Source: an uncultured Opitutia bacterium (GTDB taxonomy: Bacteria; Verrucomicrobiota; Verrucomicrobiia; Opitutales; Opitutaceae). From it: a DNA stretch of 64,000 nt. Both the position numbers and the translations under genes were made by a program. The stretch spans positions 49,656-113,655 of the forward strand of contig CAITWF010000108.1 in the NCBI GenBank assembly GCA_903896015.1, given 5' to 3'. Below the pieces are notes generated by a model that saw only the letters and a list, made by a program, of their open reading frames with translations, had not been told where the DNA came from and made no database searches. This document shows, piece after piece, positions 1 through 64,000 of this stretch; position 1 is the first letter of the stretch; the number at the start of each line of letters is the position of its first letter.

Positions 1-1
1 C

Positions 2-2125
2 CTGCTCGCCGCGAACAAGATGCTCCAAGTGAAAATGGGGCATCCGAAGAACAAGCAGCTTCTCCGCCTCATGGAGAACGGCCAGTGGCGCAAGCTCCTC
101 GACAAGATCGAGACGGAGATGAACTCCGATCTCAACAAGGACGAACTCTACAAGATCAAGGAGGAGCTCTTCTTCGTCATCGACGAGCGCCAGCACCAGG
201 CTGACCTCACGCAAATCGGCCGCACGCGGCTCCGTCCGGACAATCCCGACGCGTTCATGCTCCCCGATCTCGCGACAGAATTTTCCGATCTCGACAAGGA
301 CACATCCACTCCGCCCGAGGAACGTGAAGCCAAGAAACTCGCCTCGCAGCAGCGCTACGCCGAGGTCTCTGAGGACATCCACGCCATCTCGCAGTTGCTC
401 CGAGCCTATTCGCTCTACGAACGCGACGTCGAATACGTGGTCACGCCGGACGGCAAGGTGATGATCGTCGACGAAAACACCGGCCGCGTGATGCCGGGTC
501 GCCGCTGGTCCGACGGACTGCACCAGGCCGTCGAAGCCAAGGAAGGCGTCGCGATCGAGCGCGAAACGCGCACCTATGCGACGATCACGATCCAGAATTA
601 TTTCCGCATGTATGAAAAGCTCGCCGGCATGACGGGCACCGCGGAAACCGAAGCGACGGAGTTCAACGACATCTACCGTCTCTCCGTGCAGGTCATCCCG
701 ACAAACAAACCCTGCATCCGCGTCGATCGGAACGACTCCATTTTCAAGACGCGCCGCGACAAATACTCTGCGGTCGTGAAACAGATCGAGGAAGCCAACA
801 AGCGCGGCCAGCCCGTGCTCGTTGGCACGGTAAGCGTCGAATCGTCGGAGGTTTTGTCGCGCATGCTGAAGCGCACCGGCGTGATCCACACCGTGCTCAA
901 CGCGAAGTTTCACCAGCAGGAATCCGAAATCGTTTCCCGCGCTGGACAGCGCGGTGCCGTCACGATCGCGACCAACATGGCGGGTCGCGGCACCGACATT
1001 AAGCTCGGCGAAGGCGTGCGCGAACTTGGCGGTCTCTTCGTCATCGGCACCGAGCGCCACGAGTCTCGCCGCATCGACCGCCAGCTCCGTGGCCGTTGCT
1101 CGCGCCAAGGTGATCCGGGTCTTACGAAGTTTTTCCTTTCACTTGAGGACGACCTGATGCGCCTCTTCCTTCAGGGCAACCTCGCGTCGCGCCTGATGGA
1201 AGGTTCGATGCAGGAAGGCGAAGAACTCGAGCACCCGTGGCTCAATCGCTCGATCGAAAGCGCGCAGAAAAAGGTCGAGCAGCAGAATTATTCCATCCGC
1301 AAGCGGCTGCTCCAATACGACGATGTGCTCAACCAGCAGCGCGAAGTCGTCTACGGCATCCGCAACGCCGCGATCCACGCCGCGCGGCCGAAGGACATCA
1401 TTTTCGAGCAGATCGAGGAAGAGTTGTTGAATCGGCTCGCGGTCGCCGGCTTTGGCGAAAAAGGCGGCGCCACTCAGACCGCGATCGAAAGCCTCGTTGG
1501 CTGGCTCAACGCCCACTTCCCGATCAGCATTCGCGTCGACGAACTCACTGGCACGGAGCCCGAACCGCTCGCGAAACTCATCCTTGAACGCATCAAGCAA
1601 GCCTATGCGGTGAAAGAATCCGTCGAGGATCCGGAATCGCTCGGCGGTCTCGAACGTTACGTCGTGATCAACGCGATCGATCACCACTGGCAGGAACATC
1701 TCACCGAGATGGAAGATCTCCGGAAATCGATCGGTCTACGTAGCTACGGTCAGAAGGATCCGCTCGTGGAATACAAGAGCGAGGCCTACCGCTTCTTCGA
1801 GGAGCTGATGAACAACGTGCGGCTGCAAATCTGCACGGGCCTCTTCCGCAGCGCTTCGAATCTCGAAAGTTTCGAAAACATGCTCGCGCTGCTCAGCCGC
1901 ACTGCGAAGGCCGTCGGCCCGACCGACGCACCTGCGCCGGCCGCGCCGCCGCCACAGATTTCAACGACCGTCACGAGCAGCGGTCCGGTGGGCGGCGCAC
2001 CCGCACCCGAGCCGGAAATTGTTTTGCCCACCGTCACAATCCGTCGCGAGACGCCGAAGGTCGGCCGCAACGATCCGTGCCCGTGCGGCAGCGGCAAAAA
2101 GTTTAAGCAGTGCCATGGCAAGTGA
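2..2125 (+). CDS. secA: Preprotein translocase subunit SecA, C-terminal part (5' end outside window)
   Basis: ATPase motor of the Sec pathway, which pushes unfolded preproteins through SecYEG. The frame is open from base 2, so the N-terminal nucleotide-binding part lies upstream and 707 residues remain. Visible are the second helicase-like domain, with the run [15 protein letters not shown] and the arginine-rich [12 protein letters not shown], and the helical scaffold around [16 protein letters not shown] Pro/Ala-rich linker leads to a C-terminal SEC-C zinc tail of the form CxCx8CH ([13 protein letters not shown]). The insert near the 5' end, rich in Lys and Glu, fits the longer SecA type of Verrucomicrobiota and relatives. 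lnt follows after 32 bp, so the two are probably cotranscribed. The identification is secure; only the start is missing. Confidence 0.97.
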
Positions 2126-2157
2126 GCGACGCGCTCGCTCGTTGAGCCCGACGCGCC

Positions 2158-3816
2158 ATGTCGCAAGCGACCGCCGTTTCCCCCGATCCCTATGACGTGC
2201 CGCCGTCGTTCGTGCAGCGACATGCGCAGTGGGTCGCAGCGGCGGTGGTGTTCGCGTTGACGGCGGCGCTGGCGGTGCTGGCGTTTCCGCCGTTCAAGGC
2301 GCCGGAGTTTGCCTACGCGATGCTCGTGCCGGGAATTTACTGGGCATACACGAAGCCGCGGTTGAAGGTTTTCGCCTGGACGATCTTTGCTGCGCAGGCC
2401 GTTGCGTGGACGATCATTCTCGGTTGGCTGCATCACGTGACGTGGGTCGGGTTGATTTTGCTCGGGCCGTTCGTCGGCGCGTGGATCGGCTCGTGGTATC
2501 TCGCGACGTGGTGGACGATGCCGCGCATCGTGGGCCAGCCGACCATCGTGCGGCTGGTCGCGCTGCTCGCCCTCGCGGCGGCGTGGGTGCTGATCGAGTG
2601 GACTCGCACGTGGCTGCTGGGCGGATTTCCGTGGCTGCCGCTCGCGGCGAGCCAGTGGGAGCGCGTGAGCGTGCTACAGATCGCGGCCTACACCGGATCA
2701 TATGGCGTGTCGTTTGTGCTGGTTGCGGTGAACGTTGGCTTCGCCGCATACGCGCACCGGCTTTTTCGCGAAGGCGCGAAGGGTCTCAACAAACGCAGTC
2801 AGGAGTTTTTCCTCGCGCTGTTCCTGCTCATCGTGTGCCTGACGATTCACGTGCAAGACACGTTCAACCGCGGCCGTTTCCTTGTGTCGTTCGCGCGCGT
2901 CGCGATCGTGCAGCCGGACATCCCGCAGGAAATCAAATGGGACCCCGCGAAGGCGCCAGGGATTTTCGATGCACTCGAAAAAACTACACTCGCCGCCGCG
3001 CTCACGAAACCCGATTTGCTGCTTTGGCCGGAGGCGGTCACGCCGTTTGCAATCAACAGCGACATCAGCGCCAAGGCCTGGATCGAGTCGCTCGTGCAGC
3101 GCACAAAAACGCCGCTGCTGCTCGGGTCGCTCGGCTTCGAGCACGCGGGCCAGCCCGACGAGCGATGGTTCAACGGCGCGTTTCTCGTCACGCCCGCGGG
3201 TGGCCTGCAAGCGGATCATTATTTGAAGCGCACGCTAGTGCCGTTCGGCGAATACGTGCCGCTGCGTCCGCTGCTCGGCTGGATCAAGAAATTCGCGCCG
3301 ATCGGCGACGATGATCCGTTGCGTGGCGTCGATTCGTCGCCGCTGGTAGTGCCGCTGCGCGACAAGTCGGCGGTTTTCGGGCCGCTGATTTGTTATGAGG
3401 ACACGTTTCCCGAACTCGCGCGCCGCAGCGCGATCGCCGGTTCCGACGTGCTCGTCGTGCTGACGAACAATGCGTGGTTTGGTGAGGGCGGCGCGGCGAT
3501 CCAACACGCGGCGCACTCGGTGCTGCGTGCGATCGAGACGCGCCGGCCCGTGCTGCGCTGCGGCAACGCCGGCTGGTCGGGCTGGATCGATGAGTTTGGC
3601 AACGTGCGCTCCGTCCTCACCAACGACGAGGGCAGCATCTATTTTCGCGGCTCCCGCGTACTCTCGGTCACGCGCGATTCGCGGCTCATCGGTCAGAATA
3701 GTTTCTACGTCGAGCACGGCGATTGGTTCGTGGCGGTGTGCGCCGCAGTGTTGTTGCTCGGCGCGGGAATTTTGAAAAACGCGTCCGCGCCGTCGCCGGA
3801 AAAATCCGCGTCATGA
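2158..3816 (+). CDS. lnt: Apolipoprotein N-acyltransferase
   Basis: Inner-membrane enzyme that adds the third acyl chain to the N-terminal Cys of lipoproteins. The 552-residue protein has about six hydrophobic segments in residues 20-235, followed by a nitrilase-type (CN_hydrolase) domain and a last membrane helix near the C terminus. The expected Glu-Lys-Cys triad can be placed: E292 in WPEAVTPF, K357 in HYLKRTLVPFGEY and C412 in PLICYEDTFPE. Length and order match known Lnt proteins. The gene starts 32 bp after secA on the same strand. The ATG at 2158 is chosen because it directly precedes the first membrane segment. Confidence 0.95.
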   Translation: MSQATAVSPDPYDVPPSFVQRHAQWVAAAVVFALTAALAVLAFPPFKAPEFAYAMLVPGIYWAYTKPRLKVFAWTIFAAQAVAWTIILGWLHHVTWVGLILLGPFVGAWIGSWYLATWWTMPRIVGQPTIVRLVALLALAAAWVLIEWTRTWLLGGFPWLPLAASQWERVSVLQIAAYTGSYGVSFVLVAVNVGFAAYAHRLFREGAKGLNKRSQEFFLALFLLIVCLTIHVQDTFNRGRFLVSFARVAIVQPDIPQEIKWDPAKAPGIFDALEKTTLAAALTKPDLLLWPEAVTPFAINSDISAKAWIESLVQRTKTPLLLGSLGFEHAGQPDERWFNGAFLVTPAGGLQADHYLKRTLVPFGEYVPLRPLLGWIKKFAPIGDDDPLRGVDSSPLVVPLRDKSAVFGPLICYEDTFPELARRSAIAGSDVLVVLTNNAWFGEGGAAIQHAAHSVLRAIETRRPVLRCGNAGWSGWIDEFGNVRSVLTNDEGSIYFRGSRVLSVTRDSRLIGQNSFYVEHGDWFVAVCAAVLLLGAGILKNASAPSPEKSAS

Positions 3817-3823
3817 GCGGTCG

Positions 3824-3881
3824 CCGCGCGGTTGGCGCCGCGCGGACTGTCAGACGGATCGCCTTTTGCCCTCGAAGGCGA
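3824..3881 (+). terminator. Tandem hairpins after lnt, possible terminator
   Basis: Two inverted repeats lie just behind the lnt stop: CCGCGCGG at 3824-3831 and again at 3838-3845, and TCGCCTT at 3859-3865 paired with AAGGCGA at 3875-3881. There is no T-run after either stem, so intrinsic termination is uncertain. They may only mark the end of the secA-lnt unit before the receptor gene. The rest of the gap to 4019 shows no clear promoter or ribosome binding site. Confidence 0.35.
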
Positions 3882-4019
3882 CGATTCTAGCTTTGGGTTG
3901 TTACCGCCCCTCCAAGGCTTCGCTTTACCCCCCCGTGATCGGCACGGCTGAGCAGTCTGCACCAGCACGCCCGGCCAGCAGTGATCGCGTTCCCACCCCT
4001 GCCAACCTGATCGATCCCC

Positions 4020-7000
4020 ATGTCCAACCACCCAACCGCCCCGTGTCTGCTTCCGCTGCGCCTGTTGCTGGCGCTCGCCTGCTGCGCCCTCGCAGTCGCC
4101 CCCGTCCGCGCCCAATCCACCGCCTCCAACGCGACGCCGGACGCCAAGGCGCTCGCGAAATATGACAAGAATGGAAACGGCAAACTCGATCCCGAGGAAC
4201 TCGCCGCGATGCAGGCGGACGAGGCGAAAGCCTCCAAGGCGGTCGCAGCTGCTCCCGCGGGCACACCGACTTCCCTCGGTGACGAGGTCGTCGCGCTCTC
4301 GCCGTTTGAAGTCAACGCCGCCGACGACAAGGGTTACGCCGCCTCCAGCTCGATGTCGGGCACGCGCCTGAACTCCAAGCTCGAGGATATCGCGAGTTCG
4401 ATTTCCGTAGTCACGAAGCAGCAGCTCCTCGACACCGCAGCGATTGATATCAACGACATCTTCCAATACGAAGTCGGCACCGAGGGTACCGCGCAGTTCA
4501 CTGATCCGACGAACGATGGCCGCGGCAACTACGATAACGTCCAGGGCAACCCCACCGGAGCCAACCGCATCCGCGGCCTCGCGCAGGCGGGCATTCTAAT
4601 CGGCGGTTTCGCCGCCAGCAGCAGCATCCCGATCGATGCCTACAATATCGACTCGGTCGAGATCTCCCGCGGCCCCAACTCGACCACGGCCGGCCTCAGT
4701 GACGCCGGCGGCACTGTGAATCTCAATATCAGCAAGGGCAATCTCTCCCGCAACATCAGCACGATCTCCACTCGCGTCGACAGCTACGACGGCTTCCGCG
4801 TGAGCATGGATCTTAACCGCCCGGTCATCCGCGACAAGCTCGCGCTGCGGTTTTCCGCCGTCTACAACGAGACCGGATATGTGCGGAAACCCTCGGTCGA
4901 TCGCACGAACCGCCAGCAGTTCGCGCTCACCTACCGTCCGTTTAAGAAAACGACGTTCAGCGGCTCGTTTGAGATGTTTCACGAATACGCCCAGCGCGCC
5001 AACGCCCTCACGCCGCGCGACACGATCTCGAGCTGGCGGGCCGCCGGCAGCCCAACTTACGACTGGGGTGGGGGGGCGTTCGCGGCGAATGGCACCGCGA
5101 CCGGCGGACGCTTCACGATCAACGGGGTCGTGCAGGCTCCAATCACGACGATGACGAACAACGTGCCGAATGGCATCGCGCTCCTCGGGAGCTCCAACGC
5201 GCGCAACGTCCAATACATCGACGGCGGCCAGGTCTTGGCCTTCATGCGCGGCGGCCAGCCGAACAACACCGCCTCCGCGATCGATCAGTTCACGGAGAGC
5301 GCCGGCGTTTCCGCTGCGGGCCCACTCTACACGCTCCCTGGCACGACCGACCGCTCGATCTACGACTGGACCAAATACAACATTGGCGCGCAGAACTACG
5401 AACTGCAGAACGCTCGTCTCTACAATCTCAGTCTCGATCAGGAAATTTTCCAGACCCAGCGCAGCCGCATGGATCTCAATGCGGCATGGCGGCGTGAGAA
5501 TCAGTTCGACTACAAGCGCCAGTTCATCGCACAGCAGGACGGCGTGCCCGCGGTGCTGGAGGTCGACACCAACGCCCGGCTGGTCGACGGTCGGCCGAAT
5601 CCGTTTTTTCTCCATCCGTTCATTGGCGGCCTGGCGCCGCAGGTTTATGTGCAGCCGAATTTCACGGATAGCTATCGCGCGCAACTTGCCTACCAGCTCG
5701 ATTTCTCGCGCGACAGCGGCTGGAAGAAATGGTTCGGCACCCACCGCTGGACAACCTACGGCGAAACCAGCGAGCGCATCTACGCGCCCACGAGCCTGCG
5801 CTACCACGACACGGTTGTCGACAACCCGAATTTCCTCGGTACGGGCATCCTCAGCCTGACGCCAACGTCCAACTTCACTGCGAACAACGGCGGCTTGTTC
5901 TTCCCGCTTTACTATTACGGCAAGACCCCTGGCGGTGGCGTGGAATACGCGAACACCGGTCCCGTTAATCCGAACGGCAAGACGACCGTCGGTTCCTATT
6001 TCAACGCGACCACCAATCAGTGGGTCACCGGTGAGCCGACGACTCAGCAGGAGGTCTACTTCTCACAGGGGAAACAAAAGAAAATCGTCCGCACGCTCGG
6101 CGCCAGTTTTCAGGACTTCTGGCTCGACGGCCGGCTCGTCACGACCTTCGGCCAGCGCGAGGACCGCACCTACATTCAGGACAACCTTCCGCTCAACCTG
6201 AGCAACGGATTCTACGATCTGAGCAACCTCGACAATTTCGGCATCAACAAAAAATACCTGTCGGGCGTGACGCGCGCGAAGGGCGCGGTAATCAAGCCAT
6301 TCCGCGGCATTCCGTTTCTCGATCGCCAGGCTGCTTCGAACGACGGCTTCGCGAGTTTCGTCGCCGAGGCGATCCGCGGCTTCAATTTCAACATCAGCCG
6401 GTCGAACACCTTCCTGCCCGCCGATCTTGCCTACAACCTCTTCCTCGCGCCGCTCCCCAATCCGACCTCCGAGGGCAAGGAGTTTGGCTTCACGATCAAC
6501 ATGTATAACAAGTTCTCGCTCCGGCTCACGCACCAGGAGACGACGCAGATTCACACCCGCGCCGGCACCGGGACGATCGCCACGCGCGTGCTCGGCATGG
6601 ATTTCCACCCGGGCGGCCAGAACCTCACGTTCAACCTTTTCGACGCCACAACCGGCTGGCAGCAGCAACTCCATCCGGAATACAGCCTCACACAGGCACA
6701 GGATGCCGCCGCGAAGCAGATCGGTTACACGCTCGACTTCATTAATAATGCGGGCGGCAAGACCATCGCCGATGCGAGCGACGCAGCGTCCAAAGGCTGG
6801 GAACTCGAACTGCAGTTCAATCCCACCCGCTACTGGACGATGAAGCTCACCGGCAACAAGCAGGCGGCGGTCGACTCCAATATCTCGCTCTTCATCCAGC
6901 AATATATCAACCAGCGCCTGCCCATCTGGACCAGCGTCAAGGGGCCCGACGGTTCGCTATGGTGGACGACCAGCCAAGGCAGCAACGGCCGCCCCGTCGA

Positions 7001-7484
7001 CTACTACACGCTTAACATCCAGACCCCGCTCAATCTTGCCATCACTACCCAGGGAAAGAAGAAGCCGCAGACCCGCGAATATGCTTTCGCCTACGTCTCG
7101 AGCTATCAACTCGCCGGATTGGCCGGGTTCACCGACGGCCATCCCTGGCTCCGCAATGTCACCCTCGGCGGCAGCTACCGCTGGTCCAGCCGCGGCGCAA
7201 TCGGCTACCTCGCCGGCCCGGCGGATCCCGACGGCGTCGTGCGCACGCTCGATCCGAACAAGCCGGTCTACGACAAGGCGCGCGACAGCCTGAGCGTCTT
7301 CGGCAAATACCGCACCAAACTCTTTCGCGGGCGCATCGGCACAACCTTCCAACTCAACGTCAACAACGTGATGCAGCCCGGCGGCCACCTCCAGCCCACC
7401 GCCGTCAATCCCGACGGCTCGCCGTGGCGCTTCCGTATCATCGATCCACGGCAGTTTATCGCGTCCGCCACGTTCGATCTCTAA
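4020..7484 (+). CDS. TonB-dependent outer-membrane receptor with N-terminal EF-hand-like loop
   Basis: A 1154-residue outer-membrane receptor for TonB-driven uptake of a large nutrient. Residues 1-31 form a signal peptide ending in VRA. The mature protein begins with a canonical 12-residue EF-hand loop (DKNGNGKLDPEE, D49-E60), which suggests calcium binding. A TonB-box-like VVALSPFEV follows, then the plug domain (MSGTRLNSKLEDIASS, VEISRGPNS) and a long beta-barrel ending in FDL. Layout and barrel motifs match the second receptor at 9786-13046. It ends in its own terminator and is followed by an Ldh_2 dehydrogenase, which points to sugar or sugar-acid uptake. The substrate cannot be read from the sequence. 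Confidence 0.93.
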   Translation: MSNHPTAPCLLPLRLLLALACCALAVAPVRAQSTASNATPDAKALAKYDKNGNGKLDPEELAAMQADEAKASKAVAAAPAGTPTSLGDEVVALSPFEVNAADDKGYAASSSMSGTRLNSKLEDIASSISVVTKQQLLDTAAIDINDIFQYEVGTEGTAQFTDPTNDGRGNYDNVQGNPTGANRIRGLAQAGILIGGFAASSSIPIDAYNIDSVEISRGPNSTTAGLSDAGGTVNLNISKGNLSRNISTISTRVDSYDGFRVSMDLNRPVIRDKLALRFSAVYNETGYVRKPSVDRTNRQQFALTYRPFKKTTFSGSFEMFHEYAQRANALTPRDTISSWRAAGSPTYDWGGGAFAANGTATGGRFTINGVVQAPITTMTNNVPNGIALLGSSNARNVQYIDGGQVLAFMRGGQPNNTASAIDQFTESAGVSAAGPLYTLPGTTDRSIYDWTKYNIGAQNYELQNARLYNLSLDQEIFQTQRSRMDLNAAWRRENQFDYKRQFIAQQDGVPAVLEVDTNARLVDGRPNPFFLHPFIGGLAPQVYVQPNFTDSYRAQLAYQLDFSRDSGWKKWFGTHRWTTYGETSERIYAPTSLRYHDTVVDNPNFLGTGILSLTPTSNFTANNGGLFFPLYYYGKTPGGGVEYANTGPVNPNGKTTVGSYFNATTNQWVTGEPTTQQEVYFSQGKQKKIVRTLGASFQDFWLDGRLVTTFGQREDRTYIQDNLPLNLSNGFYDLSNLDNFGINKKYLSGVTRAKGAVIKPFRGIPFLDRQAASNDGFASFVAEAIRGFNFNISRSNTFLPADLAYNLFLAPLPNPTSEGKEFGFTINMYNKFSLRLTHQETTQIHTRAGTGTIATRVLGMDFHPGGQNLTFNLFDATTGWQQQLHPEYSLTQAQDAAAKQIGYTLDFINNAGGKTIADASDAASKGWELELQFNPTRYWTMKLTGNKQAAVDSNISLFIQQYINQRLPIWTSVKGPDGSLWWTTSQGSNGRPVDYYTLNIQTPLNLAITTQGKKKPQTREYAFAYVSSYQLAGLAGFTDGHPWLRNVTLGGSYRWSSRGAIGYLAGPADPDGVVRTLDPNKPVYDKARDSLSVFGKYRTKLFRGRIGTTFQLNVNNVMQPGGHLQPTAVNPDGSPWRFRIIDPRQFIASATFDL

Positions 7485-7530
7485 CCGAGGTAGGGTGCGT
7501 TGCCCTCAACGCGCTTCCTTCGCTCCCCAA

Positions 7531-7560
7531 CTCTCCCGCCGAAAGGCTGGAGAGTTTTTT
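7531..7560 (+). terminator. Rho-independent terminator of the first receptor gene
   Basis: Stem CTCTCC (7531-7536) and GCC (7538-7540) with a GAAA tetraloop, closing with GGC and GGAGAG (7549-7554), then six T residues. It lies 46 bp after the receptor stop and 22 bp before the next start. The outer stem is the same as that of the terminator after the second receptor. Confidence 0.85.
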
Positions 7561-7581
7561 GTTTTTGCTTTTGCTGGCACC

Positions 7582-8634
7582 ATGTCCGCGTGCCTCCCTG
7601 CCGATAAGCTCCTCGCCTTCGCCACGACACTCCTGTCTCACGTCGGACTCGACGACGAGAAAGCACAAGTCGTCGCGGAAATTCTTGTCGAAGCCGATCT
7701 GCTTGGCCACACCACGCACGGCCTCGCGCTCCTCCCGCCTTATCTCACCGAGATCGAAAAAGGCTCGATGACGAAAACCGGTGAGCCGCGCGTGCTCGCC
7801 GATCTGCCCGCCGCGATCACGTGGGATGGCCGGCGTCTGCCTGGCCCGTGGCTCACCGTTCGCGCGCTCGAGCTCGCGATCCCGCGCGCGAAAATCCATG
7901 GGACCTGCACCGTCGTCATCCGTCGCAGCCACCACATCGCGTGCCTCGCCGCCTATTTGAAACGCGTAACTGACGAAGGCCTGATGATGCTGCTCAGTTG
8001 CTCGGATCCGAACATCGCGAGCGTCGCACCGCACGGCGGCCGCACTGCCGTCTATACTCCCAATCCGATCGCTGCGGCGTGGCCCACCGACGGCGCTCCG
8101 GTGATGCTCGATCTCTCTGCATCGATCACGACCAATGCGCTTACGAACCGCCTGCGCGCCGAAAAGAAAAAATTCCCGGGCCCGTGGGCGATCGATGCGA
8201 CCGGTCTGCCGACGGATGATCCCAACGCACTCTTCACGACGCCGGCGGGCACGCTCCTGCCAACCGGCGGCCTCGATCACGGGCACAAAGGCTACGCGCT
8301 CGCGCTGCTCGTCGAGGCGCTCACTGGCGGACTCGCCGGTCATGGCCGCGCTGATCCGAAGGAGGGCTGGGGCGCGAGTGTGTTCATCCAAGTTTTGTCG
8401 CCTGCGCTCTTCGCGGGAGAAAAGGATTTCCGGCGCGAGACCGGACACACCGCGGCGGCGTGCCGTGCGACGCCACCGCGCGTCGGCTTCGAGCGCGTGC
8501 GGCTGCCCGGTGAGAACGGTCTGCGCCGTCGTGCCGATCAACTCGCACACGGCGTCGAGTTGCATCCGGCCATTCTGCCTGCCTTGGCCGCGTGGGCGGA
8601 GAAGCTGCGCGTCAGTCTGCCGCGGACGACGTGA
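7582..8634 (+). CDS. Malate/L-lactate dehydrogenase family (Ldh_2) oxidoreductase
   Basis: A 350-residue NAD(P)-dependent 2-hydroxyacid or 2-ketoacid reductase of the Ldh_2 (MDH/YlbC/ureidoglycolate dehydrogenase) family. Family hallmarks visible are the N-terminal HTTHGLALLPPY, the substrate-loop run CSDPNIASVAPHGG and the glycine-rich DHGHKGYALALLVEALTGGLAG near residue 235. The ATG at 7582 is chosen because the family starts shortly before the first helix, and because any upstream extension would run through the receptor terminator. The gene overlaps the convergent LacI gene by 23 bp. Its place between two receptor genes suggests a role in catabolism of the imported compound. The exact substrate is unknown. 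Confidence 0.88.
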   Translation: MSACLPADKLLAFATTLLSHVGLDDEKAQVVAEILVEADLLGHTTHGLALLPPYLTEIEKGSMTKTGEPRVLADLPAAITWDGRRLPGPWLTVRALELAIPRAKIHGTCTVVIRRSHHIACLAAYLKRVTDEGLMMLLSCSDPNIASVAPHGGRTAVYTPNPIAAAWPTDGAPVMLDLSASITTNALTNRLRAEKKKFPGPWAIDATGLPTDDPNALFTTPAGTLLPTGGLDHGHKGYALALLVEALTGGLAGHGRADPKEGWGASVFIQVLSPALFAGEKDFRRETGHTAAACRATPPRVGFERVRLPGENGLRRRADQLAHGVELHPAILPALAAWAEKLRVSLPRTT

Positions 8635-9670
8635 GCCGTGCCGCTGGTGCGGGGCTTAGCGTCGCGCCTTCAAACCAGGTGCCGGGCGTGAGCGTAGTGT
8701 GGCGTGGCTTAGGAATGCCGGTGTCGTTGCGCACGATTTTCTCCACGATCATGCGCGCGGCGGTGGCACCGATGGCGACGTGGTTTTGAAACACGCCGCT
8801 GACGTGGTCGTGGGGATTCACGTTGACGTTAATTAACTGGAGATCGCGTCCGAGTCGCAGCCGATGATGCGCACACCACGCGGTGAGTTGGGGTAGGAGG
8901 GCGTTCGAGGTCACGATCGCTTCCGGGCGGTAGCGCCGGTGCCACGCAGCGAACGCGTTGGCGTCCCACTCTTCCAGCACGAGCGGGGGAATCGCGGCGA
9001 AGAACCGATCGGACTTTTGCTCCATCCAATAGGCGGCGCCGTTGAGCCGCTCCGTACGTTCGTGCGCGACCCGCGTGAGGGCGAGTCCGACGCGCCGGAT
9101 TGCCCGCTGGCGGCATTCGCGCAGGATCATGCGCATGCCGTCATAACTGTCATGGACGACCCGATCGAAGGTGGGGGAAACGAAGGTATACTCGATCACC
9201 ACGGTACAAAACTGCTCCCACGCCAACTCGAACTGGCCCTGTGCCTCGGGGAGGGCGGCGATGATCACGCCCCGGATGTTGCGGGCGAGGAGGACGGAAC
9301 TGAGGCGCTTCTCGGTCAGGTTGCCGGCCCCAAGGACGAACAACTCCACCCGGTAGCCGAGTTGTTCGGCCATCACGCGGGCGCCGTCAAAATGCTGTTG
9401 GCCGGAGTCGCCCAGCGCCGAGCGCGCGACAAACGCGATCGCCAAATCGATCCTTCGCGGGTGGCGTGTCCGGCGCAACGCGATGAGGGCGGAGACCAGT
9501 GGGTGCGGACGGTAGCCGAGCTTCTCCGCGAGGCGTTGGATCCGCCGGCGCGTGCCCGAGGGCAGCCGCGGATCGTTGCGCAGCGCGCGGGAGACGGTGG
9601 TCTGATGGACGCCGGCCGCGCGGGCGACGTCCTGCATGCGGACGGGTTGGGGCGTGGGGTGGCCGAGCAT
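8612..9670 (-). CDS. LacI-family transcriptional regulator
   Basis: A 352-residue repressor or activator. It has an N-terminal LacI helix-turn-helix (VRMQDVARAAGVHQTTVSRA) followed by the hinge and a periplasmic-binding-protein-like sensor domain (GVIIAALPEAQGQF, ending in the PGTWFEGATL run). The start at 9670 puts the HTH within the first 30 residues, as is usual in the family. It is transcribed away from the second receptor gene, and a small palindrome lies between them. It probably controls that receptor, and perhaps the neighbouring dehydrogenase, in response to a carbohydrate. Confidence 0.92.
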   Translation of the reverse strand: MLGHPTPQPVRMQDVARAAGVHQTTVSRALRNDPRLPSGTRRRIQRLAEKLGYRPHPLVSALIALRRTRHPRRIDLAIAFVARSALGDSGQQHFDGARVMAEQLGYRVELFVLGAGNLTEKRLSSVLLARNIRGVIIAALPEAQGQFELAWEQFCTVVIEYTFVSPTFDRVVHDSYDGMRMILRECRQRAIRRVGLALTRVAHERTERLNGAAYWMEQKSDRFFAAIPPLVLEEWDANAFAAWHRRYRPEAIVTSNALLPQLTAWCAHHRLRLGRDLQLINVNVNPHDHVSGVFQNHVAIGATAARMIVEKIVRNDTGIPKPRHTTLTPGTWFEGATLSPAPAARLTSSAAD

Positions 9671-9675
9671 CTTTG

Positions 9676-9689
9676 TGCATTGATATGCA
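9676..9689. promoter_or_regulatory. Candidate LacI-type operator
   Basis: The inverted repeat TGCAT-TGAT-ATGCA lies 5 bp upstream of the LacI-family start codon, in the 115-bp intergenic region shared with the divergent receptor gene. Position and symmetry fit an autoregulatory operator. Five-base arms could arise by chance. Confidence 0.4.
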
Positions 9690-9785
9690 TGACAGGCGAG
9701 TTGCCGCTCGCGCAAGCCCCGTATCGTTTCGCGGTCGCAAACCTCGGCGTCGTGGCGGCGCCTGACCTCAAACCCTTACCAAGCC

Positions 9786-12700
9786 ATGAATCCCACTCCG
9801 TCCGTCCTCTGGCGGCAGCGCCGTTCGCTGCTCGCCGTTATTCCGTCCCTCCTGCTCCCCCATCTGGCTCTAGCCCAGCCGGTCCCAGCCAAGCCGCCTG
9901 CGACCGTATCGCCAGGCACCGACGAAGTTGTTGAGCTCACTCCCTTTCAGGTGGATGCCTCTAAGGACAGCGGCTACTTCGGTGCGAACACGATGTCCGG
10001 CACCCGCCTCAACTCCCGCGTGCAGGATCTCGGCGGCTCGATCACCGTGGTGACCAAGGCGCAACTCGACGACACTGCCTCGATCGACATCAACGACATT
10101 TTCAAATACGAGGCGAACACCGAGGGGATCTACGATTTCACCGCGATCACGACCTCCTCTCCGACGGCCGACATCATCCAGGGCGGCTCCGCCACCTCGG
10201 GTGGCCCACAGCTCGCCACGCGCGTTCGCGGCCTCACGGCGCCGAACATCACCATCGACTATTTTACGCACACCGCGCGCATCCCGATCGACAGCTACAT
10301 CCTCGACTCCGTCGAGATCAGCCGCGGGCCGAATTCGTCGGTCGCCGGCCTCGGCAGCCCCTCGGGCACGATTAATCAAAACACCGCACCCGCCAACCTC
10401 AGGCGCGATTCGAACCAAGCCGTTTTTCGCGCCGACAGCTACGGCGGCTACCGCGCGAGCCTCAATCTCAACCGCGTCCTCTGGAAGGACAAACTCGCAG
10501 TGCGTGTCGCCGCGCTCTACGGCGATCAGGAATACAAGCAAAAGCCGTCCTACGATCTGACGAAGCGCATCTACGGCACGCTGACCTACAAGCCGTTTAA
10601 GTTCACGACCCTTAATCTCAGGGCGGAGCACTACGCCGAAAGCCGCCAGGCGCCGAACTCGCTCACCCCGCGCGACGGCGTCAGCGAATGGATCGCCGCG
10701 GGCAAGCCGACGTGGAATCCGCTCACGTTCACCGCCACGACGAGCAACGGCGCCAAGACCGTCCTCACCGCCGCGCAGGATAACACCGCTGCGTTTCCCG
10801 CCGGCCTCTACGTCAACACCACGACTTATACGCGCCCCAGCTTCTTCATCGACGGCGGACAGGTGCAGCTCTGGGAAATCAACCGTCTCGGCACATCGAA
10901 CAATCCGAACAATTCCACGGCGAGCAACGTGCGGTTGCTTGCCTCCGGCTCCGCTTACATGCGCGGCTTGGTAAACTCTAATACGCTCTACACCACGCCG
11001 GGCATCACCAACAAGTCGCTCTACGACTGGACCTCGATCAACGCCGTCCCGACCAATTGGAATTACGATCACGCCGCGCTCTACACCGCCGAGCTCGAGC
11101 AGAAGATCTACGACACGCTTTATTTCCGCGCCGCGTGGCATCTCGAAGATTCCGTGGAGTATAATCGCAACATCACCTCGCCCACGCTGCAGGTTGATGT
11201 TAACCAGTTCCTGCTCGACGGCCGCGCGAATCCCTATTTCCAGCGACCGTATATCTCCTCGATTGAGCCGTCGATCTTCCGTCTGCCGGAATACAATGAC
11301 GCCAAGCAGGCCGCGCTTACCTACAGCCTCGATCTTTCGCAGCGCCCGGGAGTGCTCGGCTGGCTCGGCCGCCACCAGCTCGGTGCGAACTACGAGAGCC
11401 GCTTCGTCACGCAAGGCACGTTCCGTTACCGTGAGGCGGTCTCCGATCCGAATCACATCTGGCTGACGCCCGGCGCCATCAATTACACCAACGGCGCCGC
11501 GATTGGCCGCCCGGATTATGTTTATTACGTCGGGCCCACCGGCGCGGTCGGCTACACGCCCGGCTATACGCCGCCGAAGTCTGGCGTCGCTGGAAATTTC
11601 AATTTCAACTGGTTCAACGGCGCGACCAACCAGTGGGTGAGCGAGCCGGCCGCGTTCAATACGCTGCCCTATATCACCAGTCTCACGCGGCAAGAAACCA
11701 CCACACATTCCGCTACGTGGCAGGGTAGTCTGTTCAAGGATTATCTGGTCGTGACCGGTGGGCTCCGCAAGGACGCCTACCGCACGCGCAACTCCCTTAC
11801 CGGCGCGGTGGTGGACGGCAACACCGGCCTCTTCACTTACGACGCGTTGAAAAACTGGGGTCCTTGGACCTACGCCTCCGGCCCCACGCGCTTCATCAGT
11901 GGCGTGCTCTATCCGTTCCACACCCGGGTGCTGGGCCTCACTTACAGCCGCTCGAGCTCGTTCCAGCCGCAACCGCAGGCCGTCGATCTTTTCGACAACC
12001 TGCTGCCCAACACCTACGGGCACGGCCAGGACGCGGGCGCGTTTGTCAATCTGCTCGGCAACAAGCTCGTCCTCTCAGTCAAGTTCTACAAAACCACGAT
12101 CGCCAACGACCGCACCTCGAACTCCACGATCGGCAGTCGCATCGCGCGCATCGAGGAAGGCGGCGTCCTAGCCGGCACGAGCGCGGACACGTTCAGTCTC
12201 TACAACTTCGGCCAGGCAGTCGCGAAGCAACGCCTCGGGAACTCCGCGAGTCAGGCGCAAATCGACGCCGTGGCCGCCACCGTCACCCAATTTCCGACCG
12301 GCATTCAAAACGCGGTCGCAGCCAGCAACTCCGGCGCCGCGATCCGCGGCACCGCTGACACCGAGGCGAAAGGCGCCGAGCTCGAGCTCACCTACAACCC
12401 GACGAACAACTGGGCGATCAAGTTTTCCGGCGCGCAGACCGAATCGATCAACAAAACTATCGAAAACAATCTCCAGAGCTACATCGATTCGCGACTGACC
12501 TTCTGGCAAAACGTCAAAGATGATCAGGGGCTCACGTGGTGGGATGGCAAGTCCCCGCTGGCGCCCACGGGCACCTCGTCGGCCCAGAATTTCTACAACG
12601 TCAACGTCGTCGTTCCCATTCGCCTCGATCAGGCGCTACTCGGCAAGTCCAACCCGCAGGTGAAAAAATACACCTGGCGCCTTCTCAGCACCTATCGCTT

Positions 12701-13046
12701 TTCCGAAGGCAAGTTGAAGAACGTCTCCGTAGGCGGTGCCGTGCGCTGGGACGACAAGAGTGTGATCGGCTACCTCGCCGGCGCGCCCGACGCCGATGGC
12801 ATCGTCCGCACGCTCGACGTAAACAAGGGCGTCTACGACCCCTCGCGCTACGCGGCCGACTTTTGGGTCAACTACACGATGAAACTTTACCACGACAAAG
12901 TCCGCGCGAAGATCCAGTTGAACCTGACTAACGCGTTTGAAAACGGTGGCTTGCGCACCGTCGGCGTCAACCCAGACGGCTCACCCTTCAACTTCCGCAT
13001 CATCAACCCGCGGCAGTTCGTGCTCTCCTCGACGTTTGACTTCTAA
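9786..13046 (+). CDS. TonB-dependent outer-membrane receptor (LacI-linked)
   Basis: A 1086-residue receptor. Residues 1-30 form a signal peptide ending in ALAQ. A TonB-box-like VVELTPFQV follows, then a plug domain that starts MSGTRLNSRVQDLGGS and contains ISRGPNSSVAGLGSPSG, then a long barrel ending in SSTFDF. It is a clear paralogue of the 4020-7484 receptor: shared runs include IDINDIFKYE/IDINDIFQYE, IPIDSYILDS/IPIDAYNIDS and the C-terminal NPDGSPFNFRIINPRQF. It lacks the EF-hand-like insert. It is divergent from a LacI regulator and has its own terminator, so it is probably an inducible single-gene unit for carbohydrate import. Confidence 0.94.
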   Translation: MNPTPSVLWRQRRSLLAVIPSLLLPHLALAQPVPAKPPATVSPGTDEVVELTPFQVDASKDSGYFGANTMSGTRLNSRVQDLGGSITVVTKAQLDDTASIDINDIFKYEANTEGIYDFTAITTSSPTADIIQGGSATSGGPQLATRVRGLTAPNITIDYFTHTARIPIDSYILDSVEISRGPNSSVAGLGSPSGTINQNTAPANLRRDSNQAVFRADSYGGYRASLNLNRVLWKDKLAVRVAALYGDQEYKQKPSYDLTKRIYGTLTYKPFKFTTLNLRAEHYAESRQAPNSLTPRDGVSEWIAAGKPTWNPLTFTATTSNGAKTVLTAAQDNTAAFPAGLYVNTTTYTRPSFFIDGGQVQLWEINRLGTSNNPNNSTASNVRLLASGSAYMRGLVNSNTLYTTPGITNKSLYDWTSINAVPTNWNYDHAALYTAELEQKIYDTLYFRAAWHLEDSVEYNRNITSPTLQVDVNQFLLDGRANPYFQRPYISSIEPSIFRLPEYNDAKQAALTYSLDLSQRPGVLGWLGRHQLGANYESRFVTQGTFRYREAVSDPNHIWLTPGAINYTNGAAIGRPDYVYYVGPTGAVGYTPGYTPPKSGVAGNFNFNWFNGATNQWVSEPAAFNTLPYITSLTRQETTTHSATWQGSLFKDYLVVTGGLRKDAYRTRNSLTGAVVDGNTGLFTYDALKNWGPWTYASGPTRFISGVLYPFHTRVLGLTYSRSSSFQPQPQAVDLFDNLLPNTYGHGQDAGAFVNLLGNKLVLSVKFYKTTIANDRTSNSTIGSRIARIEEGGVLAGTSADTFSLYNFGQAVAKQRLGNSASQAQIDAVAATVTQFPTGIQNAVAASNSGAAIRGTADTEAKGAELELTYNPTNNWAIKFSGAQTESINKTIENNLQSYIDSRLTFWQNVKDDQGLTWWDGKSPLAPTGTSSAQNFYNVNVVVPIRLDQALLGKSNPQVKKYTWRLLSTYRFSEGKLKNVSVGGAVRWDDKSVIGYLAGAPDADGIVRTLDVNKGVYDPSRYAADFWVNYTMKLYHDKVRAKIQLNLTNAFENGGLRTVGVNPDGSPFNFRIINPRQFVLSSTFDF

Positions 13047-13075
13047 CTACGCCGCCCCCGCGGCGCTTACCCTTG

Positions 13076-13105
13076 CTCTCCGGCCGCCCGGCCGGAGAGT
13101 TTTTT
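13076..13105 (+). terminator. Rho-independent terminator of the second receptor gene
   Basis: A perfect 10-bp stem (CTCTCCGGCC at 13076-13085 and GGCCGGAGAG at 13090-13099) with a GCCC loop is followed by six T residues. Confidence 0.92.
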
Positions 13106-13179
13106 GTGTCCGCGCAAACGGCGCAGGGTGATTGCCAAGCGCCGTCCGCTGCGGAACGCTCTGCCCTCTCCGCCTGCCG

Positions 13180-14427
13180 ATGAAAACCTTCAGCCGCCAC
13201 GCGCGCGCTCTCCAGTGGCTCGATCACCGCTTCGGCTTGCCGCTGTGCTGGTTGCTCACCGGTGCGCGGCGCGTGCGAGATGCGTTCGGACCCGGAGCGC
13301 CGTCGGGCGCAGGTTGGCGCAGCATCGTGTTCGTCAAGCTGGCCGAACAGGGCTCGACCGTGCTCGCAGCGGCGACTCTGCGCGCCGCCGTCGATCGCGT
13401 CGGCCGCGCCCGTGTCTTCATTCTCGTGTTCGAGGACAACCGTTTCATCGTTGACGTGCTCGGTCTCCTCCCGCCGGAGAACGTCCTCACCATCCAGACG
13501 CGTTCCCCATGGACGATGGCGGTGAGCGCGCTGCGGCAACTGCGCGCCTTGCGCCGTCGGCGCATCGAGGCCTGCGTGGACCTGGAATTTTTCGCGCGCT
13601 CCTCGGCGGCAATCAGTTATCTGACCGGCGCCCGCTGGCGCAGCGGATTTCACACGTGGTTCGGCGACGGCCCCTACCGCGGCGACCTCCTCACGCACCG
13701 CGTGCTCTACAATCCGCATCTGCACACGAGCGCGGCCTTCGCCTCGCTGCTCGCAGCGCTCAATGCCGATCCGGACAAGATGCCACTGCTGGACGCGCGC
13801 ATCGCGGTCGCGGCAGAGTTGCCGCGCTTCCACACCACCGACGCCGAACGCTTAGAGGTCTCTACGCTGCTCGCCGCCGCAGGCATCCCGGCGGACGCAC
13901 CGCTGATTCTCCTCAACGCCAACGCCGGAGATCTCCTGCCGCTCCGCCGCTGGGCCGGCGCCAACTACGTCGCGCTCGCGCAACGCCTGCTCCGGGAATT
14001 CGATCGCGCCGTGATCGCGTTTACCGGCTCGCCGGAGGAGGCGGCGGCGACCGCAGAACTGGTCCGAGCGGTGGACTCGCCACGGTGCGTGGACCTGGCC
14101 GGCCGCACTTCACTCCGCCAACTCATGGTCGTCTACGAGCGGGCCGACGTGCTCGTGACCAACGACAGCGGTCCGGCGCATTTCGCGGCGCTCACCGGTA
14201 TCGATGTCGTTGCGCTCTTCGGGCCGGAGACACCCGCGTTGTTCGCCGCCCTCGGGCCGCGCAGCCATCCGCTCTGGGCCGGCATCCCGTGCAGCCCGTG
14301 CGTCAACGCCTATAACAACCGCCGAACCGCGTGCCGTGACAACATCTGCATGCAGCGTCTCAGCGTCGACCTCGTGTTCGCGAAAGTCGGCGAGATTTGC
14401 CGGCGGCGCGTCGCCCCGTCCGTGTGA
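13180..14427 (+). CDS. Glycosyltransferase family 9 (heptosyltransferase-like)
   Basis: A 415-residue GT-B fold sugar transferase of family GT9, the family of the ADP-heptose:LPS heptosyltransferases. It acts on the cytoplasmic side during lipopolysaccharide or other glycan assembly. The nucleotide-sugar site is visible in LVTNDSGPAHFAALTG (near residue 325) and in the following ALFGPETP. The family run LILLNANAGDLLPLRRW lies before it. The Cys-rich segment PCSPCVNAYNNRRTACRDN near the C terminus fits a common GT9 variant. The stop codon overlaps the GTG start of the next gene (GTGA), so the two are translationally coupled. The donor sugar is not predictable. Confidence 0.88.
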   Translation: MKTFSRHARALQWLDHRFGLPLCWLLTGARRVRDAFGPGAPSGAGWRSIVFVKLAEQGSTVLAAATLRAAVDRVGRARVFILVFEDNRFIVDVLGLLPPENVLTIQTRSPWTMAVSALRQLRALRRRRIEACVDLEFFARSSAAISYLTGARWRSGFHTWFGDGPYRGDLLTHRVLYNPHLHTSAAFASLLAALNADPDKMPLLDARIAVAAELPRFHTTDAERLEVSTLLAAAGIPADAPLILLNANAGDLLPLRRWAGANYVALAQRLLREFDRAVIAFTGSPEEAAATAELVRAVDSPRCVDLAGRTSLRQLMVVYERADVLVTNDSGPAHFAALTGIDVVALFGPETPALFAALGPRSHPLWAGIPCSPCVNAYNNRRTACRDNICMQRLSVDLVFAKVGEICRRRVAPSV

Positions 14428-16319
14428 CCCGCGGCGCTCCATCTCCGGCGAAGCTGCGCCTGCTCGACTTCGCGCGGGTGGCCGTGCTGGCCCTGGCAGT
14501 ATGGTGGATCTACGCGCCCGCGCTGCACGGTGACTGGCTGTGGGACGACAACTCCGAGATCACGACCAATCGCGAGCTACGCGATCCCGCGGGCTGGTGG
14601 CACGCGTGGGTGGCACCGGCCGGCCCCGATTATTTTCCGCTGAAGACGGACGTGCAGTGGCTCCAGTGGCGCGCGTGGGGTGGAGCGTCGACGTTGGGCT
14701 ACCATCTCGCCAACGTCGCACTACATCTCGCGAGTGCGCTGCTCGCGTGGCGTATATTGCGGCGGCTCGGCCTACGCTTCGCGTGGCTCGGCGGGTTGCT
14801 ATTCGCCGTCCATCCGATCGCGGTGGAGTCCGTGGCATGGATCGCGGAACTGAAGAACGCCCTCTCGCTGCCGCTGCTGCTGCTGGCTTTCGACGCGTGG
14901 CTGGATTTCGAGGAGCGCGCCGTTCGTTCGGCCTACGTGCGCGCGTGGCTGTGGTTTCTTGCCGCGCTGCTCAGCAAAAGCTCCGTCGTGATGTTTCCGG
15001 TCGTGCTCGGGCTGCTCGCGTGGTGGAAACGCGGCCGGATCAGTCGCCTCGACGCCGTCCGCCTTGCGCCGTTTTATCTGTTTTCGTTGCTGCTCGGCCT
15101 CGTGACGATCTCGTTCCAACGCCGCGCAATGAGCGGCTGGCAACCGCCGGAGTCGGGCGTGCTAGAGTGCGTGGCGAATGCCGGCCGCGCCTTCGCCTTC
15201 TACCTCGGCAAGTGTCTCTGGCCCGACGCGCTCGCGCCGATCTATACACGATGGTCCGAGGGTAACGCGCTGGCTGCGGGCGTGGCGGCATGGCTGGCGA
15301 TCGCGGCGATGGTGGTCGTCTGCTGGCGGGCGCGCGCGACGTGGGGGCGGCACGCGTTGCTCGGACTGGGTTTCTTCGGTATCAATTTGGTTCCCGTCTT
15401 AGGCTTGGTCCCGATGTCCTATCAACACATCGCGCCCGTCGCGGATCATTTTGCGTATGTGTCGTTGCTCGGCGTGACGGGCTTGGTCGTTGCTGTGGGC
15501 GAGACGTTGGCTTCGCGGGGCGAGCCAACTCGGCGGTGGGCTCTATCACTTGCGTTGAGTGGTGCGGCCGGCGCGCTGGCGATCACGAGCCGGAGTTATG
15601 CCGCCGCATTTGCCGGCCCCGAAGCGCTCTGGACGCTCGCGATCGAGCGCAATCCCCAAGCCTGGCTGGCGCGAAACAACCTCGGCGCGCTGCGCCTGAA
15701 ACAGGAGCGCTGGGCCGAGGCCGCTACCCAACTCGAGGCGGCGATCCGGTTTTGGCCGTACGACGCGCCCGCCCACACCAACCTTGGCAGCGCCCTCGCG
15801 CACCTCGGCCGCCTCGATGAGGCGCTCGCCCAGCAGCGTGAGGCCGTGCGCCTTGAGCCCGACTCGGCCGATGCGCACTTCAACCTCGCCAACACGTTCG
15901 CCATCACGGGCCGGCTAGACGAGGCCATTGCCCATTACCGGGCCGCAGTGCGGGTCGCACCGGGTCTACCCGACGTCCGTCACAATTTCGCCAACACCCT
16001 CGTCCGCGCCGGTCGCCTGTCCGAGGCGATGGCGCAATATCGCGAGGCGCTGCGCCTCCAGCCAAACTCCTTCGAGTCCGAACTCAACCTCGGCAACGCG
16101 CTCGCCGCGGCGGGGCAGATGCGCGAGGCCGCGGACCACTTCGAGGCGGCCGCGCGGCTCAACCCGGATTCCGGCGAAGCCCACTACTGCCTCGCCGACG
16201 CCCTTGTCGAACTGGGCCGCGCCTCCGAGGCTCTCGCGCACTACGAAACGGCGGCGCGGCTCAAGCCCGACGACGCTGAGCTTCGCGCCCGCCTCGAGCA
16301 GGTGCGCCGCCAGCGGTGA
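14424..16319 (+). CDS. TMTC-like GT-C membrane protein with C-terminal TPR repeats
   Basis: A 631-residue protein with about ten membrane helices (residues 15-400) followed by six or seven TPR repeats, with signatures such as AHTNLGSALAHLGRLDEAL. The first extracytoplasmic loop has the acidic pair D41-D42 (WLWDDNSEIT), as in GT-C transferases that use lipid-linked sugars. The run FAVHPIAVESVAWIAELKN closely resembles the conserved loop of eukaryotic TMTC O-mannosyltransferases. The GTG at 14424 is preferred over the upstream TTG at 14397 because it gives the GTGA coupling with the glycosyltransferase. A paralogue lies at 50947-52914. The activity, protein or lipid glycosylation outside the inner membrane, is inferred. 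Confidence 0.8.
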   Translation: MTRGAPSPAKLRLLDFARVAVLALAVWWIYAPALHGDWLWDDNSEITTNRELRDPAGWWHAWVAPAGPDYFPLKTDVQWLQWRAWGGASTLGYHLANVALHLASALLAWRILRRLGLRFAWLGGLLFAVHPIAVESVAWIAELKNALSLPLLLLAFDAWLDFEERAVRSAYVRAWLWFLAALLSKSSVVMFPVVLGLLAWWKRGRISRLDAVRLAPFYLFSLLLGLVTISFQRRAMSGWQPPESGVLECVANAGRAFAFYLGKCLWPDALAPIYTRWSEGNALAAGVAAWLAIAAMVVVCWRARATWGRHALLGLGFFGINLVPVLGLVPMSYQHIAPVADHFAYVSLLGVTGLVVAVGETLASRGEPTRRWALSLALSGAAGALAITSRSYAAAFAGPEALWTLAIERNPQAWLARNNLGALRLKQERWAEAATQLEAAIRFWPYDAPAHTNLGSALAHLGRLDEALAQQREAVRLEPDSADAHFNLANTFAITGRLDEAIAHYRAAVRVAPGLPDVRHNFANTLVRAGRLSEAMAQYREALRLQPNSFESELNLGNALAAAGQMREAADHFEAAARLNPDSGEAHYCLADALVELGRASEALAHYETAARLKPDDAELRARLEQVRRQR

Positions 16320-16385
16320 CGGACTGTCAGCGCGCTTTCCGGACTGACATTCCGCTCCGCAACCCGCACAAAAATTCTCCCTGCT

Positions 16386-17585
16386 ATGAACTCCTCCCAA
16401 CTCCGCCGCGCCCGCGTCGCCCTCGAATCGTTCGCCATCGAAACGCCCTCCTGGGGCTTTGCCGACACCGGCACGCGCTTCGGAAAATTTTTTCAGGACG
16501 CCTCCGCGATCGATCTCGGCGACAAACTCGCTGACGCCGGTCACGTCCATGCGCTCACCGGCTGCTGCCCGTCGGTCGCGGTCCACGTGCTGTGGGACTT
16601 CAAGCCCGGCGAGGATCCGAAAAAAGTCGCGCGGCTCGCCCGCAAACACGGCGTGAAGATCGGCTCGATCAACCCGAATCTCTTTCAGGATCAGTGCTAC
16701 AAGTGGGGTTCATTCGGCAATAACGACGCTGGCGTTCGTGCGCGTGCGCTCCAGCACTGCGTCGACTCTGTCGCGATCGGCAAGGCGGTGAACAGCGAGT
16801 ATGTTTCGCTCTGGTTCGCCGACGGCATGAACTATCCGGGGCAGGGCAGCATCCGCGGTCGCAAGCACACCTTCGAGGAATCGCTCCGCGCGCTGCACAA
16901 GAAACTCGGCCCGAAGCAAACGATGCTCGTGGAATACAAGCCGTTCGAACCCGCGTTCTACGCGACCGACATCGCCGACTGGGGCATGGCGCTGCTGCTC
17001 GCAAAAAAGGCCGGCCCGCGCGCGAAGGTGCTCGTCGACACTGGCCACCACTATTCCGCGCAAAACATCGAGCAGATCGTCGCGTGGCTCCTCGACGAGG
17101 ACATGCTCGGCGGCTTCCACTTCAACGACCGCCGCTACGCCGACGACGATCTCACGCTCGGATCGATCGATCCCTACCAGGTCTTTCGCATCTTCCACGA
17201 AATTCACTTTTTCGCTGCCGACCGCGGCCGCGCCCCGAAGATCGCCTACATGATTGATCAGTCGCACAACGAGAAACCCAAGATCGAGGCGACGATCCAG
17301 ACCGTCGTCATGGCGCAGGAACTCTTCGCGAAGGCCGCCATCGTCGATCACGACGCGCTCCGTCGCGCACAGGCTAAGAACAACGTCGTCGACGCCGAAC
17401 TCATCCTGAAGCAGGCGTTCTTCACCGACGTCTCGCCTGCGATCGCAGCATGGCGCAAGGCGAACAAACTTCCGGCCGATCCGCTCGCTGAGCATCGCCG
17501 CACTGGCTACGCGAAGAATGCTACCACCGATCGCCGCGCCCGCCGTAAGGCGCTGGGCATCGTGCAGGGCGGCAGCTACGCGTGA
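16386..17585 (+). CDS. rhaI: L-rhamnose isomerase (RhaI type)
   Basis: A 399-residue TIM-barrel, metal-dependent sugar isomerase that converts L-rhamnose to L-rhamnulose. It resembles the Pseudomonas stutzeri-type L-rhamnose isomerase (RhaI) and not enterobacterial RhaA. Metal-binding and catalytic runs expected of the family are visible: LVEYKPFEPAFYATD, VLVDTGHHYSAQN and GGFHFNDRRYADDDLTLGS. The C-terminal half is strongly conserved (FFTDVSPAI, HRRTGYAKNATTDRRARR). No other rhamnose genes are adjacent, so it is either a single-gene unit or part of a scattered pathway. Confidence 0.9.
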   Translation: MNSSQLRRARVALESFAIETPSWGFADTGTRFGKFFQDASAIDLGDKLADAGHVHALTGCCPSVAVHVLWDFKPGEDPKKVARLARKHGVKIGSINPNLFQDQCYKWGSFGNNDAGVRARALQHCVDSVAIGKAVNSEYVSLWFADGMNYPGQGSIRGRKHTFEESLRALHKKLGPKQTMLVEYKPFEPAFYATDIADWGMALLLAKKAGPRAKVLVDTGHHYSAQNIEQIVAWLLDEDMLGGFHFNDRRYADDDLTLGSIDPYQVFRIFHEIHFFAADRGRAPKIAYMIDQSHNEKPKIEATIQTVVMAQELFAKAAIVDHDALRRAQAKNNVVDAELILKQAFFTDVSPAIAAWRKANKLPADPLAEHRRTGYAKNATTDRRARRKALGIVQGGSYA

Positions 17586-17679
17586 TGGGCGTCTAGGGTG
17601 AGATGCTTATTCGGCAACTCCCTGCTCGACGCGCCGATGCACAACACGCAAGTTCTCGGCCGCGTCCCCCCGCGTGCCC

Positions 17680-19080
17680 ATGGACCTTACGACTCTCCGT
17701 CCAGTCGATTCAAACGGTCTTGCTCCGTCTCTTGACGACGACGCGTGGGAAGATCTCCTCAATTATATCGAGGAGAAGCGTGTTATCCCGATCGTCGGGC
17801 CGGAGTTGCTCCGCGTGGAGACCGACGCCGGTCCGCGCCTGCTCTACGATTGGCTGGCGGAGAAACTCGCTGCGCGGCTCAACGTCGCGACGAGCACGCT
17901 GCCGGCGCCGTTCACGCTCAACGATGTCGTCTGCCAGTTCCTTGCCGCGCGTGGCCGGCGCGAGGAAGCCTACACGCGGCTGCGCACGATTCTGCGCGAA
18001 ACAAATTTTGCGACCCCACCCGCACTGAAGCAGCTCGCCCAGATCACTGACTTCAATCTCTACGTCACGACGACGTTCGACCCGTTGCTCGAGCAGGCGA
18101 TCAACGCCGAGCGCTTCGGCGGTGCGGCCTCGACGGAGGTGATCGCCTATTCGCCAAATCGCGTGGCCGATCTCACGGTCGAGCGCGAACACCAGCAGCG
18201 GCCCGTCGTCTATCACCTGCTTGGCCGACTCTCGGCGTCGCCGACCTATGTCATTTCCGACGAGGACACGCTGGAGTTCATCTGCGCGCTGCAGAGCGAG
18301 CATCTCACACCGGAAAAGCTTTTTCACGAGCTCGAGCACAACCACCTTCTCCTCATCGGGGGGAATTTCTCCAACTGGCTCGCCCGTTTTTTCCTCCGCA
18401 TGGCGAAGCGCCGCCGGCTCTCCGACCCGCGCGATGTGGGCGAGGTGCTGGCTGACGACACCTCGCTGCGCGACGGCCGCCTCGTCTCGTTTCTCCAGCA
18501 GGTGAGTGCACGCACGCGGATGTTCGACGGTGCGGAGAAATTTGTCGCCGAGTTGCATCGCCGCTGGATGCAACGGCGCGGGCATGAGGACGTCACGCTC
18601 CCGGCCTTCGCGGTGCAGCGGTTTCTCCCGCCCGCGCGCGAGATGCCCGACAACGCCATTTTCATCAGCTATGCCCGCGAGGATTTGCCCGCCGTGCAGC
18701 GGCTGAAGGCGGCGCTTGACGCCGCCGGGGTCACCACATGGTTCGACATGGAGCGGCTCGAAAGCGGCGACGACTACGACCGGAAGATTCGCACGAATAT
18801 TTCGCGCTGCGCGTTCTTCGTGCCGGTGATTTCGGCGACGACGCAGCGGCGGCTCGAGGCGTATTTCCGCCGCGAGTGGAGTTACGCGACCGATCGCGCG
18901 CGCAACATTGCCGAGGGCGCGGTGTTCATCCTGCCCGTGTGTATCGACGACACGACCGAAGCCGCCGCGCTCGTGCCCGAAAAATTCAAGGCGCTGCACT
19001 TCACGCGGATTCCTAGCGGTGAACCCCCGCCGGAATTCGCCCGCCGCTTGCTCGAACTTACGGGAGGCCGCCGCGCATGA
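17680..19080 (+). CDS. SIR2-like/TIR fusion protein
   Basis: A 466-residue cytoplasmic protein. Residues about 20-290 form a SIR2-like fold. The nucleotide loop reads VIPIVGPELL (35-44), TTTFDPLLE (130-138) stands where active relatives have TTNYD, and YHLLGRLS (178-185) keeps the His. Residues about 325-455 form a TIR domain: NAIFISYARED, WFDMERLESGDDYD and YFRREWSYA, with E399 as the likely catalytic Glu. The expected SIR2 Asn is Thr (T132), so the TIR half is the better candidate NADase or signal producer. GTG 17674 is two codons upstream of the chosen ATG 17680. The stop overlaps the ATG of the STAND gene (ATGA), so the two are coupled. The role, immune or stress signalling, is inferred. 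Confidence 0.85.
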   Translation: MDLTTLRPVDSNGLAPSLDDDAWEDLLNYIEEKRVIPIVGPELLRVETDAGPRLLYDWLAEKLAARLNVATSTLPAPFTLNDVVCQFLAARGRREEAYTRLRTILRETNFATPPALKQLAQITDFNLYVTTTFDPLLEQAINAERFGGAASTEVIAYSPNRVADLTVEREHQQRPVVYHLLGRLSASPTYVISDEDTLEFICALQSEHLTPEKLFHELEHNHLLLIGGNFSNWLARFFLRMAKRRRLSDPRDVGEVLADDTSLRDGRLVSFLQQVSARTRMFDGAEKFVAELHRRWMQRRGHEDVTLPAFAVQRFLPPAREMPDNAIFISYAREDLPAVQRLKAALDAAGVTTWFDMERLESGDDYDRKIRTNISRCAFFVPVISATTQRRLEAYFRREWSYATDRARNIAEGAVFILPVCIDDTTEAAALVPEKFKALHFTRIPSGEPPPEFARRLLELTGGRRA

Positions 19081-22000
19081 GCCAGATTCCCGCCTCGGCA
19101 GCGCCCGCGATTGATCCGCAAAATCCGTGGCTCGGTCTCGCATCCTTCACGGAGGAGACGCGGGCATTTTTTCACGGCCGCGATGAGGAGGTCGCCGAGC
19201 TCGGCCGGCGCGTACAGCGCAAACTCCTCACCATTTTGTTCGGTCAGTCTGGTCTCGGCAAAACCTCCATCCTTCGCGCGGGCATCGTGCCGCGGCTGCG
19301 GCCCGACGGCTACTGTCCGGTTTACGTGCGGCTCGACTACGGCAAGGAGTCGCCGCCGCCGGCACAGCAGATCAAGGACGCGATCCTCCGCGCCACGCGC
19401 GAGGCAGGGCACTGGACGCAGACGGGCATCGCGCAGGAGGGCGAGTCGCTCTGGGAATTTCTCCACCACCGCGACGACCTGCTCCGCGATCGCACCGGAC
19501 GGAAACTGATCCCGCTGCTCATCTTCGATCAGTTTGAGGAGGTGTTCACGCTGGCGCAGGGCGATGACTTTGGTCGGCAGCGCGCCGCACTTTTTCTGGA
19601 GGAACTTGCCGATCTCGTGGAGAACCGCGCGCCGCGCGCGCTCGAGGCGCGGCTAGAGGCCGACGAGGCAGGCATGGAGCGTTTCGATTTTGGCCGCGCC
19701 GACTACCGCATTCTCATCGCGCTGCGCGAGGATTACCTCGCCCACCTCGAGGGGCTGAAGAACGCGATGCCGTCGGTCACGCAAAACCGCATGCGGCTCG
19801 CGCGCATGACGGGCGCTCAGGCGCTCGCGGCCGTCACGCGGCCTGGTGCAGGTCTCGTGAGCGAGGAAGTCGCCCGTTCGATCGTGCGGTTTGTCGCCGG
19901 CGGGGCGGAACTGGAACGCGCGGAAGTCGAGCCGTCGCTGCTCAGCCTCGTGTGCCGCGAGCTCAACGAGACGCGCCGCACCAAGGGCCACGCGGAAATT
20001 TCCGGCGACCTGCTTGCCGGTTCGCGCGATACGATTCTTACCGAGTTCTACGAGCGGACGCTTGCCGATCAGCCCGCCGGCGTGCGCGCGTTTATCGAGG
20101 ATGAGTTGCTCACCGACTCCGGCTACCGCGAGAGCATCGCGGAGGAGCGCGTGAATAAAGGCTTCATCGCTGCCGGAGCGGGCGCCGAATCGCTCGCGAC
20201 ACTCATCGATCGCCGCCTCTTGCGCGTCGAGGAGCGCCTCGACGTGCGCCGCGTGGAGCTGACGCACGACGTGCTGGTCGGCGTCGTCAAGGCGAGTCGC
20301 GATGTTCGCCAGGCCCGCGAGCGCACGGAAGCGATCGAACGCCAGCTCGCCGAGACCCGTGCGAAGGAAGCCGCGACGCAGCGTTCGCTCTGGCAGGCCC
20401 GCCTGATCGCAACCGTGTGCGCGGTGCTCGCGGTCGGCGCGATTGCTAGCGCGATTTTTGGCTACCTCAATCTGCGCCGCGCCCGCGCCGCCGAAGTTGC
20501 CGCGCAGGCGAGCGCCAGGCGCGCGTTGGAAAATGAGAAACTTGCGTTCGCCTCGCGCGCCGAAGCGGAACGCGTCGTCAACTTTCTCGTCGTTGATTTG
20601 GTTCAAGACCTACTGCCTGTCGGTCGACTGGGACTGTTGGCTAATCTCTATCGGCAGGCACTTGCCTACTACGACCGGCTGCCGCCCGGGCTCGTCACCC
20701 CGGACACGCTGATCAACCAGGCGATCGGCAACGCGCGCGCCGCGTGGATTTCTTCGCAGTTGGATCTTCCTGCCGAGGCCGACGAACGAGTGACCAAGGC
20801 GATCGCCGCCCTCGCGGCGGCGGGCACCCGCGGCGATCCGGACAAGACAGCGGAAGCCCGAGCGGAGATTCTCTTCACGCAGGCCGGCATCGCGGATCAG
20901 GCGCAGCAAGATTACAACACGAGCGAGGAGCTTTGCCGCAAGGCGCTGGCGGTGCTCGATCCGTTGCTCTCGCGTCCCAATCCGTCGGTCGAGGCCCGGA
21001 GATTGGGGGCCCGTGCGACGTGGATCCTTGGCTTTTCGCTCACACGCAATGGAAATCCCGAGGCCGTCACAATTCTGGACCGCAGTGCGGCCCTGGCCCG
21101 CTCCCTCCTCGTCGACGATGAAAACAAAGAGCGTGCTGAATCGTGGATAGCGACAGCCGTCGCCTATGGAGCCTACGCGGCGAGCCGGGCTGGTCTGCGT
21201 GATCAAGTCGAGGCTCGGGCAAAAGAGGGCGTGATTCTCAACACAAAGATCCGGGCCGGCGACCCCACGAACGGTTGGGTGCTCGATGTCCTGAGCGTGT
21301 CATACCGCGAGCTCGCCAAAACCTATCGCGACCAGGGCAAGCTCTTCGACGCCGCTGACGCTGATCGTCGACGCGCCGACGTGGACGAGGCCATGCTAAA
21401 GATCGATCCGACGAACCGTGGCACGAATAACAACGTCATGATCGGTCGTTTCTACGATTCCTACACTTCGCTCCGTCAGGGTGAAATTTCTGCCGCGCTC
21501 TCGGCGCTGGCTGAAACCGCGAGCACCGACGTTAGCTCCAAGTCGTCAGCCGGCTTCAACAAGGGCAACCTGCTGCGCCTCCGCGCGGCACGCACGGAAG
21601 TTCTGGCTGCGGTCGCAGGCGAACGGGGCGCGCGCGATGAGCTTGCAGGGGTCGAGACACTGGCAAAAGACCTTATCGCTATGCAGCGCCCAGAATCACC
21701 CGGTTGCACGCTTGCGATCGAGCGGCTGTCGAGCGTGCAGCGTTCGGTCGCCCTGGCGTCCGGTGACTTCAATCGCGTCCGCGATTCCGCCCACAAATCG
21801 CTCACCGCTTTGGCGGCACTGCCGCCGAGCGGGGGAACGGTGGAAACGAGCCGACTTCTGATGCGCCGCAATGCGCAGCACGCTCTGGCCCAGGCGGCCA
21901 CCGAGCAGGGCAACTGGGCCGAGGCCGAGGCCGTGTTTCGCACCGAGCTTTCCGAGGCACGCACATCCGGGGAGCAGGCAAACCGCATTGTCGCCTCTGC

Positions 22001-22379
22001 CGGCATAGTATCGTCACTCTCCGCCGAATTCTCAGCCGAAGCATGGCAGATGGAGCTTCAAACTTGGCTGGCTTGGGTCTGTGCCCACCAACTGGGCAAA
22101 GCCGACGAAGCGCTTATCCTCGCGAAGGCTGTCGTGGACTATCAGCGCCGGCAGCTCGCGCGCGGTGACGGTTCTGACCAAGCGACGCGGCTGGCCGAAG
22201 GTTTTGCGCTCGTAGCGCTCGCCCGCGCACAAGCGGACGGAGGTGACAAGGCGAATGCGAGATCGGTTTTGAACGAGGCGGAAAAGATTCTCGCGAGCTT
22301 GTCCGACGAATTTCGCGTCACGAGCTGGGTGAAGCGTGTGCAGGCGAAGCTCGAAGAAACGCGAGCGCTGGTGCGCTGA
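19077..22379 (+). CDS. STAND-family NTPase (nSTAND1 type) with membrane helix and helical-repeat C terminus
   Basis: An 1100-residue signal-transduction ATPase. The N terminus has the family lead-in NPWLGLASFTEE and FFHGRDEE. Walker A is GQSGLGKTS (56-64, K62) and Walker B is LIFDQFEEVF (D151). A helical STAND arm follows (RIALREDYLAHLE-like, TGAQALAAVTRPG) and ends in the winged-helix run VELTHDVL. A coiled coil near residues 410-440 leads into one membrane helix at about 443-465. Residues 480-1100 form degenerate TPR-like helical repeats. It is coupled by ATGA to the SIR2-like/TIR gene. The model is that the repeats sense, the NTPase oligomerises and the TIR partner acts. The biological input is unknown. 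Confidence 0.85.
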   Translation: MSQIPASAAPAIDPQNPWLGLASFTEETRAFFHGRDEEVAELGRRVQRKLLTILFGQSGLGKTSILRAGIVPRLRPDGYCPVYVRLDYGKESPPPAQQIKDAILRATREAGHWTQTGIAQEGESLWEFLHHRDDLLRDRTGRKLIPLLIFDQFEEVFTLAQGDDFGRQRAALFLEELADLVENRAPRALEARLEADEAGMERFDFGRADYRILIALREDYLAHLEGLKNAMPSVTQNRMRLARMTGAQALAAVTRPGAGLVSEEVARSIVRFVAGGAELERAEVEPSLLSLVCRELNETRRTKGHAEISGDLLAGSRDTILTEFYERTLADQPAGVRAFIEDELLTDSGYRESIAEERVNKGFIAAGAGAESLATLIDRRLLRVEERLDVRRVELTHDVLVGVVKASRDVRQARERTEAIERQLAETRAKEAATQRSLWQARLIATVCAVLAVGAIASAIFGYLNLRRARAAEVAAQASARRALENEKLAFASRAEAERVVNFLVVDLVQDLLPVGRLGLLANLYRQALAYYDRLPPGLVTPDTLINQAIGNARAAWISSQLDLPAEADERVTKAIAALAAAGTRGDPDKTAEARAEILFTQAGIADQAQQDYNTSEELCRKALAVLDPLLSRPNPSVEARRLGARATWILGFSLTRNGNPEAVTILDRSAALARSLLVDDENKERAESWIATAVAYGAYAASRAGLRDQVEARAKEGVILNTKIRAGDPTNGWVLDVLSVSYRELAKTYRDQGKLFDAADADRRRADVDEAMLKIDPTNRGTNNNVMIGRFYDSYTSLRQGEISAALSALAETASTDVSSKSSAGFNKGNLLRLRAARTEVLAAVAGERGARDELAGVETLAKDLIAMQRPESPGCTLAIERLSSVQRSVALASGDFNRVRDSAHKSLTALAALPPSGGTVETSRLLMRRNAQHALAQAATEQGNWAEAEAVFRTELSEARTSGEQANRIVASAGIVSSLSAEFSAEAWQMELQTWLAWVCAHQLGKADEALILAKAVVDYQRRQLARGDGSDQATRLAEGFALVALARAQADGGDKANARSVLNEAEKILASLSDEFRVTSWVKRVQAKLEETRALVR

Positions 22380-22406
22380 CGGTTGCATCTGAGTTTCGTA
22401 CATTTC

Positions 22407-22465
22407 GTAGGGGCACGCCTCGTGCGCGTCTTTTCGAGCAATGCGCGGACGAGCCGCGCCCCTAC
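22407..22465. repeat. REP-like imperfect palindrome
   Basis: GTAGGGGC (22407-22414) pairs with GCCCCTAC (22458-22465). After a symmetric 4-nt gap, CTCGT (22419-22423) pairs with ACGAG (22449-22453). This looks like an extragenic palindromic element and resembles the one at 39267-39335 (both open with GTAGGG). It lies between the STAND gene and the PQQ dehydrogenase. Confidence 0.6.
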
Positions 22466-22515
22466 CTCGCATTTCGTGGCTCGCGGGCGGAAGCGAAATC
22501 CACCTAATTCCGCTT

Positions 22516-24639
22516 ATGCCCCCTCGTCCGGCCGCTGCCCGCCTTGCCTTGGTCTGTGCCGCGCAATCGCTCTTTGCCGCCGCCGATGCGAATTGGGCGG
22601 CCTATCTCGGCGACGCGGGCGGCACGCACTACTCGTCGCTCACGCAGATCACGTCGGCGAATATCGCGAAGCTCCAGCCGGCCTGGACTTTTCACGCGGG
22701 CGGGGCCGATCCGAAGAACCGCTCGCAGATTCAGTGCAACCCGCTCGTGATCGATGGCGTGCTCTTCGGCACGTCGCCGGACCTTGCGCTGTTCGCGCTC
22801 GACGCGGCAACCGGTCGCGAGTTGTGGCGCTTCATCCCGGAGCGCGAGGCGGGCGGCGGCGGACCGAGCGGCCTGAACCGCGGTCTGACGATGTGGAGTG
22901 AAGGGGCCGAGCGGCGGTTGATGTTTTCCGCCGGCAATTTTCTTCACGCGATCGATCCGGCGACGGGCAAGACGATCGACTCGTTTGGCGACCACGGCCG
23001 CATCGATCTCCTCGACGGACTCGATCGTGACACGAAGGGGCTTTATCTCGCGGCCAACACGCCCGGCGCGATTTTCCGCGATTTGATTATCATGCCGATG
23101 CGCGAGGGCGAGGGGCCAGGGCCGGCGGCGCCGGGACACATCCGCGCTTATGATGTGCGAACGGGAAAGCGGCGTTGGATTTTTCACACGATTCCGTTTC
23201 CCGGCGAGCCGGGTCATGAGACGTGGTCGCCGGATTCGTGGCTGAAGACGGGCGCGGCGAATTGCTGGGCCGGCTTGGTGATCGACGAAAAACGCGGGCT
23301 CGCGTTTGTGCCGACGGGCTCGGCCACGTTCGATTTCTGGGGCGGCGATCGGCTCGGCGACAATCTTTACGCGAACTGCCTGCTTGCGCTCGACGCGGCG
23401 ACCGGCGCGCTCAAGTGGCATTTTCAATTCGTCCACCACGATCTGACCGATCGCGATTTGCCGGCGCCGCCGGTGCTCTGCGAGGTCGTCCGCGAGGGAA
23501 AAAAGATCGCAGCGGTCGCACAGACGACGAAATCGGGTCACGTGTGGGTCTTCAACCGCGAGACGGGTGAGTCGCTGTTTCCATGGCGCGAAGTGTCGGT
23601 ACCGCAGACAAATTTGACGGGCGAGAAAACGTCGCCGACGCAGCCTTTTCCACTGAAGCCGGCGCCGTTCGCGCGGCAGCGTTTCACTGAGGAGGAAGTC
23701 ACGGATCTTTCTCCCGGAGCGCATGCGGCGGTGCTGCAAAAGCTCCGGACGCTGGAGCCGTCGGCGCCGTCCACGCCGCCGAGCGAGCGCGGGACGATTA
23801 TCATGCCGGGTTTCGACGGTGGCGCGGAGTGGGGCGGCGCGGCAGTCGATCCGCGCGGCGTGCTCTATGTGAACGCAAACGAGATGGCGTGGATTCTCCA
23901 GATGGTGCCGACGGCGGTGTTTGGCGCGGGGGCGAAAGCGCTCTACGCGCAGCTCTGCGTGGCGTGTCACGGAGTAACTCGCGAGGGCAATCCCGCCGCG
24001 AACATCCCGAATCTCACAACCGTTGGGACGCGGCTGAAACCCGACGAAATCGGCACGCTGCTGCGGAACGGCAAGGGCATGATGCCATCGTTCAGTTTTC
24101 TGCCGCCGGCGGCCCGCGAATCCCTCGTGCGGTGGTTGATTTCGCCCGAGGCGGAGGAGGCGGCCAGCGCACGCGAGGCGGGCGGGGGCGCGGCACCGAG
24201 CGCGATCCGCAGTCCCTACGTCTCAACCGGCTACAACAAGTTTCTCGATCCCGACGGTTATCCGGCGCTGCGTCCGCCGTGGGGCACGCTCAACGCGATC
24301 GATCTGAACACGGGGGAGTTTCTCTGGAAAAAGACGCTCGGCGAAATTCCGGCGCTGACCGCGAAGGGCGTGCCGCCAACCGGCGTGGAGAATTACGGCG
24401 GCCCAATCGTGACGGCGGGCGGGGTGCTGTTCGTCGCGGCGACGAAGGACGAGCGGATTCGCGCGTTCGACGCGAGGACCGGTGAGAAACTGTGGGAGGC
24501 GCCGCTGCCGGCGGGCGGCTACGCGACGCCCGCGACTTACTCAGTCGGCGGAAAACAGTTCGTGGTGATCGCGTGCGGCGGCGGCAAACTCGGCACGAAG
24601 TCGGGCGACGCGTATGTGGCGTTTGCGCTGCGGCCTTAA
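22516..24639 (+). CDS. PQQ-dependent dehydrogenase with fused cytochrome c domain
   Basis: A 707-residue exported quinoprotein that oxidises a sugar or alcohol in the periplasm. The N-terminal signal peptide ends near SLFAAADA. An eight-bladed beta-propeller follows, with quinoprotein blade motifs (DAATGRELWRF, DPATGKTIDSF, DVRTGKRRWIF, DAATGALKWHF, DARTGEKLWEAPLP). A cytochrome c domain is inserted before the last blades: heme motif CVACHG, with a likely Met ligand in GMMPSFSFLP. The closing region (GVPPTGVENYGGPIVTAGG) is typical of membrane-type glucose dehydrogenase-like enzymes. The ATG at 22516 is chosen because it starts directly at the signal peptide. The substrate is unknown. Confidence 0.92.
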   Translation: MPPRPAAARLALVCAAQSLFAAADANWAAYLGDAGGTHYSSLTQITSANIAKLQPAWTFHAGGADPKNRSQIQCNPLVIDGVLFGTSPDLALFALDAATGRELWRFIPEREAGGGGPSGLNRGLTMWSEGAERRLMFSAGNFLHAIDPATGKTIDSFGDHGRIDLLDGLDRDTKGLYLAANTPGAIFRDLIIMPMREGEGPGPAAPGHIRAYDVRTGKRRWIFHTIPFPGEPGHETWSPDSWLKTGAANCWAGLVIDEKRGLAFVPTGSATFDFWGGDRLGDNLYANCLLALDAATGALKWHFQFVHHDLTDRDLPAPPVLCEVVREGKKIAAVAQTTKSGHVWVFNRETGESLFPWREVSVPQTNLTGEKTSPTQPFPLKPAPFARQRFTEEEVTDLSPGAHAAVLQKLRTLEPSAPSTPPSERGTIIMPGFDGGAEWGGAAVDPRGVLYVNANEMAWILQMVPTAVFGAGAKALYAQLCVACHGVTREGNPAANIPNLTTVGTRLKPDEIGTLLRNGKGMMPSFSFLPPAARESLVRWLISPEAEEAASAREAGGGAAPSAIRSPYVSTGYNKFLDPDGYPALRPPWGTLNAIDLNTGEFLWKKTLGEIPALTAKGVPPTGVENYGGPIVTAGGVLFVAATKDERIRAFDARTGEKLWEAPLPAGGYATPATYSVGGKQFVVIACGGGKLGTKSGDAYVAFALRP

Positions 24640-24656
24640 TCCTCGGGCGCATGTCT

Positions 24657-24686
24657 TGCCCGCGGGCAGCGTCTGCAAGTGAGACG
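24657..24686. terminator. Palindromes between convergent genes
   Basis: The 12-bp palindrome TGCCCGCGGGCA (24657-24668) is followed by CGTCT (24670-24674) pairing with AGACG (24682-24686). They fill the 55-bp gap between the convergent PQQ dehydrogenase and SDR genes and probably act as a bidirectional terminator. There is no strong T-run. Confidence 0.45.
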
Positions 24687-24694
24687 TCCTACAG

Positions 24695-25492
24695 CTAAGT
24701 GCGCACCGAAAATTTCATCTGCCGCACGAGGCGTGAGTAGAGCGAAGGAAAAAAACGCTTGATGTAGATCGCGTAGGCTTCGCGGCCGACGTAGATTTCT
24801 TCACGGCCCTTCGCCACGGCGCGCACGATCGCGGCGGCGCAGGTTTCGGCGGTGATGCCGGTCTGGTGCGTAGCGTCGGTGCGTCCGTGCTTCTCGCCGC
24901 GCGGGCCGACGGCGTTGTCGGAGACGGCGGTCTGCACGTAGCCGGGGCAGACGAGCGTGACTCCGATGTTTTCCTTCCAGACCTCGGCGCGGAGCGAATC
25001 AAAGTAGCCATGGAGCGCGTGCTTTGCGGCGGCATAGGTCGAGCGGCCCGGTGTGCCGACGTAGCCCATCACGCTACTCACGACGACAATTCGGCCGGAG
25101 CGCCGCGCGCGCATCGACGGCAGCACGGCTTTCGTGAGCGCAACGGGCCCGAAATAGTCGACCTCCATCAATGCTCGCTCGACGTCGAGCGCGGCGTCGC
25201 CGGCCAGTGCGCGCTGGCTCACGCCGCCGTTGTTGAGGAGCACGTCGATTTTTCCGCAGCGTCCGAGCGCGTCGGCAACGATCGCAGAAAATGTTTCGTA
25301 GCGTGCGAGATCGAGCGGCACCACGAGATGGTCGTCCGGGCGATCACAGCCCCCGCGCACGCGCTCGAGTTCGGCGGGGCGGCGACTCGAGAGGACGAGT
25401 TTCGCGCCCTCTCGCGCAAACGCGATGGCCGCGGCCTCGCCGATGCCAGACGACGCGCCGGTGATCCAGACGACTTGGCCCGAAAAGTTCAA
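24695..25492 (-). CDS. Short-chain dehydrogenase/reductase (SDR)
   Basis: A NAD(P)-dependent oxidoreductase with a Rossmann fold. The cofactor loop is GASSGIGEA, followed by LLNNGGVSQR; the catalytic Ser is in VVVSSVMGY and the YxxxK pair in YAAAKHAL. The C-terminal part (QTGITAETCAAAIVRAV, GREAYAIYIKRFFPSLYSRLV) is typical of the DHRS7-like SDR group. The start is uncertain: TTG at 25492 lies 8 bp after the upstream stop, while ATG at 25555 would overlap the upstream SDR by 56 bp and add a low-complexity tail. It is the last gene of the minus-strand run. Confidence 0.85.
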   Translation of the reverse strand: MNFSGQVVWITGASSGIGEAAAIAFAREGAKLVLSSRRPAELERVRGGCDRPDDHLVVPLDLARYETFSAIVADALGRCGKIDVLLNNGGVSQRALAGDAALDVERALMEVDYFGPVALTKAVLPSMRARRSGRIVVVSSVMGYVGTPGRSTYAAAKHALHGYFDSLRAEVWKENIGVTLVCPGYVQTAVSDNAVGPRGEKHGRTDATHQTGITAETCAAAIVRAVAKGREEIYVGREAYAIYIKRFFPSLYSRLVRQMKFSVRT

Positions 25493-25499
25493 AAGCGAT

Positions 25500-26273
25500 T
25501 CAGCAGCCGTAGACGCCGCCGTTGATGTCGAGCGTGGCGCCGGTGATGAAGCCATCGAACTCGCTCGCGAGGTAGACGGCGGCGCGAGCGACGTCTTCGG
25601 CGTTGCCCGCGCGCGCGAGCGGGATCGTCGCGATCGTCGCGGTGGCGCTCTCGGGTTTCGTGTGCGTGGTGTGAAAACTCGTGCCGAGGATCAGGCCGGG
25701 GGCGAGGGCATTGACGCGGATGCCGAGCGGGCCGATCTCGCTCGCAAGCGAACGCGTGAAGGTGAGCACGGCCCCCTTGGCGGTGGAGTAGGCGAGGGAG
25801 CCGGCGTGGCCACCCTTGCGGCCGGCGAGCGACGAGAGGTTGACGATACTTGCACCGCCGCGCGTTTTCCCGGCAGCGGCGAGGTGCGGGAGCGCGGCAC
25901 GCGTGACCTTGCGGACGCTGCCGACGTTAAGTGACATCGTCTCGGCCCAGAAACTGTCGTCGGCTTCGGCGAACGAGCGACGCCCGATGAGAGAGCCGGC
26001 GTTGTTCAGGAGGATGTCGAGCCCACCGAGAAAGCGCACGGCCTCGGCGACGATGGCATCGCAGCCTTCCGTTTCGGTGAGATCGGCGCTGCCACTGGCG
26101 AAACGGCGGCTGAGTTGTTTCGCCTCGGCCTCAAGCACTTTCGCGCCGTCGGCGCTGCTTCGATAGTGCACGAAGACGTCGCAGCCCGCGCGGAGCAGGT
26201 GCTGGCTGATCGCGAGTCCGATGCCCTGCGCGCCGGCGGTGACAAGCGCGCGTTTGCCGAGGAGTTTGCTCAT
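25500..26273 (-). CDS. Short-chain dehydrogenase/reductase (SDR), FabG-like
   Basis: A 257-residue classical SDR. The cofactor loop is TAGAQGIGLA, then LLNNAGSLIGRR, the catalytic Ser in IVNLSSLAG and the YxxxK pair in YSTAKGAV. The C-terminal GFITGATLDINGG is the FabG-like signature. The ATG at 26273 is chosen because it starts five residues before the Rossmann strand; a longer frame to 26309 adds nothing recognisable. It lies between tspO and the second SDR on the same strand and is probably cotranscribed. The substrate is unknown. Confidence 0.88.
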   Translation of the reverse strand: MSKLLGKRALVTAGAQGIGLAISQHLLRAGCDVFVHYRSSADGAKVLEAEAKQLSRRFASGSADLTETEGCDAIVAEAVRFLGGLDILLNNAGSLIGRRSFAEADDSFWAETMSLNVGSVRKVTRAALPHLAAAGKTRGGASIVNLSSLAGRKGGHAGSLAYSTAKGAVLTFTRSLASEIGPLGIRVNALAPGLILGTSFHTTHTKPESATATIATIPLARAGNAEDVARAAVYLASEFDGFITGATLDINGGVYGC

Positions 26274-26319
26274 GGCGCGCGAGCGTTGATAACTATCAGG
26301 CGGCGTCAACCGCGCGCGT

Positions 26320-26796
26320 TCAGCGGTTCAGCCACCAGACGGTGCCGTTGAGCACGCTGGCGAAACTGACCCACGCCACGTAGGGCGCCCACAGCGCAGT
26401 TGCGATCCGATCGGCGTGCCAGAAGCGGACGAGTAGCGCCACGAGCACAGCCCAGAATACGATCACTTCAACGAACGCCAGATCAGGCCGGCGGAGGCCG
26501 AAGAACAGCACCGACCAGATCGTGTTGAGAGCAAGTTGAACACCGAACAAGATCAGCGTGCGGCGCGCGGCTCTGGCTTCGCTGTGGCGCCACACGCGCC
26601 AAGCGGCGACGGCCATGAACACGTAGAGCAGCGTCCATACCGGACCGAAGAGCCAGTCCGGTGGATTCCACGCCGGCTTGTGCAGCGTGCGATACCACGT
26701 CGTCACGCTCGTGAACGTGGCGGCGCTGCCGATGGCGCCGGCGGCGAAGGTCGCTCCGAGAAAACCAAGGAGCCCGGGAAATTTGGACTTAGCCAT
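26320..26796 (-). CDS. tspO: TspO/MBR family membrane protein
   Basis: A 158-residue tryptophan-rich five-helix membrane protein related to the mitochondrial translocator protein, which binds porphyrins and sterol-like ligands. Family runs are visible: WYRTLHKPAWNPPDWLFGPVWTLLYVFMA near the N terminus (the WxPPDWxFGPVWT signature) and a C-terminal LWAPYVAWVSFASVLNGTVWWLN. The start overlaps the end of the upstream Gfo/Idh/MocA gene by 8 bp, which indicates an operon. The physiological ligand is unknown. Confidence 0.93.
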   Translation of the reverse strand: MAKSKFPGLLGFLGATFAAGAIGSAATFTSVTTWYRTLHKPAWNPPDWLFGPVWTLLYVFMAVAAWRVWRHSEARAARRTLILFGVQLALNTIWSVLFFGLRRPDLAFVEVIVFWAVLVALLVRFWHADRIATALWAPYVAWVSFASVLNGTVWWLNR

Positions 26797-27838
26797 GGCG
26801 GTTGCGACGACCGGGCCACGTGGCCGGACGCGTCCAGAATTTATCCTCGCGACCGCCGTAGTAGTCAGCGAGCACGCGATCCATGACGAGTTGTGTGCGG
26901 CGCGCGGACTCGGCGGTGCTCGGGCACGTGCCGCGACCGAGCAGTTCGTCGACGATCGTTTGGATGAGCGGTTGCGCGACGTGCGGCGGATTTGCGATCG
27001 CGAACTCCTCCGTGCCGCGTTCGGTTTCAAGTCGCACCGACGTTTCATTGAAAACCATGAACGACACTCGGCCCTTTGTGCCAAAGAACTCGAGCGTATC
27101 GTCCTTGGCGTAGCTCGAAAGATTCCACGACGCTACGGCCGGTACGCCGTACGCCGTGCGGAATGTCATCGCAACAGCGTCCTCTACGTCTGCGGCCGTC
27201 GCGAGTCGCGCAGCTTGGCCGCGGACGTCGGTGAGCGGGCCGACACAAAAATCGAGAAAGTCGAGGAGGTGCGAACCAACATCGAGCAAGAGACCACCGC
27301 CGGCGTTTTCGGCGGAGACGCGCCATGCGTTGTTCGCGGGGTCGGCGTTGGCCGGCGTGGACCAAGCGAGCCGGTAGGTCAGGCCGGTGAGTTGGCCGAT
27401 CGCGCCGCTCCCGATAAGTTCTTTCACTTTCAGGAAGCGCGGCATCGCGCGCCGATAGTAGGCGACGAAGAGCTTTTGCTTCGCCTGTGCAAACGCGGCG
27501 ATCATCGCGTCGCATTCGGTGGTGTGACGCGCCATGGGTTTTTCCATGTAGCAGGGCTTGCCGGCGGCAGCGACGAGCAGCGCGTGCTCAAGATGCACGC
27601 CGGGCGGAGTAGCGACGTAAACCGCATCGACCTCCGGATCGTTTACGAGGGCGCGGGCGTCGTCATACCAGCGCGGCACGCCGTGGCGCTTGGCGTAGTC
27701 GGCGGCGAGCGCGCCGTTGCGGCGCATGACCGCGACGAGTTGCGAGCCGCGGGCTTTTTGAAAACCGGGGCCACTCTTCACCTCGGTGACGTCGCCGCAG
27801 CCGATGATTCCCCAGCGGATGGTGTCGCGGTTTGGCAT
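26789..27838 (-). CDS. Gfo/Idh/MocA family oxidoreductase
   Basis: A 349-residue NAD(P)-dependent sugar dehydrogenase-like enzyme. The N-terminal Rossmann motif is IIGCGDV, the family Lys is in KPCYMEKPMARHTTE, and the C-terminal alpha/beta domain holds GGGLLLDVGSHLLDFLDF with the expected catalytic His. It begins 9 bp after the trans-sulfuration gene on the same strand and overlaps tspO by 8 bp. The substrate is not predictable. Confidence 0.92.
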   Translation of the reverse strand: MPNRDTIRWGIIGCGDVTEVKSGPGFQKARGSQLVAVMRRNGALAADYAKRHGVPRWYDDARALVNDPEVDAVYVATPPGVHLEHALLVAAAGKPCYMEKPMARHTTECDAMIAAFAQAKQKLFVAYYRRAMPRFLKVKELIGSGAIGQLTGLTYRLAWSTPANADPANNAWRVSAENAGGGLLLDVGSHLLDFLDFCVGPLTDVRGQAARLATAADVEDAVAMTFRTAYGVPAVASWNLSSYAKDDTLEFFGTKGRVSFMVFNETSVRLETERGTEEFAIANPPHVAQPLIQTIVDELLGRGTCPSTAESARRTQLVMDRVLADYYGGREDKFWTRPATWPGRRNRHG

Positions 27839-27847
27839 AAATGTGAT

Positions 27848-28990
27848 TCAGCCCAACGCCTGCTCAAGATCGGCGATCAGATCGCCGGCATCTTCGATGC
27901 CGACGGAGAGACGCAGCAGATCGTCCGGCGTGCCTCCGGCGGGGGGTTCGACGCTGGCGCGGTGTTCGATCAAGCTTTCGACTCCGCCGAGCGAAGTGGC
28001 GCGTTTCCAAATCTGCAGTTTGCGCATGAGGGCGAGTGCGGCGGGCGCGCCGCCGTTCACGCGCAGTGAGAGCATGCCGCCGAAGCCGCCGTGCATCTGC
28101 TTCGCCGCGACTGCATGGCCGGGATGAGAGGCGAGGCCGGGGTAGAGCACGGTCTTGATCGCGGGATGGCTGGAAAAGTTTTCGGCGAGGGCGAGCGCGG
28201 AGCGACTCTGCGCAGGCACGCGGACGAAGAGCGTCCGCATCCCACGCAGGAGCAGCCATGCCTCAAATGGGCCCAGCACGGTGCCGATTTGGTTGCGCAT
28301 GAGGCGGACCCGCTTCCAGTAGTCATCATCGACATGCGTGGTGAGCGAGCCGGCGATGACGTCGGAGTGACCGTTGAGATATTTCGTGGCCGAGTGCATC
28401 ACGAGGTCGGCGCCGAGTGTGAGCGGCTGGCTGTGCACGGGCGTCGCAAACGTGGAATCGACGACCAACCGTGCGCCCGCGTGGTGTGCAATCTCGGCGA
28501 GCGCGGCGATGTCTGCGATGGCCAGATTCGGATTTGCCGGCGTTTCCACCCAGAGGAGTTTTGTGGTGCCAGGCCTGATTGCGGCGGCAACGAGAGCGGG
28601 TTGCGCGGTGTCGACGGCTTCGACCTTGAGGCCCCAGCGCGTCGCCCAGTCGGAGAGCCAGTTGCGCAGCGCCCAGTAAAATACCGGCGGCACGATTACG
28701 TGGTCGCCGGGCTGCAACGCGAGAAACACCGCCGTCGCCGCAGACATACCGGAGCTGAACACAAGCGACGCGGCGCCGTGTTCGAGTTGCGTGAGCAGCG
28801 ACTCGACGGCGTCGTAACCGGGGTTGTCGGCGCGCGAATAGAGGCGCGCGGCATTGATCAGCTGGTTGTCCTCGTCGCGTTCGTAGGTCGTCGATGGATG
28901 GATCGGCGGCACGATCGCGCCGTGGATCGGATCGGAAAAGCCGACGGCGTGGGCGGCGAGCGTAGCGGGCTGGCGGGCGGCGGGTTTCAT
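27848..28990 (-). CDS. Trans-sulfuration PLP enzyme (cystathionine gamma-synthase/lyase family)
   Basis: A 380-residue Cys/Met-metabolism PLP enzyme. The cofactor Lys is K203 in HSATKYLNGHSD. The phosphate cup (FSSGMSAATAVFLAL), the VETPANPNLAIAD run and a C-terminal SLGGVESLIEHRAS are all typical. The family includes cystathionine gamma-synthase, beta- and gamma-lyases and O-acetylhomoserine sulfhydrylase, which cannot be separated by eye. It is the first gene of the minus-strand run and is divergent from the SGNH-DUF1080 gene. The unrelated functions of the genes downstream suggest cotranscription without a single pathway. Confidence 0.9.
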   Translation of the reverse strand: MKPAARQPATLAAHAVGFSDPIHGAIVPPIHPSTTYERDEDNQLINAARLYSRADNPGYDAVESLLTQLEHGAASLVFSSGMSAATAVFLALQPGDHVIVPPVFYWALRNWLSDWATRWGLKVEAVDTAQPALVAAAIRPGTTKLLWVETPANPNLAIADIAALAEIAHHAGARLVVDSTFATPVHSQPLTLGADLVMHSATKYLNGHSDVIAGSLTTHVDDDYWKRVRLMRNQIGTVLGPFEAWLLLRGMRTLFVRVPAQSRSALALAENFSSHPAIKTVLYPGLASHPGHAVAAKQMHGGFGGMLSLRVNGGAPAALALMRKLQIWKRATSLGGVESLIEHRASVEPPAGGTPDDLLRLSVGIEDAGDLIADLEQALG

Positions 28991-29168
28991 CGCAATGCGA
29001 GCAGTCCGGCGGCGGGTGCGGCGCGACTCAACCGCAAACTCGCGGGCGCAACGCTGACTAAATAAGCCGCCTCGACTGGACCCGACGGCCGCTCCCCTGA
29101 CATGGTTCGCGTTTGACCCGTGCGGAAGAGTTTGGGCAACGTGCCAGTGCCCCTCCCTCGTTTACCCC

Positions 29169-30485
29169 ATGAAACGTCTTACCCTGCTTTCGGCTTTCGG
29201 TGGCATTGCGCTGGTTGCGATCTCGGTAATCGCCCACGCGCAAACGCCCGCCATCAACAAGGTGTCCGCTGCCGCACCCGCCGCGGCGGCAGTGCCGAGT
29301 CGCTTTCAAATTCCAGCGACGGACGACGGCTTGCCGGGAGCGGGCCCGATTCGGCGGTTCGAATGGTTTCAAAAGCTCTGGAACGATCGGCGCTCGGCCT
29401 GGGCCGGGCGCATCGAGCGGGATCAAGGCGCGATTGTTTTTCTGGGCGACTCGATCACGCAGGGTTGGGGTGACAACATGGGCAGCATGTTTCCGGGAGT
29501 GAAAGTCGCCAACCGCGGCATCAGTGGCGATACCACGCGCGGCGTGCTGATCCGGCTGCAGGAAGACGTGCTCGCGCTGAACCCGCGTGGCGTCGTGCTC
29601 CTGATCGGCACGAACGATCTCGAGGAGGGTGCGATCCCCGAGACGACGGCGGGCAATCTCGCGTTGATTCTCGCAGCGTTGCGGCAGCACAGCGCGACGA
29701 TGCCCGTCATCCTCTGCAACGTGTTTCCGAGTTCGCCGACGAAGAAGCGCCCGGTTGATCAGATCCGCGCGATCAACCGGCTCTATTTCGCGACGATCAA
29801 GGATCAGCCGCAGGTCACGTTGCTCGACACGTTTGCCCTCTTCGCCAACGGACAGGGCGAGGCGAAGCCGGAGGAGTTTCCCGATCTGCTGCACCCGAAT
29901 GCAATCGGCTACGCGAAGTGGGAGTCGGCGCTGCGACCGATGCTGGAGTCGACCGGGCTCACCGCTGCATGGCCTGACGACTTCACACCCGAGCCGGGCT
30001 TCAAGAGCCTTTTCAACGGCCGCGATCTCACCGGTTGGGGCTATACGGATGGACCGTTGTTCGACGGCAAAACTGCGACGGATGACGGCCGGTTCATAGC
30101 GAAGAACAGTCGGATCATTGTGACCGTGTCGCGCGTGGAGCGGGCTTACCGCAAGCTCTGGACGAGCGAAACGTTTCCGCGCGACTTCACGCTCAAGCTG
30201 GAGTTTCGCGCCAGTCCCAACGCCGACAGCGGCATCTTCGTGCGCGAACCGCAGCTGCAGTGTCGCGACTACCTCATCGCCGGGCCCTACGTGAATTTGA
30301 AAAGCTACCGACCCCTCGACTGGAACGAAGTCGTTATCACGGTGAAGGGCGGCCTCGCGCACTGCCTGTGCAATGGCGAGGTGTTGATCGATGCGTTGCC
30401 AGTCCCGGCGACCGGCCCGATCGGATTGGAGAGCGATCACGGCCAGATGGAATTCCGGCGCATCCGCGTGAAAGAGCTGCCGTGA
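29169..30485 (+). CDS. Exported SGNH hydrolase fused to DUF1080 domain
   Basis: A 438-residue exported protein with a signal peptide ending in AHA (residues 1-24). Residues about 95-265 form a GDSL/SGNH esterase: block I is FLGDSITQGWG, block III is LIGTNDL and block V is LLHPNAIGY. Residues about 280-438 form a DUF1080 beta-sandwich (FKSLFNGRDLTGWG, ASPNADSGIFVRE, LDWNEVVITVKG). DUF1080 includes 3-keto-glycoside hydrolases and is a common concanavalin-like domain in Planctomycetes and Verrucomicrobia. The fusion suggests deacylation and binding or cleavage of one carbohydrate ligand. It probably acts in the periplasm. Confidence 0.9.
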   Translation: MKRLTLLSAFGGIALVAISVIAHAQTPAINKVSAAAPAAAAVPSRFQIPATDDGLPGAGPIRRFEWFQKLWNDRRSAWAGRIERDQGAIVFLGDSITQGWGDNMGSMFPGVKVANRGISGDTTRGVLIRLQEDVLALNPRGVVLLIGTNDLEEGAIPETTAGNLALILAALRQHSATMPVILCNVFPSSPTKKRPVDQIRAINRLYFATIKDQPQVTLLDTFALFANGQGEAKPEEFPDLLHPNAIGYAKWESALRPMLESTGLTAAWPDDFTPEPGFKSLFNGRDLTGWGYTDGPLFDGKTATDDGRFIAKNSRIIVTVSRVERAYRKLWTSETFPRDFTLKLEFRASPNADSGIFVREPQLQCRDYLIAGPYVNLKSYRPLDWNEVVITVKGGLAHCLCNGEVLIDALPVPATGPIGLESDHGQMEFRRIRVKELP

Positions 30486-30516
30486 GCTGGCGCAGGAGGG
30501 CGCGGGCGAATCGTCG

Positions 30517-31674
30517 CTAGCGCGGTAGCGCGACTTCGCCGGTCGCGACTTTTTCCAGGAAACGCGCGCAGAGTCGCCCACGCTCGGCGAGCGTGGGCCA
30601 GACGACGAATTCCTCCGAGCTGTGCAGGCGATCGCCGATCGGGCCGAGGCCGTCGAGGTTGGGGAGGCCGGCGGTGGAGAGGTTGTTGCCGTCGCTCGCG
30701 CCACCCGTGTGTACCCACGTGAACGGCGCGAGGCCGAGATCTCGGGCGCTCTGCTGGATCGCGGCGAAGGCCTCCTCCTCGACCGGCGTGCATTCCTTCG
30801 GCGGGCGGTTGAACGCGCCTGTGATCTCGAGGCGGAAGCCCTCGCGCGCATTGATCGGCGCGGCGAGTTCGCGCAGGCGGGCAAGGAATGGCTCGCTATC
30901 GGCGGCGCGCGTGATCCGGAGATCGAGCGCGGCCTCGGCAAAGTCGGGCACGACGTTGGTCGCCGGGCCGCCGCCACGGATGTTGCCGATGTTGAGCATC
31001 ACACCGGGCAGCTCTTTCGGGACGCGGTGCGCGCCGACGAGAAATTCGGCGAGCGCGGCGATGGCGTTGCGGCCCTGCCGGGTGGGGCTTGCGGCGTGGG
31101 CGGCACGGCCGTGGCAGGTCGCCACAAAATTTCCGGTGCCCTTGCGCGAATGCACCAGATCGCCGTTGGGCCGGGCGGGTTCGAACACGAGTGCGAGCGA
31201 AAATCTCTTCGATGCGCCGGCGGCCTCGAAAAGCGGGCCGCTGCCAAATGATCCGATCTCCTCGTCGGGGGTGAGGAGCACTTCGCAGCCGAGGCGAGCG
31301 GCGTGGGGTGATTTTTCAAGTTCCCGCAGCGCGGCGAGCATCACGACGATCCCGCCCTTCATGTCTGTCACGCCGGGGCCGCGGAGGATTTTTTCATCGA
31401 CGAGTGTGCAGGACTGAAAGGGATCATCGACGCCGTAAACGGTGTCGTAGTGGCCGGAAAAGAGGATCTGTTGCGGTGCGTCGGGGCGAATTCGCACGCG
31501 CAGGGCCTGCGCGGGCGTGCCAACGAGCGCGACGTGTTCGATGGTCGCGCTGGCGAGCCGGGAAAACTCGGTCGCGAGCGCCGCACGCATCCGATCGAGT
31601 CCGGCAAAGTTTGCCGAGCCGGAATTGAGGTTGGCCCAGGAGATGAGAAGATCGCGCAGTGCGTCAGAATCCAT
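30517..31674 (-). CDS. M20 family metallopeptidase (glutamate carboxypeptidase-like)
   Basis: A 385-residue di-zinc exopeptidase. Metal-ligand and catalytic runs are all present: FSGHYDTVYG, GPGVTDMKGGI, TPDEEIGSFGS with the catalytic Glu, VFEPARPNGD, and the C-terminal HTGGASDGNNLS. The dimerisation domain lies between (KGTGNFVATCHGRAAHA). It resembles carboxypeptidase G2-like hydrolases. No signal peptide is seen from the ATG at 31674; the longer frame to 31758 has no support. It is convergent with the SGNH-DUF1080 gene, 31 bp apart. Confidence 0.9.
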   Translation of the reverse strand: MDSDALRDLLISWANLNSGSANFAGLDRMRAALATEFSRLASATIEHVALVGTPAQALRVRIRPDAPQQILFSGHYDTVYGVDDPFQSCTLVDEKILRGPGVTDMKGGIVVMLAALRELEKSPHAARLGCEVLLTPDEEIGSFGSGPLFEAAGASKRFSLALVFEPARPNGDLVHSRKGTGNFVATCHGRAAHAASPTRQGRNAIAALAEFLVGAHRVPKELPGVMLNIGNIRGGGPATNVVPDFAEAALDLRITRAADSEPFLARLRELAAPINAREGFRLEITGAFNRPPKECTPVEEEAFAAIQQSARDLGLAPFTWVHTGGASDGNNLSTAGLPNLDGLGPIGDRLHSSEEFVVWPTLAERGRLCARFLEKVATGEVALPR

Positions 31675-31856
31675 CCGGTGATTCAGTCCCGCGCGCGGAG
31701 GCGGTGCAAGCGCGGGGCGGTGGGTGTGTAACGCCAGGTGCAAGTCATTTTTTTGCATGGCTCTGACGGAGGGGCACTTTTCCTAGTGCCGCCGTGCCGG
31801 TCGCGGTTGGAAACAGCCGCTCCTCGTATGCGTGCAAGAAACTGAGACGCGCCCTC

Positions 31857-32828
31857 TCACGCCTCGGCGAGCGCCGCGCGCAATCCCGACAGCATCGTGG
31901 TCACTTCGGCGCGGGGATCGTAGTCTTTGCGGCCCATCGATAGGGTCTCGATCGGCACGTAGCCGCGGTAGCCGGACCGGCGAATGATCGAGACGAGCTT
32001 TTTGAAATCGACACGGGGCGACTTCAGCGTGCTCTGCATCGTCTCCTTGATCTGCCAGTTGACGGCGTAAGGAGCCATCACGGCGATGTCCGCGTAGGGA
32101 TCGTCGGAGAGGTATTTGCCGGTGTCGACGAGGGCGGCGCACCAGTCGTGATCGACGCGTTTAAGCAGGCTGAGGTGATCGGCGCCAGTGCGGATAAAGT
32201 CGCCGTGATTCTGGACGGCGAGGATGACGCCGAATTTTTTCCCGTGCTCCGCACACTCGCGGATCGACTCGGCCATCCAGGCCTCGACCTTTTCGCGGGG
32301 AGCATTGGACGAGGCCTGTTGCCAGGTTTTGAAGGGAGACTGCGCGTCGGCAAAGGCGCGGACGGTGGGCGCGCCGAGCTTGGCGGCGACTTCAATCCAC
32401 GTTTTGAGAATGGCCACGCCCTCGGCGCGAATCGCGGGATCGGCGGCAGTGAAATCGTTGCGGGCACCGGTGCCGCTGATATCGAGGCCGAGCTGAAAGG
32501 CGTGACGCTTCAGACGGAAAATGGTGCTGTCCTCGGTGGCCTTGGGGTAGCCGGCGAAAAAATAGCCGGTCAGATCGATCGCATCGAAGCCGAGCTCGGC
32601 GGCGAAATCGCAAACTTGAAACAAGTCGACGCCCTGGGACTTGTCCTTGGCGTTGGAGATAAGGAGTTCGTTGAACGAGTAAGCGTTAAGCGAGGTGCGC
32701 AGGAGGGCGCCGCCGTGTCGCGGAATCGGTGCGAAGGCGGCACGGGCGCTCGTGGGCGCGAGGCTCGCGGCGAAGGGTAAAAGGGCGGATGTGGTGAGGA
32801 AACGGCGGCGGCTGATGGGGAGGTTCAT
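31857..32828 (-). CDS. Exported TIM-barrel sugar isomerase/epimerase-like protein
   Basis: A 323-residue protein with a twin-arginine signal (ISRRRFLTTSALL at residues 5-17), so it is probably folded before export. The AP-endonuclease-2/xylose-isomerase-like barrel is recognised from LGFDAIDLTGYFF, GAPTVRAFAD, ILAVQNHGDF, AALVDTGKYL and YVPIETL. Similar Tat-exported proteins are common in Planctomycetes and Verrucomicrobia and are thought to act on sugars in the periplasm, but few have been tested. The ATG at 32828 is chosen because it starts the Tat signal. Confidence 0.87.
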   Translation of the reverse strand: MNLPISRRRFLTTSALLPFAASLAPTSARAAFAPIPRHGGALLRTSLNAYSFNELLISNAKDKSQGVDLFQVCDFAAELGFDAIDLTGYFFAGYPKATEDSTIFRLKRHAFQLGLDISGTGARNDFTAADPAIRAEGVAILKTWIEVAAKLGAPTVRAFADAQSPFKTWQQASSNAPREKVEAWMAESIRECAEHGKKFGVILAVQNHGDFIRTGADHLSLLKRVDHDWCAALVDTGKYLSDDPYADIAVMAPYAVNWQIKETMQSTLKSPRVDFKKLVSIIRRSGYRGYVPIETLSMGRKDYDPRAEVTTMLSGLRAALAEA

Positions 32829-32988
32829 GGCGGGGAGTTTCGGTTTTGAGGTGAATTCGGGGTGGAAAATCCGATGTCGCCGAGCGGCTCGAGGTGACGA
32901 GAACGGGGCGACCTGAATCGTTCCGCGCCGATCACTTTGAGGGCCCCCGCCGGCGCGAGTCAAACGACAGGCGCGCGGGGCGGCGGCG

Positions 32989-35505
32989 TCACGGATGGAG
33001 CCGGGCCTCCGCCAGCAGGCTATTACTTAGGGCAGCTTGCTCCGGCGCGACCCCAGGAACGGAAAGGGTGTGCGTAAGTCTGACGAAGGTGTTGAGTTCG
33101 TCGGCGCCCAGATTGCGTAACGCGTGCTCGGTGGCGGCTTGCCAAGCGTGCGCAAGTTGATCGCGGGCGAGGTCGGGTTGGCCGGCGGCGTCGAGCACTT
33201 GGGCCAAGCCGATTCGATCACCGAGGTCGAGTGATGCTGTCTCAGGTAGCGATGAGAGCAGGTGAGAGAGCGTGGTGCGGGAGGCCTCGCGCTGGTCCGT
33301 GCGCCATTGTACCTGCGCGAGCGCAATTAGCGCCGGTGGGTGGTCGGGGCTCTGCCTCAGCACCGATTGCAGGAGTGTGCTTGCGGCGTCGGAGCTGCCG
33401 TTGGCGGCGAGGATTTGCGCGCGCCGCACGGTGGCCTCGTCTTCGGTTTGATCGGGCGCGATCTCCAACGCCAGAACCCATTGATCGTGGAGGTGCTCCA
33501 GCATGGGTGAGTAATAGGGCAGGGGACGCACCCAGCGCGGCAGTGCCCGTCCACGCTCAAGGACGTCGAGTAGGTACGAACGCGGATTACCGCCCGAGGC
33601 TGGGCCACGCTCCAGACGAGCGGCGACGCGAGCAAAGGGATCCCACGGGAAAATGATCAGATGGGTGACCCCGCGATGCTGAAGGGCCTTTAGGGTCTCG
33701 TCGGGAGTGGGCGCACCAAATACGTCGACGGTGGATTGCAGGCCATCGCGATTTTCCCAGTAGAGCGTGCCGACGCCCTTAAATCCGCCGTAATAAATGA
33801 GACTCGTCATGGTGCCCGGTCCGCTCATCACGACCGCGGGATCGCGGCCAACTCTTCGGCGAAGCCAGAAGGCAAAATCGCGCGCGACGAACTGCTGGAC
33901 CGTGGTGACCGGCGCCGCGATCCGCGATTCGAGCGCGCGATAAATTTCCCGCGCCTCGACGGTCGGGTAGGGCAGAAAGCTGAGCGTGAGCATGATGACG
34001 GCGATCGCTTTCCACGTGCGCGTCCAGCGGAAGTTGCTGGACCATCTGCCCGTCGCGTGGGCCATGGCGACCAACACCACCAGCCACAGCGCCCCGCTCA
34101 GGCTAAGCCAGCGGGTCTGTTGCAGCGCCATCACACTCGCGATCAGCGCGGCGGGCAGGCTCAGCGCGATCAATGTGCGCCCCGGCAACGGGCATCGGCG
34201 CGACACTAAAAACCCAATCGCGGGCAGCCACAGCAGGTGAAGAATGCCCACGTTTACGATCAGGTGGATCGCCGCATCGGCCAGCGAACTGCGCCGCAGA
34301 ATCGTGAGCTGACTGGAGAACTCCTCGATGTAGCCGACGTGCAGCGACCAGACAAAAGGGTCGGCGACGAGAAACGTGCGCTGCGGCCATCCCCCGATTG
34401 CGACCGCGGGCGCCGCCAATGCGATGAGGCTGAGTGTTGCACCCAGCCAGTCGATCGGAACTTCGGTGATTGGACGGCGATGCAACGATCGCGCGACCCG
34501 ACACAGCAGATCGCCCGCCCCGAGCCACGCGAGCGCATAGAGCGGATGATTCACCTCCAGTCGCCAGCCGAGGTGAAAAGGAAAATACTCCACGAGATAA
34601 AACAGGAAACTCGCCGCTGCGCCGACGACGCCCCACCAACGCCAGAGTTCGGGCACTGGCAGCGCGGTGGGCTTGTCTGACGTTTCTCGCCCGAGCCATC
34701 CCGTGGCGACCAGGCCGCCGAGTCCGACGCCGATCAATACGGGCACCTCGGTGGCTGCACTGACCCACAGCCCGGCGGCTCCCGCCACACCGGATGCCGC
34801 GAACCAACGGCGCGCATTCTTCACGTTCGGCTCCCACGCGGACGCATTGCGGTGAAGTTCCGCGCTGCGGATCCAGCCGGCGCCGCCCGCGATGAGAAAC
34901 AGCACCGTGAGCAGGGCGCACGAACTTACGATGCCATGGTGGTCGCAGGTGCCGATCGCGTATTCGGCATTGAAGCGGGCGACCGTCACCAGACCTGCCG
35001 CCAGAATCGCCGCCGGCCAACTGCCGAACCGCCAGGCCGTGATCGGCACCACGGTAAGGAGAAAGAAAGCGAAGAGGAGGGTATTGGCATACAGCGCCGC
35101 CTGCTCGATCGCGATCGGCCACGGTTGGCCGGTGATTTTGCCGTGGATCCAGCCTACGACCGCAAGCCACCAGCGCAGCGGCGAGCTCCAGTGAACCTCG
35201 CGGCCGAAGGGAGCGTTGTCGTAGGTGACCTCGCGCGTGCGCAGTCCTCCGCCGGCTGCGATGGTTTGAGTCTGCATGGCCCAGTGGTAACTGTCGCCGG
35301 GATCGAGGAGACCGTTGCGTTGCCCCGCGACAAACCCGGTGGGCGAGTTTAGGTCGCGAGGCGGCGGCGGGCAGGCGGCCTCGGCGAACGCGGTCACAGC
35401 ATCGAACGATCGCAACTTCATGCCGCTGTCGAGCGCCAGAAAAGCGAGAGCTCCGATCCACACGGCAATCCACCAATACTCGCGCCGAGGACCGTGGTGT
35501 TTCAT
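32989..35505 (-). CDS. STT3-like membrane protein with C-terminal helical repeats
   Basis: An 838-residue protein with about 12 membrane helices (residues 10-530), a soluble domain (540-660) and a TPR-like tail (690-838). Two features recall oligosaccharyltransferase STT3/AglB/PglB: the acidic first loop LLDPGDSYHWAMQT (D68, D71) and the loop TCDHHG (D188, H189, H190). The hallmark WWDxG is not found; the comparable place reads LIYYGGFKGVGTLYWENRDG. It could be a glycosyltransferase of the GT-C fold with another acceptor. It starts 27 bp after the TrpF-like gene on the same strand. Function unknown, class inferred. Confidence 0.65.
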   Translation of the reverse strand: MKHHGPRREYWWIAVWIGALAFLALDSGMKLRSFDAVTAFAEAACPPPPRDLNSPTGFVAGQRNGLLDPGDSYHWAMQTQTIAAGGGLRTREVTYDNAPFGREVHWSSPLRWWLAVVGWIHGKITGQPWPIAIEQAALYANTLLFAFFLLTVVPITAWRFGSWPAAILAAGLVTVARFNAEYAIGTCDHHGIVSSCALLTVLFLIAGGAGWIRSAELHRNASAWEPNVKNARRWFAASGVAGAAGLWVSAATEVPVLIGVGLGGLVATGWLGRETSDKPTALPVPELWRWWGVVGAAASFLFYLVEYFPFHLGWRLEVNHPLYALAWLGAGDLLCRVARSLHRRPITEVPIDWLGATLSLIALAAPAVAIGGWPQRTFLVADPFVWSLHVGYIEEFSSQLTILRRSSLADAAIHLIVNVGILHLLWLPAIGFLVSRRCPLPGRTLIALSLPAALIASVMALQQTRWLSLSGALWLVVLVAMAHATGRWSSNFRWTRTWKAIAVIMLTLSFLPYPTVEAREIYRALESRIAAPVTTVQQFVARDFAFWLRRRVGRDPAVVMSGPGTMTSLIYYGGFKGVGTLYWENRDGLQSTVDVFGAPTPDETLKALQHRGVTHLIIFPWDPFARVAARLERGPASGGNPRSYLLDVLERGRALPRWVRPLPYYSPMLEHLHDQWVLALEIAPDQTEDEATVRRAQILAANGSSDAASTLLQSVLRQSPDHPPALIALAQVQWRTDQREASRTTLSHLLSSLPETASLDLGDRIGLAQVLDAAGQPDLARDQLAHAWQAATEHALRNLGADELNTFVRLTHTLSVPGVAPEQAALSNSLLAEARLHP

Positions 35506-35532
35506 TCGGGATGATGGCGAGCGCGCGGCGGC

Positions 35533-36198
35533 CTAACGCAGCTCCGCGACGGCGGTGAAAAATGCTGCAAGCTTCGCGTCGTCGAGAGTGTCGTTGGTCC
35601 TCACGCCGCTGCAAATATCGAAGCCCCACGGGTGCACGGCGGCCCACGCGGCGGCGACGTTATCGGCGCGGAGTCCGCCGGCGAGGAAGACAGGGCGACG
35701 GCTTTTCTCGACGATGCGGCGCGAGAGCGCCCAGTTGTGGGTGCGGCCAGTGCCGCCGAGTTCCTTGACGGCGAGTTTCGGGTTGCCGGAGTCGAGCAGG
35801 AGCGCGTCAACGTGCGGCGCGGCGGTGATTGCTTCTGCGACGGAAGCCTCATCGATTACGTGGATGACTTGAACGATCCGAATGCCGGGCAACGCCGCGC
35901 GCAGATCGGCGTGGGTGCCGCGCGTGAGGGCGTCGACGAGTTGAAGCGTACTCGTGCGGCAGCGCTGATGTTGCGCGATGATCGCGTCCGTGTCGTTGAG
36001 CGAGGTCAGCAGAAAACTCGCGACCGGCGGTGGCGTGGCGGCGGCGATTTCCGGAATCAAGCGTTCGTCGGGAATGATGCCGATGCCACTCGGCATCGCG
36101 GAGACCAGACCGAGCGCGTCGGCGCCGTGCGCCACGGCGGTGCGGGCCTCGGCGACGGATTTGATGCAGCAAATTTTGATGCGCGGGCGGGATGACAT
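35533..36198 (-). CDS. TrpF-like phosphoribosylanthranilate isomerase family protein
   Basis: A 221-residue beta/alpha barrel related to TrpF. Visible are the N-terminal KICCI (in place of KICGIT), VDALLLDSG with the acidic residue expected for catalysis, and the phosphate-binding end VFLAGGLRADNV and GFDICSGVR. The SPR motif that binds the anthranilate carboxylate in classical TrpF is replaced by MPSGIG. No other trp genes are nearby. It lies between a LysR regulator (9 bp) and the STT3-like gene (27 bp). It may be a TrpF paralogue with another substrate; genuine TrpF activity cannot be excluded. Confidence 0.75.
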   Translation of the reverse strand: MSSRPRIKICCIKSVAEARTAVAHGADALGLVSAMPSGIGIIPDERLIPEIAAATPPPVASFLLTSLNDTDAIIAQHQRCRTSTLQLVDALTRGTHADLRAALPGIRIVQVIHVIDEASVAEAITAAPHVDALLLDSGNPKLAVKELGGTGRTHNWALSRRIVEKSRRPVFLAGGLRADNVAAAWAAVHPWGFDICSGVRTNDTLDDAKLAAFFTAVAELR

Positions 36199-36207
36199 GG
36201 GGCGAGT

Positions 36208-37080
36208 TCAGGCTTTGAGTTGATCGATTAGGGATTGAAGGCCGGAAGAGTTGTTGCGGGCCGACCACATCAGCGCGAGTTCGAGATGATTGAGCCGCGG
36301 CTGCAGTGGGCGAAACACCACACTGCGTGGGGCCGTGGCGTTGAGCGACGACGGGTAGGGGCACACGCCGAGCCCGGCGGACACGAGCCAGATCAAACTG
36401 AACAAGTCATCGGCCGCGTAGTTGATCGTCGGCTGGACGTTGCGCTGCGCACAGAGGCTGAGGAGCCGTTGTCCGTAGTGGGCGTTGAATTCGGGACTGA
36501 TTAACAGCAGTGGCTCGCCGTGCAACGCGTACAGAGGGATGCGCGTGAGCCGCGCCAGCGGATGATCGCGCGGCAGAGCGAGGAGTTGCTCCTGCTCCCC
36601 GAGCGTGTGTTGGCGCAGCCCGGCGCTGGCCCGCAGCGGCCGGGTAAGCGCGAGATCGAGCTCGTCCGCCTCGAGCAGGCGGTGGAGCGTGGCGACGGGC
36701 TCCTGACGAACGCGGAGCTGCACGAGCGGAAAGGCGCGGTGAAATTTTTTCAGCCGGGCCGCGATGTCCGGCGTGGCCGCGGGCGTGATGATGCCGAAGC
36801 GAATCACGCCGGTCTTGCCGCTGGCGGCGAGTCGGGCGGCGTCGCCGGCGCGCTGGGCGGCGGCCAGCGCATCGCGCGCGGCGGGCAGCAGGGTGCGGCC
36901 GGCTTTCGTGAGGGCGACGCCGCGTGAATGTCGCTCGAAGAGTTGCACGCCGAGCTCGCCTTCGAGCGTTTTCACCTGCGCGCTCAGCGGCGGCTGGGCC
37001 AGATGCAGCAGGCGCGCCGCCTGCGAAAAGCTCAGGGTTTCCGCGACCGTCACAAAATAGCGGAGATGGCGGAGCTCCAT
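36208..37080 (-). CDS. LysR-family transcriptional regulator
   Basis: A 290-residue regulator with the N-terminal winged HTH typical of the family (LRHLRYFVTVAETLSFSQAA, PPLSAQVKTLEGELGVQLFERH) and a C-terminal periplasmic-binding-like effector domain (GVIRFGIITPAATPDI). It is divergent from the DJ-1/PfpI gene at 37159, with a 78-bp spacer that contains a LysR-box-like repeat, so it probably controls that operon. It also heads the minus-strand set with the TrpF-like and STT3-like genes. Confidence 0.93.
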   Translation of the reverse strand: MELRHLRYFVTVAETLSFSQAARLLHLAQPPLSAQVKTLEGELGVQLFERHSRGVALTKAGRTLLPAARDALAAAQRAGDAARLAASGKTGVIRFGIITPAATPDIAARLKKFHRAFPLVQLRVRQEPVATLHRLLEADELDLALTRPLRASAGLRQHTLGEQEQLLALPRDHPLARLTRIPLYALHGEPLLLISPEFNAHYGQRLLSLCAQRNVQPTINYAADDLFSLIWLVSAGLGVCPYPSSLNATAPRSVVFRPLQPRLNHLELALMWSARNNSSGLQSLIDQLKA

Positions 37081-37086
37081 GCGGCG

Positions 37087-37101
37087 ATACTTGGCGGGTA
37101 T
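37087..37101. promoter_or_regulatory. Candidate LysR box
   Basis: The repeat ATAC-N7-GTAT contains the T-N11-A core of LysR-type operators. It lies 7 bp upstream of the LysR start codon and 58 bp upstream of the divergent DJ-1/PfpI gene, where a regulator of both would bind. Confidence 0.5.
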
Positions 37102-37158
37102 GGCAGTGGAAGGAAAGTTGTATTATTCGCGACATGCGACCCGCGTTAGGGTGGGCGC

Positions 37159-37893
37159 ATGACTTCCCTGACCAACTCCCCCGCGAAACGCGTTCTCTTT
37201 ATCGTCGCCAACCCGGCGGTCTCTCCCGTCACCGGCTGGCCGATTGGCTTCTGGGCCGCCGAACTCACGCACCCGTGGCTCGAATTCGTGAAGGCCGGCT
37301 ACGACACTAGTCTGGCGAGTCCGCACGGAGGCAAGACCGCGATCGACAGCTACAGCGATCCGCGAGATCCGATCGGCTACTCGAAATACGATATCATCTC
37401 GATGGGCATGCTCTCGACGCCGTTCATGGCGGCGATGCTCGAGACGACGAAGCGTGTCGCGGACGTGACGCTCGACGAGTTGGACGCGCTCTTCGTATGC
37501 GGCGGCCAGGCGCCGATGGTGACGTTCATCAACGACACCGCGCTGCACGCGTTCGTCGCCCGGGCCTACGAAGCCGGAAAGGTGGTTGCGCTGGTCTGCC
37601 ACGGCACCTGCGTCTTGCTGAAGGTGCGGACCAGTGACGGAAAACTTATGGTTGAGGGAAAAACGTGGACCGGCTTCGCGAATAGCGAGGAGCAGTATGC
37701 TGAGACGGCGGTCGGCTCCAAAATTCAGCCGTTCTGGATCGAAACGGAGGCGAAAAAAATCCCGGGCAGCAATTTCATCACGCACAACGCGCTCGAGGAA
37801 TTTGCGGTGCGCGACGGCCTGCTCATCACCGGCCAGCAGCAACACTCCGGCGCAGCCGCCGCGCGCCTCGTCATCGAGGCACTTGGAAAATAA
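37159..37893 (+). CDS. DJ-1/PfpI family protein (class I glutamine amidotransferase-like)
   Basis: A 244-residue cytoplasmic protein of the DJ-1/ThiJ/PfpI superfamily. The nucleophile elbow is LVCHGTC (C147), and the family acidic residue lies in the N-terminal part (PVTGWPIGFWAAELTHPW). The C-terminal NALEEFAVRDGLLITGQQQHSG matches chaperone- or glyoxalase-like members such as Hsp31 relatives. It is the first gene of a two-gene unit with the F420-reductase-like gene (8 bp apart) and is divergent from a LysR regulator. A role in electrophile or aldehyde stress is plausible but not shown. Confidence 0.88.
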   Translation: MTSLTNSPAKRVLFIVANPAVSPVTGWPIGFWAAELTHPWLEFVKAGYDTSLASPHGGKTAIDSYSDPRDPIGYSKYDIISMGMLSTPFMAAMLETTKRVADVTLDELDALFVCGGQAPMVTFINDTALHAFVARAYEAGKVVALVCHGTCVLLKVRTSDGKLMVEGKTWTGFANSEEQYAETAVGSKIQPFWIETEAKKIPGSNFITHNALEEFAVRDGLLITGQQQHSGAAAARLVIEALGK

Positions 37894-37900
37894 GGCACAC

Positions 37901-38551
37901 ATGAAAATCGCCATCATTGGAGCGGGAAACGATGGCGGCGCACTCGGCCGGAGCTGGGCCCGGGTCGGCCGCGAGATTTATTACGGCGTGCGGGAGCCGG
38001 ATTCGGACAAGACACGGTTGCTGCTCGCCGAAACGGGCAACGCCGCCGCCGCCGCTCCGATGGTGGAGGCGGCGATGTCGGCTGACGTCGTCGCACTCGC
38101 GACGCCGTGGAACGTCACCGCGTCGGTGTTGGCCTCAGCCGGCAACCTCGCCGGCAAGATCTTGATCAATTGCACGAATCCCTTGGAATTCGCGCCGGGA
38201 GTCGGGCTGGAGCTGGCGCTGGGCTTCAGCGACTCGGGGGCCGAAAATGTCGCCCGGTGGTCGCCGGGCGCGCGGGTCGTGAAGGCGTTCAACACCTACG
38301 GCTGTGAAAATTTCGCCGACCCTCATTATCCGAATGCGGCGAGCCTGAAGCCCGTAATGTGTTTTGCGGGCGATGATCGCGCGGCCAAGGAAACGGTCGC
38401 GGGGCTGGCCGTGGACATCGGCTTCGAGCCGTTCGACGCGGGCGGACTGCGCGCCGCGCGCGAACTTGAGCCGTTGGCGCTGCTCTGGATTCGCCGGGCG
38501 ACTAGCGGAGAGCGCCGCCCTCGCTTCACGTGGGCCCGGCTGACGCGTTAG
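37901..38551 (+). CDS. NADPH-dependent F420 reductase-like oxidoreductase
   Basis: A 216-residue Rossmann protein. The N-terminal cofactor motif is MKIAIIGAGNDGGALGR, followed by VVALATPWNVTASVL and the NCTNPLEF run; the C-terminal part (VVKAFNTYGCENF, GFEPFDAGGLRAARELEPLA) is characteristic of the NADP oxidoreductase coenzyme F420-dependent family. Most members of this group in bacteria without F420 act on other substrates. It follows the DJ-1/PfpI gene after 8 bp and is probably controlled by the divergent LysR regulator. Confidence 0.88.
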   Translation: MKIAIIGAGNDGGALGRSWARVGREIYYGVREPDSDKTRLLLAETGNAAAAAPMVEAAMSADVVALATPWNVTASVLASAGNLAGKILINCTNPLEFAPGVGLELALGFSDSGAENVARWSPGARVVKAFNTYGCENFADPHYPNAASLKPVMCFAGDDRAAKETVAGLAVDIGFEPFDAGGLRAARELEPLALLWIRRATSGERRPRFTWARLTR

Positions 38552-38596
38552 CAGATCGGGCTGGCGGCGCGCCGGCTCGGCGCACAGGTTCGGAGC

Positions 38597-39265
38597 ATGT
38601 TACCCCGCTTCTTTCGGCGTCTGAGTTTTGGTTGGTGGGTCTGCCTAGCTCTCACGCTCGCGACGGCTCGCGCCGCCGAGCCCGCTGTGACCGTATGGCG
38701 ACTGGCCGATCCGAAAACGGTTGGCGGCGTTGCAACCGAAGTGATCGGCGTTCCTCGGGTCGTCGACGGCGCGGCGATGTTTGACGGCGCGCATGATGGC
38801 GTGTTCGTGCCGGCGATTCCGCTCGCGGGCGCGGCGCAGTTTACGATCGAGATTTTGTTTTCACCCGCGGAGGGCGGACCCGAGGCGCAGCGTTTTTTTC
38901 ACCTCCAAGATGATAGCACGTGGCGCGTGATGATCGAGACGCGGCTCGATGGCCACGGACATTGGTGGCTCGACAGCTACCTCGGCAGCCAGGGCGGCGG
39001 CACGCCGTTGATCGATCCGAAGCGCACGCATCCGACGAACGCGTGGTATTGGGCGGCGGTGCGCTACGATGGCTCGACGATGACGCACTTCATCAATGGC
39101 GAAAAAGAAATGGAAGCGACCGGCGTGAAGTTCGGTCCGCTCGGTCCCGGAAAAATCTCGCTCGGGGTGCGGCAGAACAAGGTTTACTGGTTCAAGGGCG
39201 CAATCAAGGAAGTGCGCTTCACGTCCGCCGCGCTCGCGGCCGAAAAGTTGCAGCGGGTGAAGTGA
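38597..39265 (+). CDS. Exported LamG/concanavalin-like domain protein
   Basis: A 222-residue exported protein with a signal peptide ending in ARAA (residues 1-27). The rest is one LamG-like jelly-roll: GAAMFDGAHDGVFVP, FTIEILFSPAEGG, WYWAAVRYDGSTMTHFINGE and GAIKEVRFTSAAL. Such domains bind carbohydrate or act as small glycosidase-like modules. The gene is convergent with the giant LamG protein at 39343-43224, with a palindromic element between them. Exact role unknown. Confidence 0.85.
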   Translation: MLPRFFRRLSFGWWVCLALTLATARAAEPAVTVWRLADPKTVGGVATEVIGVPRVVDGAAMFDGAHDGVFVPAIPLAGAAQFTIEILFSPAEGGPEAQRFFHLQDDSTWRVMIETRLDGHGHWWLDSYLGSQGGGTPLIDPKRTHPTNAWYWAAVRYDGSTMTHFINGEKEMEATGVKFGPLGPGKISLGVRQNKVYWFKGAIKEVRFTSAALAAEKLQRVK

Positions 39266-39266
39266 T

Positions 39267-39335
39267 GGTAGGGACGCCTCTCCGAGGCGTCCGTATCCGC
39301 GCCAACGACGGACGGCTCGGAGAGCCGTCCCCACC
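39267..39335. repeat. REP-like long inverted repeat between convergent genes
   Basis: The 28-base arm at 39267-39294 is an almost perfect reverse complement of 39308-39335 (two mismatches), and each arm contains its own small hairpin (GACGCCTC/GAGGCGTC and GGACGGCTC/GAGCCGTCC). It fills the gap between two convergent LamG genes and may also end transcription from both. A similar but weaker element lies at 22407-22465. Confidence 0.8.
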
Positions 39336-39342
39336 TCGGACT

Positions 39343-42300
39343 CTAAAACTTCACCACGTTGTTCATCCGCGTGATCTCGCCGAGGGTGTCGTCGGGATCG
39401 AGTTCGATCGTTGCGCCGGAGAGGTTGGCTTGCACGGGGAGTTTGATCGTCACGTCGGCGATTTTCGGCAGAAGGTCGGTCGGCGCTGCGAGGGCGGGCA
39501 CCGGGGCGGTGGCGATGATTTTTCCGTCGGAGTTGCGCACGGCCACGATGGCTGCGGGGCTCGCGACGGCGCCGAGACTGTGAACTTTCACGGTGAGAGC
39601 GTCGGCTGACGTGGACAGCGTGATGTCATCGCGGCTGATGCCGAGGTCCGGACGCGACCAGTAGGGCGTGCCGGGCGATTTTAGTTTCAGTGTGAGCACG
39701 GTTGTCGTGCGGGGCGGGAGCGTGAGTTTGAGCGAGCGGCTGCGCTCGAATTTCGCGTCGTGCGTCGTGACATCACGGTCGGCGGTGTCGGCGTTTTTCG
39801 TGTCGACGCCCTGCGTGATTTCCCAGACGCCGGGCTCGATGTTCCAGCCGGTCATCGTCGCGGTGACGGGCGAGGTTTCGACATTGTAGGCGATGACCTT
39901 GAAGCTTGTGCGGGTGGCGTTCGGCACAAGGATCGCGACGCTCTCGCCCGTGGCGGGCGAGGCGAATTTCCAGCTCACGACGTGGCCAGGGTAGAGCGCG
40001 TTGCGCACGAGCGCGACGCCGCCGAGGCGCGCGCGCTGCAGTTCGGTCGTCGGCGCGCCCACCCGATCGATCCAGAGGCTGCCCTCGGTCTCGATGTAGT
40101 CATTGACGGCGCAGCCTTCGATCTGGGCGCCGTAGAGGCGCTCAAGGTGGGATTTGTCGCCGTCGGCCTGCCATGCGAAGTGATCGCTGGCAGAGCCGCG
40201 GAAACCGGCGGCCCGATTGCCGGGGCGGAGCGCGCCGCGATCGTCGCCGCGGCGACCGCCCTCGGCGGGCGCGTTGCGCGCGGCCCAGTCCTTGCGGAGA
40301 TCGAGGAGATCGAAGACGTTGGCGTTGACCTGCATCGTCGATCCGCCGTCGAGAATCGGCGCGAGATATTTTTTGTCGCCGGTCCATTGGTAGGCGCCCC
40401 AGAACATGTGCCACGGGAAATAGCCGCGGCCGTAGTCGCCTTCGCTGTCGTCGGAAAATTTGATCGCGGTTGCGAGCGTGGCGCGGCCGTTTTCGCCAAC
40501 ATGGCGGTGCGCGAGCAGGCCGTCGGTCAGTTCGAGCTGGATTTTTTTCGCGGCGGGGTTGCCGTTGAAATCGACGAGGAGCTGCGGCACCTGGCAGACG
40601 AGATACGAATAGGGCTTGGCCCAGCCCCACGGGTGCTCTTCGGCGATCTTGAGGCCGTTGTAATACGACGAGCGAATGTGACGGTGGCCGGCGGCGTTGA
40701 CACCGCTGAGCCACTCGACGCCGCGCGCGGTGACCATCGCGCGCTCGATTTGCTGCGGGTTGCCGAAGTCGCCGATGAGATTTTGGGCGAGGGTGTTGAT
40801 GCCTTCCTCATAGCTGTGAAGTTCATCGGCCTGAATTGTCGGCAAGCCGTTGGTGAACATGCCGTTTTTGAACGCGGCTTCGAGCAGCCGGTGATCGGAG
40901 AGCATGATTTTCTCCGGGGCGGCGCCCATGAGCGCGACGCCCGGCCAGGTGTTCAACAGATCGACGTCGTCGGAGATGCCGCCGCCGAAATCGCCAAACT
41001 CGGACTGGCGGTGATCGATGTAGAACTCGACGAAGCGCCGCACCTGCCCGAGTAAATACGTCTGACGAAACGCCCAGAGCGGCACACCTTCGGGCGCGAC
41101 GGGCTGCGTGAATTTCGGGCGCGGCGCCGTCTGCGGCATCGCAGCGGCGGCGTATTGTTGACCGAGCACGTGCTCCGGATTGACGCGGAGCAGATCGTCG
41201 AGATCGCCCTTGAAGCGAACCCACATGGCGAGCTTCGGGCTGGCGGGGTGCTCTTCGACGAGCATCGCGTAGGTGTCCTTCGCCTGCGTGAGACGATCGA
41301 GCTCGTGCTCGGGACGGGCGGCCTCGCGGGGTTTGAAGACGAGGCGGAGTTCGGCGCCTTCGAGTGCGGCTGCGTTGAAGTCGGCGCTCGCACTGGCGAT
41401 GGTGAGCCAGAACCCTTTTTTCGCGGGCAGGATGCGGTCGCGGAGATCGAGCCAGAGCGTTTTCGCGTCGCCGGGCTTCACGGTGAACGTGAAGTCGAGC
41501 ATGGCGCGCAGGGGCCAGAGAGGATCTTTGACCTGGACGTTGAGCGCGATGCGACCGTCGTGCGTGGGGGTGGCGTTCAGCGCGGGCAGATCGAACGCGA
41601 GGCCGTCTAGACCGTCGGTGAGTTGATCCCAGGTGTCGGGGATGAGGACGTGGACGAGGGGTAGCGAAGGATGGGACGCAGAGGGCGGAGGTGAGGAAGG
41701 GGACGCGGCGGGCTGGGCGACAAGGGTGGTGCGTTCGTCGGTGGCGAAGCGGCCGGCAATAAATTTTTGGAGCGGCGCGAGCGCGGCGTCGGTCGGCTCG
41801 CTGGCGCTCGCCGCTACGAGACGGAGGGAAATTTTCGTGCTGCCCACGGGCTCGGTCCCGGCGGTGACGTTATAGGCGGCGAGTTCACCGATCGGTTCTT
41901 CCTGCGCGATGTTGGTAAAACGAATCTGGCCGCCGGTGCGCGACGCGAGCGCGTGGACGGTGTGCTCGTTGCCCTTCGCGCGTTCGAATAGGACCGAATC
42001 CGCGGGCGCGGCGTAGGCGTTTTCGATGTCGGTGCCGGGTTTCAGAAGTTCCATTTTGCCCCAGGCGGCGCCGGAGATTTCGAGGTGATTCCACGGCTCG
42101 TTGGGCATCTGAAACGAAATCGCTTTGCCGGAGTCGACGTAGCAATCCCAGTCGGGGAGTTGGAAGTAGTCGTTGCGGCCGGGGAGGCGCGAGCGGTTGT
42201 AGACGCCGGGCCAGGTGGTCTCGCGGATGCCGTCGTTGGCCTTCCACCACCAGCGCTTAATGTCACGGGCGTCGTGAATCTCGATCTTGCGGATCGAAAC

Positions 42301-43224
42301 AGATTTTCCCTCGGGCAGCGCGGGAATGGGATTTTTGAAACCGTAGCGCCAGAACCATTCGTCGTGCGTGGTGGAATCGTTCAGCGAACGGGGACCCGCC
42401 TTCGCCAAGGCTTCGGCGGGCAGGGGCGCGCTGTTAGCTTTGGCGAGGAGTGCGATGCCGGCATCGCTGACGGCGTGATCGTAGATGCGGACTTCGTCGA
42501 TGTCGCCGCCGCGGGTGAAGTTGTAGTCGCTCTGGACCTGCCACGAGCTGATGATGCGCGAGTGCGGGCCAAATTGATCGAGGGCGGCGTCGAGGACGGC
42601 GGGAGTTTTGTTTTCGGCGGCGAGTTTGCCGTTTACGTAGAAGCGGATGCCACTCGTCTCGTCCCAAGCGAGCGCGAGGTGCGTCCAGGTTTTCGGATCG
42701 GGAAATTTCTCGACCGGCACGGAGATGCGGACGCGGGAGAGGCTGGCGTCGGTGACGAACGCGTCGAAGCCGTGGCCGTTGTAATCGATGCGGAGCCAGA
42801 CTTGGTCCCAGCTCGAGTGATCGGCGTAGGCCACGCGGAAGATCGGAAATGCGGTCGGGCCGACCGGATAGCGCGAGCGCCAGAAAAACGAGAGCGTGCC
42901 GCGTTGCGCGTAGATGTTGCCGGGTGCGGTGTAGGCGAGGCGTTGGTAGTCGCCACACTGGAGTGCGGCGCCTTTTGCGCCGTCGGCGATTTTCTCCACC
43001 TCGGCGACGAACGTCGGCGTGGCGGTGCCGGGCGCGGCGATGTCGGCGGTGGTGCCGTTTTCGCCGGAGAGATAAAACAGCAGGTCGGGCTCTGCCGCGG
43101 GAGCGGGCGCGATCAGTGGTGTCGGTGTTTGCGCGAGCACCTGGGCAAAAGCGCCGAGGGCGAGAATCAGGAAGGCACGGCCGAAACGGCCGGGCGACGC
43201 GGGGAGGACGGCGAGAAGTGACAT
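39343..43224 (-). CDS. Large exported LamG-domain protein of unknown function
   Basis: A 1293-residue exported protein. Residues 1-31 form a signal peptide ending in VLAQ. Residues about 60-260 form a LamG-like jelly-roll (GTLSFFWRSRYPVG, WTHLALAWDETSG, DIDEVRIYDHAVSD). The central 300-1000 region holds alpha-helical-barrel-like runs (EFGDFGGGISDDVDLLNTWP, GRGYFPWHMFWGAYQWTGDKKYL), possibly a polysaccharide-lyase or glycosidase-type core. The C-terminal 150 residues look like a CARDB/Ig-type beta domain (DITLSTSADALTVKVHSLGAV, ITRMNNVVKF). The ATG at 43224 is chosen because it begins the signal peptide. Catalytic activity is inferred only from the company of domains. Confidence 0.7.
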   Translation of the reverse strand: MSLLAVLPASPGRFGRAFLILALGAFAQVLAQTPTPLIAPAPAAEPDLLFYLSGENGTTADIAAPGTATPTFVAEVEKIADGAKGAALQCGDYQRLAYTAPGNIYAQRGTLSFFWRSRYPVGPTAFPIFRVAYADHSSWDQVWLRIDYNGHGFDAFVTDASLSRVRISVPVEKFPDPKTWTHLALAWDETSGIRFYVNGKLAAENKTPAVLDAALDQFGPHSRIISSWQVQSDYNFTRGGDIDEVRIYDHAVSDAGIALLAKANSAPLPAEALAKAGPRSLNDSTTHDEWFWRYGFKNPIPALPEGKSVSIRKIEIHDARDIKRWWWKANDGIRETTWPGVYNRSRLPGRNDYFQLPDWDCYVDSGKAISFQMPNEPWNHLEISGAAWGKMELLKPGTDIENAYAAPADSVLFERAKGNEHTVHALASRTGGQIRFTNIAQEEPIGELAAYNVTAGTEPVGSTKISLRLVAASASEPTDAALAPLQKFIAGRFATDERTTLVAQPAASPSSPPPSASHPSLPLVHVLIPDTWDQLTDGLDGLAFDLPALNATPTHDGRIALNVQVKDPLWPLRAMLDFTFTVKPGDAKTLWLDLRDRILPAKKGFWLTIASASADFNAAALEGAELRLVFKPREAARPEHELDRLTQAKDTYAMLVEEHPASPKLAMWVRFKGDLDDLLRVNPEHVLGQQYAAAAMPQTAPRPKFTQPVAPEGVPLWAFRQTYLLGQVRRFVEFYIDHRQSEFGDFGGGISDDVDLLNTWPGVALMGAAPEKIMLSDHRLLEAAFKNGMFTNGLPTIQADELHSYEEGINTLAQNLIGDFGNPQQIERAMVTARGVEWLSGVNAAGHRHIRSSYYNGLKIAEEHPWGWAKPYSYLVCQVPQLLVDFNGNPAAKKIQLELTDGLLAHRHVGENGRATLATAIKFSDDSEGDYGRGYFPWHMFWGAYQWTGDKKYLAPILDGGSTMQVNANVFDLLDLRKDWAARNAPAEGGRRGDDRGALRPGNRAAGFRGSASDHFAWQADGDKSHLERLYGAQIEGCAVNDYIETEGSLWIDRVGAPTTELQRARLGGVALVRNALYPGHVVSWKFASPATGESVAILVPNATRTSFKVIAYNVETSPVTATMTGWNIEPGVWEITQGVDTKNADTADRDVTTHDAKFERSRSLKLTLPPRTTTVLTLKLKSPGTPYWSRPDLGISRDDITLSTSADALTVKVHSLGAVASPAAIVAVRNSDGKIIATAPVPALAAPTDLLPKIADVTIKLPVQANLSGATIELDPDDTLGEITRMNNVVKF

Positions 43225-43311
43225 GGGGTTTGGGGCGGGGACACGATCAAACTGGGATACGTGTCCGTGTTGGAGCGGGAGACGCTCCAACGCGGGAACG
43301 GTTGCGAAAAA

Positions 43312-43701
43312 TCAGGGCATCGCGAAGGGCTTGGCGCGCTGGCAGAGTTGCAGCGCGAAGCCCCACGGATCCTTGAGCATCACGAGGCGAGAGCCGTCGG
43401 GCGCGGTGTCGTCGGAGACGAGCGTGGCGCCGGCCTGCTGGAGGCGAGCGCTTTCGGCGGCGGCGTTGGGCGTGGCGAGGGCGAAGTGCGTGACGAGAGG
43501 GCTCTGCGCCTTGTAGTCCGGAATGATCGCGGCGGTGTTGGTGTAGAGCTCGAGCACGATGCGACCGGTCTCGTCGGCGAGAAATTGCATGCGCGTGGGA
43601 CCGTCGGGCGCACGATAAAGCGTGAAGCCGAGATGCTCAATGAGCCAGCGGGCGTGGGTCTGTGAATCGGGGACGTTGAAGGCGACGTGTTCGAATTTCA
43701 T
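43312..43701 (-). CDS. VOC (glyoxalase/bleomycin-resistance) family protein
   Basis: A 129-residue protein with one beta-alpha-beta3 pair typical of VOC proteins. The first metal-ligand position is in MKFEHVAFNVPDS and the last acidic ligand is plausibly in IVLELYTN. The run VMLKDPWGFALQLCQR is the standard VOC C-terminal strand. It could be a metal-binding isomerase or dioxygenase. It lies between the giant LamG gene and a DUF1801 gene on the same strand. Confidence 0.88.
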   Translation of the reverse strand: MKFEHVAFNVPDSQTHARWLIEHLGFTLYRAPDGPTRMQFLADETGRIVLELYTNTAAIIPDYKAQSPLVTHFALATPNAAAESARLQQAGATLVSDDTAPDGSRLVMLKDPWGFALQLCQRAKPFAMP

Positions 43702-43725
43702 GAGGGAAAAAATGCGGGCTAAAAC

Positions 43726-44157
43726 TCAGAGCGAAAAGTCCGTGCTGCCGTTGTCGAGCAGGACGGAGGCCTCGCGAACGAGTTGCAAAGCTACGGGGAG
43801 ATCGAGGTCGGCGAGTTTTTTGAAACGGATGCATGCGCCGCCGCAGTTCACTTTGCCGAGCTTCGACTTCGCGGCCTGCACCAGCGAACGACCGTCGCGC
43901 GCGCCGAGCACGTAGAGGCTGATGTATTGAGCCCGGCTGGAGACGGCGACGATGGGGCAGTCGCCCTCGCGGCCGCTCGCGTATTTGTAGTGGTAGGGGC
44001 CGTAGCCAATCATCGTGGCCTTGTAGGCGAGGTGCGGCTTGAGGCGCGGCGCGGTTTTTAGAATCGCCGCGTGCAGCGCCTTCAAATCTTTGCGCCGCTC
44101 CGCCGGCAACGCCGCGAGGTAGGCGGCGGGCGTCGTCGGCAGTTTCGTCGTAGGCAT
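43726..44157 (-). CDS. DUF1801 domain protein
   Basis: A 143-residue protein of the DUF1801 (YdhG-like) family, recognised by the opening helix (AAYLAALPAERRKDLKALHA), HLAYKATMIGYGPYHYKY and the C-terminal CIRFKKLADLDLPV. The fold is small alpha/beta, and the function is unknown in all members. The ATG at 44157 is the first start after a strong hairpin; longer readings run into the next gene. The VOC gene follows after 24 bp. Confidence 0.85.
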   Translation of the reverse strand: MPTTKLPTTPAAYLAALPAERRKDLKALHAAILKTAPRLKPHLAYKATMIGYGPYHYKYASGREGDCPIVAVSSRAQYISLYVLGARDGRSLVQAAKSKLGKVNCGGACIRFKKLADLDLPVALQLVREASVLLDNGSTDFSL

Positions 44158-44161
44158 CGGA

Positions 44162-44184
44162 GTCGACGACGCTGAGTCGTCGAC
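44162..44184. promoter_or_regulatory. Hairpin directly upstream of the DUF1801 start
   Basis: GTCGACGAC (44162-44170) pairs with GTCGTCGAC (44176-44184) over a 5-nt loop, 4 bp before the DUF1801 ATG on the minus strand and behind the stop of the Cache-HAMP gene. It could end that upstream transcript or hide the ribosome-binding region of the DUF1801 gene. Confidence 0.4.
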
Positions 44185-44225
44185 CGCCGCAGTGCAACCC
44201 CGGAGCGAGCCGAGGGGGTGGCGAA

Positions 44226-45443
44226 CTAACGATCGCGCTGCGTCTGCTCGCGGCGGAGCCGGAGGTTTTCTGCTTCGAGTATTTCCTGTTTCTGGCGGAA
44301 GTCGTCTACCAACTCGCCGAGCGCGCCGCACATGGCGCTGACTTCGCCGCGATCGCGTGGGCGCGGCATCAGCGTGAGCACGTCGCCGCCGCGGATGCGG
44401 CCGGCGGCGGTCGCGACGGCGTTTATCCGCCGGACGATCCGCCCTGCGATCGTCCAGCTCGCGACGGCGATGACGGTGATCAAGGCCGCGCCAAGCCACA
44501 CGATTTGCCGGTGCAACTCCCGCGCGGGTGCGACGGCGTCGGCGATCGGCTGGCGCACGGCGACGAGCCAGCCCGTGCCGCGGAAATCACGAAAGCCTCG
44601 CGAGCGCGCGTAACCGGTGAAGAACTCGGCGTCGCCCGGCACGCTCTCCACGAAGTAACCGTGAGCGCCGGCTTTCGCGCCGATCGACGGCGCCTCGGGC
44701 GGATGCGTCCATCCGCTCGCGTGGGTATCGAGCAGTTCCTCGCCGCCCGCCGCGTAGATTGTCGCGCCGATGTGATCGCGACGCGCGGTGTCGGGGAAGA
44801 CGGAGCGCTGCGTGTCACGCGCCCACGACCAGTGCAGCTGCGCGGAGAGCACGCCGAGCGGAGCGCCCGCCTCGTCCGCGACCGGCACAGCCAGATTGAC
44901 GAACAGCAGCGTTTCTTCATCGATGGTTCCGAGGGCGCGGGCGAGTTCGGGAAACTCGCCGGGACTTCCGACAAAGGGTCCGCGTGCGCCGCTGCGAAAC
45001 CACGCTTGAGTGGCGACGGACGTGCCCTCGAACAGTTGTGGTGAGGCTGCGACGATTCGACCCTCGCGATCGGCGAAACCGATCCAGGCGGAGTCGGGCA
45101 TGGCTTCGAGCAGCGCATCGAGCGCGGCGCGGCGGGTGGCCACCGCAGCAGAAGGGGTTTTCAAGGTGGAGAGGTGTGCGGCGAGTTGCAACGCGCGCAT
45201 CCGGTCGGCGAGTCCACGATCGAGCCTTTCGGAGAGTTGCACCGCGAGCGTCTCGAAGTGTGGTCCGAGCTGGCGCGTGAGGTGCCGGCGAAAATAACTT
45301 TCCGCCGCGCCGCCGACGATCGCGGTGAACGCCAGCGCGAGGCCGCCGAAAATGAGCGCCGCCCGCGCGCGCAAACTTTGTCGCGGATCGAAGATCCACC
45401 ACCAGTCGTCAGGATCGCGCAGCGCGGGGGACGGGGCATCCAT
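44226..45443 (-). CDS. Cache-HAMP sensor protein without output domain
   Basis: A 405-residue membrane protein. A helix near residues 25-50 leads to a periplasmic double-Cache domain (SAWIGFADREGRIVAASPQLF, FVNLAVPVADEAGAPLGVLSAQL, GTGWLVAVRQPI) bounded by a second helix near 320-345. A HAMP domain follows (WTIAGRIVRRINAVATAAGRI), and the protein ends in a short coiled coil (VDDFRQKQEILEAENLRLRREQ). The usual kinase, cyclase or methyl-accepting part is absent. It may signal through a partner or be a truncated receptor. The ligand is unknown. Confidence 0.8.
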   Translation of the reverse strand: MDAPSPALRDPDDWWWIFDPRQSLRARAALIFGGLALAFTAIVGGAAESYFRRHLTRQLGPHFETLAVQLSERLDRGLADRMRALQLAAHLSTLKTPSAAVATRRAALDALLEAMPDSAWIGFADREGRIVAASPQLFEGTSVATQAWFRSGARGPFVGSPGEFPELARALGTIDEETLLFVNLAVPVADEAGAPLGVLSAQLHWSWARDTQRSVFPDTARRDHIGATIYAAGGEELLDTHASGWTHPPEAPSIGAKAGAHGYFVESVPGDAEFFTGYARSRGFRDFRGTGWLVAVRQPIADAVAPARELHRQIVWLGAALITVIAVASWTIAGRIVRRINAVATAAGRIRGGDVLTLMPRPRDRGEVSAMCGALGELVDDFRQKQEILEAENLRLRREQTQRDR

Positions 45444-45509
45444 GGGAGGGAAGACGCACGCGCGTGGAGATTGGTGCAAGGCTCAAAAAAATCGCCGCGC
45501 ACGCCGGCG

Positions 45510-45541
45510 AAAAAAAGGCGGCCGCGAATTTCGCGGCCGCC
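45510..45541 (-). terminator. Rho-independent terminator of the Oar-like receptor 1 gene
   Basis: A perfect 12-bp stem around a single central base (45517-45541) reads out on the minus strand into a run of T residues (A-run 45510-45516 on the plus strand). It lies 24 bp behind the receptor stop. Confidence 0.92.
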
Positions 45542-45564
45542 TGAGCTAATGAACACTGAGTAAA

Positions 45565-48500
45565 TTAGAATTGCAGCTTGGCGCCGAGTTGGACCTGCCA
45601 GCGGGAAAGATCGGTGAAGTTGATCTGGCTGGCGAGGGTGCTGGAGTTGAAGGTGTAGTTGTATTGGTTGGCCGCGGCGTTGTAGGTCGCGCTGGCGACG
45701 GAACGATTATAGCCGCTGTAGCCGGTGCCGAAATCCAGACCGGTGGAGACACCCCAGTTCGTGTTAATCAGGTTACCGAAGTTGAGGCAGTCGAAGAACG
45801 CGGTCAGCCGGGCGCGGTGCGTCAGGGGAATTTCCTGCTCGATGTGCAGATCGAGCGTTTTTTGCATCGAGTTGAACGAGCTGTTCGCGGGGACGACGCT
45901 GCCCATGTATTTCTTGAGATCGGTTCCGTTCACGAAATTGAAGAAATTAGCTTTCTGCGTGGCATCCGCCCAGGCCACCTTCGGATCGTCGGGGCCGGTC
46001 GGGACGTAGAACGAATCGTTGCCGGAGACGCCGTCGCCGTTGACGTCACCGCTGAAGACCCAGCTGTAGGCGTGTCCGGTCTGGGCGCGGAAGACGCCGG
46101 AGATCCGGGTCGCGGTATCGGCCCGGCCGAAGAAGTTGAACTCGCGCGTCACCGTGCCGACGACCTTGTTTGGGATTTCGTAGGCGGAGGTACGGGCGAC
46201 GTTTTCGTTGGGATTGAACGTCGCGCGGTAGTTGTAGCTGGAGGTGGCGACGGACGAGGTGAGCGGTTGCACCTCAGTCGAGTGGTTGTGCGAGTAGCCG
46301 AGCGAGAACGCCCAGTGATCCTTCATCGGACGCGCGAGGGAAACGGTGTAGGTTTGGGAGCCGCCCTTGTCGGTGTTGAGCATGTCGATGACGCCGGAGG
46401 TGGCGAAGTTGGAGTGCAGGGCGCCGCTGTAGCGGATGCGGCCGTCGGGCAGCGTGCCGACCGGATTGATGTTGAGGGACTGAAGGTAGATCGCCTTGTC
46501 CACGGCGATGTAGTTGGCCTCCGCGGTCGCGATGATGCCGAGCCAGGGCAGGGTGTGGTCGATCGCGAGGTTGCTCTTCCACGAGACGGGGGTGCGGTAG
46601 CTCGGATCGATCACGTCGATATTGGGCGTGGGCGCGCCGGGAGGCGGCAGCGTCTGGACGTAGTTGGGATTGGGATTAAACGAGGCAACCGTCGCAGCGG
46701 TGGTGCTGGTGGTGGAGCTGCCGAGTTGTACGGCGTTCAGTGCTCCGGCGGTATCGAAGGCGTTGGCCACCCAGACGGCTGGGTTGGTGCCGACGAAGAG
46801 GCCGATGCCGCCGCGAATCTGGGTCTTGCGTCCGCCGAACAGGCCCTTGAGGGGAGACTCCGCCGGCAGGCGGTAGCTGAAGCCGAGTCGCGGGGCGACG
46901 GTGGAGTTGCCCGAGCCGGTGGTGTTGTTCGGAATGCCGAAGGCCGCCGCGAAGCTGGGCAGATAGGGGGGCTTGCCGGGGATATAGGGCACATCATAGC
47001 GCAGACCACCCACGAGCGTGAGGCCGGAGAGCGGCTTCCATGTGTCCTGCATCAAGAGGCCGAGATCGGTGAGCGAGTAGTCGGCGAAGGATTGGGGAAT
47101 CGTGAAGCCCGGGCTGGGCTGCTGGTAGCGGAGGTAGTTCGCATTGCCGGCAGCAAAAGCAGCCGGGCTCGCGAAGGCATAGCGGCCGTAGTAGTACTGC
47201 ACGAACTCATCCAGGTAGCTCGTCTTGTCGGCATCGGCGCCGATCTTGAACGTGTGATCGCCCCATGAATATTCGCCGTAGAGATGCCCGTTGGCGTCGT
47301 TCGTGTTCAGGGCGTTGAGCTGATAGGAATAGTTCGTGCCGAGATCGAGCTGGCCGTTGGCGACGGCCGCGCCGGTCGCGAGATTCGTGCCCGTCACGCC
47401 GTTGATGTAGATTTCAGGTGAAGGAGCGCCATTGGGTTTGGCGGTGCCGTTGTAGCGGATGTAGGCGGCGCCCGCGTCGGTGCGCAGATCGGGCGTCCAC
47501 TGGCTGTTGATCTGCAGGCTGTAGTTGTCGGTAACACGGACCGACTGATACCAGTGGTTGCTGGCGGACGTGTAGGTCGAGCCGTTGTAGTCGGCGAACG
47601 TGGGTGTGTTGCTGTCCGTGCGGCGATAGGTGAGCGACAGGCGATTGTCCTGATTGATGTTCCAATCGATCTTGGCGAGGAAAGTTTTCTGCTCCGAGAC
47701 GCTGAGGCCGGCTGCAGTCGTGCCGATGTCGTAGCCGTAGGACTTGGCGGCGGCGGCGACGGCGGCGAGCACCGTGGGATCGGGCAGAAAATTCTGGCCG
47801 GGCGCGGCGGCCGTCTTGCGGTAGCTTTCGTAGGCGAAGAAGAAGAACAGCTTGTCCTTGATGATCGGTCCGCCGAGCGTGCCGCCGTACGTGTGCTCCT
47901 GCAACGGGTCGTGCAAGCCGGTGACCGGGTTTTTGGCGCGCAGGCTGTTGCCGGTGTAGTAGGTGTAAGCGGAACCGTGGAATTCGTTGGTGCCACTCTT
48001 GGTCACCGCGTTGATCAGCGCGCCCGTGAAGCCGGTGCGCGTGGTATCGTAGGGGCTGAGTTCGATGTTGAGCGCAGCGAGTGCGCCGAGCGGAATCGGG
48101 CTGCGCAGCGAGGAAAAGCCATTGGCGTTGAGGCCGAACGGATCGTTCGACTGCATGCCATCGATCAGGAAGGAATTGTAGCGGGAGTTTTGGCCCTGCG
48201 CCGAGACGGAGAACTCACCGGTGCTGGTATTTTCGGTCAGCCCGATGCGCGTGTCCAGATTCGCGAGGTCCTGCACATCGCGCCGGACGGTCGGCAAGGC
48301 CGCGATTTCGCTGCTGTTGAACGATTGGCTGCTGCCCATCTTGCCGAAGTCGAAGGTGGTGTCGCGCGATTCGTTGACGCTGAAGGCCTCGAGTTTCACG
48401 ACTTCAGCACCCAGCGCGAAGTTAACATTGCCGGCCTGATCGAGGGTGAGGTAGACGTCCTTCTGTGTCTCGGTCGGCTGGCCCGGCGCGCTGGCGGTGA

Positions 48501-48747
48501 TCGTGTAGGGGCCGCCGACGCGCAAGCCGCTGAGGTCGTATTGGCCGTTGGCGCGCGTGACGGCGCTCGCGCGGGTGCCGGATTCCTCGTGGACGACGGT
48601 GATGGACGCGCCGGCGATGGGCGCGCCCTGTTTGTCAGTGACGACACCGCTCAGAGCGGAAGTCGTGAAGCCTTGGCTGAACCCGAGGCTGGTCAGGCCC
48701 ACGGCGCAGAGAGCGGCGAGAAGAAGTTTCGAAACGGTTTTTTTCAT
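45565..48747 (-). CDS. Oar-like TonB-dependent receptor with carboxypeptidase-regulatory-like N domain (copy 1)
   Basis: A 1060-residue outer-membrane protein with a signal peptide ending in GFSQ. An N-terminal Ig-like carboxypeptidase-regulatory domain (SGVVTDKQGAPIAGASITV, GLRVGGPYTITASAPGQ) precedes a TonB-box-like VVKLEAFSV. The plug follows (RRDVQDLANLDTRIGLTENT, NSFLIDGMQSNDPFGLNANG, GALINAVTKSGTNEFHGS), then the barrel with LGGPIIKDKLFFFFAYE and a terminal F. This layout matches Oar/TonB-type receptors that export or take up large ligands or proteins. It is about half identical by eye to copy 2 at 53043-56255. Confidence 0.93.
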   Translation of the reverse strand: MKKTVSKLLLAALCAVGLTSLGFSQGFTTSALSGVVTDKQGAPIAGASITVVHEESGTRASAVTRANGQYDLSGLRVGGPYTITASAPGQPTETQKDVYLTLDQAGNVNFALGAEVVKLEAFSVNESRDTTFDFGKMGSSQSFNSSEIAALPTVRRDVQDLANLDTRIGLTENTSTGEFSVSAQGQNSRYNSFLIDGMQSNDPFGLNANGFSSLRSPIPLGALAALNIELSPYDTTRTGFTGALINAVTKSGTNEFHGSAYTYYTGNSLRAKNPVTGLHDPLQEHTYGGTLGGPIIKDKLFFFFAYESYRKTAAAPGQNFLPDPTVLAAVAAAAKSYGYDIGTTAAGLSVSEQKTFLAKIDWNINQDNRLSLTYRRTDSNTPTFADYNGSTYTSASNHWYQSVRVTDNYSLQINSQWTPDLRTDAGAAYIRYNGTAKPNGAPSPEIYINGVTGTNLATGAAVANGQLDLGTNYSYQLNALNTNDANGHLYGEYSWGDHTFKIGADADKTSYLDEFVQYYYGRYAFASPAAFAAGNANYLRYQQPSPGFTIPQSFADYSLTDLGLLMQDTWKPLSGLTLVGGLRYDVPYIPGKPPYLPSFAAAFGIPNNTTGSGNSTVAPRLGFSYRLPAESPLKGLFGGRKTQIRGGIGLFVGTNPAVWVANAFDTAGALNAVQLGSSTTSTTAATVASFNPNPNYVQTLPPPGAPTPNIDVIDPSYRTPVSWKSNLAIDHTLPWLGIIATAEANYIAVDKAIYLQSLNINPVGTLPDGRIRYSGALHSNFATSGVIDMLNTDKGGSQTYTVSLARPMKDHWAFSLGYSHNHSTEVQPLTSSVATSSYNYRATFNPNENVARTSAYEIPNKVVGTVTREFNFFGRADTATRISGVFRAQTGHAYSWVFSGDVNGDGVSGNDSFYVPTGPDDPKVAWADATQKANFFNFVNGTDLKKYMGSVVPANSSFNSMQKTLDLHIEQEIPLTHRARLTAFFDCLNFGNLINTNWGVSTGLDFGTGYSGYNRSVASATYNAAANQYNYTFNSSTLASQINFTDLSRWQVQLGAKLQF

Positions 48748-49157
48748 AGTCTTAGTAACGTTGTCAGGGTCTGGTCGGCTGCTGGCAAAGACGGAGGCGG
48801 GTCTTGTGGAAGCAAGCGGTCGCGATCGCGGACGGCGAGCCTGTCGAAATCACCGGCGCCGGACTCCAACCGCGGAGGCAACAGCACAAGAAACGTCGTG
48901 CCGGCACGCCCGGTGCCGGTAGTTAAAAACTTGGGCGCCGGTTCGCCTGCACGAGGGGACATCATTGGTCTTGAAGACCAACGACGCCGTTTCTGAAAAA
49001 ATGTTCTCTCCCGCTTCCAAAATAGGATTTCGTCCTAGGCGGGCCAATCTTCGAGCGCCGCTTTAGCCCGCGCCGACAGCGGAGGGTGGCCCAAAAACGT
49101 AGCACGCCCCGGCTCGCCTGGCGCGACGTTCGCGTTGCGGCGGAAAATGGGTGCCGA
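48748..49157. other. 410-bp region between Oar-like receptor 1 and the S8 protease
   Basis: No gene is supported here. It holds the receptor leader (a 17-nt element at 48774-48790, 15 of 17 identical to one before copy 2), a 17-bp palindrome at 48965-48981, a smaller repeat TAGGA-N5-TCCTA at 49023-49037, and a GCGGGC/GCCCGC hairpin at 49039-49071 that could end transcription from the S8 protease gene. No clear -35/-10 pair was found. Confidence 0.6.
48965..48981. promoter_or_regulatory. 17-bp palindrome upstream of Oar-like receptor 1
   Basis: TTGGTCTT-G-AAGACCAA is a perfect inverted repeat about 218 bp before the receptor start codon. Its symmetry fits a dimeric repressor or activator site; no regulator gene is adjacent to it. 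Confidence 0.5.
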
Positions 49158-50789
49158 CTACTTTGTCGGCGCGGTGAGGATGCTTGAGCGGCGGTTGTTG
49201 GCGGGGACGGCGTCGGTTACGCCGGTGGGGTTCACAAGCTGTGTGACGAATTTCATCGAGCCGGCGGCGGCAAGTTGCGTGGGATCGATGGGAAGTTTAA
49301 CCACGTAGGTCGCGCCGGCGGCGAGCGGCGGGATGAGTTGGGTGGAGCCGGTGCCCGCGGCATCGATCGCGAGGCTGAGGCCCGTGATGGCGAGCGCACT
49401 GCGGTTTTGCACGACAAAGTCCATCTGCTGATTCGCGGCGTCGTAGTAGTGGCTCGAGACGGCGGTGTCGACGCGCGCGGGGTTGTTGACGTTCATGGCC
49501 CAGCCGACGTTGAGAATACCGTGGCCGTAGTCAGGATCGTCGCCGGGCGCGCCGGCGTCGTCGGTTGTCTGCTGAAGTGTGGCCCACGCCTGCTGCGGAG
49601 TGAGTGACGGATTTTGCGAGAGCACGGCGGCGATCGCGCCGGAGACGAGCGGCGCGCTGATGGAGGTGCCGTCGACGGTGGCGCGCTGGCCGTTGAGCCA
49701 GGCCGTCTGCACGCCGTAGCCGGGTGCGGTGATTTGGAGTTGCGGGCCGGAGTTGGAAAACGTGACCTGCTGCTCGGCGGCATCGACGGCGCCGACGGAG
49801 ATGACGCGGGAGTCGGCCGCGGGCCAGGAGAGTTGGGCGGCCTGATCGTTGCCGGCGGCGGCGACGATTACGGCGCCGTGATCCTGCGCGTAGCCGATCG
49901 CGGCGGAGAGGGTGGCGTTGGTCGCGTAGCCGCCGAGGGAAATATTGATTACGCGTGCGCCGGCGTCGGTCGCGGCTAGGATCGCCTGGGCGATGGTGAA
50001 GAGGTCGCTCGCGCCTGTGGCGTCGGTCACGCGGATACTAAGGAGACCCGCGGCGGGCGCGACGCCGGGCGCATCAGCGGCGGCGCCGGCGGCGACCGAG
50101 GCGACAGCGGTGCCGTGGCCGTCATCGCTGCCCGTGCCGGCGGAAGTTCCCAGACCGATGTCGAGGGTGCGGACGCGGTAGTCGCCGAACGTGCGATCGG
50201 GCGCAATACCGGTGTCGAGCACAGCAATCGTCACACCCTGGCCCCAGGTTGCGCGGGTGGCGGCGGAAGGATCGACGCCGAGAAATTCGAGCGCGCGGTT
50301 GCCGAACGGCACGGCATTGATGGCGGCGCGATCGTCTTTGGCGGGCGGGCCGGGGATGGTGAGAAGGGAGTTGGCCGCGACGCCGGAAAAATCATCGGCG
50401 TTGGCCAGGAGATCGGTCCGGAGCGAGGAGAGGTTGTCGTAGCGGACGCGAACGGAGCGGAGGGCGTCGAGCGAGCCGAGAATGGTGAGGCCGGATTTTT
50501 TTGCGCGCTCGAGGAAGCGGCGATACGCAGCGTCGTCCTTGAAGGTGAGGACGGCTTCGCGCGCGCGGGCGTCGGCACGCGTGAGCAGTCGATCGAGTTG
50601 CGTGAGGAGGATGCGCGAGAAGGCGTCGGGATCGGTGCGTGGGGTGGTCGGCGCAGGTGCGGTGGTGGTGACGGCCGGAGGCGCCTCGCGCGGCAAGCGC
50701 GGGCGTGATTGGCTGGTGCGCCAGAGGAGGAAAGCGGCGCATGCTGCGCCAGCGAGCGAGGCCGCGAGGGAGAGGGCGTATTTTTTCAT
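49158..50789 (-). CDS. S8 (subtilisin-like) serine peptidase
   Basis: A 543-residue exported protease with an N-terminal signal anchor (residues 1-23), a Pro/Thr-rich linker and a propeptide-like segment. The subtilase core has the triad D192 (TIAVLDTGIAP), H225 (DDGHGTAVASV) and S376 (DGTSISAPLVSG); the oxyanion Asn is N314 in AAGND. A C-terminal beta-domain ends the protein (ALAITGLSLAIDAAG). The ATG at 50789 begins the signal anchor, while the longer frame to 50972 adds only unlikely sequence. Substrate unknown. Confidence 0.93.
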   Translation of the reverse strand: MKKYALSLAASLAGAACAAFLLWRTSQSRPRLPREAPPAVTTTAPAPTTPRTDPDAFSRILLTQLDRLLTRADARAREAVLTFKDDAAYRRFLERAKKSGLTILGSLDALRSVRVRYDNLSSLRTDLLANADDFSGVAANSLLTIPGPPAKDDRAAINAVPFGNRALEFLGVDPSAATRATWGQGVTIAVLDTGIAPDRTFGDYRVRTLDIGLGTSAGTGSDDGHGTAVASVAAGAAADAPGVAPAAGLLSIRVTDATGASDLFTIAQAILAATDAGARVINISLGGYATNATLSAAIGYAQDHGAVIVAAAGNDQAAQLSWPAADSRVISVGAVDAAEQQVTFSNSGPQLQITAPGYGVQTAWLNGQRATVDGTSISAPLVSGAIAAVLSQNPSLTPQQAWATLQQTTDDAGAPGDDPDYGHGILNVGWAMNVNNPARVDTAVSSHYYDAANQQMDFVVQNRSALAITGLSLAIDAAGTGSTQLIPPLAAGATYVVKLPIDPTQLAAAGSMKFVTQLVNPTGVTDAVPANNRRSSILTAPTK

Positions 50790-50946
50790 GGCGTGGCGCG
50801 GCGGAGAGGAAGACGCGAAGTCGGCAGTGAAGTTCCTAGTGGGAAGCGCGACCGGGCGGAAGGATTGTCTGGAGAGAAGACGGCTGGGAAATCCGCCGAC
50901 AGCACGCTGCGGCATGGAGCGGCCACGTTGAGATTGGCTTTCCGAA

Positions 50947-52914
50947 ATGGCCCGGCGATACAGTGATCGCATGGCGCTTCGATCGGATGACGGCAGGGTG
51001 GCGGCAGGCGTGATTACGCCCGGGGTGCGACGTGGGTTGCTGGCAATCTCGATCGTGGCGGCGACGGTGTGGGTGTATGCGCCGGTGCGTCATGGCGGCT
51101 GGGTCTGGGACGACGAGTTGGAGATCACGCACAACGCGGATCTGCGGGCGTCCGCGTGGTGGACGGCGTGGGTGCAACCGGCGGGAGCGGATTACCTGCC
51201 GCTGAAGACACTTTTCCAGCGCTTGGAGTGGAGTACGTGGGGTGAATGGCCGGAGGGCTACCACGCAGCGAGCCTCGCGCTGCATCTGGCGTGCGCATTT
51301 TTGCTGTGGCGGTTGCTGGCGAAGCTCGGGCTACGGCTTGCGTGGCTCGGGGCGCTGCTCTTTGCGGTGCATCCGCTGGCCGTCGAGTCGGTGGCGTGGA
51401 TCGCGGAGCAAAAGAATCTACTGTCGCTAGGCTTGTTGCTGGCGGCGGCGGCGGCGTGGGCGGACTTTGACGCGAAGCGCCGCGCCCGCGCGTATGCGCT
51501 TGCGTTGATTTTGTTTGGGGCGGCGTTGCTGTGCAAAGCGTCGGTCGTGATGCTGCCGGTCATGCTGCTGCTGTACGCGCTGTGGAAGCGGCGGCGGCTC
51601 GCGTGGCGCGATGCGGCGGACATCGCGCCGTTCTTCGCCCTCGCGCTGGCGGCGGGGATCATGACGGTGATTTTTCAACACGAGCGCGCGATCGGTGGCG
51701 CTAGCGTGCCGCTCGGGGGACTTACGACGCAGCTCGGGCGCGCCGGAGCCATCGTGGGATTTTATTTTTGGAAAACGCTTTGGCCAGTCGGGCTGCTACC
51801 GGTTTATCCGGCGGCGATGTTCGAGGGAACGCGGGTGATGGGGGCACTGGTTTGGTTCGCGTGGCTGGCGCTGGCGGTCGGGTGCTGGGTGAGGCGCGCG
51901 ACGTGGGGCGCAGCGGTCTGGTTCGGCGCGGGCTGTTTTTTGGCGAATCTGGTGCCGGTGCTGGGGTTCGTGCCGATGGCGTATCACCGCATCGCGTGGG
52001 TGGCGGATCATTTCGCATATGTTTCGCTGGCAGTGGCTGCGGGACTCGCGGCGGCGGGGGTGCAGCGCGCGACCGAGGCGACGACGGCCGTGGGGCGAGC
52101 GGCGGTGGCGGGCGGGTTGATGGTGGCGGTTCTTCTCGCGGCGGGTGAAACGCGGAGCCACGCAGCGAATTTCCGCAGTGAGGAGGCGTTGTGGACCTAC
52201 ACGCTAGCGCGCAATCCCGCGGCTTGGATCGGCTGGAATAATCTAGGGCGGGTCGATGCGCAGGCGGGGCGTGCCGTGGAGGCGGCGGTGAAATTCGCGC
52301 GGGTCGTGGAGCTGCAGCCGGACTTTGCGGACGGACACTACAACCTCGCGAACGCGCTGGCGTCGCTCGGCCGCTGGCCCGAGGCGATCGCTTCCTATGA
52401 ACGTGCGATCGCGCTGAAACCCGGTGGGCCGGAAATTCACAACAACCTCGGCAACGCGATGCTCCAGAGCGGTGATGTGACGGCGGCGCTGGCGCACTAC
52501 ACGGAGAGCGTGCGCCTCGCGCCGGACTTCGCCGACGCCCATGCGAACCGGGCTCGGGCGCTGAAGCGCGCGGGCCGCAGACCCGAGGCGCTCGCCGAGT
52601 GGCAGACGGCGCGGCGGCTGGCGCCGGACTCGGGTCCGATCACGGGCGAACTGGGCAATGCGCTGGCGGACGCTGGGCTTGCCGAGGAGGCGCTCGCGGC
52701 GCTCCAGGCGGCGGCGCGGCTGCAGCCGGATGCGGCGGAGGCGCATAACAACCTGGGTGCGCTGCTGGCGGAGCGCGGGTCGCTCGCCGAGGCGCGCCGG
52801 GAGTTCGAGGCGGCGGTGCGATTGAAGCCGGACTTTGGCGCGGCGCAGGAAAATCTCGCGACCCTCCGGCGACAGACAGCTGAGCAGGCGCCGGCGGCGC
52901 GGCACGAAAATTGA
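50947..52914 (+). CDS. TMTC-like GT-C membrane protein with TPR repeats (copy 2)
   Basis: A 655-residue paralogue of the 14424-16319 protein. It keeps the acidic pair D55-D56 in WVWDDELEIT, the run FAVHPLAVESVAWIAEQKN and about ten membrane helices, followed by six or seven TPR repeats (ADGHYNLANALASLGRWPEA, AEAHNNLGALLAERGSLAEA). The longest ATG (50947) is used; M9 (50971) is an alternative. It is flanked by the S8 protease and the Oar-like receptor 2, not by a glycosyltransferase. It is likely a GT-C transferase acting at the periplasmic side; the substrate is unknown. Confidence 0.8.
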   Translation: MARRYSDRMALRSDDGRVAAGVITPGVRRGLLAISIVAATVWVYAPVRHGGWVWDDELEITHNADLRASAWWTAWVQPAGADYLPLKTLFQRLEWSTWGEWPEGYHAASLALHLACAFLLWRLLAKLGLRLAWLGALLFAVHPLAVESVAWIAEQKNLLSLGLLLAAAAAWADFDAKRRARAYALALILFGAALLCKASVVMLPVMLLLYALWKRRRLAWRDAADIAPFFALALAAGIMTVIFQHERAIGGASVPLGGLTTQLGRAGAIVGFYFWKTLWPVGLLPVYPAAMFEGTRVMGALVWFAWLALAVGCWVRRATWGAAVWFGAGCFLANLVPVLGFVPMAYHRIAWVADHFAYVSLAVAAGLAAAGVQRATEATTAVGRAAVAGGLMVAVLLAAGETRSHAANFRSEEALWTYTLARNPAAWIGWNNLGRVDAQAGRAVEAAVKFARVVELQPDFADGHYNLANALASLGRWPEAIASYERAIALKPGGPEIHNNLGNAMLQSGDVTAALAHYTESVRLAPDFADAHANRARALKRAGRRPEALAEWQTARRLAPDSGPITGELGNALADAGLAEEALAALQAAARLQPDAAEAHNNLGALLAERGSLAEARREFEAAVRLKPDFGAAQENLATLRRQTAEQAPAARHEN

Positions 52915-52981
52915 GCGGGTCGGGCGAGTGACTGATCTCGTGGGACTTGCTGGCCGCGTGCCGCGGGGAGGCGATGGGGCG

Positions 52982-53008
52982 AAAAAAGGCGGCCCACCGT
53001 GGGCCGCC
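52982..53008 (-). terminator. Rho-independent terminator of the Oar-like receptor 2 gene
   Basis: A perfect 10-bp stem around one central base (52988-53008) reads out on the minus strand into six T residues (A-run 52982-52987 on the plus strand), 35 bp behind the receptor stop. Confidence 0.92.
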
Positions 53009-53042
53009 TTTCGCGAAGATGTCAGACCGACAGGATGCCAGA

Positions 53043-56000
53043 TTAGAACGTCAGGCGGGCACCAACCTGAATCTGCCAGCGGGACAAATCGGTAAAGGTC
53101 GGGACTCCGGCGAGCGTGCTTTGGTTAAAGAAATAGAGATACTGGCCTGAGGAGTTGATGGTGGCGCCGGCAACCGGGCGGTAATATGAGAAGTCGATGC
53201 CGTTGACGATGCCCCAGTTCTTGTTGAGGAGGTTCGCAAAGTTGGAGCAGTCGGCGAAGACCTCCAAGCGGGTGCTGCCATAGACCGGGATCTGCTGGGA
53301 TACGCGCAGGTCGAGGGTCTTTTGCCACGGGCTGTATTCCGAATTGCGAGGCGCAATCTGGCCGGCGTATTTGGAGAGGGTTGAGCTGTTGACGAAGGCG
53401 AAGAACGCGTCGCGCTCGGTGGCGCTGTTCCAGACGACTTTCGGATCAGTCGGGCCCGTCGGCACGTAGAGGAGGTCGTTGGTGGAGTTGCCGTCGCCGT
53501 TCGCATCACCGCGGAACGTCCAACTGTAGGAGTGGCCCGTCTGCGCGCGGAAGGCGGCGGAGATCTGCGTGTGCGTGTTCTTGCGCTGGAAGAAGTCAAA
53601 CTCGCGCGAGAGCGTGAAGACAATCTTGTCCGGCACGCTGTAGTTGGAGTTGGACGCGACGTTTTCGTTTGGATTCGTGTAGGCGCGACCATTGAAGTTG
53701 GAAGCGGCGACAGAAGACGTAAGCGGGTTGACCTCGGTGGCATTCATGTGGGTCCAGTAGAGCGAGGCGGCCCAGCGGTCCTTAAAGGGGCGGCGGAAGC
53801 CGATGGTGATGTCATCGCTGTAGCCCTTGTTGGAGTCCGTCATATAGAGCACGCTGTTGTAGGCGGTGTTAGTGACAACCGTGGCGCCGCCCGCGGAGGT
53901 GGCAGAGGTTGGTACGCCGGTCACACCGGTGCTGTAGCCGGGATAGATGTTGCCGGCGTAGCGGATGCGGCCATCGGGATTGGTGCCGACGGGCTTGAGG
54001 TTGAGCGAGGCAACGAAGGGCACCTTGAGCGCCTTATTGTAGCTGGCCTCAGCAGTGAAGATGAGGTTCAGGAAGGGCAGGGTGTGATCGAAGCCGAGGT
54101 TGGCCTTCAGGTAGGTAGGCGCCTTGAACTTGGGATCCGTGACATTGATGACTGGCGCAGGCGGCGAGCCGGGGGCGGCGGGCTGGTTGTTCGGATCGGA
54201 GACGAAGGAAACGCCGGCAGGGTTGGTCACGGAGACGCGGCCGAGGGCGCCGGCGTTGGAATAGGCGTTGGATAACCAGACGGCGGGATTCGTGCCGGAG
54301 AAGACGCCGGCGCCTCCGCGGAGAGCGGTCTTGCGGTCGCTCGGAAGTTCGTAGTTGAAGCTGATGCGGGGCGCGAGGGTGGAGTTCCCGTTGTTCGTCG
54401 TATTGTTTTGGGTGATGGGAATCCCGTTGTAGGTGAAGCCGGCCGTGGCAAAGCCGTTCGCGGTGATTGGCGCGACGGGTACGTAGGGATAGCTGAAGCG
54501 AAGGCCGCCGGTGATAGTGAGCCGGGAGTTTGGCCGCCACGTGTCTTGCGCGACAAACCCGTAGTTCGTTGCGCTCCAAGCGGCGAAGGCTTGGGCGACC
54601 GTATAGCCGGGAAAGAGCTTGGCGTCGGTATACGTGGAGATCGGTGTGCCGGCGAGGAAGTTGGCGAGCGAGCTGAAGGTATAGCTGCCGTTGTTGGCCT
54701 GCACAAATTGGTTCGTGTAGGTGGTCTTGTCGGCGTCGGCACCAGCGAGGAAGGTGTGGTCGCCCCACGTGTAGTCGGCGTAGAACTTGCCGAGCTTCTC
54801 CTTCGTATAGATGAAGTTCAGCTGGCGGGAAAATTCCGTGCCGAGCATGATGTCGCCGGTGGTGATGTTTGTGTTGGTGTCGGTCTTGTGGCCGGTGATG
54901 CCGCCGATGTTCACCTCAGGGAAGGGCGTGCCATTGTTCTTCGGCGAGCCGTCATACTTGATGTAGGCGACGGTGGCCTCGGTGTGGAGGTTTTCGTTCC
55001 ACCGGCTGTCGAGCTGGGCGACGTAGTTGTCTGATGTGCGGGGTGCTTGATACCAGTAATTGCTGAACGACGTGGTAAACGCCAAATTGTAGTTCGCGAA
55101 CTGCGGGGAGCTGCCTTCGACACGGCGGTAAGAGAATTTAGCGTGTTGTGTGTCGGAGATATTCCAGTCGAGCTTTGCGAGCTTGGTCTTTTGGAATGAG
55201 ACGTTGGTGGCGTCAAAAGAGCCAACGTCATAGCCGTAGGATTTAGCTTTGGCGACGATCGCCGCGATTTGCGTGGCATCGGTTGGGATAAAGATTTGCG
55301 AGGGCGGGGCGGAAACGCGGCGGAAATCGTCGTATGCTAGGAAAAAGAACAGCCGGTTCTTGATGATCGGGCCACCGAGCGTGAGGGTCTCCGTGCGATC
55401 GCGGAGAGCTTCGTGGACACCCGTCACGAAATTGGGCCCGCGGAAATGGTTATCCGTGTAGCGGTATTCGACCGAGCCATGATAGGTGTTGGTTCCGCTC
55501 TTGGTGACGGCAGTTAGCAACGCGCCGGTGAAGCCGGTGTAGCGGACGTCATAGGGAGAGAAGTTGACCGCGAACGCCTCGAGAGCGCGCAGCGGGACTG
55601 GGCTGCGCTGCGAGGCAAAGCCGTTGCCATTGAGGCCAAACGGATCGTTGGATTCCAAGCCGTCCACGAGGAACGAATTGTAGCGGTAGTTCTGACCCTG
55701 GGCGCTCATCTGAAATTCGCCTGTGCTGGTGTTTTCCACTAGCGTGATGCGCGGATCGAGGTTCGCGATTTCTTGGACGTCCTGCCGAATGACAGGCACT
55801 GCGGCGATGTCGTCGACGTTGAAGGTGGTGGCGATGCCGGTCTTGTTGGCGCCGAACGTGGTATCGCGCGTGTCGTTCACGGTAAACGCCTCCAGCTTCA
55901 CGATGTCGGTACCGAGGGAGATATTGACCTCCTGTGTTGCACCTTGGGTGATATAAATTTCCTTTTCCGTCACGGTCTGGAACCCAGTGGCCGCCGCAGT

Positions 56001-56255
56001 GACTGTGTAGGGGCCGCCCACGCGGATGCCTGACACGTTGAAGGCGCCGTTCGCCGCCGATACGGTGACCGAGCGCGTGCCCGATTCCTCGTGGACGATC
56101 GTCACGGTTGCGTTCGCGACGGGCTTGCCGCCCTTGTCGCTGACAAAACCATTTATGCCAGAGGTGGTGGCACCTTGGCCAAAAGCGGAAGGGGCGAGCA
56201 GGCAACTAACGACGAGCAGCCAACTCAACAGATGTTTAAACACAGTATTTTTCAT
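53043..56255 (-). CDS. Oar-like TonB-dependent receptor with carboxypeptidase-regulatory-like N domain (copy 2)
   Basis: A 1070-residue outer-membrane protein closely related to copy 1: signal peptide (ending APSAFGQ), Ig-like regulatory domain (INGFVSDKGGKPVANATVTI), TonB-box-like IVKLEAFTV, plug (NSFLVDGLESNDPFGLNGNG, GALLTAVTKSGTNTYHGS) and a barrel ending in LTF. It is divergent from an ECF sigma-factor gene across 336 bp, which suggests regulation by surface signalling. No FecR-like anti-sigma factor is seen next to it. The ligand is unknown. Confidence 0.93.
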   Translation of the reverse strand: MKNTVFKHLLSWLLVVSCLLAPSAFGQGATTSGINGFVSDKGGKPVANATVTIVHEESGTRSVTVSAANGAFNVSGIRVGGPYTVTAAATGFQTVTEKEIYITQGATQEVNISLGTDIVKLEAFTVNDTRDTTFGANKTGIATTFNVDDIAAVPVIRQDVQEIANLDPRITLVENTSTGEFQMSAQGQNYRYNSFLVDGLESNDPFGLNGNGFASQRSPVPLRALEAFAVNFSPYDVRYTGFTGALLTAVTKSGTNTYHGSVEYRYTDNHFRGPNFVTGVHEALRDRTETLTLGGPIIKNRLFFFLAYDDFRRVSAPPSQIFIPTDATQIAAIVAKAKSYGYDVGSFDATNVSFQKTKLAKLDWNISDTQHAKFSYRRVEGSSPQFANYNLAFTTSFSNYWYQAPRTSDNYVAQLDSRWNENLHTEATVAYIKYDGSPKNNGTPFPEVNIGGITGHKTDTNTNITTGDIMLGTEFSRQLNFIYTKEKLGKFYADYTWGDHTFLAGADADKTTYTNQFVQANNGSYTFSSLANFLAGTPISTYTDAKLFPGYTVAQAFAAWSATNYGFVAQDTWRPNSRLTITGGLRFSYPYVPVAPITANGFATAGFTYNGIPITQNNTTNNGNSTLAPRISFNYELPSDRKTALRGGAGVFSGTNPAVWLSNAYSNAGALGRVSVTNPAGVSFVSDPNNQPAAPGSPPAPVINVTDPKFKAPTYLKANLGFDHTLPFLNLIFTAEASYNKALKVPFVASLNLKPVGTNPDGRIRYAGNIYPGYSTGVTGVPTSATSAGGATVVTNTAYNSVLYMTDSNKGYSDDITIGFRRPFKDRWAASLYWTHMNATEVNPLTSSVAASNFNGRAYTNPNENVASNSNYSVPDKIVFTLSREFDFFQRKNTHTQISAAFRAQTGHSYSWTFRGDANGDGNSTNDLLYVPTGPTDPKVVWNSATERDAFFAFVNSSTLSKYAGQIAPRNSEYSPWQKTLDLRVSQQIPVYGSTRLEVFADCSNFANLLNKNWGIVNGIDFSYYRPVAGATINSSGQYLYFFNQSTLAGVPTFTDLSRWQIQVGARLTF

Positions 56256-56591
56256 GGTTCTTCGTGGTGGGTATATGGTCTGTCGGCGTTGTCGTCGGCA
56301 GCTGGTAAAGGCGAAGGCAAGACCCCGCCAAATACGCAGTCAAGTCCCGAGCAAGTTCCTGGCCAGCCTTCGCGCGAACGTAACGCATGCCCCTTGGGTC
56401 TCGCGTTTTGCCCGAAGATCGCGGCGGCGTCGGGCTGCCTGCACGATTTTGGCACCGCGCCGAGGTGCGCTTTGATCGGCCTAAATATTCTAAGCGATTG
56501 TCCGGTCTGGAGCTTCCGTTGTCAGGTCCGGTCGGTGGCACGGCGCGAGGTAAGCGGACGTGTGCCCGCAACTTCAACCTCACTCCACGCC
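56256..56591. other. 336-bp divergent intergenic region
   Basis: No gene is supported. It carries the leader of Oar-like receptor 2, with a 17-nt element at 56294-56310 that matches the one before copy 1, and a small GCACC/GGTGC repeat at 56452-56468. No convincing promoter pair was seen for either gene. Confidence 0.5.
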
Positions 56592-57347
56592 ATGAAACAA
56601 GTGCGCACCACTGCTTTTCCGATCGTTTCCCGCCCCGCCTCTCCGCCCGTCGATCGCGCCGCGCGTGCGGCCGCTTCCGCCGCTGACGCCGCGCATGATG
56701 CCGAACTCGTCCGCCGCTTTCTCGGAGGCGACGAATCCGCGTTTGTTGAAATCATGACTCGATACCGCGATAAAATCTTCACGGTCGCGCTCTCGCTCCT
56801 CCGCAACCACGCCGACGCCGAAGAGATTGCTCAGGATACGTTCGTCCGTGCACATCGCGGTCTCGTGCGCTTCCGCGGCGATTCGTCGCTCGCGACCTGG
56901 CTACACCGCATCACGGTCAACCTCGCGCGCAACCGCTACTGGTATTTCTTCCGCCGCCGCCGGCAGGACACACTCTCGCTCGACGGCGCGCTCAACGCCG
57001 ACTCCGCCGCCACCTTTGCCGACCTCATCGCGAGCAGCGAAGTCGATCCGGCGCACGAGGCGGTGACCAACGAGTTCGCCACGCTCGTCGCGGCCTGCAT
57101 GGAGAAGCTCGAGGCCAGCCACCGTGAGATACTGACTCTCCGCAACGTCCTCCACCGCTCCTACGACGAGATCGCGCAGGCGCTCGGCATCAATGTCGGC
57201 ACGGTGAAGAGCCGCATCGCGCGAGCCCGACAGAATCTCCGTGCGCAGCTTGCCGAAGCGTGCCCGGAATTTTCGCCCGACGCCGAGCCCTCCGAATGGT
57301 TTGAACCCGCGCGCGAATCCGGCCGTCTCGCCGTGGCCTGCGCATGA
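56592..57347 (+). CDS. RNA polymerase ECF-type sigma factor
   Basis: A 251-residue sigma factor. Region 2 is VRRFLGGDESAFVEIMTRYRD with NHADAEEIAQDTFVRAHRG, and region 4 is LRNVLHRSYDEIAQALGINVGTVKSRIARAR with the usual helix-turn-helix. An extra N-terminal tail of about 40 residues precedes region 2. The ATG at 56592 is the first in frame before it. It is divergent from the Oar-like receptor 2. No anti-sigma gene follows; the next gene is convergent. Confidence 0.92.
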   Translation: MKQVRTTAFPIVSRPASPPVDRAARAAASAADAAHDAELVRRFLGGDESAFVEIMTRYRDKIFTVALSLLRNHADAEEIAQDTFVRAHRGLVRFRGDSSLATWLHRITVNLARNRYWYFFRRRRQDTLSLDGALNADSAATFADLIASSEVDPAHEAVTNEFATLVAACMEKLEASHREILTLRNVLHRSYDEIAQALGINVGTVKSRIARARQNLRAQLAEACPEFSPDAEPSEWFEPARESGRLAVACA

Positions 57348-57359
57348 GGCAGGGGCGAA

Positions 57360-57388
57360 GCTTGTCCACGCCCGCGGGCGTTTCAAGC
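57360..57388. terminator. Hairpin between convergent sigma-factor and receiver genes
   Basis: GCTTG (57360-57364) pairs with CAAGC (57384-57388) around the 14-bp palindrome ACGCCCGCGGGCGT (57368-57381). It lies between two convergent stops and probably ends transcription from one or both sides, although no long T-run follows. Confidence 0.5.
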
Positions 57389-57398
57389 AGTGACGTCG

Positions 57399-57764
57399 TT
57401 ACACGGCCAGCAGTCGCTCGACCTCGGCTTTGATCTTCGCGAGCGGCGTGGTCTTCATCAGATAAGCGGAAACCTTTTTACTCAACGTCTCGCGGAACAC
57501 CTGCGCGTCGAACAGCACGCCCGTCAGCAGAATGACCGGCGTGTCCGGCAGCGTGACCTTCAGTTTTTCGATCATCGCGAGCCCGTCGGACTCCTCGAGC
57601 TGCAAATCCGAAATGATCAAATCAGGGCGATCGGAGTGCACGACGCGCAGGGCCTCGTCGGCGCCTTCGAGCGTTGTTACGCGGTAACCCTGGCTGGAAA
57701 GAAAAAGCTCCAGCAGGTCCCGGATTTCGACTTCATCGTCTACGATCAGAATGTGTTTTTGCAT
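57399..57764 (-). CDS. Stand-alone receiver-domain response regulator
   Basis: A 121-residue CheY-like protein with no output domain. The acidic pocket is D9-D10 and the phospho-acceptor is D53 (LIISDLQLEE). The conserved Thr lies in VILLTGV and the Lys in YLMKTTPL. It lies 11 bp after the CHASE3-PAS sensor on the same strand, so it probably relays that signal, but no histidine kinase is encoded nearby. Confidence 0.93.
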   Translation of the reverse strand: MQKHILIVDDEVEIRDLLELFLSSQGYRVTTLEGADEALRVVHSDRPDLIISDLQLEESDGLAMIEKLKVTLPDTPVILLTGVLFDAQVFRETLSKKVSAYLMKTTPLAKIKAEVERLLAV

Positions 57765-57775
57765 GGCCGGGAGAG

Positions 57776-58936
57776 TTACACGGTTGAAGTCTGATCGAAC
57801 GCCAGCACTTCGAGCACGACGACGCCGCCGACGACCTTGTCGCGATCGCGTACAGGGAACAGCGTGAGCCGCACGGCGACGGGCCGGCCGTGCGCATCGC
57901 TGATTGACGCCATCTGCCCGCGCAACTCGCGGCCCTCGCGCAGCGCACGCGCGACCGGATCGAGTTTGCCCGTGGGGTCGCCTGCGAGCTGCACGAACTG
58001 CGCGAGCGGCTGATCGATCAGCGCCGAGGGTTCGCGTCGGGTGACGGTGACGACGGCGGGATTCACCCGTGAGACGTTCAGCGCCTTTGTGACAATGAAC
58101 ACGAGGTCGTTGAGCGCGTTGAAGACGTTTTGGTAGTAGCGCAGCTGGTGTTCGGCGGCCTGATGGGCCCAGCGTTGCTCGAGATTTTCGGCCGCGAGCT
58201 TTTCGTTGGTGGCGACCAGATCGGCGGTGCGTTCGCGTACTCTCAGCTCGAGCCTGGTGTTGGCTTCGGCGAGCGCGGCGGCGGCGAGGCGCCGGGCGCG
58301 GAGGTCGTCGCGGATCAGCCACGCGGCACCGATGAGGAGGAGGCCGTCGAGGGCGACGCCGAGCCAGACGGTCCAACGCGTCGTCTGTGCCTGAAGGTAG
58401 GCGGCGGTGTCGCGCTCGGCGAGGAGCGCCATTTCCTCGGCCTTCAATTTTTCCACGGCGCGGCGGATTTCGCTGACGGTTGCCGTGGTGGCGTCCGCGG
58501 CGGTAAGCGTGCGGACCGCTTCGGTCTGATCGGTGCGCGAAGCGGCCAGCACGCGCTGCATGATATCGATGCGCTGGTTGGCGAGCGTTTCGAGCCGGAG
58601 GACTTCGGTCAGCTGTGCGGGTTCGTCGCGGGTGAGCGCCTTCGCGATCGAGAGGTGTTCACCGAGCGCGCCGAGCGCCTCGCGGCCGGCGGCCTGATCG
58701 CGCGGATCGTTTGTCATCAGAAAAGTGCGCAGGGCGCTGTCGCTCGCGTGGGTGCTGGCGAGCACGCCGTCGATTTCGAGGATGACGGCGTGGGTGTGGT
58801 TGACCCAGTCGGCGCCGCGCTCGGCGCGGTTGATGTTGCGCACGGCGACGACGACGGCGGCGACGAGCACCGCGGCGATCGCGGCGAAAAATATCAGCAC
58901 ACGGCGGAGGGTGCGGTCGGGGACGGAGGGGCTCAT
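57776..58936 (-). CDS. CHASE3-PAS sensor protein without kinase domain
   Basis: A 386-residue membrane protein. Two helices (about residues 12-33 and 190-212) enclose a helical periplasmic CHASE3-like domain (SALRTFLMTNDPRDQ, RIDIMQRVLAASRTD). A coiled coil (LELRVRERTADLVATNEKL) and a PAS domain (NALNDLVFIVTKALNVSRVNPAVV) follow. The protein ends after the PAS domain with no histidine kinase or GGDEF part. Its ATG overlaps the stop of the transglutaminase-like gene by 4 bp, and the receiver gene follows after 11 bp. Confidence 0.85.
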   Translation of the reverse strand: MSPSVPDRTLRRVLIFFAAIAAVLVAAVVVAVRNINRAERGADWVNHTHAVILEIDGVLASTHASDSALRTFLMTNDPRDQAAGREALGALGEHLSIAKALTRDEPAQLTEVLRLETLANQRIDIMQRVLAASRTDQTEAVRTLTAADATTATVSEIRRAVEKLKAEEMALLAERDTAAYLQAQTTRWTVWLGVALDGLLLIGAAWLIRDDLRARRLAAAALAEANTRLELRVRERTADLVATNEKLAAENLEQRWAHQAAEHQLRYYQNVFNALNDLVFIVTKALNVSRVNPAVVTVTRREPSALIDQPLAQFVQLAGDPTGKLDPVARALREGRELRGQMASISDAHGRPVAVRLTLFPVRDRDKVVGGVVVLEVLAFDQTSTV

Positions 58937-59487
58937 GCGTCGGGATCGCGGGCGGGCGGATCGGTTTTCACGACGGTAAGGGCGAGGATTTTTTTGTCGG
59001 TTTCGTAGTCGTAGGTGTATTCGGAGGCGGAAGTCCAGTTGGCCTCGAAGGAGTCGGCAACTTCGTTGGCGATCTGGCGAAGGCGACGGCCGCTGCCCTC
59101 GAGGGGCGAGCCGAATTTGCGGTTGTTATAGTCGAGGTAGGCCTTGCTTTGGAACACGTAGCAGACGTCGTGGGCGACGCGGCCCACGAGCGAGACGCGC
59201 ACGAGGCGCGTGGTGAAATTCTTTCGCTTCAGCACGTAGTCGGCGAGGATCGCGTAGTCATCGCAATCGCCGGCGCGGTTGGCGAGGAAGACGTCGGCCG
59301 GCTGCACGGCGGCATGAAACTCATACTCGAATTTCTCGAAGTGCGACGCGAAGCGCTTCGGGGTCTGCTTGGGATCGCTGAGGAGTTCGGCAAGCGTGAT
59401 CGCATCGATCCGGCTGACGCAGAGCACGCCGACGAGCGCGAGAGCGCACAGGCGGCGGGCGGCGGGCGAGGTGGCGACACGAAGCAT
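58933..59487 (-). CDS. Transglutaminase-like exported cysteine protein
   Basis: A 184-residue exported protein (signal peptide ending SRIDA) with a transglutaminase-like or peptidase fold. The likely catalytic Cys is in NRAGDCDDYAIL, the His in VAHDVCYVF and the Asp in YLDYNNRKF. It is the first gene of the three-gene run with the CHASE3-PAS and receiver genes (4-bp ATGA overlap). It may process a periplasmic peptide that the sensor recognises, which is inferred from the context. Confidence 0.8.
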   Translation of the reverse strand: MLRVATSPAARRLCALALVGVLCVSRIDAITLAELLSDPKQTPKRFASHFEKFEYEFHAAVQPADVFLANRAGDCDDYAILADYVLKRKNFTTRLVRVSLVGRVAHDVCYVFQSKAYLDYNNRKFGSPLEGSGRRLRQIANEVADSFEANWTSASEYTYDYETDKKILALTVVKTDPPARDPDA

Positions 59488-59601
59488 CTCTGGGTTATTC
59501 GGCGCGGGACGGGCGCGGCTGAAGGAAATCGTGCGACGGTTTTTGCGTAGGAGTGGCGCGCCTTGTTTTTTCCGCGAGGTTGCACTCAATGGCCTACCTT
59601 C

Positions 59602-60744
59602 GTGCCCCCCACGCTCCATGTCACCCCATCCGCCGCCCGGCGCTTTTTGCTTCGCACGCTCGGCCTCTGCGAACCGCACGCTGATGTAGGCGCCGCGCTC
59701 GCATACCACGGCTACATCCAGATCGATCCGATCAATGTCTGCGGCCGAATGCATGATCTGATTCTGCGTAACCGCGTATCGGGATACAAGGAAGGCGACC
59801 TCATGCGCTATCTGCACGGTGACGGTGCCGAAATCACCAAGGGACAAATCCCAAATCACAAGCCCGCGGCCGAGCGGCAGGCGATTGAGCATCACTTGCC
59901 GGGTTCAAATGTGCTGGTCGCTTTTACGCTCGAGGCCTGGCCGCACCTGCCCGCCACGATGCGGGCGCGGACGAAGCGGTCCGGCGCGTGGTCGGGTTGG
60001 CTGACCGGCCGCGAACGCGAACTGGCCCCGCGCTTGATCGCTGAAATTAGCGAACGAGGCCCGATGGGTTCGGCGGACTTTGCCGACACACGCCGCGCCC
60101 ACCGAAGCGTATGGGGCGCTTCTTCGCTCGTGAAAAGCACGCTGCAGAAATTATTTTTTCATGGCCAGTTGCTGATCGCGCAACGGGTCAACCACCACCG
60201 GCGCTATGACCTGCCGGAGCGGGTCCTCCCTGCCTCGATTCTCCGCCGCACCGAAGCTTCGAAGAAGGAAACGGACCGCTGGCTGGCGTTGCTCAAATTG
60301 CGCCAGCGCCGTCTAACCGTCCTGAAGCGCGATGAACTCAGTGCGGTCGCTGACGAGGTCCAACTGATCGTAATCGAAAATTGTCCTCCCCTTTACTGCC
60401 TGCGCGACGATGTGCCACGCTTCGCTGAAATTGAAAATGGAGAATCCAAATCTGGAAGTCCCCGATTCCTGGCGCCGCTCGACCCGCTCATTTACGATCG
60501 GCGCGTCACGGCCGCACTGTGGGGCTTCGATTACACGTGGGAGGTTTACACGCCTCCAACCAAACGCGTTCGCGGTTACTATGCGCTGCCCATACTCGCC
60601 GGCATCGAAATCGTCGGCCACGTCGATCCGAAGGCCGACCGCGTCGCGCGCAAGCTGCGGATCATGGCGCGTAGTGTCCATCGCGGCCACTCGATCACGG
60701 GCGCGCTTGACGAACTCGCCGGTTTTCTCGGCGTGCGACGCTAA
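59602..60744 (+). CDS. YcaQ-family winged-helix DNA glycosylase-like protein
   Basis: A 380-residue protein of the YcaQ/AlkX-like (HTH_42) family, whose E. coli member removes interstrand DNA cross-links. Runs typical of the family are IQIDPINVCGRMHDLILRNR, AIEHHLPGSNVLVAF, YDLPERVLP and the C-terminal ALWGFDYTWEVYTPPTKRVRGYYALPILAG. The GTG at 59602 is preferred because the family begins a few residues before LHVTPSAARRFLL; no clear ribosome binding site separates it from a TTG at 59563. An A-rich insert at 60424-60464 breaks the local base composition. A decayed second copy lies at 62001-62984. Confidence 0.85.
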   Translation: MPPTLHVTPSAARRFLLRTLGLCEPHADVGAALAYHGYIQIDPINVCGRMHDLILRNRVSGYKEGDLMRYLHGDGAEITKGQIPNHKPAAERQAIEHHLPGSNVLVAFTLEAWPHLPATMRARTKRSGAWSGWLTGRERELAPRLIAEISERGPMGSADFADTRRAHRSVWGASSLVKSTLQKLFFHGQLLIAQRVNHHRRYDLPERVLPASILRRTEASKKETDRWLALLKLRQRRLTVLKRDELSAVADEVQLIVIENCPPLYCLRDDVPRFAEIENGESKSGSPRFLAPLDPLIYDRRVTAALWGFDYTWEVYTPPTKRVRGYYALPILAGIEIVGHVDPKADRVARKLRIMARSVHRGHSITGALDELAGFLGVRR

Positions 60745-60889
60745 GAAATGCTGCTCGGCTTGGTTGTTTCCAATTCCTTCATTTTCGACTTTTTGTAGCG
60801 CCTTTGCGCAGCTAGAGCAGGACACGATGTGCGTCTACGCGCTTGTTGCTGTCGTCAAGAAACGTGCCCGCCTTCGATCTGAGCGCGAA

Positions 60890-61186
60890 TCAGCCCAGCC
60901 GCTCGCTCCAGTAACCGGGACTACGTTTGAACGGAGAAATCGCGATGACCCAGACGTGATCCGGTTTGTCGATGTAGACGACGGCGTAGGGGAACGGCAA
61001 CCGGAAGTGCCTTCTCGCAGGCGGCATGAAGGCGCGGAACCGAGTTGGGCCTGCGCAGACCTCGACCAGCAATCCGTGGATATGTCGATAAAATCTTTGG
61101 CCGAGCTCCGGGCTCACATCTGCGTAGTGCTGCGCCGCGTTGGTAAACTCGGCGTCGGCATGCCGGTGGAAGCGAAAAGGCTTCAC
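60890..61186 (-). CDS. RelE/ParE-family toxin
   Basis: A 98-residue protein of the RelE/ParE superfamily, recognised from FRFHRHADAEFTNAAQHY, YRHIHGLLVEV and the C-terminal VVYIDKPDHVWVIAISPFKRSPGYW. ParE members inhibit DNA gyrase and RelE members cleave mRNA on the ribosome. The start overlaps the stop of the antitoxin gene by 4 bp, so it is the second gene of a toxin-antitoxin pair. Confidence 0.88.
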   Translation of the reverse strand: MKPFRFHRHADAEFTNAAQHYADVSPELGQRFYRHIHGLLVEVCAGPTRFRAFMPPARRHFRLPFPYAVVYIDKPDHVWVIAISPFKRSPGYWSERLG

Positions 61187-61416
61187 ATTCCCACGATCTT
61201 GCGCACGCGGGCCATAACCTCTTCGCCAGACACGCCAACCTCGCGCCCGCTTTCGATGTCGTCGATCCGGCGTTTCAGCTCCTCAGCCCACTCGGCATCA
61301 AGGGCAGGATCAGGCAGTCGATAATGACTAGCCAGCAGACGCTCAAACAACACCTCGACCTGGTCGGCCGGCCAACGGCTGGTCTCCTCGACAACTTGGG
61401 CAACGGTCATAGGCAT
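61183..61416 (-). CDS. Addiction-module antitoxin
   Basis: A 77-residue antitoxin of the addiction-module component type, recognised from ALDAEWAEELKRRIDDIESGREV, which fits the short helical toxin-binding part of such proteins. The N-terminal part has no clear DNA-binding motif. It lies before the RelE/ParE-like toxin with ATGA overlap. The pair sits in the disturbed 60.7-62 kb stretch and was probably acquired. Confidence 0.88.
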   Translation of the reverse strand: MPMTVAQVVEETSRWPADQVEVLFERLLASHYRLPDPALDAEWAEELKRRIDDIESGREVGVSGEEVMARVRKIVGM

Positions 61417-61712
61417 GGCGAAGACGTTGCGGTTTTTTCTTCCGTTGGCAAGCTACGCCACCTCTGAGGCCGCAGCATTCGGCGCACCAGTTGCCTCCAG
61501 GCATCATGTGCAAATTGTTCCGCTCGCTCCACGCGCAAGGCAGGTATTCGGTGAAAGAGTGGCGTATTCAGAATCGGACGGTCTGAGAAAGCGGCGAGGT
61601 TTCCGTCATTGCCAATCGGCTCCGTTTTTTGCCCCAAAATCGATGAAGCGGAGCGTTGGTGTTAAAACGGTCTGGGATCGCAGAAGGGCAACGCACGAGT
61701 CATGTGTTGGAT
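61417..61712. other. 296-bp stretch without a supported gene
   Basis: Nothing recognisable is encoded on either strand. A 76-codon minus-strand frame (61407-61637) lacks any family feature. The base composition is lower in GC than the flanking genes, in keeping with remnants of transferred DNA. Confidence 0.5.
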
Positions 61713-61997
61713 TTAGGATTTTTCGCTGCTTGGGTCGTAGCCGAGGAAAGCAATAATCGGAGTCATCGCTCTCTTGGTTGGTCGGTGGATCCCGCGCTCC
61801 CAGTTGCTCACGCTGAGCCACGTATGGCCGGCTTTGGCAGCGACTTGTTCCTGCTCCAAGCCCAGTTTAAGGCGGCGCTTTTTGATGTGCTCACCGATGG
61901 TCTGCGGGTACATTTTGACGCCGCCTTTCAAGGCCCACCAATGGTGGGAAAACTGGGGTCGAGCAGCGCGAATTTCCAACTGGTAGATGGGCAACAC
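61713..61997 (-). CDS. XRE-family helix-turn-helix protein
   Basis: A 94-residue protein whose C-terminal two-thirds is a Cro/C1-type HTH (IGEHIKKRRLKLGLEQEQVA, HTWLSVSNWERGIHRPT) with the tail IIAFLGYDP. The start may be the internal ATG at 61913, giving 67 residues; the longer version contains the HWWALKGG lead-in often seen with this group. The gene lies back to back with the decayed YcaQ copy and ends 296 bp before the antitoxin gene. Target unknown. Confidence 0.75.
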   Translation of the reverse strand: MLPIYQLEIRAARPQFSHHWWALKGGVKMYPQTIGEHIKKRRLKLGLEQEQVAAKAGHTWLSVSNWERGIHRPTKRAMTPIIAFLGYDPSSEKS

Positions 61998-62000
61998 ATG

Positions 62001-62984
62001 GATGCGGGCGGATGCACGACCTCATCCTGCGCAACCGCCTGCGCGGCTACCGCGAGGGCGCGCTGCATGGGTATATCCACTCGGCCGGACCGGCCCGGGT
62101 TTGAGCACTACCTTCCGGGGCACGGCATCCTGATGGCGCTGCCGGTATACGCGTGGCCGTTTCTCACCGGGCGGATGCAGCACCGGGGGCGCCTCCGCGG
62201 CACGCATTACGGCAAACTCACGGCGCGCGAAGCCGCGCTGGCGGAAAAAATCCTGGCGGAAATCGCCGCGCGCGGCCCGCTGAGTTCGGACGACTTTGAG
62301 CACGACGGCCGGGCGCGCAGTCCGTGGGGCACCGGGGGGACGCTGGTGAAACGGGTCCTCGAAAAACTCTTCGCCCACGGACGCCTGCTGATCTCCGCGC
62401 GGAAAAATTTTCGCCGCACCTACGATCTCCCGGAACGCGTGTTGCCGCCCGCGGTGCTCGCCCAGCCGCCGCGCGCCGAGCGTGAGGTCGGGGCATGGGC
62501 CGTGCGCGCCAAGCTCCGTCAGAGGCGGCTGGCGCTGCTCAAGCGCGACGAACTCCGCGCCGCCGAAGATTTCGCGCAGGCGGTGGTCGTCGACGGCCTC
62601 GATCTCCCTCCGCTCCAATGCCTGCGCGAAGACGCAGCGCTTCTTTGCGAAATCCAAACCCGAAAATCCAAAATCGAAAATGAGGCGACGGAGCGGCCGG
62701 CGCGGCTCCTCGCCCCGCTCGATCCGCTGATCTACGATCGGCGCATCACGCGCGCGCTTTGGGATTTCGATTACACCTGGGAGGTTTATACGCCGCCGGC
62801 GAAACGCGTGCGCGGTTACTACGCGCTCCCGCTGCTGGCCGGCACGGAAATCGTCGGCCACGTCGACCCACTGGCGGATCGCGCGAAGAAAAAACTGCGC
62901 GTGGTGTCTCGTCGCGTGCGACGCGGATTTCGTTCGGCGCCGCTCGTGGCGGAACTCGCGAGTTTTCTCGACTTGCGCGCGTGA
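62001..62984 (+). pseudogene. Decayed second copy of YcaQ-family gene
   Basis: The sequence is homologous to the 59602-60744 gene, but it lacks the first 50 or so codons and is frameshifted. Bases 62012-62104 read MHDLILRNRLRGYREG and stop at TGA 62102-62104. From about 62097 another frame reads GFEHYLPGHGILMA and runs intact to YTPPAKRVRGYYALPLLAG and the stop at 62984. The long frame starting at 61656 is artificial at its 5' end. An A-rich insert (62648-62692) sits where the intact copy has one. Confidence 0.8.
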
Positions 62985-62987
62985 GGC

Positions 62988-63554
62988 TCAGACGCCGACC
63001 TGCGCCTCGATCGCGCTCACGACTTCGCGCAGGGCGGGTCGTAGCGTCGGGTGGCGCGACACGATGCGGCCCTGATCGTCGATGACGACGATGACGGCAT
63101 TGTGCGAAAGCCGGATGCCGTCGGCGTGAAACGATACGCCGAGCACGTCGGCGAGCGCGCGGGTGGCTCGCCGTTCGCCGCGCAGCAGGATCCATTGTGG
63201 CGACAACCGCTCCTCCACGCGAAATGAATGCAGGTCCGCGACCGTGTCGCCGCCCGGGTCGAGCGTGATGAGCACAAACTCCGCAGCCGCGCGCGCCGCC
63301 GGCGAGAGTTGTTTCTCGATCCATTGGAGCGATTCGACGGTCACCGGGCACGCCATGTGGCAGCCGGAGTAGAACATAGTGACCACGCGCACGCGACCGG
63401 GCACCGCAGCGAGGGTGAGCGTTTCGCCGGCGTCGTTTTGCCAGCGGCCGTTGTCGCCAAACGCGACCGATCCAGCGGGGCTCTGCGCGCGCGCCGGGCC
63501 GATATAGCCGCCGAGGGCGAGTGCCAGGAGAAGCGTGCGCAGGGTGAATGTCAC
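62988..63554 (-). CDS. SCO1/SenC-family copper-binding thioredoxin-like protein
   Basis: A 188-residue exported protein (signal peptide ending ARAQ) with a thioredoxin-like fold. The CxxxC pair is C65 and C69 (YSGCHMACP) and the distal His is in IRLSHNAVIVVID, which are the copper ligands of SCO proteins. These deliver copper to cytochrome c oxidase or act as thiol reductases. It ends 3 bp after the decayed YcaQ copy on the opposite strand and is divergent from the porin-like gene. Confidence 0.9.
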   Translation of the reverse strand: MTFTLRTLLLALALGGYIGPARAQSPAGSVAFGDNGRWQNDAGETLTLAAVPGRVRVVTMFYSGCHMACPVTVESLQWIEKQLSPAARAAAEFVLITLDPGGDTVADLHSFRVEERLSPQWILLRGERRATRALADVLGVSFHADGIRLSHNAVIVVIDDQGRIVSRHPTLRPALREVVSAIEAQVGV

Positions 63555-63597
63555 GGTCCGGCAACGGCACGCGGCGCCCCAACTTGAGAATTATTTT

Positions 63598-63615
63598 CCG
63601 TCACAAAGAAGTCAC
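63598..63615 (+). promoter_or_regulatory. Pho-box-like direct repeat
   Basis: CCGTCAC and AAGTCAC are separated by 4 bp (AAAG), the 7-4-7 spacing of a PhoB box, about 50 bp upstream of the porin-like start. The repeat unit resembles the CTGTCAT consensus (GTCA shared in both). This would fit control by phosphate limitation. Confidence 0.45.
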
Positions 63616-63664
63616 AGAACCTCAGTCGTGCGGGCGGCGGCCGATAGGAAAGAGCCGTTTACTA

Positions 63665-63880
63665 ATGCAATCCTCCCTCCCTCCCAAACTCGCTCCGCGT
63701 GCGCGGCGACTGCTGTCATCGCTCCTGCCCGCGTTTTTCCTCCTCGCGCCGATTGTGCGCGCGCAGACTACCGACACCGAATTGGTGCGCAAGCTCGTCA
63801 CCCGCGTCGATCAACTTGAGCACGAATTGGCCGAGCTGAAGGGCAACGCCGTCGTAGCTTCTGGGCTTGCCTCGAAAGAA
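63665..63880 (+). pseudogene. Porin-like gene interrupted by an insertion sequence
   Basis: A start of an exported protein: signal peptide (ending IVRA at residue 35 or so) and a coiled-coil segment (TELVRKLVTRVDQLEHELAELK), a layout seen at the N terminus of trimeric or phosphate-selective porins (OprO/OprP-like). After VASGLAS the frame runs into an IS3-family end and stops at 63934, so the rest of the gene is expected beyond the element. A Pho-box-like repeat stands before it. The porin identity rests only on the N-terminal layout. Confidence 0.6.
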
Positions 63881-64000
63881 TGGACACCAATTCAGGCGGC
63901 TTTGATGTCTTTCGGTTGTTGTTGTATTTCGTAGGCCACAGGTGAGATCTGACCGAGCGAGCTGTGGCGTCTCGTCGGGTTGTAAAACGTCTCGATATAA
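63881..64000 (-). mobile_element. IS3-family insertion sequence, right end (continues past window)
   Basis: The element appears to begin near 63881 with TGGACACCAATTC, a terminal-repeat-like sequence. Its transposase is read on the minus strand and enters from outside the window. Only one end is visible, so neither the element name nor a target-site duplication can be stated. Confidence 0.75.
63892..64000 (-). CDS. IS3-family transposase OrfB, C-terminal fragment (partial)
   Basis: The minus strand reads YIETFYNPTRRHSSLGQISP, followed by VAYEIQQQPKDIKAA and a stop at 63892-63894. The YNxxRxHSSLGxxSP motif is the C-terminal hallmark of the IS3/IS150 integrase-type transposase. The start of the gene lies outside the window. 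The reading frame is intact as far as it is visible, so the element may still be active. Confidence 0.88.
   Translation of the reverse strand, partial: YIETFYNPTRRHSSLGQISPVAYEIQQQPKDIKAA

What the first reader, a model, noticed from the sequence alone, without database searches (positions are those of the whole stretch)
17680..22379. Two-gene SIR2-like/TIR plus STAND NTPase cassette, candidate immune or stress-signalling system
A SIR2-like domain fused to a TIR domain is translationally coupled (ATGA) to an 1100-residue STAND NTPase that has a membrane helix and a large TPR-like sensor region. TIR and SIR2 domains are established NAD-consuming or NAD-signalling modules in anti-phage systems (Thoeris, Avs, DSR), and STAND proteins are established sensors. 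This exact order, with both NAD-type domains in one polypeptide and the sensor in a separate membrane-anchored protein, is not an arrangement I recognise as a named system. No other defence gene is adjacent, so a housekeeping signalling role remains possible.
Basis: partly seen in the sequence, partly recalled or inferred. Interest (0 to 1): 0.8.

Follow-up and report, generated by a model that had tools for sequence, protein, structure and literature searches.

The report
Swap-sensor TIR–STAND bacterial immune switch
Scattered bacteria of at least two phyla carry the same two neighbouring genes, a STAND switch protein whose repeat-built end was likely exchanged between relatives and a TIR enzyme predicted to turn NAD into an alarm signal, and a gene for a protein that would read that signal often lies beside them or elsewhere in the same genome, so the set likely works as a bacterial innate-immune receptor.

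Summary
The two genes are real and overlap by ATGA: A (17680-19080), SIR2-like plus TIR; B (19077-22379), nSTAND1 NTPase, one membrane helix, TPR superhelix. In 80 loci with A, B follows in 75; the other five contigs end there. The pair is accessory: 17 of 150 genomes of the window's family have it, and a same-genus genome lacks a 7.1-kb block holding it. Correction: the SIR2 part lacks the catalytic Asn (81 of 81) and His (81 of 81), while the TIR glutamate is kept (79 of 80), so only the TIR is likely to act on NAD. New: 36 of 80 loci carry one of three recurrent partner families (SLOG-SLATT; TPR-S-SLOG-cyclase; PGDYG plus SLATT-like). The window has none beside it, but its genome encodes the first two elsewhere, each near TIR-TPR genes. 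Family genomes with A carry the SLOG-SLATT gene more often (14 of 17 versus 23 of 133). B's tail after the membrane helix is about 20% identical to relatives whose head is 87-90% identical, yet 46% identical to proteins whose head is 49%: a likely sensor swap. Anti-phage activity is untested, and no defence-island setting was found.

The parts
17680..19080 (+). Gene A: SIR2-like + TIR protein (466 aa from ATG; GTG at 17674 possible)
17731..18579 (+). SIR2-like region of A (about residues 18-300), catalytically degenerate: G40-P-E-L-L for GAGxS, T132 for the catalytic Asn, L181 for the catalytic His
   Evidence: Pfam SIR2_2 core match; columns (T132 81/81, L or F at 181 81/81); distant relatives; motifs as stated in PMC12931631 (passage)
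18658..19005 (+). TIR domain of A with predicted catalytic Glu399 (18874-18876)
19077..19080 (+). ATGA start/stop overlap of A and B
   Evidence: a start at this offset exists in 60 of 75 loci (my script preferred that start when present)
19077..22379 (+). Gene B: STAND protein, 1100 aa
19125..20363 (+). nSTAND1 NTPase of B (residues 17-429); K62 of Walker A (GQSGLGKTS) and D151, E154, E155 of Walker B (IFDQFEE) invariant in 57 sequences
20403..20459 (+). Single predicted membrane helix of B (residues 443-461), more K+R on its N-terminal side in 49 of 60 proteins
20514..22376 (+). C-terminal TPR superhelix of B (residues 480-1100): fast-evolving, likely exchanged sensor tail
17586..24699 (.). 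Block absent from the same-genus genome G025, where the flanking matches are 32 bases apart; holds A, B and a PQQ dehydrogenase gene

Best explanation
A and B are a conserved, patchily distributed, overlapping gene pair that likely works as a membrane-anchored immune switch: the TPR tail of B is predicted to recognise an invader cue, the STAND NTPase would then assemble and activate the TIR domain of A, the TIR would cleave NAD into a signal, and a SLOG-SLATT protein encoded nearby or in trans would read that signal and act on the membrane. Shown by sequence: gene order, domains, loss of the SIR2 catalytic residues, conservation of the TIR Glu and Walker residues, linkage and co-occurrence with the partner genes, and a tail whose relationships differ from those of its head. 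Inferred: sensing by the tail, its position outside the cytoplasm, NAD cleavage by the TIR, SLOG as reader, SLATT as pore, and phage as the trigger. The SIR2-like part is most likely an inactive scaffold that holds A in B's assembly or helps TIR domains stack.
For: B follows A in 75 of 80 loci, the other five contigs ending in or within about 130 bases of A. SIR2-like, TIR and NTPase parts are conserved (median pairwise difference 23-27% over 60 sequences) while the tail is not (74%). Partner genes sit beside the pair in 36 of 80 loci, 23 of 42 with full flanks. Two of the three partner families share a domain, SLOG-like by its weak Pfam matches (hhalign probability 98, P 3e-13; best of 20 column-shuffled controls 3%). 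SLATT models match 4 of 6 scanned X proteins at E under 0.001, 3 of them above cut-off; TPR-S and guanylate-cyclase models match the 4 scanned linked cyc proteins above cut-off. 21 of 24 genomes whose fetched locus shows no partner encode the SLOG-SLATT protein elsewhere (E at most 1e-20). Co-occurrence: 14 of 17 versus 23 of 133 in the window's family (Fisher 1.4e-7) and 6 of 7 versus 33 of 110 in the family of G155 (0.0054). The window's genome has a SLOG-SLATT gene divergent from two TIR-TM-TPR genes. SLATT is described as an ADPr-derivative- or nucleotide-responsive membrane effector in PMC9503650 and PMC7159879 (passages). Patchy presence, 17 of 150, and an empty site. Tail swap.
Against: No defence-island setting: among 60 downstream neighbours PADLOC families each match at most 3 (33 families, some on housekeeping-type proteins), among 52 upstream ones 7 families match one each. 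No match in 50,697 phage records and one distant (31%) near-full-length match among 72,556 plasmids. 19 of 42 loci with full flanks, and the window, have no linked partner. SLOG-SLATT genes also occur in genomes without A (23 of 133, 33 of 110), so they serve other systems too. Related genomes are not independent, so the Fisher values are optimistic; the 14 include partial matches, such as G029, which covers the SLOG part only. SLOG and many SLATT matches lie below Pfam cut-offs. The head tree does not formally reject grouping window and P0122 with P0123-P0125 (AU p 0.097), and both groups were named after the trees were seen. The model of A is weak (pLDDT 62).
Confidence: 0.55

Rival explanations
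1. The pair kills or stalls the infected cell alone by NAD depletion: B activates the TIR of A, which hydrolyses NAD; partner genes are optional neighbours.
For: 19 of 42 loci with full flanks lack a linked partner, as does the window; the TIR Glu is conserved; a single-chain TIR-STAND-TPR protein is discussed in PMC9122126 as possibly degrading NAD (passage).
Against: Recurrent SLOG-bearing partners and co-occurrence in trans are not expected if the TIR product has no reader.
Confidence: 0.25
2. A signalling switch for stress, envelope or social cues rather than immunity; the tail reads self or environmental ligands.
For: No defence-island enrichment seen, no phage carrier and one distant plasmid relative, a predicted extracytoplasmic tail, and a partner family with a nucleotide cyclase.
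Against: Patchy presence with an empty site and a tail that diverges or is replaced while the head is conserved fit an arms race better.
Confidence: 0.2
3. The tail difference in the window is fast divergence or an assembly join, not an exchange.
For: Tails evolve fast throughout the family; the head test gives AU p 0.097.
Against: A different protein, P0122, has the same head (96%) with the same tail type; P0123 and P0124 have a 49% head but a 46% tail, closer than relatives with 87-90% heads (18-21%); the tail tree rejects the head group (p 6e-73); the window's head-to-tail GC3 drop is matched or exceeded in only 3 of 59 other loci.
Confidence: 0.15

Closest known systems
Thoeris (ThsB TIR + ThsA SIR2-SLOG)
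   Same: TIR, SIR2-type and SLOG domains in one pathway; TIR product read by SLOG (as described in PMC9503650, passage)
   Different: Here SIR2-like and TIR are fused and the SIR2 part lacks the catalytic Asn and His; the SLOG-like domain is fused to SLATT or a cyclase, not to SIR2; the presumed trigger is a separate STAND protein
AVAST type 5 (Avs5: SIR2-STAND-TPR)
   Same: STAND NTPase with TPR sensor coupled to a NAD-type domain
   Different: Avs5 acts through an active SIR2 (N110 essential, PMC12931631, passages); here the effector is a separate TIR protein, B has a membrane helix, and no PADLOC family matches B
TIR-STAND-TPR single-chain proteins of P4-like satellites (PMC9122126, passages)
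   Same: TIR effector, STAND NTPase, TPR sensor
   Different: Split in two genes, extra SIR2-like domain, membrane helix, recurrent SLOG/SLATT/cyclase partners
SLOG-SLATT nucleotide-signal effectors (Burroughs et al. 2015, recalled; SLATT statements seen as passages in PMC9503650 and PMC7159879)
   Same: Partner X has SLATT matches and a SLOG-like N-terminus
   Different: Linkage to a SIR2-like-TIR/nSTAND1 pair was not seen in the listings and passages of my literature searches

Membership tests
nSTAND1 STAND NTPases | Pfam nSTAND1 above cut-off, Walker A and B residues kept | tested here: met
   111.3 bits against cut-off 27.1; K62, D151, E154, E155 invariant in 57 sequences
TIR NADases | TIR fold with conserved catalytic Glu | tested here: met
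   Glu in 79 of 80 rows
TIR NADases | NAD cleavage | not testable with these tools
   needs an enzyme assay
Catalytic SIR2 NADases of defence systems | GAGxS, TTNxD and HG motifs (as in PMC12931631) | tested here: not met
   GPELL/GPDLL in most rows; Asn is Thr in 81 of 81; His is Leu or Phe in 81 of 81; Thr or Ser for Asn and no His also in the five further relatives that were not among those rows or are more distant (63-66%, 40%, 33%)
Thoeris | PADLOC ThsA and ThsB models | tested here: not met
   only weak TIR-part ThsB matches (E 0.0011 and 0.045), no ThsA
AVAST (Avs) | PADLOC Avs model match of the STAND protein | tested here: not met
   no PADLOC family matches B at E up to 1
AVAST (Avs) | Direct recognition of a phage protein by the C-terminal repeats | not testable with these tools
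   needs a trigger screen
SLOG-SLATT effectors (partner X) | SLATT domain | tested here: met
   of 6 X proteins scanned, 3 above cut-off (L015, L017, L035), L013 just below, L040 and L050 no SLATT match; the window genome's own X just below cut-off (25.8 of 26.3)
SLOG-SLATT effectors (partner X) | SLOG domain | tested here: inconclusive
   sub-cut-off SLOG-family matches in 2 of 6 (L017, L050), plus profile similarity to the middle domain of the cyclase partner
Defence-island system | Clustering with known defence genes | tested here: not met
   PADLOC: no family in more than 3 of 60 downstream or more than 1 of 52 upstream neighbours

The most novel reading that the evidence does not exclude
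This is a bacterial Toll-like receptor pathway: exchangeable TPR ectodomains outside the membrane, a STAND or direct link inside, many TIR receptors per cell (the A-B pair plus 21 further TIR matches in the window's genome, at least some of them TIR-TM-TPR), converging through one NAD-derived messenger on shared SLOG-gated effectors such as a SLATT channel.
Probability: 0.25. Interest if true: 0.92.

Novelty: new variant of a known kind. Interest (0 to 1): 0.72.

Why it matters
It would add a split TIR-STAND system with a dead SIR2 scaffold, recurrent interchangeable readers, and a sensor tail that likely moves between heads, a pattern recalled from plant and animal NLR evolution. It also offers a direct test of whether several TIR receptors in one bacterium share a messenger and one membrane effector.

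Tried and rejected
Active SIR2: rejected on motifs. Housekeeping gene at a fixed place: rejected, 17 of 150 family genomes and an empty site. Phage- or plasmid-borne system: no phage match; 4 plasmid records, one of them near full length at 31%. Downstream PQQ dehydrogenase as third component: of the 75 loci examined, only L009 has it next to the pair, besides the window; L043 has a weak (24%) match far off; treated as a neighbour. tRNA-targeted insertion: no tRNA in the window; no direct repeat at the block's edges was apparent by eye. Fold searches of A listed TIR and some unrelated matches; the SIR2 part was not resolved because the model is weak there. The tail-only protein search found just the window's protein and P0122, although P0123 and P0124 share the tail type; that search is word-limited. 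The head test of the tail grouping was not significant (p 0.097). Most X genes in the 14 fetched stretches have no TIR gene close by: a TIR match lies in 4 of 14 stretches. (a short pattern scan) told nothing.

Rows and choices: one search kept 80 of 93 loci. The A tree used 78 of 81 sequences (over 430 aa); B conservation used the window and 59 of 75 relatives (over 1000 aa), the B model the window and 56 of those 59. Neighbour scans took 59 of 101 listed downstream and 51 of 92 listed upstream stretches plus the window's own; these are mechanical ORF calls. One search took 24 of the 44 loci without a detected partner; in one of them, L011, X lies on what seems to be the same contig (20,591 bases), beyond the fetched flank. 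Partner families were built from BLAST hits of the first cases and searched at 40 bits.

Full report
What is there. A is SIR2-like plus TIR; B is nSTAND1 NTPase, one predicted membrane helix (residues 443-461) and a TPR superhelix modelled with good confidence (pLDDT 85 overall, with stretch 433-470 below 50). Key Walker residues are invariant in 57 sequences.

How conserved. A scan of GTDB contigs found 93 loci with A, of which 80 were kept, at 66-89% identity; of those on the A tree, 66 are Pseudomonadota, 10 Verrucomicrobiota and one Actinomycetota by record title. The protein database gave 4262 relatives among the 7999 candidates scored. B follows A in 75 of 80 loci and the other five contigs end in or within about 130 bases of A. 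In the window's family 17 of 150 genomes have A at E 1e-60 or better. The same-genus genome G025 lacks it: there the matches that flank the block 17586-24699 of the window lie 32 bases apart. The pair is therefore accessory; gain in the window and loss in G025 cannot be told apart from this alone.

Correction on SIR2. PMC12931631 (passages) names GAGxS, TTNxD and HG as sirtuin motifs, with NG as a working variant of HG. In A these read mostly GPELL or GPDLL, TTTFD and LG or FG: the Asn is Thr in 81 of 81, the His is Leu or Phe in 81 of 81. Relatives at 63-66%, 40% and 33% identity have Ser or Thr for the Asn and no His either. The TIR Glu is kept in 79 of 80 rows (in the one exception the neighbouring residues are also off) and in those distant relatives. 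I infer that the SIR2-like part is a scaffold or a non-cleaving ligand binder and that the TIR is the enzyme.

Partner genes. Around the 80 loci, three protein families recur. Family X (SLOG-like N-terminus plus SLATT domains) is in 14 loci: divergent just upstream in L012-L017 and L019 (Verrucomicrobiota) and in L050, L081 and L083, downstream in L025, L035, L040 and L044. SLATT models exceed their cut-off in 3 of 6 X proteins scanned; SLOG models match 2 of 6, below cut-off. Family cyc (TPR-S, SLOG-like middle, guanylate cyclase) is in 12 loci, 10 downstream and 2 divergent upstream. PGDYG plus a SLATT-like protein is in 10; PGDYG is above cut-off in both proteins scanned, SLATT_1 below its cut-off. 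That is 36 of 80, and 23 of 42 loci with at least 3 kb upstream and 2 kb downstream. X and cyc share a domain: hhalign probability 98, P 3e-13, against at most 3% in 20 column-shuffled controls. On the A tree the partner types need 14 changes against 30 for shuffled labels: clustered in clades, but changed repeatedly.

Partners in trans. The window has no partner beside the pair. Its genome has an X 71% identical to that of L013 on contig C103, divergent from two tandem TIR-TM-TPR genes, and a cyc on C59 about 1.5 kb after two tandem TIR genes, one TIR-TM-TPR and one TIR-cyclase-TM-TPR. Of 24 genomes whose fetched locus shows no partner, 21 encode X elsewhere. In the window's family 14 of 17 genomes with A have X at E 1e-40 or better, against 23 of 133 without A (Fisher 1.4e-7); in the family of G155 it is 6 of 7 against 33 of 110 (0.0054). 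Shared ancestry inflates these values, some matches are partial, and X is clearly not exclusive to A.

The sensor tail. Between the window and its nearest fetched relative L009, SIR2-like and TIR parts are 92% identical, the NTPase 87%, and the tail 20-22%; L009 and L011 keep 58-94% along the tail. P0122 shares the window's head (96%) and tail type (46%); P0123 and P0124 have a distant head (49%) yet a 46% tail, while P0127 has a 90% head and an 18% tail. The tail tree groups the window with P0122-P0125 (SH-aLRT 100); the head tree nests it among Opitutaceae rows. The tail data reject the head grouping (AU p 6e-73), the head data do not formally reject the tail grouping (p 0.097); both groups were named after seeing the trees. 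GC3 falls from 0.81 in the head to 0.71 in the tail, matched or exceeded in 3 of 59 other loci. I read this as exchange of the tail at or just after the membrane helix.

Topology. K+R is higher before than after the helix in 49 of 60 proteins, equal in 9, lower in 2; the tail has 1.07 Cys per about 598 aa against 3.08 per 430 in the head. This predicts, but does not show, a tail outside the cytoplasm.

Mechanism and fit. Tail senses, NTPase assembles, TIR makes an NAD-derived signal, SLOG reads it, SLATT acts on the membrane. PMC9503650 and PMC7159879 (passages) describe SLATT as an ADPr-derivative- or nucleotide-responsive membrane effector; that TPR-S recognises NAD-derived signals is recalled from Burroughs and Aravind 2020, which is not held. 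Against a defence role stand the lack of defence islands, of phage carriers and of close plasmid carriers.

Known or new. B and the scanned representatives of X, cyc, PGDYG and SLATT match no PADLOC model. My literature searches showed no description of this pair or its partners in listings and passages; the library is partial. I file it as a new variant of TIR/STAND conflict systems.

Noticed in passing
G000 contigs C103, C59, C16, C86, C72 and others: The window's genome has 21 further TIR matches; of four read in full, three are TIR-TM-TPR and one TIR-cyclase-TM-TPR, a topology like a small Toll-like receptor.
   Followed up: partly
L110 8564-10594 (G000 C59): The TPR-S-SLOG-cyclase protein of the window's genome has FAE and WGK where linked relatives have FAD and WGD, and no cyclase Pfam match, so its cyclase is probably inactive.
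   Followed up: partly
L049, L051, L055, L060, L065, L067, L072, L073, L074, L077: A small PGDYG-type protein precedes a SLATT-like protein downstream of B (one long frame in L073); PGDYG may be another signal reader.
   Followed up: partly
window 22441-24639 and L009 10741-12903: A PQQ dehydrogenase with cytochrome domain follows the pair in the window and in L009 (74% identical); it was not seen next to the pair in the other loci examined.
   Followed up: no
window 8626-16319: A second block is absent from the same-genus genome G025 at the neighbouring position, so this stretch seems prone to gene gain or loss.
   Followed up: no
L124 (G151 C591): A contig of the L010 genome begins in a B-like gene (in two frames), followed by X and a TIR-bearing gene; it may continue the L010 locus, but the two contigs are not joined in the assembly.
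   Followed up: partly
L046: A locus labelled Mycobacteriaceae lies among Pseudomonadota in the A tree and may be mis-binned.
   Followed up: no
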